A stretch of DNA of 64,000 nt from Acarospora socialis. Its lineage: Eukaryota; Ascomycota; Lecanoromycetes; Acarosporales; Acarosporaceae. The stretch is from assembly GCA_025617375.2 (NCBI GenBank), contig JAMYGW020000015.1, forward strand, positions 62,001-126,000. The letters are read 5' to 3'. This document shows positions 1 to 64,000 of this stretch, piece after piece (the stretch's first letter is position 1; the number at the start of each line of letters is the position of its first letter). The notes under the pieces were generated by a model. That model was not told the DNA's origin. It did not search any database and saw nothing but the letters and a program-made list of their open reading frames with translations. A program made the position numbers and the translations under genes.

Positions 1-540
1 TTAATTTTTGTATTTGCATAATTAGTTAAAACAAATGCTCCTCCACCTATTGCACCACCTAATGCAACCATTCCTGCTTTAGCGGTAATAGGCATACTAC
101 CTCGTTTCGCTCCTTGAGCAAAAGCATAAATACCAGCAGATACTGCACCACTAGCACCTAAACTACTTATGGCTGTACCCACAGAACTAGGTAAATTAAC
201 ATTAGGATTATGTATATGTAGATTAGGTTTTTCTACATTAATATTAGTATTATTATCAGTAACATTTGAATTAACATTTTTAGCTAATTCATTAGCTACA
301 GATATTTTTCTTTCTGTTTCTTCATCAATACAATATAACGGCGAGAAATCATTTAGTAAAAAGTACATTATAAAGAATAATGTAGCAGATAAAATAAACA
401 AAATTAGAAAGTTTTTATATTTATTTACCATATTATATAAAAATGTAATATAATTTCCTAATCCTGCTTCAACAATAACATTACCTTGTTTCAAATCAGA
501 ATGCGTTAATTTTAAATTAAATATACTAGAATTCCTGTTT
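1..540 (-). CDS. Family A membrane domain fused in frame to the ND5 C-terminus (partial)
   Basis: Continuing the nad5 frame, there is a short linker, a hydrophobic segment near positions 365-430, then YCIDEET, an Asn-rich stretch with HNPNVNLP, and an Ala/Gly-rich hydrophobic block ending [16 protein letters not shown]. The frame is still open at position 1. The ORF at 59829-60920 has the same order of elements (YCIDEET, HNPNINLPGSLG, GGAIAG, VTNATN). A weaker relative is fused to cox1 exon 5, and another stands free at 47507-48400. Function is unknown: the hydrophobic segments and the Ala/Gly-rich core suggest an inner-membrane protein. Whether it stays attached to ND5 or is cut off cannot be told from sequence. 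Confidence 0.8.
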
Positions 541-3500
541 GTTTTAATTGTGGTAAATAAACCAAATAAAATTAACAATAGTAAACTGTTGTCTGCTAAA
601 TAAAGATATGGTATTAAAATATAAAAAATTAATCCAACTAATATATATAAAGCATAAGATGTAATAACACCAGTATCTAAGCTAGCAATATTTCTACTAA
701 GATTAACTAATCCTTTTTCTAGACCATAAGGTCCTAATAATTCTACAGAACCTTTATCTATAACCTTAGTAGTTTGACCTCCTAATTTAAGAATAAGACC
801 AGTCACATATTTGTTATAAAATAGTTCAATTAAAAACCGTTGGTTAAAAAAACTAAATATGTTATAACCAAGTCTAGTAAACTTAAAATGAAGAAGTATT
901 TTAGGTAAAAATTCGGATAAAACTATAGATATAACACATAATAATATGGTTAAAATTAAAGGTAGTAATTTAAATAGAGTTGGAACAGCAAACTCAGTGT
1001 CTAACATTATTTCATGTGACGGATGTATAAATAAACTGTTATCTGAAAAAAACCCAGAAGCTAAGCCTAAAAATATATCCTTAGTTACATAACCAAAAAA
1101 GATAGAAAAAATAGCCAATATGATTAGAGGTAAACTCATAAATATATCACCTTCATGAACTTGTCTATAATTAACTAAAGGTCCATTAGGGTTAGTTAAA
1201 AAGGTTAAATATAAAACTTTAACTGAGTATAGGGTAGTAAACATAGCACCAATAGTGGCTATGAAATAAACAACCGTACTAGAAAAGTAGAACTGTCCAT
1301 ATGCCGATTCAAGTATAAAGTCCTTAGAGTAGAATCCAGTCATAAAAGGGAAGGCTACTAAACTAAGAGAAGCAATTAACATAACTGAATATGTTAAAGG
1401 TAAGAAAGGTCTTAATCCACCATATTTTCTAAAATCTTGGTTATCAGCTACAGCATGTATTACCGCACCTGCACCTAAGAATAAAAGCCCTTTATAGAAA
1501 GCATGGTTAACTAAATGAAATAAAGCAATGTTATAAGAAGACAAACCTACTGCTATTACCATCATACCTAATTGCTAATTATATATATAATATAATTTGG
1601 ACCATTTCTTTATTAGTCTCTGTATTTTTCTCATTTATCTTTGAATGCAATTCATTGGTTAAACTTGCCTATATCACTAGTACTCTTACTATATGTTAGT
1701 AGTGGATAGAATTGTCTGATTAAATTTATTCTGCTGGCTTTTTTGGTTTTCAAAGGATATTTACTAAAATAGTTATCTATTAGACTCAATAATTCGGTTT
1801 TTCTAAAAACAATATATTTAAAGGCATCTATCTTAGGACTAAATATATCTATTCTTCCTCCATATAAACTTATTAGTGGTTCGAGTAAAAATCTATTTTT
1901 TTGAGATATACCTATAAATACTTGTCCGGATTTTTCACAATAATATACTGAACCATCACTATCTATAAACCCGCTTAATCATCCATTATTATATGTTAAA
2001 ATTAAAGGATACTTTAATTCTATACCGTATTTTACACATAGTTTATTCATTTGTAACATCCTGGTCGGATTTCTTATTAAACCATTCATAGCATTTATTA
2101 AGTTAATTAAACCCTTTTTATGTCTTAATTTATATCTTAAAGCATTAGCATTTGAAATAGGTTTAATGGTTCCACCAAATTTTTGTTTTACAAGATATAA
2201 TGCCTGTTTATCTCGGATATCTATAGTGATTTCACAGCTAGCATATCCTTTTTTTGTTAAAATAAAATAACCGTCTCCATCTATTAAACCAGCCAACCAT
2301 TCATGGAATTTTTGTGATTCTTTAAGAGCAAATTTTTCAGCAATGCAGATATCTTCAACAATATTACAAGTTTTTAATAAATTAACCGTACTATAATTAT
2401 TTACAATATATTTTAGGCTTTGGCGCCACTGCACAGGCTTTTCCTCTACATGAGTACCTAAGCCTAAAAACCCTCCTTGTAAATTACACAGAAGACCAGG
2501 CGTAGCAGCCTGCTGTGCACACATATCTAATATAATAACTATAATAAAAATAAAAGTAAAGATAAAGAAAAGTATTTTAAATTTTAAACTAATATTTATT
2601 AGTTTAAACTGGACTAATATCAAACGTATGGCCTCTGAGATTCCTACTAACTTGCTTAAAATAATAATTCCTCATTTTACGGACATAACAGTATAACCTA
2701 GTATACAGAAGTACAGCCGCTGGGCGGTAAATGAATTAAAAGAGCTATTATTAACATGAGTATATATATACTCATGAGCTTTGGTTATCTGCGAATTGAT
2801 TATTGTTTCAATAATTTCTACGCATATAGTTTGATGCCTGAATATATCTAATTGAATATATTCTCGAGCCAATTGTCGACTCATAGTAGAATAAGCTATA
2901 ACCTTTTTTATGTCTTGTTGGAATAAACCAATAAGAGAACTAAACACTGTAGTAATAGCTCCAATTCATAAACAAAGTATTAAGACTGTTGAGCTATATT
3001 CTATTAAAGGAGATGTACGCATTAATAAATAGACACCCGCTGTCACCATTGTAGCGGCGTGTATTAAAGCAGAAACAGGGGTAGGCAAATACGTTAATTT
3101 TTAATATATATATATTAAAAATACGCAGTTATTTACATAACTGTTCGGACTATATCTTCATATATATTATTTTTCAAGCGGGAATAATAAAAGTTCAGTT
3201 CCCAACCTATGTGTTGGAAAGTGAATACCCAGCTTACGATTTTTCTCCTCTTTCACTGGCAAGGAGTGAAAGGGAGACAGGGCAAGAAGCTAATCTATTT
3301 AAATTATTTTTATATCTTGTTAAAAGATTTAAGTGTTCACTTTTTAAAGACTTTTTATCTTTAACTAAAAGATAAATTTTTCTTATATTAAAATAAACTA
3401 TGGATTTTTTAGTTTTTAAAGGATAAATGTTTAAATAATTAATTACTTTAGACAATTTAGTTGTATTAACTGTAGTTTCACATATACCATTGTTATTATG

Positions 3501-6500
3501 TGTTTTGCCTTTAAACACTTCAGCTAAATATCTCATTTGCTCATAATTACCTTTTTGGCTTAAATGATAACACAATTTAACTAAACCACTTTTGTCAGGT
3601 TTATCTTTAATGATACAAGTAAAAGAACCTACAGCATCTGTAAACCCACATAATCAAGAATTACACAAGTCGGGTTTATTGTTATTTTTTAAATAAATAA
3701 TTGAAGTTACGTACTTTTTATTGTACGCATCTATTCATAATTTAAATTCTTCTTTTTTAGTATCTAAAAATAGATGACCATTTAATATTGAAATTAATTT
3801 ATATAACCCCTTTTCATCATTTACTTTAAAACAATGATTATTGTTTCTTTTATCTTGTATTCGTACAACACCGAAACCTAATTTATTTTTTATATGATAT
3901 AAAATTGAGGCGTCTGTGGATATATGTACTATCTTAAATTCTAAATTTCCATCTTTATCAATTATAAAGGATCCTTTTCCTTCTAAAAACCCTATAAATC
4001 AAGATTTAAATAGATTATCCTTTAATATATATGCTTCACGTGTAGTCTCTGAAGATCCATGACGAAAGGCCATGTTTCCTGCAGGTTGTCCCTCATATTG
4101 GATTTTTCCTAGCAAATAATTATTGAGTGGACCAATACTTAAAACGGGGTGTTCTCGCATATAGTGAAGTTTAAGGAAAGCCCACAACCATTCTCTTTTT
4201 TCCAACCGAGACTTAACTTTTTTAGTCTCCGTGGGTAGGATACCACCCTCTAACCTAGAGATAGGAATAGAGGATTGGTACTCACCTACTTTTTTACGCC
4301 TAATTTATAGAGCATTTCAGGTATAAAGTATGGACTTACTAATGATATTAATTTTTCCATACTTAATTTACTTATTCTAATTCTCCACATAATCTGTCCA
4401 TTAGGATTACTACGTTTATTTGCAGAAGCTTTTATACCAAATTTTACATTTAAAACATTTATTAGTCTTAATACCTCAACTTCAGTAAAGTTATCAGTAC
4501 ATATTTTTACACTACTGTCAGTAAAGTAACCATCACCCATTATTCAATGAGCTAAAGCAACAGGAGTAAATAACTCTTCTATCTTTAAAGGTCAAATTTT
4601 TATAAATTTACCATCTATTTGTTTATATCAAAGTTGATGTAAATTAGAAATAGCAGGTAAACGTTTAGTAGAAAATCAATATTGAGTAGGTTCTTTACCT
4701 GTTAACTTAGGATTTGGTCAAGGTGTAGCTTCAGATTCACTAGAAATAAAAGCTAAAGCATAATATTTCAAGTATTTTACATAGTGTAAAACTTTAGCTG
4801 AAAATGTAAACTCTACTCTCCGGTTAACAAGTGGAGCGTTAACAGGATCATATATTATAGAACCGTCTCCTAATAGTTCACCAGTTATTACTTGCCATAC
4901 TTTTGATGGAACTACTCATTTAGATAAAACTTCTTTAGATAAAACAGTAGAACTAAATATTCATTTATTGTTAAATAGTTTGCCTGTATCTAAATAAACT
5001 GCAACAGTACTACGGTTAATTTGTAGTACATTGGCACACTCCAATTTAGTTTTAAATGGAGCTCCTTTAACTAGCCCTTGTAGGCTTTCCAACAAATTAT
5101 TTATATCATAAACTCATATAAGAAGTTTTTTAGACCCTTTACTAGTAGTATGAAGACTTATTTTTGATATATTTAGATTATTATTAGAATAAATAGTATT
5201 TTTTACATCTGAAGTACCTAAAAAGCAACTTATAAAAAAGAGTTTAATTTTTAATCAACCTTCCCAAAGCTCACGGTGTATAAGAGGAACTCTCTGTCTA
5301 TGGTTGACTTAACACCGATTACACCTGTCAAATAAATAGAGCTTCCGACTGTACATTCAGCCACATTTCAGTGACCCCGTGGTGACCCAGTCTGTAGCGA
5401 TACATTAAAATACCGACGGTCTCAACTACGGAATGTCTTGACCGTTTTCACCTCAGTTGCTTTTAAGTCCAGAAGTGTCTGGATTATCCATACGTACAAG
5501 ATATATTTGGTTTAATCCTTGCTATATCTCTGGCATGGTTCTACGGCCTAACTTTACCATAGCTTTGCTGCTACTGTTATTTGGCCGTTTACGACTCATT
5601 CCATATGTGAATCGCCATAGGTAACCAAACATGTAATCCAACTTGAGAACTTTTAGCCATAGCACCAATTAACAAGCAAATTCCTATAATAGTGACAATA
5701 TTTTCACTAACATAAGGAGCTAATGAAAATACAGTAGAATAATCTAGATTACCAAAAGATCATAATATAGTGAACAAACCAATTGTTAAAAAACAATCAC
5801 CTACTCTGTTTGTTAAAAAGGCAGAGATGGAGCTTTGATTTGCAGCTATTCTAGTAAATCAAAAACTTACTAAAAGATATGAACAAATTCCAACACCTTC
5901 TCACCCTACAAACATTAATAAAAAGTTATTTGCAGTTACAAGAATAATCATCATAAATGTGAATAAACTTAAATAACTGAAAAATCTTTGGTTGTGCATT
6001 TCAGCCAAATTTATCCTACTATTGATTTATTGTATTTGATACTAACAATGGTTATTTATCTTCAAAACTTCTACCTATATTCATACCAGATTTTATCTTT
6101 CTAATTGAATTTATACCCTCAAGCGTAAGATGAGAACAATTAATCATTAAACTATGAATTTTACATCAATCAAGATAATCATAGAGTTTTATACCAATTA
6201 AAGAGTTTTTATTAAAAAATGGAACTATTGTATTGGTAATATCAGTAAAGTCAACTATTGTTAAACTAACAGCAGACTTACCGCCATATTTGTATATCTT
6301 TCCAGACCCAAAATATTCAACTATTTTCTCCATTAATCTAAGATCCCTACTATGTTGAGATATTCTAAATCTCAATTGTACTCGATAACCTAATTTACTA
6401 TTGGTTGATGGTATACGAACATCAAAGTTCCCCTCAGCGCTGACAAATCCTGAAATTCAATTAGGGTCTAAGATTACATTATAATTTATTACAGGTCTTT

Positions 6501-7668
6501 CAACAGGAGTATATCCATCAAACTCTGATTTTAACATGTTAGATAAACCTAAATTCATGGATGCTTTTATATTCACTATTTGATATAAACCTTCAACAGT
6601 AAGATGAGCTTTATTATTTACAAGTTTTACCGCTTGTTTAAATAATAAAAAATCTGCGGCTTTTTGAGTTAATAACGGATATTTTTCTAAATGAATAATA
6701 AGTTTATTTAAATCTTCATTTGAATCTAATGAATAATTAACTATATCTCGGTTTCGAGCTAAATGAATAGAACCTATATCACCCAAGTATTGTTGTAATA
6801 GATATAATAAGTTAAGATCTTTTGTGTGTAGACCTATTTGAAATTTCAATTGAACACGTCAACCTAATTTACGAGTTTTATTTCTATCTACTACTATACT
6901 AAATGAACCCTCACCGTCTATTAAACCAGATCAGACTCCAGGATTTATAATAGTAGAATTATAGGTAGAAAATTTTTTTAAATCGAATAGCTTAGACGGG
7001 ATTTTGACATAGGAGTTTCAACCTTGTTGCATGTTGAAACCGAGTTTTACACCTCTGTTTCTTTTGAAACCCCTTAGAGTACACCTTAAATCCATTAAAT
7101 GTGGCTTAATGGATCAACTGCCGTCTACTCTTTGCTCTTTTACAACCATACTGTTTAGTATAGTTGACTTAGATCCGCGATTGTCCATTTCGTTTTCACT
7201 CATCTTAAGGCTTATTACCGTACCTGAGTAGTTACTTCAGCCACTCATAGTTTTTCAACTACAGCTTGGTACCTTAAGCTTTAGGAGTTCCCCGGAGTTT
7301 GGCAATTTACCCCCATAGACGCGTTTTCCCTTAACGCGACCCCGAGGGTCATGACTCATATATCCTATTGAATAGATATGTACCAAAGAAGAAACTATTA
7401 ACACAGGTATTAACATAGAAACTGTTAAAGAATCAAAGTTAAAACCTCACAAAACATTAAGTGATTCAGAGTCAATTCATTTGAATAATTCTATTGACAC
7501 AGGTATATTATTTAAACCTACTTCAAAAAAGGCAACTATTGCTAGCAATGTTGTTACAATTACAGAACTACAGGTTATTAATTGTGCTCCGCTAACTCCA
7601 ACTTTTCTACCAAAAAAGCCGGAAACTATTGATCCTAATAAAGGTAACACAATTATAGCTAGATACAT
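1..7668 (-). CDS. nad5: NADH dehydrogenase subunit 5, split gene, 3' end beyond window
   Basis: ND5 is a large proton-pumping membrane subunit of respiratory complex I. Exons recognised from protein similarity: 7345-7668 (starts ATG, ends at SHDP), 5613-5996 (HNQRFF to WLPMA), a probable micro-exon for Met-Glu-Gly near 4,200 that I cannot place exactly, 2879-3085 (PTPVSAL to YSTMS) and 1574 downwards (QLGMMV onward). The first codon overlaps the nad4L stop by one base (TAATG), the usual nad4L-nad5 junction in this group. The last exon passes the point where ND5 normally ends (around LFTTIK, about position 545) without a stop and continues into a family A domain. Several Trp codons are TGA. 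Exon borders are inferred from protein continuity and may be off by a few bases. Confidence 0.93.
1613..2878 (-). CDS. LAGLIDADG homing endonuclease in the last nad5 intron, in frame with upstream exon
   Basis: The frame runs on from the nad5 exon ending YSTMS. About 150 residues of intron-specific leader precede two LAGLIDADG-type motifs: LAGLIDGDG (near position 2285) and LSGFIDSDG (near 1970). It ends at TAA 1613-1615, about 40 bases before the next exon. Such proteins cut intronless alleles to spread the intron and sometimes assist splicing. They are usually processed from a fusion with the preceding exon product. The core closely resembles the endonucleases in cox1 introns 6 and 8 (shared '[12 protein letters not shown]'-type opening), so these three probably share an ancestor. 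Confidence 0.9.
3234..4205 (-). CDS. LAGLIDADG homing endonuclease in a nad5 intron
   Basis: An open frame of 323 codons under code 4, with two degenerate LAGLIDADG motifs, FIGFLEGKG and LCGFTDAVG. Both acidic positions are weakened (E then K; D then A), so cleavage activity is doubtful although the frame is intact. It begins at or next to a proposed micro-exon that should supply Met-Glu(-Gly) of ND5, and it contains intron leader sequence ([14 protein letters not shown]) before the first motif. It lies between the exon region ending near 4,206 and the exon starting at 3085. Confidence 0.85.
4286..5308 (-). CDS. LAGLIDADG (type 2) endonuclease with N-terminal NUMOD-like region, nad5 intron
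   Basis: Open for 340 codons with TGA as Trp. The N-terminal third has a NUMOD1-like DNA-binding signature (a VYDINN-like opening, then [13 protein letters not shown]). The C-terminal part has the spaced motifs GELLGDGSI and HWIMGDGYF of the LAGLIDADG_2 subfamily, and ends with MLYKLGVKK. No ATG lies in the N-terminal part: the frame opens just after a stop at 5309-5311, so the start is a non-ATG codon or processing is needed. It follows the exon that ends WLPMA. Confidence 0.88.
6052..7032 (-). CDS. LAGLIDADG homing endonuclease, nad5 intron 1
   Basis: ATG at 7030-7032, stop at 6052-6054, 326 codons. Two LAGLIDADG motifs with surrounding blocks: [13 protein letters not shown] and [14 protein letters not shown], each followed by the repeated arrangement 'GxRVQLxFxI...HxxDL' typical of LAGLIDADG_1 proteins. 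It is not in frame with the upstream exon. It ends about 55 bases before the exon that starts at 5996. Confidence 0.93.
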
Positions 7669-7937
7669 TATTTATATTCTATTGCAATGCTTCCTCTTAA
7701 TCTATAAAAAGCTACTAATATACCTAAACCTATAGCTGATTCTGCACCAGCTATTGCTATAACATATATAGCATATGTTTGGCCTAATATATCATCAAAG
7801 CTAAGTGAACTTACCAATATTAAAAACGTAATAGCTAAAAGCATTATTTCGATAGAAATAAGCATTAAGATTATATTTTTTCTATTTAAAACGAATCCTA
7901 ATATCCCTATTAAAAAAAGTATTAGTGATAAATTCAT
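7668..7937 (-). CDS. nad4L: NADH dehydrogenase subunit 4L
   Basis: 89 residues, the normal length for this small complex I subunit. Three membrane helices and the conserved block [11 protein letters not shown], then [20 protein letters not shown]. Start at MNLSLILF (ATG 7935-7937). The frame is open further upstream to about 8,100 with a hydrophobic, non-ND4L extension lacking ATG, so a longer form cannot be excluded. Its stop shares a base with the nad5 start. Confidence 0.97.
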
Positions 7938-8130
7938 TATATTTTTGTTTATTATGTTTAATAGTGTGTACTGGGTAATTAACAATATTATAGACAATAA
8001 TCTAGAGACTAAAATATAAGATGGTAAAACATTTCTACTTATAGATGAAAATTGAAACCTGGCAAACAAACCTGAAAAAGGAGATTTAGATTTATAAAAA
8101 AGAAGAAAAGCATTAGATATAATTCATTTT

Positions 8131-8177
8131 ATATGTTTTATATATATTTTTTTTTATATAAAACCTATAAAACATAT
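8131..8177. repeat. AT-rich inverted repeat upstream of nad4L
   Basis: Arms at 8131-8142 and 8166-8177 are perfect 12-nt complements (ATATGTTTTATA). They could fold as an RNA hairpin, perhaps a processing or termination signal between the 8334-8882 ORF and nad4L. Confidence 0.6.
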
Positions 8178-8268
8178 CTAAAATAAATTATTAAAGCTCA
8201 CCATCTATAAGTTTATATGGTGATGTTTCAAATAATTTTTTCTTTTTATAAATTATTATTTGCACAAA

Positions 8269-8310
8269 TTTTGCTTTAGAGAATGAAGCTTTTGCTTTAG
8301 AGAATGAACT
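8269..8310. repeat. Two tandem copies of a 21-nt unit
   Basis: A TTTTGCTTTAGAGAATGAA unit occurs twice in a row, almost identical, in the spacer between the 182-residue ORF and nad4L. Confidence 0.8.
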
Positions 8311-8333
8311 TTTACCATTATAATATATATTTT

Positions 8334-8882
8334 TTATATACTATCTATAAGACGCTCTAATATATCAGAAGCATTATCCAAATAAGTTACAACTGTCTCC
8401 CATGCAGCCATTTGCTCCAACCGTATATCCAAAGGACCTGTATTAGCATGAAGCTGTATTTGCTCTAGAACGCGAGCCAACAGCCGCATAATTTCCTCAT
8501 AATCACCTATCAATGCAGGATAAGCGGTAGCAAAAACATCGTGCCGGTTAGTCATCTGTGCCAGATCACTAGTAAACATTTCCTTGAGTGCTAGTAAGTT
8601 AAGCGAAACATCACCCCTTGTTTCATCTACATTATGAAAGATGTTTCAAAAAAAATCCAAATCACCCGGAAGAGCTATATTTGTGTAACCCGCACTATCA
8701 AAGGGTACAACACTAAAAAAAACAACCCCTAATCCGAAAAAAAGTAACCAAAAATTCCTAGTCAGTATAGTTGCTGGACTAACTGCAGCAGCTACCACTA
8801 CAGCTTGGTCCAGCAGATATCTTTTTTGTTCCGCTTTATTATGGATTTTTATTTTAATCCTTTTATTTGTTGATTGTATCAT
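8334..8882 (-). CDS. Hypothetical membrane/helical protein, paralogue of the 9672-10370 ORF
   Basis: 182 codons, ATG at 8880-8882, one internal TGA read as Trp. The N-terminus is basic (Lys/Arg-rich, with QKRYLLDQ). One or two hydrophobic segments follow (roughly residues 28-60), then a long hydrophilic helical tail. The tail aligns with the 9672-10370 ORF over about 90 residues: NRHDVFATAYPALIGDYE against NSNHSLFAANHPVLLRDYE, and ASDILERLI against LADELEKLI. Its base composition is less AT-rich than its surroundings, suggesting foreign origin. I do not recognise the family. Confidence 0.75.
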
Positions 8883-9132
8883 TTTTATTTAAATTTTTAA
8901 ATATAATTTTTGACAGGTAGCCCTTTTACTAGTTTAAAATGTATTTTTTTTAGGTTAGTTTTAGCTAATTATCTTTAGTCTTTAGAGATGTTATTTTTCT
9001 TTATAAGCTAAAAATACAGATAAAACTATTTACATTTTATTCATAAATACTTATTATATCTTTTTCTTATTAGCTATCTAATAATATCTAGCTAAAAAGA
9101 GTTAAGCCAAGTGTATTTTAGTTAGTTACATG

Positions 9133-9140
9133 ATGACTCT

Positions 9141-9171
<31 letters not shown>

Positions 9172-9219
9172 AGGACAGGGACAGGGACAGCCACAGAGAC
9201 AGGGACAGGGACAGCCACA
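9133..9219. repeat. GGGACA hexanucleotide tandem array
   Basis: About a dozen degenerate GGGACA units abut the 3' end of tRNA-Cys, whose acceptor arm on this strand begins GGGACAC. The array looks like repeated copying of the tRNA acceptor end. Confidence 0.9.
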
Positions 9220-9290
9220 GGGACACGGAGGAATCGAACCCCTTATTTTTGATCTGCAATCAAATTGTAGAGCCATCTACAACATATCCC
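9219..9290 (-). tRNA. trnC: tRNA-Cys (GCA)
   Basis: Cloverleaf: acceptor GGGATAT paired with GTGTCCC (G-U allowed), D-stem TTGTAG/CTACAA, anticodon stem TTTGA/TCAAA with loop TTGCAGA, and T-loop TTCGATT. The anticodon is GCA. Confidence 0.92.
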
Positions 9291-9348
9291 TTTTTATTCT
9301 GTATCAATTATACAAACAAAAAACCAGATATTACTTCTTATCTATATA

Positions 9349-9665
9349 TTATATATATACACAAGTAATAAATGTAAAAAACTCCAAACCATGTTTATTA
9401 AAGCCTAATATAGTTGCACCTAAAACTATTGTAAAGCTTATGAAAAATGTAAGTATAAAATGGGATGTTGAAGCAAAACTATACGGAACCATTCCTATTA
9501 AATTATTTACTAAGATAAATATAAATAGCGCAGAGATAAAAGGAAAATAGATTTGCCCTTTATTTGCATTTATTTGATTTATAACTATGCTATGTATAGT
9601 AGCATATATTGACTCTTGACTTAGTGAGCAAAAATTAGAAACAACTCTGTTAAAATAAACCGTCC
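9349..9665 (-). pseudogene. atp6: atp6 internal fragment
   Basis: Encodes a middle part of ATP synthase subunit a (SQESIYATIHSMV, then VNNLIGMVPYSFASTSHF and LGATILGF.KHGLEFF). It stops at 9349-9351, where the family normally continues into the conserved C-terminal helices. The N-terminal region and the essential C-terminal helices (with the conserved Arg) are absent next to it. Two copies of the C-terminal part sit far away at 46.0 and 50.0 kb. Either this is a dead partial copy or atp6 is split by rearrangement: no continuous atp6 exists in this window. Confidence 0.8.
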
Positions 9666-9671
9666 TTAGAC

Positions 9672-10370
9672 CTAATTAGAAGGACTACCAGCACCGCCTC
9701 CGCCATCATTATTAGCTCTCCCGGCAATTTCTTCCGCGGCTCGTTGGATATCTTCTGAATCAGTATCGCTACCAAAATCATAATTAGGGTCCAAATTACG
9801 TATTAATTTCTCCAATTCGTCAGCCAAAGTATCCCACTCAGCGATGACAGATTCAAAACGAGTAACAGCTTCAGCAAATTGGTATGATTCAAGCTGTATA
9901 GATTCTACTATAATACGGTCAGTAATAGTTTGAATAATTTCGTAATCTCTTAATAAAACAGGATGGTTAGCAGCAAACAGGCTGTGATTGCTGTTTAATA
10001 ATTGCATCATATTATGAGCCATACTTGGCTCTTGTCTAAATTGATGCATCAAATTACGTCTGTAAGTGTTTACATCCTGTAACATATCTACTAGCTTAGG
10101 CAACATAGGGTCTACTGTATTAACAACAGTCCCTCCGCCACCTCCACCCTCAGGCATGAAAGAAAATGCGGTTACAAAACAAATAGCTAAGATAGCGAAA
10201 GGGAAAAAACTAATAGTCAATCCACTTGTAGTCGTAGTCGTACCCATCATGAGATGTCTTTTCTGAGAAGATTTAACTTTATAGTAGGGTAAAGTCGGAC
10301 GGTTTTTCTGTAATATTTTTGTATTTTGGCTCATATGTAATGTAGATATAATATTTATTTTTATACGCAT
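9672..10370 (-). CDS. Hypothetical membrane/helical protein with poly-Thr and poly-Gly runs
   Basis: 232 codons if begun at the first ATG (an alternative Met is 12 codons in). Basic N-terminus with KSSQKRHLMMG, a Thr run, a hydrophobic segment (about residues 54-72), a Gly run, then about 110 hydrophilic helical residues and an acidic, Gly-rich tail. It is paralogous to the ORF at 8334-8882 (same order: QKR(Y/H)L, membrane segment, then a matching helical region). It lies between cox2 and the atp6 fragment. Unknown function. Confidence 0.75.
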   Translation of the reverse strand: MRIKINIISTLHMSQNTKILQKNRPTLPYYKVKSSQKRHLMMGTTTTTSGLTISFFPFAILAICFVTAFSFMPEGGGGGGTVVNTVDPMLPKLVDMLQDVNTYRRNLMHQFRQEPSMAHNMMQLLNSNHSLFAANHPVLLRDYEIIQTITDRIIVESIQLESYQFAEAVTRFESVIAEWDTLADELEKLIRNLDPNYDFGSDTDSEDIQRAAEEIAGRANNDGGGGAGSPSN

Positions 10371-10380
10371 AAGATCCTAG

Positions 10381-10650
10381 TAAAGATATTACCACTATAA
10401 AAAGGATCTAGCAGTTTAGCTAGATAGAAACCTATTAAATGGTATAAGTTAAAGATATTTAATGGATCTATATATATTTATAAAAACAACTATAGTAGCC
10501 TATTTTAGACTATTTTTTCTGACCAGCTTGTCAACTGATAACAGTTTACGGTCAACGCTTAACAGTTGACTGTTGCTAGTAGAATTATTTGTTAGTATTT
10601 ATAATGAAGCATGGCTAAAGGTATACGGGGATTGAATCTGTCCGCCCATA
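10381..10650. other. Spacer downstream of cox2
   Basis: No gene seen. It holds an 8-bp inverted repeat (GTCAACTG ... CAGTTGAC, near 10,529-10,569) in a GC-richer patch that may fold near the cox2 3' end. Confidence 0.5.
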
Positions 10651-10653
10651 TAT

Positions 10654-30390
<19,737 letters not shown>

Positions 30391-30399
30391 ACATTATAC

Positions 30400-30880
30400 T
30401 TAGATACAACAGTGTAATAACCATTGTTGCATAGCTTATATATTATTTAAAAACTTATAAATTTTAAGCTAAACTCTTGCATTAAGAGTTTACAACTTAC
30501 TTTTTTTTTTATTAACTATTAATATATATAGTTTAAAGCAATAATTAATATTAGTTTAGCTGTAACTAGATGTAATTATATAATATAGCAGCTTTTTCTC
30601 TTTGTTACTTTATTTAGCTATATAAATTTTTCTACTAGTTGTATAAATAAAAAATTTTTGTAATATGTTTAGAGAAATAACTGTGTTATTCACCTGTTAG
30701 CTTACTAAAATCTTAACTCAATAATATTATTATCTCTATTAATTGGTTTAATTTTATCAGTCATATTGCTAAGTACTTTAAATATACCCTAAAAAAATAC
30801 TAAAATTATCTAAGTAAACTTTGTAATTATCATATTTTATAGTCATAATTGAACATATAACATTAGTAATAACATTATTT
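30400..30880. other. AT-rich spacer upstream of cox1
   Basis: No ORF, tRNA or clear repeat. It probably contains the cox1 promoter region, but I cannot identify a motif with confidence. Confidence 0.4.
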
Positions 30881-31460
30881 TTTATCTTTATCTTCACAAA
30901 TAAAGAAATATTTAGTATTTCTACCATCAAATAAAAAAAAAAGAGGTCTAACAGTCATAATATTATTAATAGTTATAGTTTCTAAATCCATAGTAATAAA
31001 GTGCTGATTAATAGCTAAATATTTATAAGATTTAGAAATAAATCTGACATTTCATTTTATTTTATTAATAACACAATCACAATCACAATCACAATCACCA
31101 CGAATAAATTCATAAATATGAGTATCATTTAAAATTCTAATAAATGTATATAAATAATAATTTTTAACTTTGTCAATAAAACTAAATAATATTCTATCAC
31201 TAATAATATAATAAACTTTGTTATAACCATTAATTTTATAAACAATAGCAGTAGAGTCATTATTATAACTAACATTACCTCATTTAGACAGTTGCATATA
31301 ATTAGGTAAAACAAAACCACTAAACTTAAAAGGAGGTGTAGTATTAAAATTTTTATGTCTGTGTGTAAAGTTTTTTATTAAAACTATAAGGTAAAATTTT
31401 AAAGGAAAAATAATTTTATCAATAAAGAATTTATGGTAATCTTCAGATTTAATCTTTAAT
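30880..31460 (-). pseudogene. dpo: N-terminal remnant of a second plasmid-type DNA polymerase
   Basis: Minus-strand frame with TGA as Trp resembles the N-terminal and exonuclease I region of the plus-strand dpo: LPNYMQLSKWG against LPKTMNIAKWG, and FITMDLET against YITMDLETR. A CACAAT hexanucleotide repeat (31074-31098) has expanded inside it. The remainder of the polymerase is missing and the frame ends early. It is a leftover of a different linear plasmid copy. Confidence 0.7.
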
Positions 31461-31647
31461 AATTATAAAAATACATCTAATAACTGATCAAAATTATTAT
31501 TGTGCATAATTTATAAATAACAAATAAATCTAATCTGTAGGTTATGAAGTTTAACTTAAAATTGAATAGCAAATTTATTACTAGAGTTAATAATATCTAA
31601 AGTTAACAACTGATTAATAATTTATTTAAATTTGTCATTAGTAAAGA

Positions 31648-31670
31648 GAAAATTTTTAAGGGGGGGGGGG
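31648..31670. repeat. GAAAATTTTTAAG plus G-run, shared with 50,200
   Basis: The same 13-nt sequence followed by 10-11 G occurs at 50200-50221 in the same orientation. A partly complementary copy (CCCCCCCTAATTTTC) lies at about 31,687-31,703. It marks the left edge of the plasmid-derived island and may be a plasmid end or a recombination point. Confidence 0.75.
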
Positions 31671-31768
31671 ACACTCATTACTACCTACCCCCCCTAATTT
31701 TCACACTTTGGAGTTATTTTATACTTTATAAAACTTGTTTATTTATTTATCTCCCACCTTGTCTAAAT

Positions 31769-32466
31769 ATGTTTTTAGGACACACCCTTATGGAGGGGAA
31801 AAAATTGAGGGAAGGTTCTCGATCTGTTAATTATCCTAGAAGAGGTCGTCCATTGGTTTCAGCGGGTGTTATTGGTTTGTATGGTGAGGAAAATTTTAGA
31901 CATTTAGGGTCTCGTCCTCCAGTCCTCCAGTCCTCCAGTCCTCCAGTCCTCCAGTCCTCCAGTCCTCCAGCGGCTGTTATTGGTTTGTATGGCGAGGAAA
32001 ATTTACCCTCTGGTAATAATCGTCATATCAGTTATGGACAGAAGGAGGGAAAATACTATGATGGAAAAAGTAGAAACCATAAAAAAGCATCTCGAAATAT
32101 AGACAGTAAAGTTATTAATGAGCGTAGGGTTGAGTTGGATAGTAAACCAATTTATCGCCTTTTGAATTAGATGGTAGATCTATTTATGAGATAGATGGAC
32201 GTGAATTAGCTATGGAAAAAGATGGTAAACCTATTAAAATTTTAAATAATAGTAATTTAGATGGTAGGGTAAATAATCGTTCTAGATATTCTTCTAGTTA
32301 AGGGTCAAGTAGTACAAAATATATGCCTAGTGACATTAGTACTTATTACAAGTGTGTAGGTAAAGTTGATTGGGATAATATAGATAATGATGGGTTTTCT
32401 AAAAATTATTTAGATAAAGTTGATATAAATAATTCTAATAAGAAAAATAATAAATCTAGAAAATAA
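31769..32466 (+). CDS. Plasmid-type hypothetical ORF upstream of dpo, with internal repeats, broken
   Basis: First part 31769-32170: basic N-terminus, then VIGLYGEEN twice, flanking a Ser/Pro repeat made by an 8-nt CCTCCAGT-type tandem array (about 31,913-31,970). Similar Asp/Asn-rich sequence continues to about 32,466 in other frames. It lies just upstream of dpo in the same direction, where invertron plasmids often carry the terminal-protein end of the polymerase gene. I see no diagnostic motif for that. Function unknown. Confidence 0.5.
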
Positions 32467-32581
32467 TTTTAGATGGTGGTTTAAATAGTATAATTTAATG
32501 ATACCTGTTTTTCCGTGGATTTTGATGGTCAGTATCGCTAAGTTATAGGGTAACATTTCCCTTTTTTTCTTTTAGTTTTAC

Positions 32582-35310
32582 ATGATGAAAGTCAAAAATG
32601 TTAATAATTTAAAAGGTATTCAAAGTAGTTTTGTTAAAACTTTGATTAATAATAAATCAAAATTAAGTGATTTATTTAAGTGAAAACACTTTCAAGATGA
32701 TTTTCAGGAAGATAGTTTTATCACTAAAGAAAAAATTTTAGAGAGTTTAAAGAAATTCTGATAAGAGCGTATTAATATTAGCTCTGATCAGTATTTTAAT
32801 ATTATATTTAAAGTATATGTAAATAATTTTGATGGATTTAGATCTATTTCTTTAAAATTTAGAGCTAATAAGATGGATTTTGGCAATGTATTTGAATATT
32901 GTTGAGCATCTTGAGGGCTTAAACCTCTTGAATATAAAAGTTCTTTATGTAGTAGTATAGCGTTTTCTTACAGGTTTTTACCTAAAGAACTTAATATAAA
33001 TAAAAGTGATTTCCCTAAATTTAAGAGTATTCATGAAAAAAGAGGGTTCAGGTATGGCGGTTATGATTTACCTAAAACAATGAATATAGCTAAATGAGGG
33101 TTCTGTAATTATAAAAGTGAGTTTAATGTTATAGTAAAATCTTTAAATAATAAAATTGAATATAATATAAACATTTTTGAAGATTATAATCAGGTAGAAG
33201 TAAAAGTTAATGGTAGAATTCTAATTAAATTTCTAGATTATAAATTAGATAAATCTAATTTAGATTATTTCAAAAGAGTTATTAATAAGCAGGTGTATAT
33301 ATTTAAAAATAATAAATTAATATTAAAAACTATAGAGAGAAGTTGTAAATTTATAAGTAATATTAAACAATCTGCTATAATTACTGAAAAGTATATTACA
33401 ATGGATTTAGAAACCCGAAAATTTAGCAATGTGTTGAAAGTTTATTGTATTTCGATTTATGATGGTAAGATTGCGAAAACGTTTTTTTTATCTGATTATA
33501 AAAATAGTAATGAAATGTTAGAAGCATCAATATATTATTTAATGAAAAGAAAATATAATAATTCTAGAGTTTATTTACATAACTTTTCAAATTTTGATAG
33601 TGTATTTCTTATTAATCAGTTGCAAAAATTAACAGTTTATAGCTTAAAACCTAATAGAAGAAATGGTAAATTAATAGATGTGCAATTTAAGTATAAGAAA
33701 GGATATAACTTATACTTTAGAGATTCATATTTATTACTTCCAGTTTCATTAAGAAAATTAGCTGTAGCGTTTAATGTAGAAAATAAAGGTGTTTTCCCTC
33801 ACAAATTTCTAGATGATGAAAATGTTAATTTAACTTATTGTGGTAAAGCACCAGGAATTGAGTCTTTTTTTGAGATAAAATATGAAGAATATCTAAATTA
33901 TAAAAAGAGTTTAAAAATAAAAGATGAAATTTAAAGAATGAATCTATTAAATATTGTGTACAAGATGTAGTTACTTTATATCAAGTAATAGATGCTTTTA
34001 GTAAGTGGATATTTAAAATGTTCAGAATTAATATTCACAAATATCCAACATTACCTTCATTAGCTTTTGCAATTTTTAGGTCCAATTTCCTTAGCAAACA
34101 AGTAAAAATTCCTATTATTCAAGGTGCAATGTATGATTTTTTTAGAGAGGGATACACAGGTGGTTCAGTGGATGTATATAAACCTTATGGTAAAATTATA
34201 AGAAGATATGATGTAAATGGTATGTATCCATACAGTATGAGATATTTTCCTGTTCCTGTGGGACAACCTATGTATTTTGAAGGTGATATTAATGAAATTA
34301 ATAATAAACCGTTTGGAATTTTTGAAGTACAAATCACTTCCCCATCTGAAATTAAAATACCTTTATTACAAAAGAGAGTAACAAAAAATGGAGTTAATTC
34401 AACAATTTCTCCTATTGGTAATTGAAAAGGTATCTATTTTAGTGAAGAATTATATAATGCTGAAAAATATGGATATAAATTTAAAATATTAAGAGGATTT
34501 ATTTTTGATAAAGCTTATATTTTTACTGAATATGTAGATATCTTAGGTAAAATAAAAGAGAATAGTGTGAAAGATAGTGCTGAATATATTATATCCAAGA
34601 TGCTATTAAAGAGTTTATATGGTAGATTTAGGATGAGTCCTGAAATGGAAGAACATCAAATTGTTGATGAATTAATAGCTTTGGATATGGAATTATCTGA
34701 TAAATATACTGTAACAGATGTAACTCCTTTAGAAAATGATAAAATCTGAATTTCTTATATTACAGATAAAAGATTGGAGGATGATACAAAGGATTTTGTG
34801 AATGTTTCTGTACCTATAGCACTAGCTATAGCAGCTTATTCTAGAATTCATATGTCTCAATTTAAGACTATGAAGGGTATAAATCTTTACTATATGGATA
34901 CAGATTCAATAGATATTGATTCAGAGTTAGATAGAAAATTAATAGGTTCAGGTTTGGGAAAGATGAAATTAGAAGATAGATTGGAAGAGGCAACTTTTCT
35001 AGCTCCTAAAGTATATGGAGGAGTAAAACTATCTAATAATAATTTGATTAAATATGAATATGTAACAATTAAAGGGTATAAAGAATCTTTAAGATATTCA
35101 GATATTCATTCATTATTAAAAAGGGATAATAAATTAGAACTTTATCATGAGAAATGATATAAAAACTATACAAGAGGTGAAATTACAATAAAGGATGAGA
35201 TATATAGTCTAATGACTACCTCCAATAAAAGAGAACCTGTGTATAATCATGAGGGTATTTTAATTGATACTAAACCTTATGTATTGAATGAGATAGATGG
35301 TGTAGATTAA
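32582..35310 (+). pseudogene. dpo: Family B DNA polymerase of linear mitochondrial plasmid type (broken)
   Basis: Protein-primed family B polymerase from an integrated linear plasmid. Visible motifs in order: exonuclease I MDLETR (about 33,400), exonuclease II YLHNFSNFDS (about 33,580), exonuclease III YCVQDVV..YQVID (about 33,950), polymerase A DVNGMYPYSM (about 34,210), B KMLLKSLYGRF (about 34,600), C YYMDTDSI (about 34,890). The full set of catalytic motifs is present and TGA is read as Trp. The coding region is interrupted about twice, so no intact polymerase is made from it. It converges on rpo, as in typical plasmid integrations. Confidence 0.93.
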
Positions 35311-35332
35311 CAAAAAAAAAAAGGATTTTTTT

Positions 35333-35351
35333 CTAATGCTTAAAGCATTAG
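35333..35351 (+). terminator. Hairpin plus T-tract after dpo
   Basis: Perfect 8-bp stem (CTAATGCT / AGCATTAG) with a 3-nt loop, followed by ten T. It starts 22 nt after the dpo stop. Confidence 0.7.
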
Positions 35352-35396
35352 TTTTTTTTTTATTGTTATAATATGAATATCTTTAGATAGATACCT

Positions 35397-35438
35397 AAAA
35401 ATAACCATCAGTCGCATAAGCGACTGATGGTTATTTTT
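35397..35438. terminator. Perfect 19-bp hairpin between convergent dpo and rpo
   Basis: Arms 35397-35415 and 35420-35438 are exact complements around a 4-nt ATAA loop, with A-rich and T-rich bases at the outer ends on both strands. It lies 24 nt after the rpo stop, so it fits a two-way terminator or transcript-end stabiliser. Confidence 0.85.
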
Positions 35439-35462
35439 ATATGTAGATAAATTTATATAATA

Positions 35463-38400
35463 TTACGTTATCATGTAACTAGATTCGAGAATACTCTTAA
35501 AATCTAATTCTCCTAATGTTGGTAACTGTGGAATTTCGTATTTTTCTTTTCCAACAATAACTAACTCAGGTGTATACCCATTATATATTATTTCGTATCT
35601 ATTATCTTCAATTGATTGAATAATTCTTGCATGAAATTTTTCAAGGAATTCACTTTGAGAATATAGTCTCACGAATTCTTTTTTAACTTTTTGTGACAAT
35701 TCATCCATTTTATTGGGGTGTGTTCCAAAACAATCATGAATTGTTAAAATAGAGTATTTAGAATCTTCACTAAAGCTTAAGATAACTTTCATTAAATGAT
35801 CAGCATCTAATGAATGAATGATGTTAGGTATAATAGCTTGCTTTTGTTTTATTTTATTTAGCTTATCAATTGTTTCTCTAATAACAATAGTTCTTCTTTT
35901 TCCAAATAGATTTATAGCTGTTTTCGTTTGTTTAGTTTTTAAATAATGTTGTTCTATTTCTAAACCATTTGGAGTAAATCAGGTAAGAGGTATATTTAAA
36001 TTCAACATTAAATTTGCAGTATCCATAAAATAGCTATAAATTTTATTTAAAGAAGGATAAAGGACAAAGATTTCATCATAGATAATTTCTGATATTTTAT
36101 ATATATCATGTGAAGATAATAAAACTTTACCTTTATAACCAGGGGACAAATAATAATCTTTACCTTTTGATTTTAGTTTCATTTTTAATTCATTAGCAAT
36201 ATCATAAGCTTTATTTTTGTCAATAATCTCTAAATTTGATTTTAGTTGTTCAGCAATCCCATAAGTACTAACATTATACACTTTAGTCATAATAGGGGAT
36301 TTAATAATTTTTCTATTAAATTTTATTAATGAAAAATGAGAGTATTCTTTATTTATATCTCAAAATTTATTAATTCTTTTATTTACAGGTTCTAAGACCT
36401 TTGTATATATGTCCGCAGGTTTGTTTTCGTGTTTACTCTTTATGAGATTAACATTTGCACCGAGCTCTAAATCTCTGAGTAAAGCAGCTAAATGTTGTAT
36501 ACCACTACATGTAGCATCTAGGAAAATAGGAGCTTTAACTTTAAAGTTAGAATCTCTTTCAAGTTCTCTTAGATTTAAACAAAATGAGGCAAATGTAAAT
36601 TTATTAACAGCTGTTGATATAAGAGTAGGATCAAGATCAATTATTCTTCTTTTATTCACCTTAACTCAATTAACTCTATCTATATACGATTTTTTTGATA
36701 GACCATCTTCATCATGATTATTAGCCCCGTATATATAAAAATAATACAAACCATCTTTAGTTATGACTTCACTATCTCAAAAGTTTACTAAACTTGACGA
36801 TAAATCACTACCTTGGTAGGTTATAAAAAACGAATCAGTGTATATTCTACCTCTTCAATCACTTCTCACAGTTAAATAAAAAGGTAAATTTGAATACATT
36901 TCAGCTAATCTTAATGTAATTTCTGTTTGTAGATTATTATCTTCACCAGAAAGTACATATTTTCCTTCGTTATTTAAATAATTTAACAATAAATTGTTTA
37001 TTCCAAATTTAATAGAATTAATCTTATTTACTGTATTATATAAAACTTGTAAATTTTTTGTCTTATGTTTATTATCAGGTCCCTTGGTAACAATATTATC
37101 TTTAATATTTTGATTTTCTAGAAATCCTCCAAAAGAACTTTTTGATCATAAAAGAGGTTTACAAATCATCGGCAAAGTTTGAGGTTGTATAACTATTTTT
37201 TCTCTTACATCATTTAAATAATCTTTATTTATTTTTATTATTGCAATATCTTGTGTTTTGTTGGATTCTAAAGTATACTCTCTTTCAAAAATATTATGAG
37301 GATATTGGGATAAAAGTGCTATAAAGTAATCTCCTAACTTAATTAATCCTTCTGATCCAACCCCTTTAGTCTTCACATAATCATCAAAGCTAAACGGGTC
37401 ATTATATATATATTCTTCATCTTGTTTTATAAAAGCTATACATTCTTTCTTATAAGATTCATATAGTATAGTTTTACCTATTATAGCTGCAATAGCTGTA
37501 TATTTTAATCTATCATAATAACTAATACCTAATACATAAGCAATAACCAACCCTTCAAATTTATTAAAGTTTTCAAGGTATTTAAATCTCCTTTTAAAAT
37601 CTTTCTTATTTAATTCTAATGTTTTATTAGCTTCCAAAATAACTTGTTGTATTTTACCCTTATATTTTTTAATTAATATATTATCATCTGTTCGCATTTT
37701 TTCAGTTATATCCCTAATTCATTTTTCTTCTAGATACTTTTGTTTATCTTCTGGAGATAAACTTTCATCATTTATTTTTTCCTTAATCAAATTAAAAAAA
37801 TCTAAAAGCTCTGAATCTTTTTTTAAATTTTGAATTTCACAATTATATTTGCTTAATGTATGAAACCCTTTATATTTAGCTCAAGTATTAAATCCTCTCC
37901 TATTTTTAACTATATTAGAAGTTCCTTTGACAGACCCTAAATTTTTCTTATTTTTACCTAACCCACATTTATTTTGAATCTCCTCTATCATTTTTTTATC
38001 ATAATCAGAAGTAAAATTAAAAATAGCTCTTGATAATGCTTTTTCTTTAGATAAATCATTAAACGATTCACCAACTAAATCAGAATTAGGACCAAAAAAC
38101 AACAATATAAATTTAGATAGTAAAAATTGATTAGGAGAAACAATATGTTTCAAAGTATTATTATCACCACCTATATGAATATTAAAAAAACTAAATGCCA
38201 ATTTTATAAAACTTCAAGATACACCCTGAAAATGTAAAATTATAGATGAATCTTTATCTGAACCATAATGTAAACTAAGTTCCTTTAAATAATTATCAGA
38301 AAAAAATCTATTTATAGAAACTTTTCTAGTTGCAAAATAAGTACCTGGAAGCTTAAGATTAATATTAGGTATTTCACTAATATCATATTCACGATCTTTA

Positions 38401-38660
38401 ATAATATCCAAAATTAATAAACTTCTAAAGTGATATTGAGATAACCCATCTTCTATTTGCTCTCAATTAAATATTTTCTGAGCGTCATCATAAACAAAGA
38501 AAACTGAACTATAAATTCTAGTATAATTATCAACCCCTGTATATTTAAACTTAGAAAGCGAAACAAAAAGATGAATATTATCAGCTTTAGAATTTAAAAA
38601 TTGCACTAATTCTCTAGTAGAATAATCAGTATTTTTAGTCGCAAGTTCATATTTAGACAT
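35463..38660 (-). CDS. rpo: Phage-type single-subunit RNA polymerase of linear plasmid origin
   Basis: A single open frame of 1,065 codons under code 4 (ATG 38658-38660), with many TGA Trp codons. The C-terminal half shows the T7-type core: LDATCSGIQHLA (motif A, about 36,500), PNIIHSLDADHL (about 35,810) and ILTIHDCFGTHP (motif C region, about 35,735). Such enzymes transcribe linear plasmids in mitochondria. It is the only large plasmid gene here without an interruption, so it may still be expressed. It is AT-rich like its neighbours and convergent with dpo. Confidence 0.95.
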
Positions 38661-38697
38661 AATTTAATAACAATAATAATAAAAAAAAAAGGAAATA

Positions 38698-39159
38698 TTA
38701 AATATGGATACCTTTAACTACCATAATGCAGTAAATAAATCTACTACCACCAAAAAAACAAATATAATAACAAAATTTACAAAAAAAAAGTAGTATTATC
38801 TTTATATTTTCAAAAATAGATTGTATGCTGTCTAAATAAGTAAAAATTAAACTATTTTTATCTCTATGTGTAATTGTGCTATGTACTTTTCTAATATGTG
38901 TTAAGGATGTGTATCCTCTTTTTGTAAAAAAATTATTTATCTTTTTGTTTGCCAAAGTAGTAATGGAATTGTTTTCAGCCATAGAGTTAGCATTGGTGTT
39001 ATCATAATCTGTTGTCTCGCTCTTATTACTGTTAGTTTCAATCTTAGTTGTATTATTAGAGCCTCTAATTTTATTTTCCTCAACATTTAGATGAGGTATA
39101 ATCTGGATTAAACCATTAGAAGATGTAATTCTAATTTGTCCCTCGCGAGAGGTATCCAT
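38698..39159 (-). CDS. Hypothetical ORF upstream of rpo
   Basis: 153 codons, ATG start. Asn/Ser/Thr-rich N-terminal half, then a basic patch and a hydrophobic C-terminus (IILLFFCKFCYYICFF) that could be a membrane anchor. It lies 37 nt upstream of the rpo start in the same direction, so it is probably part of the plasmid gene set. No relative recognised. Confidence 0.55.
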   Translation of the reverse strand: MDTSREGQIRITSSNGLIQIIPHLNVEENKIRGSNNTTKIETNSNKSETTDYDNTNANSMAENNSITTLANKKINNFFTKRGYTSLTHIRKVHSTITHRDKNSLIFTYLDSIQSIFENIKIILLFFCKFCYYICFFGGSRFIYCIMVVKGIHI

Positions 39160-39228
39160 AAAAGGTAATATACTTTTTTTATCTTGTATATCAAACCCAT
39201 TAAAGGAGTTAAGTATATTAAAATTTAA

Positions 39229-39720
39229 TTAAAAAAAAATTATTAAGTAAGTAACAAGTCTAGTGTCTAATTTAGTTATTAAATGACGTTTATTACTACT
39301 TCCACCACTAATAGTTGTGATACTTTTTGAATCTTTAGCTGCTTTAACTATAAAAGCTCATGGGATATTATCTGCAATGAATAGGATATTGCCTAAAAAT
39401 TCATTAATATTCTCATTTCCCATAAGCTCTTTAAAACCATCCATATTAACATTAACAAAAGTAACTCTATTGAATGTTAGAGGTTCTTCTTTGCAAAGTT
39501 TTTCATTTTCTGTAATAAGTATTATTGACATAGTATCTATATTAAAATATTGAAGAAACATTGAAATTGATTCAGCCTCAAGGTTGAATTATTTGCTAGG
39601 ACATCATAAAGATGCAATTGATGAATTTATTGGCAGATTATAATTGATATTGCTAAGAACGAATAATTTATGTTCATTAGTGATATGTAAAAATTTATTT
39701 TTTTGTGTGTTCATGTTTTT
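39229..39720 (-). pseudogene. 'ISGG-KRH' plasmid-type ORF, interrupted copy
   Basis: C-terminal region TTISGGSSNKRHLITKL, shared with the intact ORF at 46538-47263 (LEISGGSTTKRHLVSHL) and a remnant near 54,560 (IISGGGNTRRHILS). The frame from 39561 is open to 39229. An upstream ATG-started piece (to about 39,720) is in another frame. The conserved Gly-Gly-x3-(K/R)RH motif suggests nucleotide or nucleic-acid binding, but this is a guess. Confidence 0.65.
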
Positions 39721-39797
39721 AAAATTTATAAAATAAAAAGAGGCAAATCCTCTAATTTAACACCTAAGTTTATATAGAAGGAAATTTAATATATAGA

Positions 39798-40358
39798 TTA
39801 TCATCTAGGATTTCTTGGCTTTCTTCGATTTAAAAGCCAAACTATTGTATTTTTTGCTCGTGTAATTTTTTCATAATCAGCTCTTACTACATTTTTAATT
39901 TCTTTACGTATACTTAGATTAGAATCTCAGTTTTGTTTAAACTCTTTAAAAGATCTATAGTTATCTCTATCTATTTCAAACATTTCTCAATATACTCTAC
40001 GTCTAACTTTATTAACAATCCTTTTAGGAAAATTTACTGCAAAGTTATAATTAGAACTAGAAGTATCAAGCTGAGGATTAGTTATATTCTCATCAGATAT
40101 AAAACCATTTGTTGTATCAGATACAGGCTCAATATAAGAACCATGAGGATTATCGCTTAAAAAGCATAATAAGTAGTTATTAAACATATTTAACACAATA
40201 TCTGGACAAAAGATTATTAAGAACACTGAAATAATACAATTAACTATAAGTAATAAAAAGATTAAAAATAAAAAGAGAATAAATCAATCTAACAATATAA
40301 ATAAAGATAATTTAACAATATAAAAAGGGAAATTTTTAAATAAATTTTGTATTTTCAT
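39798..40358 (-). CDS. Hypothetical plasmid-type membrane protein (short paralogue)
   Basis: 186 codons, ATG 40356-40358. Two N-terminal hydrophobic segments (LFILLDWFILFLFLIFLLL; FLIIFCPDIVLNMF), a Ser/Asn linker, then a basic C-terminal domain with FKEFKQNWDSNLSIRKEI and an Arg-rich end. The same plan and the matching FKxNWDxNLxI block occur in the next ORF, so the two are tandem paralogues. Confidence 0.7.
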
Positions 40359-40530
40359 GTTTTAGTAATTTTTTTATTTTTAAAAGGAGGGTAGTACCTC
40401 AAACTATTAAACCAATAAAGGTACAGTAAAGGATGCATTGAATGCTAATAGTCTACAACTTCATATGTAACACCTTATCTAATTTTATGCATTAATAAAA
40501 ATCTATTTACCTCTTAATTTGTTTTTTAAA

Positions 40531-41688
40531 TTAAGATCTATGAAATGGGCGTCTTGTATGCAATAAATTTTCAATTTCAGGTTTAACACCTCTATTAATA
40601 TTTCTTCTATGATTTCTATTAACACCTAACATATCCTCTACATCAGATTTTAAATCCTGTTTAATGTCCTTAGCTATTTGTTTAAATATATTTAAGTTAG
40701 GATCTCAATTTGCCTTAAACTCTACATAAGAGTCATATTTACCTGATTTTTTCTCTCAAATAGTCCAAAAGAACTTACGTTTACCTATATCAGAATATTT
40801 TACATAAACACTCTCAACTTTTGACTCAAAAGATCCAATTTTAGAATCTAAATGTTTAATACCTAACTTAATTCTATCAAACATACCTTCTTTTGGTATA
40901 ACATATTCAGTATAATGATGATTTTGTGTATTACCTATACTCTCAGGAACATTAGGATAATCATCTGCATTTCATCTATTCTGAATATTAAAAGAACCTT
41001 GTGATGAATCTCCACCTCTCTGTGCTAAAATTGAACAATTAGGTGAAGGATTACTAATTTGAGCATCAGATGTATTAACCACCATGCTAGATCTAGGAGA
41101 ATTAATTCCTAACTCAGCAACATTTTGAGAAGACATATTATTTTGTGTAACAACCAAACTACTACTAGTATCAGAATTAACACCTAATTCGTGTAGATTA
41201 GAATTTATAGAATTATTTTGAGTAGCCACTGAACTAGTATTAGGATAATTAACACCTAATTCATGGATAGTTGAGTGTTGAACATAAGATGAAGCTGGGA
41301 ATTCTGCTGGTCCTTGTTGAGGTGCATTAAGAAACAGCTCCGATGTTTGTCTTACTCTTACGACTGGTTTAGTGCTATAATTAATTGGAGGGGGAGAATC
41401 AGAATAAGGACTAGTATTGTCAGTAGGTTCACATAATAAAACCCCATCAAAATAACATTTAATACTAGATAATAATAATAAGTAAACAAAACATTTTAAA
41501 ATAAAAGACATAAAGAAATATGTTCAAGGATAATTTCTTTTTATATTTGTGAAAAAACGAGATAAATAATAAATAATATGTATAGTCTTAGGAAAAAGAA
41601 CTATGCAATCCCAAAAAACTAGCGTAAGTATAATTGTAACCTTTTCAGCTTTAAAAGCTAATAATTTGTAAATTTTGTTTATAGTCAT
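40531..41688 (-). CDS. Hypothetical plasmid-type membrane protein with internal repeats (long paralogue)
   Basis: 385 codons from ATG 41686-41688. N-terminal hydrophobic segments, then a long Ser/Asn/Pro linker with three degenerate copies of an about 27-residue unit (HELGVN... TQNN, last copy AELGIN), then a C-terminal domain VEFKANWDPNLNIFKQIAKDI and an Arg-rich tail. It looks like an anchored surface-like protein with a repetitive stalk, but there is no secretion route to infer in a mitochondrion. Paralogue of 39798-40358. Confidence 0.72.
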
Positions 41689-41699
41689 AATTTTAATAA

Positions 41700-42230
41700 T
41701 AATAATAAAATAAGAAAAGAGGATAATACCTCAAAAACACCATATAGAATAAAATGTGAATAAGAAAACCTATAAAATTAGAAAGCAAATAACATTACTA
41801 AGCAATAATAAAAAAACATTATCATGTAAATAAAACATCCATGAAATAAGTAATACTAACCAAACTAATAAGTCAAAATATAGTAACTTAATCTGTACTT
41901 AATTTATAACTTATTAATACATTTTAACAAAATTATCCATAATTATGATCATTACTAATCTAGCAATGTATTACTTACGTTTAATGGAAATGTATAATCA
42001 ATTCATCTATACTTAGTTGTATAAGTGTTTGTATTAGTGTTTGTCTTTTGTTTTGTCATAATAAAATAAAAATAAAAATAAAAAATAAAAGAGAAGAGAG
42101 AATAAATTTGTATATCTCAAATAACAAAAACCGGTAAGGGACCCTTTTTCTTCTCATAAGGGTACGTATGAAATAAATATTGGTTAGGTTCAGCTACTAA
42201 GAAAAATGTTTTATATCTATTTAGAAAAAT
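41700..42230. other. AT-rich spacer
   Basis: No supported gene. Short A/T-rich simple sequences only, up to the purine tract. Confidence 0.4.
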
Positions 42231-42237
42231 AAAAAGT

Positions 42238-42352
42238 CTAAAAAAGGAGGAAAAGGAAGAGGAAGAAGAAGAGGAAGAGGAAGAAGAAGAGGAAGAGGAA
42301 GAGGAAGAAGAGGAAGAGGAAGAGGAAGAGGAAGAGGAATGAGAAAAATAGC
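42238..42352. repeat. Homopurine GGAAGA/GAGGAA tract, about 105 bp
   Basis: Almost uninterrupted purines on the plus strand in GAGGAA/GAAGAA units. It is a mirror-like repeat, the kind of sequence able to form a three-stranded structure or to slip in replication. Confidence 0.92.
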
Positions 42353-42502
42353 CTCACCTCAAAACGAGCTAAAAGGGTTAAAAGGGCCCCTCTCTCATAA
42401 AGACATTAAAAAATAAAAATGGATATTTGTATCCCCTTCCCCCCCCACTTTTTAGTAATTATTATAATATTTATAGATTATAACTATTTAATCTTGTTCT
42501 AA

Positions 42503-42602
42503 TTATGCTAAAAACTTTTCTATTGATACAAACTTAATCACAATAGGCATAGAATTATCAACAATATAATAAATCTCTGAACATTGAAGATAAAACAGTG
42601 TA
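42503..42602 (-). pseudogene. cox2: cox2 3'-end fragment, decayed
   Basis: The reverse strand reads [27 protein letters not shown], a diverged copy of the last about 33 codons of cox2 at 10.65 kb ([27 protein letters not shown]). The CuA cysteine/histidine region is damaged and there is no gene body. It lies downstream of the nad1 chimera. Confidence 0.85.
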
Positions 42603-42724
42603 GCCATCATCAAATTCTGTTCCTTCTTGTGAACCTTGATCAATTTATTCCGGTAAAGTTTTATAAACTTTATTATCTACACCTTGTTGTATATAAATTT
42701 TATTAAGTTGTTCATTAGCAGTGG

Positions 42725-43936
42725 TTAGCTGTTAACTTTAGAAGGCAAAATCTCCCTATACCAACATATTTCTTGTATCGCACAAGAGTTGCATATCTTA
42801 AGTAAACATACTCTACATTGTCAACCACCCAGTTCGTTTGGGGTGATGTTTATATTGTGGGGGTACCAATGTATACCTAAAGGGTGTATAGGTCCAGGTA
42901 AAACAAGCCCAGCATGACCATTAACACGTCAACACCTTACACCTTGTTCACCTTCTCCAGCCTCTGGTTGTGTTAGAAGTGTTGGAGCTATACGATCCAT
43001 ACATCCGTAATGCTTACAAAGAGGACCTATAAGAGATGTATAGATATTAGGTCTAGTACCAGCCTCAGGATGATTAATGCTGTAGAATCTTTCTACATCA
43101 AGTAGATGTTGAGTATAAGGATCTCAACTACTATTAGTTTGAGGTCCAGTACTACTATGAGAGTGTTCATTATCGTCATTATCAGACTGAGAATTCCCAC
43201 CTTGGTTACCTACAGCTGAACCACCATTAGGACCTGTATTACCTCCAGGACCTGTGCTTCCTCCATTACCATTAGAACCTCCTGACCCTTCTCCGTGAGA
43301 CCCATTAGAGTTATTTGAACCAGAGGGTTCTGTTAACACTAGGTAATTTTCTAAGAAATTGTCTGGGTCTGGTAATAGCAACAACAATACTATAAAAGAA
43401 GGGAGAAATCCACTAAGTCCCTTCAACAATATTATAATAATAGCTCAAGATATAGCCAACACAGATAAACTTAATAGCAATAAAACTGTAAAATAAATTC
43501 AAAGGCTTAGATTAAACTTAGCTTTACAACATATTCTATAAGTATAAAATATAAATAATAATACAAGTAATAAAGTGTTAAAAAAAGAACTTTCCATCTC
43601 TAATATATAGAGACAAAAAATGGAAATTACCAAGAAAATAAGCTTGAAAATAGTACTATTAAGCATAAGCTTACCATAATTGTATAGGTTAAAACAAGCA
43701 TAATAGTGAAAAATGGCTTTGCTGGCCATAGACACATATTGTTTCAAAAGTAATTTTAAAGCATTTGCAAATGCTTGTAAAAGACCATAGTATCCAACAA
43801 TGTTAGGCCCTAGTCTTCTTTGCATACTGGCCATTGTTTTTCTTTCAGCTATGGTTACAAATGCCACGGTTAACAATACGGGCAGGCTAACTAATAACAC
43901 TTCAAGAATGGATATAATTTGAGGTAGATATAACAT
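42725..43936 (-). CDS. nad1: nad1 5' piece fused in frame to a membrane/Gly-rich accessory ORF
   Basis: The first about 65 codons are a good ND1 N-terminus ([32 protein letters not shown]). After that ND1 sequence stops, and the same frame continues for about 335 codons to TAA 42725-42727: several hydrophobic segments, a Gly/Asn/Ser-rich stretch (43139-43330), then a Cys/His/Trp-containing C-terminal domain ([22 protein letters not shown]). The rest of nad1 is not found between here and cox1, so this is either a chimeric partial duplicate or an exon whose partners lie elsewhere. The domain order parallels the nad3 fusion at 50402-51787. Confidence 0.82.
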
Positions 43937-43939
43937 TTG

Positions 43940-44135
43940 ATTTATAAAAAAAAGGATCTAATTTTCTTAAAACTAATATAAAAATCACTTAACTCTTTAC
44001 ATTTAAATTAAGAAATTATTAGATTAAAGATAACTATTTTAGTTTAGACTTTTAAAAGTTTGTAATTAGAGATTAATCTCTAAAAGTTATCTATTAATAT
44101 TTAATTTAGAGAATTTAGCTCTAATTTTATTATTT
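43940..44135. other. AT-rich spacer upstream of nad1 piece
   Basis: Nothing recognisable beyond A/T-rich sequence. Confidence 0.4.
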
Positions 44136-44136
44136 G

Positions 44137-44213
44137 CCACCATTAATGAATGTGTGGTTGGATGAATGAATGTTTGGATGGATGGCTGGATGGACAGATA
44201 GATGTATGAATGG
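44137..44213. repeat. GGATGAAT/GGAT microsatellite next to tRNA-Arg
   Basis: Degenerate 4-nt units (GATG/GAAT) over about 75 bp, ending 5 nt from the 3' end of tRNA-Arg. A second case of simple repeat growth at a tRNA 3' end (compare tRNA-Cys). Confidence 0.85.
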
Positions 44214-44217
44214 TGAA

Positions 44218-44288
44218 ATTCTTATCCAAGACTCGAACTTGGATCTAAATATTAGAAGTATCCTGCTCTACCATTGAGCTAATAAGAA
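44218..44288 (-). tRNA. trnR: tRNA-Arg (TCT)
   Basis: Acceptor TTCTTAT/ATAAGAA, D-stem GCTC/GAGC, anticodon loop CTTCTAA (TCT), T-arm CCAAG TTCGAGT CTTGG. Good cloverleaf. Confidence 0.95.
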
Positions 44289-44384
44289 ATATTAATCAAT
44301 ATACAGACATATATTAATTATATGCCTATAAGCATTTTGTATAAGATATGCCCAAGATTCTTTAGATAATTAAAGGAAAATGCT

Positions 44385-44760
44385 GGGTGTTAATAAAAGG
44401 GTTATTGTTAGCAATACTCACCTTCTAGTCGTTGAACGTTCTTACTTAACATACAATATGATATGTAAACATAACTATAAAATTGCAAAAGCAAGTTTCG
44501 CTTCAAATACACATGACTTATAAAAGGTCAAGTTGTTTTTGAAATTTACCCAGATGATCACCAATAGTTTATAAAAAAAAAATATAAGAGCACTAACATT
44601 AATAATTTAGAACCATAAAATAAAATTTTGTTATCATAAAGGCTATTTATCCTTTCTTTACACCTTACACAAGATGGTTCAGACTATTTCTTCATTTATT
44701 ATTAATTATCTAAACAATGTGCAACGCAAATATGTGAAAAGTGCAATGATAATTAACTAC
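44385..44760 (-). repeat. Stray copy of rnl group I intron core pieces
   Basis: Matches the omega-site rnl intron closely but in permuted order. On the minus strand the 3' core (AATAGTCTGAACC ... CTTTATGATAACAAAATTT) comes first, then a short spacer, then the 5' core (GGTAAATTTCAAAAAC ... GTTCAACGACTAGAAGG). The same arrangement occurs at 60,905-61,335. It ends near tRNA-Arg and is not inside a gene, so it is a translocated duplicate. Confidence 0.85.
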
Positions 44761-44894
44761 AATATATACATATACACCTCAAGGTAGGAGATTTTAAATT
44801 TAAATAATAATAATAATACTAGCTAGATCTTTACTGCTTATATTATTAAATTATTTAAAAATTAAAAATAATACAATACTAGATGGAAAATATT

Positions 44895-44942
44895 GGATCC
44901 GAGTTCAAGGATCACGGATCCGAGATCCTTGAACTCGGATCC
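44895..44942. repeat. GC-rich palindromic cluster with 19-bp perfect arms
   Basis: Arms 44895-44913 and 44924-44942 (both built on GGATCC) pair perfectly, around a loop that contains a further GGATCC palindrome (CGGATCCG). It resembles the mobile double-hairpin GC clusters of fungal mitochondria (for example PstI palindromes of Neurospora), but with a different core. Confidence 0.9.
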
Positions 44943-45046
44943 TTGATCAAAGATCTAAGATCTTAAATAGGTAACAAAAACCAAGGGGGTAAGCTTAGCC
45001 TCTAGATAAACCATACGCTAAAAGACGGTATAATAAAAAAAAAATC

Positions 45047-45990
45047 TTAATCAATAATTATCTTTAAAATAAATCTACCTTTAAAAGGGTTTTTACGATT
45101 TTCCTTTAAATATAAAGAAATACTAGCTTGTCTAAGTCCTAAGGCTCTTGCGGCTAAAGAAATGGAAGAAAAATTAGTTGTTATACCTTTGGATAAATCT
45201 GTTACTTTTATCTTACGAGCAGTAATTTGTACATTTAATATTTTTAATACTGGTTCTCCTATCTTTTTTACAATAATCTACCGAAGATAGGCTCTGTTTG
45301 ATTTAAGTATACGTAATTTATAAGATATCTTCTATCCAAACCTAAAGCTTTAGCTGCAGACCTAATAGCATGATATGTAGTTTTCGTTTTTAATTGCAAA
45401 TCAGTAACTTCTACTGCTTGACTAGTCCTTTGACTAGTAGACATTTTAGCAATAACTACGGATGACTTTTTTAAAACACTAAATCTCATTTTTTCTATTG
45501 TCTCATTTGAATGTCTTCAACCCTTACTTTTAGATGGAGAAGCTGGTTCTTTTAAAATATTATACTTCGGTTCTAATAGTTAAAAATAATATTTTTCCTT
45601 GTTTTTAATATCTTTTATATCACAAAACTCAACAATTGAAAAACTAAAATTTAAGTATCCATACTTCAAAAGGGCATTATTTATTACCATACTAGGCATT
45701 TTTAATAATCTATTTACATTATAATATTCAAGTATTCTACGTTTTAGGTTTACAGAACTACCGACATAACGTTTTTTATTTATTAAGTTTGTTCACATGT
45801 AAATACCAGATTTACCTTTACTATCATTTAATATATTCAATCTTTGGCTATGAGCATTAAAGTAGTATATCGGTCATTTAGACAAACTAGCAGAATAAAA
45901 TCTATGTATTTTATATGTATTTTTTCTATAGAAAAACGGTATGACCAAAATAAAGCTAAGCAATGAAATATTTAAATTATTTATTTTCAT
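45047..45990 (-). pseudogene. GIY-YIG endonuclease downstream of atp6 3' copy B, decayed
   Basis: From ATG 45988-45990: GKSGIYMWTNLINKKRYVGSS, an Arg in LKRRILEYY, then an in-frame stop inside the usual Glu/Asn region (KYYF, stop, LLEPKYNIL). NUMOD-like blocks follow (YHAIRSAAKALGLDRRYL to 45268), with a second related block in another frame to 45047. It starts 17 nt after the atp6 stop. Homologous genes sit at 49.2-49.9 kb (after atp6 copy A) and 57.2-57.8 kb. Confidence 0.85.
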
Positions 45991-46006
45991 TTATTTTTTT
46001 TTTCTA

Positions 46007-46210
46007 CTAATGTAAATCTAATGCGTCTTTAATATAACTACAAGTTAATACCACGAAAACTTGGGCTTGTATAACAGATATAGCTAGTTCTAAGGTTGAG
46101 AAAGCAAGAATAAAGGCTAAAGGTAATAAACCTATAAAAAAGAATATAAAGCCTGAACACATAATGTTATATGTGAAACCAGATAAAATAATAAGTAACA
46201 TATGGCCGCT
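46007..46210 (-). CDS. atp6: atp6 3' part, copy B
   Basis: Encodes the last about 65 residues of ATP synthase subunit a: GHMLLIILSGFTYNIM through FILAFSTLELAISVIQAQVFVVLTCSYIKDALDLH, stop at 46007. The essential Arg-bearing helix upstream is missing. The open frame beyond 46,210 is unrelated GC-richer sequence. The preceding part of atp6 is not adjacent. It differs from copy A at roughly one in six residues, so the two were not duplicated recently. Either copy could be an alternative 3' exon. Confidence 0.85.
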   Translation of the reverse strand, partial: SGHMLLIILSGFTYNIMCSGFIFFFIGLLPLAFILAFSTLELAISVIQAQVFVVLTCSYIKDALDLH

Positions 46211-46309
46211 GAGCACGGATAGCGAAGAGTGATGAGAGCGTGAATAGTACACGACTATGTGTCAACATATGAAATTTTCTCTTTTGGCTAGGATCAAATG
46301 AATGAATAT

Positions 46310-46492
46310 TTATCGCTTGCTGGCGTTTTTGTGCGCAAGCGAGGGATGGATCTCATATTTAGGCGCAGCCGTGTTAGAAATATTTTCTTCACTATCATTA
46401 GGAGTAGTAAGCGATTCATTATTATCCTCACTCATCGGAGCTTCTGTACCACCTAATCCCTCACCGGATAATTCATCGAGGTCGCTACGCAT
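46310..46492 (-). other. Short open frame, GC-richer, doubtful
   Basis: 60 codons, acidic (ELSGEG, SEDNNES). It overlaps a small hairpin (CGCTTGC at 46314-46320 with GCAAGCG at 46335-46341). It follows the stop of the 46538-47263 ORF in the same frame, so it may be that ORF's decayed tail. Confidence 0.3.
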
Positions 46493-46537
46493 AGATGGTT
46501 TATTCTCTCCGCAGGCTAGGACTTCTGCATTGTCACC

Positions 46538-47263
46538 TTATTTAATAACTGGTCTCTGACGAGCTCCAACTATAGTATTCCGATCATGAAGAAGAGTGAT
46601 AAGCTCATCTCCCGTATTAACTACAATATTTTTCTTATTAAAGCTAACTCTAGGAAGTATTTTATATTTATCAACATTGTCAAAAATAATACTATCCGCT
46701 AAAATGTCATATCTACAATCATTAAGAGCTAATAAATAGGCATTTAATCTAAGAACTAAATGTGAAACAAGATGACGTTTAGTAGTACTTCCACCACTAA
46801 TTTCAAGATTTAATTCTTTTTTGAATCCCACTACAATATCACTTCAATTGTAACCGTTAAAAATAAATAAACAGTGTTGAGTATCAAATTCTCCATTATA
46901 AACATTTATTTGTCCTTGTGAAACATATTGTAAGTAAACCTCAAGTTTCGCGATTGTAATACTATAAGAATTTAAAGTGCAAGAAACAAGGTCAAAGCTA
47001 GGATTCCTTTTACCAAAATTAATAATATTTTCAATAAACTCCGGGTTTACAGATTCAGGATTATTAATATAAATAATTTTTATTCGGTTAATTCCCATCA
47101 ATTTCAAAAGTTTGGGAAGTTTATCCAAATCAACTGTTATATCCTGCTTTAATAAAGCAGAATAAGCAAGTACATTTCGATTATTATTTTCAGGCGTTGA
47201 TTGTAAAAAAGGAGTAAAACAAGTAAGGAAAGCATCTTTAGGTATAACAAATTCATTCTTCAT
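46538..47263 (-). CDS. 'ISGG-KRH' plasmid-type ORF, intact copy
   Basis: 241 codons, ATG 47261-47263, TGA as Trp once. No hydrophobic segments: a soluble protein. The central-C region has LEISGGSTTKRHLVSHL. N-terminal about 140 residues of mixed alpha/beta composition. Related copies: the interrupted one beside rpo (39.2-39.7 kb) and a remnant near 54.5 kb. Placement next to plasmid genes in one case suggests linear-plasmid origin. Function unknown. Confidence 0.72.
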
Positions 47264-47268
47264 TTTTT

Positions 47269-47454
47269 CTAGTAATTTACAAATTCAAATGAGGTTAAAT
47301 CGACCTCAAAACTCAAAGGGATTTTGATGTATCCAAAAACATTTATCGCTACGAAGTACAGCACATTAGACCTCACACTAATCCCCCTCACTTTTGCGTA
47401 GCTGCGTAGCCTGGTACACGCATAGCCAGGTAGTACTTTTTTGTAGCCATACAA
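47269..47454 (-). other. Short ORF overlapping a direct repeat, doubtful
   Basis: 61 codons, basic N-terminus. Its end lies in the 52-bp repeat shared with 48,421, so it may be chance. Confidence 0.3.
47286..47340. repeat. Direct repeat flanking the free family A ORF (copy 1)
   Basis: About 52 bp starting CAAATGAGGTTAAA.CGACCT, with few differences from 48421-48475. The unit contains a small inverted repeat (GAGGT/ACCTC). The two copies bracket the ORF at 47507-48400, as expected after insertion or recombination of a mobile segment. Confidence 0.85.
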
Positions 47455-47506
47455 AGTATGAGAGCTTGCTAATAAATTAACCCACCATTAAACACAACTT
47501 AAATAG

Positions 47507-48400
47507 TTATTTTCTGCTATTTATATGTAGATCAACAAATTTATCAAGGTTATTATATAATTCAGTAATAAAATAACAATCAAATCCTAAGGCTATGAAT
47601 AAAAAAATAAAAACCAAAAAAATATATATAGCACTAGTGTTTTTATTTAATTGAATTAATTTAATTAAATAATAATTTAAATTATTGTTCATTTTATCAC
47701 CTATTAAACTAGATAAATTAAATTTAACTTTATCTTGGTTTAAATAAAATTTAAATAATATCATCATAAATAAAATAACAATTAAACCTAAACATACACA
47801 AGTTAGAGTATCTATAGAAAGTATTAAAAGCATTAAATCACTATACCCATCCCCTGAATCAGCCATAAGTTTATTTACACCATCAGGTAAATTACTAGTT
47901 GTGGGTGTAGTTGTAGTAGGTGGAGTTATAGTAGAAGAGGGTGTATTTACTACTCTATTAATTACAGAAGTACCAACATGTATAGCACCACCAGCAATAC
48001 CAGCACCTACTACTAGACCAGCTTTTTGTAAAGTAGGCAAACTTGATTTAGCTATAGCTTTACCCACAGCTCCAGATACACCAGCTACAGTTCCAGCAAT
48101 ACCAATATTACGTCCAATGACTTCCGCAGCATCTCTATTCATTTCAACACTACCACCAATATTTACAGAATTATTTGTAGTTTTATCTCCATCTAAATAT
48201 AAAGGTCCCACATTAAAAGTTAAAATGTTAAGATAGAAAAATATAACTACTACAAGTAGTAATCAAATAGGTGTTAAAATTTGTAAAGTTCTAATATATT
48301 TATTCTGAGATAACTTAAAGTCATCAAGATAAAATAAGGTAAAGTTAAGAAATAAAATAAAGGATAAAAAATATAAAAAAGAAGAAAATAAAATTATCAT
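47507..48400 (-). CDS. Family A membrane protein, free-standing
   Basis: 297 codons, ATG 48398-48400. Two N-terminal hydrophobic segments (SSFLYFLSFILFLNFTLFYLDD; WLLLVVVIFFYL), a hydrophilic part, the Ala/Gly core (AGTVAGVSGAVGKAIAKSSL, KAGLVVGAGIAGGAIHVGTS), a Thr/Pro linker and three C-terminal hydrophobic segments. It closely matches the cox1 exon 5 fusion. The family thus exists both fused and free, which shows where its natural borders lie. Flanked by direct repeats. Confidence 0.82.
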
Positions 48401-48420
48401 GTGTTATTATTAATTAAAGA

Positions 48421-48475
48421 CAAATGAGGTTAAACCGACCTCAAAACTCAAAAGGATTTTATATATCCGAAAATA
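48421..48475. repeat. Direct repeat flanking the free family A ORF (copy 2)
   Basis: Partner of 47286-47340. Confidence 0.85.
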
Positions 48476-48739
48476 AAAAGCATAATGTTAAGATGTATCC
48501 AAAAAAAACAAACATTTATTCTCGTACTCTAACAATGTAATATCCTGTATAAACAGCGAATTGAACAGAAATAGGCTATGTAAAATAATTTGTGTTTTAG
48601 GATTGCCAGCAGCTAACGTTAAGTAAGTAGTGTATACCTTAACTAATAACCACAACATTATCATTAATACGCAACGAATTGATCGATCGAATTTATTGTT
48701 AACAAGAAAGTGTGAAGTGTAGTTTTTATCACATTATAA

Positions 48740-49005
48740 GGCTAACTTTAACCATCTATATTTTATCTCAAATGACATTACAACTTTTATATGTCTAACA
48801 TTAACCATATATTTTTATCCCTGTATAGGAGATATACCTTATATGAGTTTACTTTAACTATATATTTTTATACCGAGTATATGCCTTATATATTACTTTA
48901 ACTATAAATTTTTTACACCAGCAGAAGAAGACAGGTATAATACTAATATTTATGACTTTAACTATATGTTTTATACACCGGGATATAAATAGATATAGTA
49001 CATAT
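48740..49005. repeat. Five degenerate tandem units, about 50-58 nt
   Basis: Each unit begins about ACTTTAACTATAT.TTTTATAC and ends near a TATA-rich tail. Starts near 48,745, 48,800, 48,850, 48,893 and 48,951. No gene in 48,480-49,185. Confidence 0.75.
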
Positions 49006-49189
49006 CAGATCATTTTCTAATAAACAGATAATGATCAGTTATCAGTTCAATAGGGTATGTAAAAAAAGTCGTGTACAGATAGTATTATTTAACTTCCTTT
49101 AAAGAAATATTGTATCCTATATAAAGCTTATTCTTTTTTAAGTAATTACGTATTTGAGTATGAGATGTCTTCAGATATTATGCAGCATC

Positions 49190-49911
49190 TTACATAAAAA
49201 GGAATTCCTTAGAACTACCGCTCTCAAGGTTAGTCAAGATGATGGGCTGTGTTTTGTTATTATTAAGCGCCATCTTTAGTAATGTTTCTTTAGTTCGTTT
49301 ACGTTCTAAAGCAGCTGTACTTGTACTCATGAGTTTTTTAGTTTCTTGAGTAACTTTTCTACCTTTAAGAGCAGCACTGATTTTTAATTCGACCTCCTCC
49401 GATACTGTTCTCTCTTTCATTTTAAAAGAGTTTCTGTGGAGAAGAGACAACCTTTGGCTAATAGACTCATGAGCTCTTTAGAAGCTTCACTATGTCTAAG
49501 CCCAAAGGAAAAACCTGCAACTTTTAATATATTATATTCAGGTTTATATTTATCTATGTAAAATTGTTCTCTTTCCATCAACTTTTCTGGAGTACAAAAT
49601 TCTAATATCTCTAATCTAAATGCTGCATAACCATATCTTAAGACTGCTTTATAAATAGTCATATTCTGTTTAGGGTAAGAGATATGCTTATCATTATAAT
49701 ATTGGCTAAATCTAATACTTAAGTTAACACTTGAACCTATATAACTTTTGCCTGATTTTATATGTACTCAACGATATATACCAGACTTACCTCTATTGTG
49801 TCTAACTGCTAAACCTTTATCCTGGTCTGCATTACTATATGTAACAACAGGAACTATAAGTAACGCAAAAAGTAAATCAAGAGATGAAAGATCAAAAGTT
49901 CAATAACACAT
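49190..49911 (-). pseudogene. GIY-YIG endonuclease downstream of atp6 3' copy A, broken
   Basis: ATG 49909-49911. GKSGIYRWVHIKSGKSYIGSS, Arg in LSIRFSQYY, Glu in MEREQFYIDKY, Asn in EYNILK: the catalytic set is complete. After the NUMOD3-like start the frame stops at 49417, and the rest (ALKGRKVTQETKKLMS; PIILTNLESGSS) is in another frame to 49190. It stands after atp6 copy A as the 45 kb gene stands after copy B. Confidence 0.87.
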
Positions 49912-50002
49912 AAGTGCTATTGAAACTAGTATAAATATAATTATCTTATTCCAGAAGACAAAAAGTTATCAGTGTGCAAAGTATGATAATTGATTTGTCT
50001 TA

Positions 50003-50199
50003 TTAATGTAATTCAAGAGCATCTCTGATATAAGAACAAGTTAAAACTACAAACACTTGAGCTTGAATAAATGCTATAGCTAATTCTAAACCACTAAAAG
50101 CTATAATAAACGCTAAAGGTAATAAACCTATAAAAAAGAATATAACACTACTTGTCATTATGTTGTATGTAAACCCACTTAATATGGATAAAAGCATGT
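50003..50199 (-). CDS. atp6: atp6 3' part, copy A
   Basis: Encodes HMLLSILSGFTYNIMTSS through FSGLELAIAFIQAQVFVVLTCSYIRDALELH, stop 50003-50005. It starts at the same residue (His-Met-Leu-Leu) as copy B. Immediately upstream is the G-run repeat shared with 31.65 kb, and no atp6 body. The paired structure 'atp6 C-terminus + GIY-YIG gene' recalls the mobile element described in Allomyces atp6, where an endonuclease carries a replacement C-terminus. Confidence 0.87.
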
Positions 50200-50221
50200 G
50201 AAAATTTTTAAGGGGGGGGGG
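50200..50221. repeat. GAAAATTTTTAAG plus G-run, second copy
   Basis: Identical to 31648-31670. It sits exactly at the truncated 5' edge of atp6 copy A. Confidence 0.8.
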
Positions 50222-50244
50222 ATAAGGGATAAGAATAATGTTTT

Positions 50245-50300
50245 TATATGTGTTTCATCCTGCAAAAGCGTGAGTATAGTCACATATACACCACAGGATC
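50245..50300 (-). pseudogene. cox1: Scrap of cox1 last exon
   Basis: The minus strand aligns over about 46 nt with the coding sequence for [16 protein letters not shown] of the real exon near 11,760-11,810, with several changes. Too short to be functional. Confidence 0.7.
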
Positions 50301-50401
50301 ACCTGTAGCAAAATACTCTATTTATTTTATAAATAAACCATAATTTACTTTACACTATTTACATATATGTAAATTATATTTATTGTATTTTATATCTAGT
50401 A

Positions 50402-51787
50402 TTAAGGTGCATTTCTAAGACAATCTGTTAATATTTTGCTGTTACTTATTTTCCAGTAAGCAGGTCTCTTAGCACCACAATTAACATAAGCCTCATAATA
50501 TAATAGAGGCCTATGGACTTCAAGATAAGTTTTTAAAAACATATGATAATTTTTAGACAACAAAGATTTTGATATATGATATTGTTTATGATCAACTCTA
50601 GCTTCATCCAAGATATTAGCAAGTTCATTAGCATGTGGTTGATTTCCACCAGCAGGATTATAAAAAGGAAAACAACATTGTATTGATTGACCATATTGAG
50701 CCGCAACTGCTGGGTTATTACCCCCGCCAGCAGCAGGTTGATTACCTCCTCCCGGGTTATTACCCCCAGCAGGATAGGTTGGTGCTGTATTAACCTCTGT
50801 ATTGTAGTGATTGGAGTGGTTAGTACCGTGACCACCTAATGGAAGTATACCGGAGTTTCCTCCACTACCTCCCCCTCCACTACCACCACCATTACCAGAG
50901 CTCCCTACATTATTGCCAGAAGAGGCTGGGGGTGTAGTAGCATTAAGCAGTTGACTAATATCCATTCAAACTATAGAACCATTTAAACCGGGAATTAGAA
51001 ATACAATGGCTAACTCTAATATATGTTTAGATACATTAATAAATATAGAAAAAAAAATTAACATAACGAAAAACAATATCATTGAATAGGTAGTAATATA
51101 TATTAAATCCTTAACTGTTAAATTATGAAAAAAAACTATTTTTTTATTAAATAAATAAAAAACAAAAAGAAGGATTCTCTGTAAAATAAAAATTCTAACT
51201 AGTGCTAATACTAATACGGATCAATTTAGATATATAACTCAAAAATAGATTATACCACACAATATAATACGTATAGCTATATTAATAGCTATGTTTTTAG
51301 TAGATAAATTAGATATAAAAGTTCTGCATGCTAGTTTAATAACATTTAGATAACTTAAACTATAGAGGTTAAAGATATTTTTCTCAGATGTAAAACTTAT
51401 AATGATTGTTTCTTTATTTCAAACACTGTACATTTGTCTACTATCTATTTTTAATGCGTTTTTACCTAATTCAAACGCAAAGCCTAATGTTAAAACAAGG
51501 AAAAAAATAAGCATTACTATAAGACCATATATGCCATTTGCGTAAGCACTTACTACATACGGATACACTAAAAGAACTTCTAAATCAAACAATAAAAATA
51601 AGAGAGCAAATATAAAAAATGAAATATTAAACTGTGTCCTGTTTTGCCCTAAAAAAGAAGAGAAGCCACATTCAAATGCACTATCTTTTTCTTGATAAGG
51701 GTTATGAGGAGCAAATATCAAGTTAATTGCTAATAAAATAAATGCTAATAAAGGAATAAAAATAAAAAAAAAAGTAGTACTAGTCAT
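50402..51787 (-). CDS. nad3: NADH dehydrogenase subunit 3 fused to a membrane/Gly-rich accessory domain
   Basis: The first about 122 codons are a normal ND3 (IFAPHNPYQEKDSAFECGF; FDLEVLLVYP; ELGKNALKIDSRQ). Instead of a stop, TGA (Trp) follows at 51419-51421 and the frame stays open to 50402 (461 codons in all); I followed the junction region codon by codon. The extension has about five hydrophobic segments, a Gly/Ser/Asn/Pro-rich linker (about 50,700-50,930) and a C-terminal domain rich in Tyr/Lys/His. nad3 begins directly after the nad2 stop. If a cell read TGA as stop the protein would end normally at ND3, but every other gene here uses TGA as Trp. Confidence 0.9.
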
Positions 51788-53479
51788 TTAAGGATTAAAT
51801 AATATAAGTGCTAATATATTAGCCATACTTAATCATTCTTGTGGGGTAAATATAAATAATAAAATTATTAATGTTAAGGTAGAAATAGTGATAGTTAAAA
51901 AACTTGATAATACAATACTATCAACTTTAAATGTTACTTTTTGAAGTAAAGTGTTTTTATTCACAACAGTAGCATACAGGCTAAGATCTGTAAAGTCTGG
52001 ATTTAATATATATTCAGATTTATCAAAAAAAACTTGTTTTATTATACCAAGATAATAAACAGCACTTATAACACTAGTCAATATAGCGATTAAAGCAAGA
52101 AATACATAACCACTATCCAGAGCGGCTGATAATACCATCTGTTTAGCAAAAAATCCTATAAGAGGTGGTATACCAACAAAAGAAAATATAGTTATAGCTA
52201 AACTTAAAGCTAACACTGGGTTTATATAGAAGTAACCTTTTATTTGACTAATAAGTTGTATAGGTGAATTATTTTTGTCTAACAATTTGTTGTATTGTTT
52301 ATTGTCATTAACAAAGTAATATAAGGAAAATCCTATACTAACTAGTAAAATAAAAGCATTAAGGTTAGAGATTGAGTATTGCAGAAGATAAAAAATAAAG
52401 GCTTGAATTGATTCTATGCTATTAATACTTAAGGATAAAAGTATAAAACCAAGATGCGAAATTGTACTATATGCAAATAATCTTTTTATTCTAAACTGAC
52501 TTAATCCTACAACTGTTCCTATTATTAAAGATAATAAAGAACTAACTAATAAACTAGATGTCCAGCTAAATTGAAATGCGAAAAATGAATTACTAGTATA
52601 ATGTACTAATTCTAAAAAAAAGATGAAAATAGATATTTTAGCTATTATTGCTACAAAAGTTGTTACTATTGTAGGTATAGCATCATAGACATCAGGCGAT
52701 CAAAAATGAAAAGGTGCAGCTGACACTTTAAATAAAAATCCCACTGACATTATAAGAAGAGAAAAATTAAGATAATAAGGTTTATATCAATATAAAACAC
52801 TGTTAGTGTTGTGATTAGCCATGTCAGATAGACTAGTAATTACATATAATCCATCCATATGAGTAGTACCTGAATTTGCATATAATAAACTTGTACCTAA
52901 CAAAATAAAACAAGAAGATAAACCACCTAATAAAAAATAAGTTAGACCACCCGAAGTAGCTAATTCCGAATTTCTATACAAGGTAGATAGTAGGTACAAG
53001 CCATAACTTTGCAATTCTATAGATAAAAATATAGATACTAAGTCACTAGTAGATATTAATAATATAGATCCTATTATAATAAACAACAAGATCAAGGGGT
53101 ATTCTATTATTCTAAATTGTTCTCCCATTTTATTAATTATTTTTGTTTTGTAGTAAAGAAATTTACAGAACAATAATTTGTAAAAAGAAGAATATTCTAC
53201 AAGTCAAACTTTTCTGGGGTAAAAACCAGTCAGTTGTAAAATAGCAGCACTTAGAATAAAGATAAAAATATGAAATGTTTGTGTAGTAGATGTAACATGG
53301 TATAGACCTCCATATAAACCTATTCCCTTATCTAAATATGTCATGTAGAGACTTTTAATAGCAACTAAACAACAATAAAGCAAAATTACCATGGCTAGCC
53401 TAGAAAAAAGTATTGATTTGTCTCGTCTTAAGGTGACGGCATTAGATAATAATAAAAATAGAACAGAAAAAATAACCAT
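51788..53479 (-). CDS. nad2: NADH dehydrogenase subunit 2
   Basis: 563 codons with TGA as Trp, intronless. Complex I membrane subunit: [86 protein letters not shown] 53477-53479 adjoins tRNA-Met, and the stop abuts the nad3 ATG with no gap, the conserved nad2-nad3 pair of Pezizomycotina. Confidence 0.96.
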
Positions 53480-53554
53480 TAGCCGGGAGAGAAAATCGAA
53501 TTCTCATTCTTAATGCATGAAATTAATGTTCTAACCTTTTAAACTATCCTGGCT
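53480..53554 (-). tRNA. trnM: tRNA-Met (CAT)
   Basis: Anticodon stem TTAAT/ATTAA with loop TTCATGC. T-arm GAGAA TTCGATT TTCTC. Acceptor AGCCAGG against CCCGGCT, one mismatch. It ends one base from the nad2 start, so it is probably the processing signal for nad2 mRNA. A short copy of its 5' part recurs near 53,960. Confidence 0.9.
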
Positions 53555-53558
53555 TAGA

Positions 53559-53640
53559 ATGGTACACTGACTTTAAGAGGAAACTTGCTGTCACACTCAC
53601 ACATACAGTTTTCTACCTTTAAACTACATTATTTTCTATC
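53559..53640 (-). pseudogene. Decayed tRNA-His-like copy
   Basis: The minus strand matches tRNA-His (55,874-55,949) through AGGTAGAA.AACTGTATGTG, then diverges with extra bases. The anticodon loop and T-arm no longer fold. A dead duplicate. Confidence 0.6.
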
Positions 53641-53741
53641 TTAGAAATGTATCTGGTTACATGTCTTATATGTTTACATAAGTTTATAGCCCTGCTTTTA
53701 AAGTAATTTACAATAGGCTAGTTATAAAGCAAAGTATAATT

Positions 53742-53814
53742 TTATGTTGGAGTGATTCGAACACTCATGGATAAATACCAAAAATTTATGACTTACCGCT
53801 TAGTCAACAACATA
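53742..53814 (-). tRNA. trnQ: tRNA-Gln (TTG)
   Basis: Acceptor TATGTTG/CAACATA, anticodon stem TAAAT/ATTTA with loop TTTTGGT, T-arm GAGTG TTCGAAT CACTC. Confidence 0.94.
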
Positions 53815-54340
53815 TTAAATACTGTAATTTAATATAATATAACATTACACATGTATTAATTATAAGTGTATAATTTATTAAATTACAATAATTAGATATA
53901 ATAATTATATAAGCTAAATCAGCCTATAATGGATAAGATTTATAAATCAAATAGTGCAATTAAACTATCCTGGCTTAGTATGTTAATGCAAGATATAAAA
54001 TACAATAAATATAATTTACATATCTTTAGAGATATCTCTCTGTAATAAATTTTTTTTATTATTTTTGTGCTAAATCTAGGTTATCTTTATATCTTTAGAT
54101 TAAGTTTTTATATATTTAGATTAAGTTTTTATATCTTTAGATTAAGTTTTTATATTATATAGATAGCTAAATAATTTATTTGTTGTTTATGATCTTTTTA
54201 TTTATAAAGTATTTGAGATATGTTTGTATTTGTATGAAATTTTCTTTAAGAAATTATTATACTTTTACTGGCTAGTTATTTCGTACTGATATTGCTACTA
54301 GAGGTGATATTTGAGCTGTTATTTATAATTTGAGCTAATT
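53815..54340. other. AT-rich spacer with a 21-nt tandem repeat and a tRNA-Met scrap
   Basis: At about 54,089-54,152 three copies of a unit read TTTAGATTAAGTTTTTATA. Near 53,960 lies an about 18-nt piece identical to the tRNA-Met 5' region. No gene. Confidence 0.7.
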
Positions 54341-54600
54341 ATTATTTTTCTTGTTCAAGATTATTAATTTTTTTTTTAGCATCATTAAAGATATCTTCCT
54401 CATTAGTTATATCTAAGATAGGCATTGTTACATCAGGCATGTAGCCAGCACGCTTAAAAATTTGTTTAATTAGAGGTCTATCTTTATAAGTAAGTTCTAG
54501 TAAAGCAATTTATATGGTTAAATAATATAGTGGTGGAGATAAAATATGACGTCTTGTGTTTCCACCACCACTAATTATAAACCTTTATTTGTTGCACTCA
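54340..54600 (-). pseudogene. 'ISGG-RRH' ORF remnant
   Basis: The minus strand reads IISGGGNTRRHILS then, past a stop, LLELTYKDRPLIKQIFK and an acidic/basic tail to about 54,340. Related to the ORFs at 46538-47263 and 39229-39561. Broken. Confidence 0.65.
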
Positions 54601-55090
54601 TTAATACCACTTATCAAGAAATATTTTCGAATGCAAATAAATAATAATGATAGATTACTTATGATCTAGATAAAAAAATTATCTATAAAATAACTTAATT
54701 AAATAGTTATCTAAGTAATAACTTTAAAATTATGCTCAACAGACTTTTAAGTAGATTCATAATGATCACCATTTATAACCTTAATCTTCAATCTAGCCAT
54801 ATTCATAAACTGATTCTATTAAATATCTCTAATAGATAATTTTCTTGTTTTAAAGATCATGTAAAAGTTGAAGCTGTAATGTCAGCAAAATTATCCTTAT
54901 TTTTTTTTTTTCGATGGATCCAATAATGATGTCATTCTCATATTTGTTTTTTATTTTTTGTTTAACAATACTAACACTTTTTCTTGTAATATCATTTAAT
55001 TTAATATTTATATGTAGAAAAATTTTTATATGTTTTCCCTCTCTAAAATTTAAACATCTTTTTTTTTATATTTTTTTTTTTATTTTTTTT
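54600..55090. other. T-rich spacer
   Basis: No supported gene. Long T runs toward 55,090. Confidence 0.4.
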
Positions 55091-55091
55091 T

Positions 55092-55874
55092 TTATTTTTT
55101 AAAGTCGTCATCATATGTAGAAAATTTTTCATGTAGATCTTTAATTTTTTTTTTTAACTGAGGTAATTCTTTTTTATACTGTTGCTCGTCTTTTTCCACT
55201 CTTTTGCCTATAATATGCGCATTCTCTTGTCTTTCTTCTTTAAATGAACCCTCTTGATTTAGATAATCAAATGTAGATTTAACACGCATCTTACGTTCTA
55301 AATCTAATTTAATGTTTTCTATTTTAGATATCTCACTATTAGTATCCTCAACTTGGCGTCTGGTTACATCATGTTTTTCCTGAAAATCCCTTTTTTCATA
55401 ATCAGTTAGTTTATATTCATTAAGCATTTTAGTATAAAGTTCAAGTTCTTCTACTTGTTCCTCTTTTTCTTTAAGGGCTAAACTATGTATTTTTTTCACC
55501 CTTAAGATAAGATTTTCTTGTTTTCAAGGATCATTACTTGATTCTCTCAATGTTTCTTGAGAACTATTTGATTCTGAATAGTTAGGAGATTCAGTAATGC
55601 TGGTAGATGAAGCCCCTGGTGAGGCCGAGGCCGAGGCCGACCCCGACACCGCACTATTCATTTTGCAGACAGTTTCTTGTGTTTGTGTAAAATCAGGAGT
55701 AGCCGATTGAGAGCAACTAATAGTTGAGGAAAAAAACCAATCATAAATTAATCCTATATAGATAGCTACACTGGCCAGAATGTCAATAATGGATTCCGGC
55801 TCACTTGCGAAAAGTTTAATAATTTGTCAAATATCTGGGTGATCTGTTAAAAATTGTATTATGTTATTTATCAT
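55092..55874 (-). CDS. Hypothetical membrane-anchored coiled-coil protein between tRNA-His and tRNA-Gln
   Basis: 260 codons from ATG 55872-55874, which coincides with the 3' end of tRNA-His. TGA as Trp twice. The N-terminus has a hydrophobic stretch (IIDILASVAIYIGLIYDWFF), then a Ser/Ala-rich linker with a short GGCCGA nucleotide repeat (Ser-Ala repeats), then about 140 charged residues with long heptad-like Glu/Lys/Leu patterns (ALKEKEEQVEELELYTKML), a predicted coiled coil. tRNA processing would leave this ORF at a clean 5' end. No relative recognised in the family sense. Confidence 0.72.
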
Positions 55875-55949
55875 GGGAGGATACCCTGACTTGAACAGGG
55901 AACATACTGTGCCACATACAGTTGTTCTACCTTTTGAACTATATCCACC
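55874..55949 (-). tRNA. trnH: tRNA-His (GTG)
   Basis: Anticodon stem ACTGT/ACAGT with loop ATGTGGC. T-arm CCCTG TTCAAGT CAGGG. Acceptor GGTGGAT/ATCCTCC, one mismatch. Confidence 0.9.
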
Positions 55950-56063
55950 TTTATTTTACCAATATTTATATGTATGCTTATAATTAAAATCTTTATTTTG
56001 CTGAATTAAAAAATTGAAATTTTTTAATAACATTTGTAATAGTATTTGTAGAGTATATTTATT

Positions 56064-56147
56064 TATAGATGACAAGACTCGAACTTGTATGGTTTATGAC
56101 CACCCCGTCCTAAGCGGGACCTGGTTACCAAATTTCAGCACATCTAT
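56064..56147 (-). tRNA. trnL: tRNA-Leu (TAG)
   Basis: Acceptor ATAGATG/CATCTAT, anticodon loop CTTAGGA, and a long variable arm (TGGTCATAAACCA) as expected for Leu. Confidence 0.94.
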
Positions 56148-56472
56148 TTGTAATTTACTAATGTTTTAGCGTAGTGCAAAAATAACTATTCATATGTAGT
56201 AATTCAAACACTACCCCTTTTTATACTACAATTATAAAAATATCTTTAGAATTTAAGCTAAAAGAGATGATTCAAGTATTTAGTGCTAAATACACAATAT
56301 TTAGCAAATTTCCTATCTGGTATTAGTCTAAAGTTTTTAAAGAGATCTCTATTATAAATGTTAGGTCGGATTCAAACGGCATATTTTTATGTGATAGATA
56401 AATACATTACCTATCAAGAAAACTAACTTTTTAAAATTTAGTATACGGCCAGTCATTGTATATATCTTAAAG

Positions 56473-56546
56473 TGCTCGAGATAAGATTCGAACTTATAGC
56501 CTAAACATCTTCAGAGTTCCGCTCTACCAGGTTGAGCTTCTCGAGC
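56473..56546 (-). tRNA. trnF: tRNA-Phe (GAA)
   Basis: Acceptor GCTCGAG/CTCGAGC, D-stem GCTC/GAGC, anticodon loop CTGAAGA, T-loop TTCGAAT. Confidence 0.92.
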
Positions 56547-56587
56547 CTACATAAAAAAAATATAATTAAACCTATCTAAAAACTTAA

Positions 56588-56659
56588 TGGAGATATTAGG
56601 ACTCGATCCTAAAATAACGATATGCAAAATCGTAGTTTTACCAATTAAACTATATCCCC
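56588..56659 (-). tRNA. trnA: tRNA-Ala (TGC)
   Basis: Anticodon stem ACGAT/ATCGT with loop TTTGCAT (TGC). Acceptor GGGGATA/TATCTCC. Position between Phe and Leu fits the conserved order. Confidence 0.88.
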
Positions 56660-57165
56660 TTGTTATTAAACCTTAATATATGTATTTTTATCCATAAAAA
56701 ATACACATACACATTAGTAATTTATTGGCCAATGTCTAGCAAAGAAACAGTAGAACCATCAGAGGTTAAATGACCTCTTAAATATCTAAATAGGTCTCAG
56801 CAATCAGCTAATTACTGTAGTAATTTATGAACCAAACTTTTCACCTCACGTTATGCAAAAAAAAAAATCCTTATAATAGTCAAGCAAGATAAGGAAGAAA
56901 AGAAGAAAACATATCGATAAGTAAAAAAAGCAAACAGTAATGGAAAGTTTGTGTTGCAGAAAAAAAAAAGCCAAATCAAAGTTATTAATTTTTATTAGAT
57001 TTATTAAATAAATCATCTCCAGAAGATTTTTAGCTACTACACGTCAATGGGTAGATATTTTTATCAGCAGTCTAGCCCTTAATAATAATTAAACATGAGA
57101 GAAACTTATAAACTTGCTTTTCATATATCCGAATAGAGAGTTGAACCCTCACAATTTCCATCCAT
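56660..57165. other. Spacer; possible tRNA 3'-half scrap
   Basis: At about 57,124-57,150 the minus strand has a T-arm-like GGGTTCAACTCTC, but I find no matching 5' half. Otherwise nothing. Confidence 0.35.
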
Positions 57166-57170
57166 AAAGA

Positions 57171-57840
57171 TTAATTATTCTTCACAATAGTGTAGCCGCC
57201 ATTACCCGTAGAAATATTATTTTCATTTAGACATTTAGCAAGGTAAGAAGAATGTATACCTATAAATTCAGCAGCCTTTCTAATGGATGTAAACACTTTT
57301 GTTTTTCCTATGCGAATTTCTGTTGCAATTATAGCGTGTGGCTGTGTATTAGGCGATAGCTTTAGCTTAGTAACTTCATCCCGAGGACGTCCTAGTTTTG
57401 CCATACTCATACGTTCAATAGAGGCGACACTGTGCTTAAACCCTGCTAAAGATAGATCTGGCAACTTTTAAAGTGTTATATTCTAATTATAAGTTATCCA
57501 AGTAGTATTGCTCCCTCTGGACAACGATTGACGGGTCGCAATATTCCAAGGTATCTAGTTTGAAGCTAGAGTAACCGTATTTTAGTAATGCTCTGTGTAT
57601 AAGGCTGTTGTTAGTGTTTGATTCCCTTTCAAAATAAGAAATATTGAAATAATTCTTAAAGCTAATGGATAAATCCAAACAAGAACCTACATAGATTTTA
57701 CCTGAAATAACGCGGGTTCATCTGTAAATACCTGTTTTATTATTATTCTCTGTGCATATTTACTGTTTTTGTATATCAGCATTATCATAGGAACGAGTGA
57801 TAGTAATAGTAGCTAATCTTTCTTTTTTGTTCATAGTTTT
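57171..57840 (-). pseudogene. GIY-YIG endonuclease remnant inside the tRNA cluster
   Basis: NKTGIYRWTRVISGKIYVGSC, then ALLKYGYSSFKLDTLEYCD and VVQREQYYLDNL, then NUMOD-like SIRKAAEFIGIHSSYLAKCL, spread over several frames with stops between. Closest to the broken genes at 49.2-49.9 and 45.0-46.0 kb. Here it has no atp6 piece beside it. Confidence 0.83.
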
Positions 57841-57921
57841 CATTTGTTTTTTTTCTTCATGATTTTATTTTAATCTGTTTTTATTTTGCTTAATCCAATA
57901 TTAGGAGTACCCTTAAGGGTT

Positions 57922-58003
57922 TGTCCGAAGAACGACTTGAACGTTCACGACTAACGCCAACAAAGCTTAAATTTGCACTGTCTACCAATTCCAGCACTCG
58001 GAC
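57922..58003 (-). tRNA. trnL: tRNA-Leu (TAA)
   Basis: Acceptor GTCCGAG/TTCGGAC, anticodon stem GCAAA/TTTGT with loop TTTAAGC, and a long variable arm. Confidence 0.92.
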
Positions 58004-58073
58004 TAATATATAGTTGGGTATATATTAAAAATAAAGCATAAAAAAAAAACGAGATAATTTATGATATAAAATT

Positions 58074-58146
58074 TAAGGCCAGAATGAATCGAACACTCAT
58101 CTGAGCTATCATGAGCAGCTTGCTTTACCAATTAAGCTATAGCCTT
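58074..58146 (-). tRNA. trnM: tRNA-Met (CAT)
   Basis: Acceptor AAGGCTA/TGGCCTT, anticodon stem AGCTG/TAGCT with loop CTCATGA. One of three CAT tRNAs in the cluster; which is the initiator is not decided here. Confidence 0.9.
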
Positions 58147-58173
58147 GTTAAGGTCAATATATTTTAGATTTAA

Positions 58174-58244
58174 ATGCGGACAGAGGATTTGCACCCCTAT
58201 TTACTGGGCATGAGCCAGCTATGTTACTATTACATCAATCCGCA
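58174..58244 (-). tRNA. trnM: tRNA-Met (CAT)
   Basis: Acceptor TGCGGAT/GTCCGCA, anticodon stem GCTGG/CCAGT with loop CTCATGC. Confidence 0.9.
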
Positions 58245-58291
58245 TATGGTTTATCTAAAAAAAAACAACCCCCAAAGTAATAACACATTTG

Positions 58292-58362
58292 AGCCCAAGG
58301 GGAATTCGAATCCCCGCCTTTAACGGTGAAAACGTTATGTCTTAACCACTTGACTATTGGGC
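58292..58362 (-). tRNA. trnE: tRNA-Glu (TTC)
   Basis: Acceptor GCCCAAT/CTTGGGC, anticodon stem TAACG/CGTTA with loop TTTTCAC, T-arm GGGGA TTCGAAT TCCCC. Confidence 0.94.
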
Positions 58363-58395
58363 CTTTTTATATTTTATATCTTTTCATATAATAAG

Positions 58396-58466
58396 AGCCC
58401 AGTGCAAGTATCGCACTTACTTCAACCGATTACAAAACGGTTGCATTACTTTTATGCTAACCAGGC
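58396..58466 (-). tRNA. trnT: tRNA-Thr (TGT)
   Basis: Acceptor GCCTGGT/ACTGGGC, anticodon loop around TTTGTAA (TGT), first tRNA after rnl as expected. Confidence 0.88.
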
Positions 58467-58659
58467 ATTAAACTTTTAAACAATTAAACTTGCAATAATA
58501 TAAGCAAAAAGTTATTTTTTATATAAAAAAAAATTGTAGTGTAGCGATAAGTGTATTATTTAGTATAATAAGAAAATTAGTACTTTATGCCTAAAAAAAT
58601 TTAAATCCTTTCAGCTAAAGCCTATTAATTAATATATTAATAAATATTAATAAAAAAAA

Positions 58660-58976
58660 ATCGTAGTGTTAAACTACGTATATTTAAGAGTATCTTAAGG
58701 TAAGTTTCATGCCTATATGCATTCAGCACTTATCTTTAACTAACATAGCCTTCCTGCCATGCCTATACTATAAATTTACTTAAGTGAAAGTAACATCCCT
58801 ACCACAACTAAATTGTATGGTATGACCAAAAAGTTAAATTTGGTCTTAATATTGGGCAGATAAACAACAGGTAAACCAGGGGTTAATATACCCAACTCCT
58901 TTCGTACGAAGGGGCTATCCTTATTTGACTCTAATTTCCTCTAGAAGATAGAAACCATACTGTCTTACGACGTATT
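58660..58976 (-). rRNA. rnl: Large subunit rRNA, 3'-terminal exon
   Basis: The minus strand carries CGTCGTAAGACAGTATGG and the sarcin-ricin loop region CTTCGTACGAAAGGAG (near 58,905), both diagnostic of domain VI. The 5' border near 58,976 follows the GCTGGGTT|TA insertion site. The 3' end, about 58,660, is an estimate. Confidence 0.9.
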
Positions 58977-59059
58977 TACTATTTTGTTATCGTAAAGTTG
59001 TTTATCTCTACTTCAATAGCTTTCACTATTGTACAGACTATGTCATCCAATCATTCAAG

Positions 59060-59818
59060 TTAAATAAAATCAATATTTTTTAGGTAATTAAAGCTAGTGC
59101 CATCTACACTTTTAGTAATAGATGGACCAACACCTAGTTTGTACAACATGCTTTCGTGCATATATTCCTGTATTAAGAATCTTACAATCTCAAGCTGATT
59201 GTTACTTATTGTTAACATATACTGACCATTACGGTCATGTATTGCTATAGTTTTTATTCCTAATTTCTTTGTTATTGCTTGTGCTAGTATTTCCACTTCT
59301 TGTTTTGAAAAACTATTAGTGTAAATACGAATAATCTTATCGCCAGGTTTAAAATTACCATCACCCATAATAAAATGTGCTAATACAACAGGTGTAATTA
59401 GATCTTGTATATTTAAAGGTAATGTTTTAATATATTTTCCTGATGTATAGTCGAGGGTATAAAACATCTTATGATAAAACAGAAAAACTGGTAAACTTAC
59501 TGTTTTAAACTTAACAATCATATTATTACTGTTTGTTTGTTTATTATAAACACTAGCTACATCTGGAGGACTATTAGTGTATGGTTCTAATAAATTATAC
59601 AAGTGTAATAAGTAAGGAGAATTCTTAAGACCAAACACTACACTTAAACGTGCTGCACTTGTATGGCTAGCTCTTTCTATACTTCCATCACTTAATAATA
59701 AACCAATAAGAGTCATATGTAAATAATAAGGTAATTTAACAAGCCGATAGTTTATTTTATATTGCTCACTAATTTTAAAAAGGGCATTTAGAAATCTTTT
59801 TATACTGTTACTTTTCAT
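59060..59818 (-). CDS. LAGLIDADG (type 2) endonuclease in rnl intron
   Basis: 252 codons, ATG 59816-59818. Motifs are IGLLLSDGSIERA and AHFIMGDGNFKPGDK with the C-terminal MLYKLGVGPS signature of the LAGLIDADG_2 subfamily (same ending as the nad5 intron 2 protein). Intact. It begins 10 nt after the stop of the family A ORF. Confidence 0.93.
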   Translation of the reverse strand: MKSNSIKRFLNALFKISEQYKINYRLVKLPYYLHMTLIGLLLSDGSIERASHTSAARLSVVFGLKNSPYLLHLYNLLEPYTNSPPDVASVYNKQTNSNNMIVKFKTVSLPVFLFYHKMFYTLDYTSGKYIKTLPLNIQDLITPVVLAHFIMGDGNFKPGDKIIRIYTNSFSKQEVEILAQAITKKLGIKTIAIHDRNGQYMLTISNNQLEIVRFLIQEYMHESMLYKLGVGPSITKSVDGTSFNYLKNIDFI

Positions 59819-59828
59819 CTTGAGTACT

Positions 59829-60920
59829 TTATTTATTAGAATTTTGATTAATTTCAGATATTATATCTATATGTGTAATCAGGAAATATGCAATATAAGT
59901 AGTACCTAAACTAGCTATAATTAATAAAATTCAAACTATAAACATTCAAATTTCATTAGATTTACTTGTATAACTTAATCCCTTAATAAAGTAATAATAA
60001 AAGCGTTCACCAAAAATATTTTTAATAAATGTTAAGTTATAGTTTTTACTTACAACTTTGGTACTAATAAATAACACAGCTAATGCCACAAGTAAGTATA
60101 GTATACACATATTTAATACTAGGTTAGAATTTAATAAATCCAGAATAGTTTCTATTGTAGAAGAATTATTTTCACTATCTTCCAATACAGAACTTGCAGG
60201 ATAAGAATCATTGCTACTATTATTAGAAGGTCTAGCGCTAGAAGTTTTATCTTCTACTTTTCTTTGAATTAGTGTATTTGTAGCATTAGTTACTACAAAT
60301 AGGCATCCAGCTATTGCACCACCTGCTGCAGTAGCACCTATTATTACTCCCAGTGGCATACTACTTGATTTAGCAAAATGGCTTACAGCAGTCATACCAC
60401 CTGCTACTGCACCTCCTACACCTATACCAGTAATAGCCTTACCTAAAGACCCTGGAAGATTAATATTAGGATTATGTACATTTATATTATTATTTTTAAC
60501 ACTCAATAATTCTTTACTTGTTTCCTCGTCAATGCAATATTGTATATCAGCACCAAACTGTCATAAATATACAAACAATAAAAACATACCTATTATAAAA
60601 AGATTTAATTCTAAATAAACAGGATTCAAAAAATTTTGGCAATATTTTTGCACAAAACTGCCTAAATAACCCTGTGAAGCAGCAAACAAGATTATTGTTG
60701 TAACAACTGCAGATGTTACAAATACTGGGTCAAAGATATTATTAGATAACAAGTAAAACATTTTATTTTCTTTAAAGGACTTAACATATCTACTATTATA
60801 ATTATACATAATTTGTCCTAAGCTCAACGATATTTTAAAAGTAGAGTCTATTTCACTAATATTGCTGTTAGCTATATTAATAGTTATACAGAGATATCTT
60901 AACCGTATGCTTATAAGCAT
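59829..60920 (-). CDS. Family A membrane protein in rnl intron
   Basis: 363 codons under code 4, ATG 60918-60920. N-terminal hydrophobic segments, IQYCIDEETSKELL, NVHNPNINLPGSLGKAI, the Ala/Gly-rich core (GVGGAVAGGMTAV; ATAAGGAIAGCLF), a Ser/Asn linker and two or three C-terminal hydrophobic segments. It closely parallels the extension of nad5 at 1-540. Being inside an rRNA intron it has no exon to borrow a start from and has its own ATG. Confidence 0.83.
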
Positions 60921-61335
60921 TTCGTATAAGATATGCCCAACAATAATTCTATATAGTTAAATAAGACTATGGGCATTAGTAAAAGGGTTATTGTTAGCAA
61001 TACTCACCTTCTAGTCGTTGAACTTTATAACTTAATATGTAAAAATTTATTTCAAATAAACTAATTACAATATTGCTTAAGCTAGTTTAGCTTCAAATAC
61101 ACAAGACTTATAAAAGGTCAAGTTGTTTTTGAAATTTACCCTGGTGATTCCCAATAGTTTAAATTAAAAACATTGGAACACTATTATCAGTATTTTGCTA
61201 CCACTTATTCAAATTTTGTTATCATAAAGGCTCTTTATCCTTTATTTCCATCTTTCACAAGGTGGTTCAGACTATTTCTTTATCTTTATTAACTATATAA
61301 AATTCATGCAACGCGAAATAAAAAAATATTGATTT
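60905..61335 (-). repeat. Duplicate of rnl intron core pieces
   Basis: 3' core then 5' core in the same permuted order as at 44,385-44,760. The 61,207-61,330 part is nearly identical to 61,681-61,790 at the end of the omega intron. Confidence 0.85.
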
Positions 61336-61539
61336 AATTTAATTTGAATGAGTGTACCAGGCACTCTTGTAAGGATTGTATTTAAAATACTAACCTTTTA
61401 GTCGTTGAACGTTATTTTACTTCAGATTTAGCTGAAGTAAAATATTCGCTGCAAATTTAAATACATATAAGTAATTAGTTTTTGCAATTCACCCGGTTGT
61501 TTTTATTATTACATATGTAATAGTAAAGGGCTAATATTT

Positions 61540-61676
61540 AACCCAGCTCGTGTAGCTTTTTAATCGACGAACAGTCGCACCCTTCATGATTTCTGCATTC
61601 ATGTGGATAAGCTAAGCCGACATCGAGGTGCCAAACTGCGCACTCAATTTGTACTCTCTGGCGCAATTAGCCTGTT
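61540..61676 (-). rRNA. rnl: Large subunit rRNA, domain V exon
   Basis: Reads AACAGGCTAATTGCGCC, then TTTGGCACCTCGATGTCGGC and CTACACGAGCTGGGTT: the peptidyl-transferase region. It is bounded by the omega site (GGGAT|AACAGG) and the downstream GGGTT site. Confidence 0.96.
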
Positions 61677-63804
61677 CAAATTTTGTTATCATAAAGGCTC
61701 TTTATCCTTTATTTCCACCTTTCACAAGATGGTTCAGACTATTTCTTCATATTTATTAACTATATAAAATTCATGCAACGCGAAATATGTGAAAACTAAC
61801 TTAATTAGCCTAGTTGTATTTAAATACAAAAAAAAAAGGATAATACAAATTTAACAAAAATATGTGCTATTTTAGAGAGGGAAAACTAAAAAATTACCGA
61901 TTATAAAACCTAAAAAAAAACATAATGGCTAAACTAAACATTTATCTACTACTTATTCAACCTTTTAATCCAAAAGACCCTATACGAGTTTTAGATTTTA
62001 TTTTTGTAAATTGTAGGTTAGATTTAACATGACCTCTTAAAAGAACTGAAGACAACCCTTTATAAGAAGAATCCAGATTTTTCAAGTTACCTATATATTT
62101 AAATTTAAAAACAGATTTTGCAGCAGTAAAACGTCTAGATAATCTACCAGCAGCTTCTATTCTAACTCCATTTATTGACTTATTTTTAATGGAATTTAAA
62201 ACAGTATTAACCAAAAAGTTAAAAGGTTTATCATTAGTGTAATAAGGAAATATTTTTTGCAGCAGTTTATCTAATGCATCTTTATTTTTCCCTACATAAG
62301 ATAAAAATGAATTTACCTTTAAATTCTGCACTTTTTTTAAAAACCATGTTTTGTTTGCTTTACTAGAAGTGTCATCTAATATAGTTAATTTATTTAAAGG
62401 TCTATATTTTATCATCCTCATAGAAGCTTTTAAAACTCTTAATAGTCTATTTTTTCTCTTTTTTAATTTTATAGCTATAGATTCTGATAAAATATCACTA
62501 TTCAAATGTAAGTATTTTAGATTAACTAGATTAAATTCTACATGTTTGTTATAAACTTTTTTTAGTATGTTAGTTAAACCAAATAAACGATTATTTTCAA
62601 ACTTAGATCTATTAAAGTAAACAATACGCTTGTAATGAATGTTTAACATTTCTTTTTGTAAAGATTTTAAAATAAAATTTTTATAATACTGTTTTGCATA
62701 GTTTTTTAAATTAACATTATCATAAATAGGTGTTTCAAAAAATAAAAAAATTTTTTTTTGCACTTTTTTAATTATAGCCAAACCTTGTAACTTTATTAAC
62801 CTTATCTTTCTCATAAAGCTTATTTTTCTTAGTCCTATTATGGTATTTAGCCGTTTTATTTTGTTAAAAAAGTATTTTTTTTGTCTATTGTATATATATA
62901 AAGTAACTGTAACTTTACTATTTGTATGTTTAAACTCTGCCCTACTTACAAATATTCTATTTGTTGATAATCTTCTAATTCTAGTTCTCAGACGTTTAGA
63001 TTTTATTTTTCCTTCAAGTTTTCTACTATAAAAGTTAAAATAACTTTTTATTAGTTTAATCACTACCTTATCAGCTACAGGTAATGATTTAAGGGTATTT
63101 TTGTTATATGCATATATGCTGTTAAATCACTCTTTATTTGCAGGTGGATAGTGTGTAATCAGACCCAACTGTTCACCTTGATCTGGATATTTAGCTTTAC
63201 CTTTTTTGTGTAAAGATATTAGCTTATCTTTATTTTTGTTATTTAATTTAAGATTATAAATATTTAACATGTTATATGTACTTGTAGGACTATAAAAATT
63301 TAGTTTTATTATATCTTTGTATTTTATCCTTAGCTTAACAAAAAAAAAAATTAGTTAAGTCTATTTCACTAATATTGCCATAAGCAATATTAATCATTAT
63401 ACAGACACAGCTTAATATTATGTTAATAAACATGATAACTATAATAATATAATATATGTAAACTTGTGTTAATAAATTATAAATATAATGCTTATATACA
63501 TATGTCATAAATATTTGCCTGTGCCATGTTTACAAACATCTAAAGTAAGGTGTGGCCAAGAACAATTATATATAGTTTATAAATATGCCGGGTGTTAATA
63601 AAAGGGTTATTGTTAGCAATACTCACCTTCTAGTCGTTGAACGTTCTTACTTAACATACAATATGATATGTAAACATAAGTATAAAATTGCAAAAGCAAG
63701 TTTCGCTTCAAATACACATGACTTATAAAAGGTCAAGTTGTTTTTGAAATTTACCCAGATGATTACCAATAGTTTCTCTAAAAACATTGGAGGACTAACA
63801 TTTA
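61677..63804 (-). other. Group I intron at the omega site of rnl, carrying rps3
   Basis: Splits TAGGGAT from AACAGGCTAAT, the omega site of yeast. The 5' core lies at 63,590-63,804 (GGTAAATTTCAAAAAC; GTTCAACGACTAGAAGG) and the 3' core at 61,681-61,800 (AATAGTCTGAACC). rps3 fills the loop between. This host relationship is the standard one in Pezizomycotina. Confidence 0.9.
61942..63270 (-). CDS. rps3: Mitochondrial ribosomal protein S3, intron-encoded
   Basis: 442 codons, ATG 63268-63270. Very basic. The C-terminal block GVRIEAAGRLSRRFTAAK, then a Ser-Ser-Lys-Gly region, LRGHVKSNLQ and SKTRIGSFGLKGW identifies RPS3/Var1-type protein of the small ribosomal subunit. Lys/Arg/Asn-rich N-terminal two thirds of low conservation, as usual. 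Contained in the omega-site intron, so its expression is tied to the rnl precursor. One TGA Trp near the end and one near the start. Confidence 0.96.
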
Positions 63805-64000
63805 ATCCCTAGCGTAGCTTTTTCAAAAATCCAAGACCTTTCCTTTCTGCATCTTGTGATCATATGCCCCGCTTACGCGACTGAAAGACGTGTAGGTCAA
63901 ACAGTAAAGCAAGATTAAGCCATTAAACTTTAAAAATAAAAATCATAATCATTTTATTAGTGGTTATGTTGTATAATATACTAATAAAACAACTAGAAAC
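63805..64000 (-). rRNA. rnl: Large subunit rRNA, upstream domain V exon (continues beyond window)
   Basis: Reads GCTTTACTGTTTGACC ... AAAAGCTACGCTAGGGAT, ending exactly at the omega site. The part beyond about 63,930 is AT-rich and not confidently rRNA. Confidence 0.85.

Follow-up and report, generated by a model that had tools for sequence, protein, structure and literature searches.

The window analysed here, the whole 64-kb stretch of DNA, reads as a fungal mitochondrial genome that uses genetic code 4, in which the minus strand encodes rnl, nad2, nad3, cox1, cox2, nad4L and nad5, with tRNA genes interspersed. The presence of rps3 in an rnl intron and the order of the tRNA genes behind rnl would suggest a filamentous ascomycete rather than a basidiomycete. 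Many partial gene copies are found in the window. Parts of cox2 and cox1 are duplicated (12047-12775 and 42485-42595), the compared stretches agreeing at 88% between 11901-12008 and 12634-12741 and at 80% between 10651-10761 and 42485-42595. The atp6 gene is fragmented, with a piece carrying the ATP-synt_A domain at 9349-9675 (minus strand) and, about 40 kb from it, two apparent copies of the atp6 C-terminus at 50003-50317 and 46007-46309 (both minus strand), each followed immediately by a GIY-YIG ORF. Two consecutive endonuclease ORFs are also present in nad5, a LAGLIDADG_2 gene (4286-5308) and then a LAGLIDADG_1 gene (3234-4304), both on the minus strand.

Twenty ORFs of the window are listed with an endonuclease Pfam domain, a count that includes two matches under Pfam's own cut-off and two fragments of one gene. 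A host-gene (exon) domain shares the ORF with the endonuclease in five of the 20, and in three the endonuclease ORF is immediately preceded by a hydrophobic ORF. These three lie in an rnl intron, in cox1 intron 5 and in cox1 intron 2, all of which possess a homing-endonuclease domain (PF03161 or PF00961). The arrangement, a hydrophobic ORF followed by a LAGLIDADG gene across a 10-nt gap, a 22-nt gap and a 14-nt overlap, respectively, had been described in an earlier note on this DNA and is confirmed to the base. The small size of the gaps is weak evidence, as each pair of ORFs, judged by coordinates, takes up most of its intron apart from the core. An Rfam scan returned no group I intron match, either in the whole window (gathering threshold, or E up to 1) or in 58900-63900 (E up to 10), and the assignment of group I core elements therefore rests on R-like and S-like elements located with group I patterns and on the mutual homology of the rnl intron copies.

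In the rnl intron, the junction consists of an ORF running from 60920 to 59829, a gap of 10 nt, and a second ORF running from 59818 to 59060, all on the minus strand. The downstream ORF (59060-59818) encodes a LAGLIDADG_2 endonuclease (Pfam E 8e-32) that is I-SceI-like, matching the PDB sequences of I-SceI (E 6e-9) and of another intron endonuclease (E 9e-11). The upstream ORF, M_rnl, has no endonuclease domain and shows five hydrophobic segments in a hydropathy script. Its intron has a 5' core at 60927-61195 with an R-like element at 61021, and a 3' core at 58975-59059, the end of which is approximate, with an S-like element at 59041. The adjoining rnl intron (61677-63802, minus strand) carries rps3 (61942-63270, Pfam VAR1), and the 5' cores of the two introns are alike, 60927-61183 agreeing with 63546-63797 at 81%. 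A second common stretch, 60809-60920 against 63320-63433 (75%), ends at an ATG of the membrane ORF. Because this stretch is common to the rps3 intron up to that ATG, the first 37 codons of the ORF that opens at 60920 are better read as intron leader, and M_rnl probably starts at 60809 (59829-60809, 326 aa) rather than at 60920, where the earlier note had begun it. In both introns the ORF slot is preceded by an R-like element and followed by an S-like element, and the 3' halves diverge more than the 5' halves. Thus, the membrane ORF and its endonuclease occupy the slot that is filled by rps3 in the homologous neighbouring intron. Directly upstream of the intron with M_rnl lies an intron of the same kind that has no ORF (within 61205-61545, minus strand), and the 61205-63810 rnl region has been copied in part, as a block, to 44282-44745 (minus strand), adjoining trnR.

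The same order holds in two cox1 introns, where the frame of the upstream exon continues into the hydrophobic ORF. In intron 5, an ORF running from 23566 to 22403 is followed after 22 nt by an ORF running from 22380 to 21445; the first contains the membrane ORF M_c1i5 (22403-23443, minus strand), whose frame is open from 23572 and passes from the exon sequence ..DPILYQHLF into the membrane protein, and the second (21445-22380, minus strand) encodes a LAGLIDADG_1 endonuclease (Pfam E 7e-31, with matches to PDB sequences). In intron 2, the ORF M2 (27330-28374, minus strand) is in a frame open from 28481, begins after the exon sequence ..GTGWTL, and ends at 27330, so that its last 14 nt are shared with an I-AniI-like LAGLIDADG_1 gene whose ATG is at 27343 (26495-27343, minus strand; Pfam E 1e-28 for the frame from 27412, and E 2e-29 to the PDB sequence of I-AniI). 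In both introns, the exon-fused position is held by the hydrophobic ORF, while the endonuclease begins at an ATG of its own near the stop of that ORF. The description of all three upstream ORFs as membrane-type suits M_rnl and M_c1i5, with about five hydrophobic segments each, better than M2, which is weakly membrane-like: it has two hydrophobic segments past the exon, and one of these falls after the 5' splice site but ahead of the R-like element, a position from which it is perhaps core sequence read as protein. The endonucleases differ, as had been claimed, in that the rnl enzyme is of the LAGLIDADG_2 type and those of cox1 introns 5 and 2 are both LAGLIDADG_1.

Elsewhere in cox1, intron 6 has an endonuclease (20919 to 20002) placed first and another ORF, with a TTG start (19972 to 19154), second, the splice sites of this intron having been set by eye. 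No database match was found for the second ORF (19154-19972, minus strand), which has near its start a stretch resembling the COX1 C-terminus and an AVEVKRP stretch that looks nuclease-like by eye. Two cox1 exons of only about 11 nt (near 20953-20964 and 19110-19120, minus strand) appear to lie around introns 5 to 7, as judged from splice sites set by eye; an exact pattern tried for the 3' end of intron 7 gave no match. A single stop-free ORF of 473 aa (10654-12075, minus strand) joins the last exon of cox1 to cox2 and carries COX1, COX2_TM and COX2 Pfam domains.

The tight junctions could be explained by translation, the upstream ORF mattering mainly as a translated leader through which ribosomes that have read the exon reach the start of the endonuclease, with the protein that it encodes of secondary importance. 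The 14-nt overlap in intron 2 and the 22-nt gap in intron 5 would suit such coupling, and host genes abut in the same genome, nad4L with nad5 (TAATG) and nad2 with nad3 (TAAATG). However, rnl has no exon translation yet shows the same arrangement, and a leader needs no long membrane protein; we consider an adaptor role of this kind highly unlikely.

Searching the window by tblastn with 16 candidate ORFs defined a family, termed M, of four members: the ORFs of the rnl intron and of cox1 intron 5, a free-standing one (47507-48400) and an in-frame continuation of NAD5 at the left edge of the window. M_rnl and M_c1i5 are homologous (E 2e-16 in the window search). Grouping M2 with M as one family was tried and rejected, as M2 matched itself only by tblastn and hhalign gave a probability of 0.3%. 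The observation that three introns share one order stands in full for hydrophobic ORFs (three of three), whereas family M itself accounts for two of the three and M2 shows no detectable kinship to it. Copies of M have five or six hydrophobic segments, as counted with the hydropathy script, and two glycine-rich stretches in mid-protein. The three M ORFs that lie whole within the window are 297-346 codons long and exceed the chance expectation: when the window was imitated by 60 Markov-1 copies, no stop-to-stop ORF was longer than 192 codons. Neither Pfam, PHROGs nor PDB contained a significant relative of M, the Pfam and PHROGs matches being weak and sub-threshold, and the fold predicted by AlphaFold from four sequences had a mean pLDDT of 38, too low to use. 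No relative appeared in scans of viral contigs (with M_rnl, M_c1i5, a four-row M alignment and M2), in scans of genome contigs (with the M alignment and the free-standing member), or in tblastn searches of M_rnl against bacterial plasmids and of M_c1i5 against phages, these being collections other than fungal-mitochondrial ones. The cox1 intron 5 endonuclease and one DNA polymerase piece likewise found no match among the viral contigs.

The M copies are far apart from one another, M_rnl and M_c1i5 differing at 160, 141 and 156 sites at the three codon positions, and at this distance the third-position excess expected of purifying selection is absent between them. Third-position G+C is 0.10-0.14 in M, 0.13-0.15 in the RNA and DNA polymerase genes of the window, 0.13-0.18 in the three paired endonucleases and 0.16-0.20 in nad2, nad3 and cox2, and on this measure M is not set apart from the plasmid-type genes, the endonucleases or rps3.

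One account of the pairs is a neutral one, in which insertion-tolerant intron loops gather ORFs of several origins, and order and spacing carry no meaning. In keeping with it, cox1 intron 6 holds an endonuclease followed by an ORF that lacks a database match, nad5 has neighbouring endonuclease ORFs of LAGLIDADG_2 and then LAGLIDADG_1 type, and partial gene copies are numerous in the window. On the other hand, the M frames are intact and far longer than chance would give, the same family is present repeatedly, and in-frame fusion to exons is seen. An accumulation without meaning is an unlikely explanation of the pairs.

Two of the four M copies lie outside endonuclease introns. The free-standing member, M_atp6 (47507-48400, minus strand), was recognized by homology and is preceded by a plasmid-type leader motif; by pattern, no R-like element occurs between 44435 and 61021, the region that holds it. 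It is followed by X46538 (46538-47263, minus strand), a plasmid-type ORF, and an all-against-all search of the window found a leader of 54 nt common to the two genes at 91%. The motif in this leader is TTTGAGGT..CCTC, with complementary arms, and it occurs on the minus strand at four places in 40383-48445: 48422-48445 before M_atp6, 47287-47310, 41715-41735 and 40383-40403. The four leaders end 21-26 nt before the starts of M_atp6, X46538 and two further ORFs, X40531 and X39798. The pattern TTTGAGGTN{2,9}CCTCNTTT matched the window four times and 100 shuffles not at all, a count that overstates the surprise because the pattern was picked after the leaders had been viewed; a looser pattern also gave four matches, with 0.12 expected. 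The motif is absent before the intronic and the NAD5-fused copies of M.

The two further ORFs belong to a plasmid-type block (32873-41688, within 32.8-41.8 kb, genes on both strands) that contains a single-subunit RNA polymerase gene on the minus strand (PF00940, E 4e-76), a plus-strand gene for a family-B DNA polymerase that is split in two (PF03175), and the minus-strand ORFs X39229/X38698, X39798 and X40531. The relative of X46538 (E 2e-9) adjoins the RNA polymerase gene and is a pair of ORFs spanning 38698-39588 and split by a stop (39229-39588 and 38698-39228). M itself was not found in the polymerase block; the relative there is that of X46538, the gene next to M_atp6. The block shows no clear terminal inverted repeats; in 31000-46000, the longest repeat among the 25 listed of 75 is 46 nt at 72%.

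The fourth member of family M (3-503, minus strand, identified by homology) continues in frame from NAD5 and leaves the window at its left edge. The NAD5 frame runs stop-free into M over 3-1574 (minus strand) and on past the edge, and similarity to the best NAD5 match stops at residue 341 of this 524-residue frame, which corresponds to position 664 in a matched chain 679 residues long. In-frame extensions, homologous to each other (E about 1e-9), hydrophobic and rich in glycine, are also seen in NAD3 (50402-51787) and in an N-terminal piece of NAD1 (42725-43957), both on the minus strand; a short-motif search of the window did not find the later part of NAD1.

What follows the four M copies is thus an endonuclease in two cases, X46538 in one and the window edge in the NAD5-fused case. 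Since the rnl and cox1 intron 5 ORFs are related, family M reached the place before an endonuclease at least twice, and one explanation is a two-gene selfish unit, in which the membrane protein aids the spread of the intron or the mitochondrion, for example through mitochondrial mixing or biased transmission, and selection keeps the two genes paired. Two related membrane ORFs in different genes, beside different endonucleases and in the same order, argue for such a unit, as do M ORFs that remain open over 297-346 codons. Against it stand the M copies outside introns that have no endonuclease behind them, and the third intron ORF, M2, which is unrelated to M. We regard a selected pair as very unlikely, and on the same grounds the proposal of a dedicated two-gene intron class with an accessory factor, made in the earlier note, is not borne out: two of the four M copies lie outside endonuclease introns and M2 shows no detectable relation to M. 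The order of the ORFs by itself proves nothing because there are three cases and they were chosen after the fact. The pairing looks more like hitchhiking than like a dedicated two-gene machine.

The explanation to which we lean, with somewhat better than even confidence, is that M is a plasmid-type gene lodged as intron cargo upstream of an endonuclease, expressed by exon read-through or from an intron leader, and spread by homing. Family M would probably be a leftover of mitochondrial plasmids, an origin suggested by one leader motif and by gene neighbourhood, M having no significant match to a known protein and no relative in the collections searched. Copies of such a membrane gene may have settled at several places in the mitochondrial genome, and in rnl and cox1 intron 5 a copy occupies the intron's ORF slot, immediately ahead of the endonuclease. 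The corresponding place in cox1 intron 2 is taken by M2, and because M2 is unrelated to M, this upstream insertion assumes the same event for another gene.

The upstream place would permit translation. Exon read-through is a usual route by which intron ORFs are expressed, and the cox1 ORFs, being in frame with the exon, could be translated in this way, while in rnl the membrane gene may depend on the intron leader that also precedes rps3 in the sister intron. The endonuclease, beginning at its own ATG near the stop of M, could plausibly be translated by termination and reinitiation, and such coupling is made plausible by the abutting nad4L/nad5 and nad2/nad3 genes of the same genome. Homing driven by the endonuclease would then copy the whole intron, M included. 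Several observations count against this plasmid-cargo reading: the hydrophobic ORFs stand before the endonuclease in three of three cases and after it in none, which fits a selected order, the intronic M copies have no leader motif, the polymerase block lacks clear terminal inverted repeats, and third-position G+C does not set M apart.

A bolder version treats M as a portable plasmid gene planted in frame behind respiratory frames, both at the end of NAD5 and inside endonuclease introns, so that its product is translated together with a host subunit and enters the inner membrane behind it, and in introns forms one selfish unit with the endonuclease; the membrane protein would bias transmission once mitochondria mix, and the endonuclease would copy both genes. 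To this version we give very little credence.

Most surprising among the observations is that the family found in the introns is also fused to NAD5 and free-standing with a plasmid-type leader. If the plasmid-cargo explanation is true, genes of mitochondrial plasmids gain a second route of spread by boarding homing introns, and with it a route to expression that needs no signals of their own; it would also show where some of the transmembrane ORFs that lack an explanation in fungal mitochondrial genomes come from.

Several elements of the arrangement have precedents. Introns with two endonuclease ORFs are described (PMC4894602), as are tandem or complex introns (PMC6279837, PMC7902536), and hypothetical ORFs make up nine of 61 intronic ORFs in one account (PMC4162613). 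The pairing had been put forward as not being a described intron class. Introns with two ORFs and intron cargo are both in print; a search of open-licence literature gave no description of a membrane ORF placed immediately ahead of an intron endonuclease. PMC6506933, PMC7804350 and PMC7487136 bring nothing decisive to the question. Fusion of intron ORFs to exons and core creep are reported (PMC8393795, PMC12308204), the difference in cox1 introns 2 and 5 being that the exon-fused ORF is the hydrophobic one and not the endonuclease. For the NAD5 fusion, parallels are provided by Phlebia radiata, with C-terminal fused extensions of cob and nad6, and by Sclerotinia borealis, in which an atp9 copy runs into unrelated sequence (PMC4019555, PMC4162613). 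There too mitochondrial genes continue stop-free into unrelated sequence, but the extension of NAD5 described here belongs to an intron-resident family.

Closest to the plasmid side of the argument are the Agaricomycetes. Trametes cingulata and Agaricus bisporus have putative plasmid genes within introns, and a link between transmembrane ORFs and plasmid genes is reported as well (PMC4201751); in Heterobasidion, nearly all of 20 intergenic ORFs have transmembrane regions (PMC10234125); and in Lentinula, a gene for a five-helix protein of 350 residues lies between pol1 and atp8 (PMC9744193). The Agaricomycetes plasmid and transmembrane ORFs (PMC4201751, PMC10234125) resemble the present case in occurring with plasmid DNA and RNA polymerase genes and, for putative plasmid genes of two species, in introns. 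They differ in that a membrane ORF directly before an endonuclease is not described in the available text of these two sources, and they are likened to M by their description.

Protein-coding cargo unrelated to homing is also known from fungal mitochondrial introns, where N-acetyltransferases and other genes have been reported (Wai et al. 2019, as cited in PMC8393795, PMC12308204 and PMC7902536). M shares with them this lack of relation to homing but is a putative membrane protein with copies outside introns, one of them behind a plasmid-type leader. The nearest counterpart is rps3, which in Ascomycota resides in a group I intron of rnl at L2449/L2450, with LAGLIDADG sequence inside it or fused to it (Sethuraman et al. 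2009, as cited in PMC12308204 and PMC4019555), and in some strains the rps3 of the mL2450 intron shares one continuous frame with an endonuclease to which it is fused (PMC12308204). As in that intron, a gene that is not an endonuclease and a LAGLIDADG gene occupy the ORF slot here, and the cores of the window's two introns are homologous; M, however, is a putative membrane protein rather than a ribosomal one, and the I-SceI-like endonuclease that accompanies it has an ORF of its own. The M arrangement is best classed with intron cargo, of a plasmid type, beside the rps3 cargo of the neighbouring intron.
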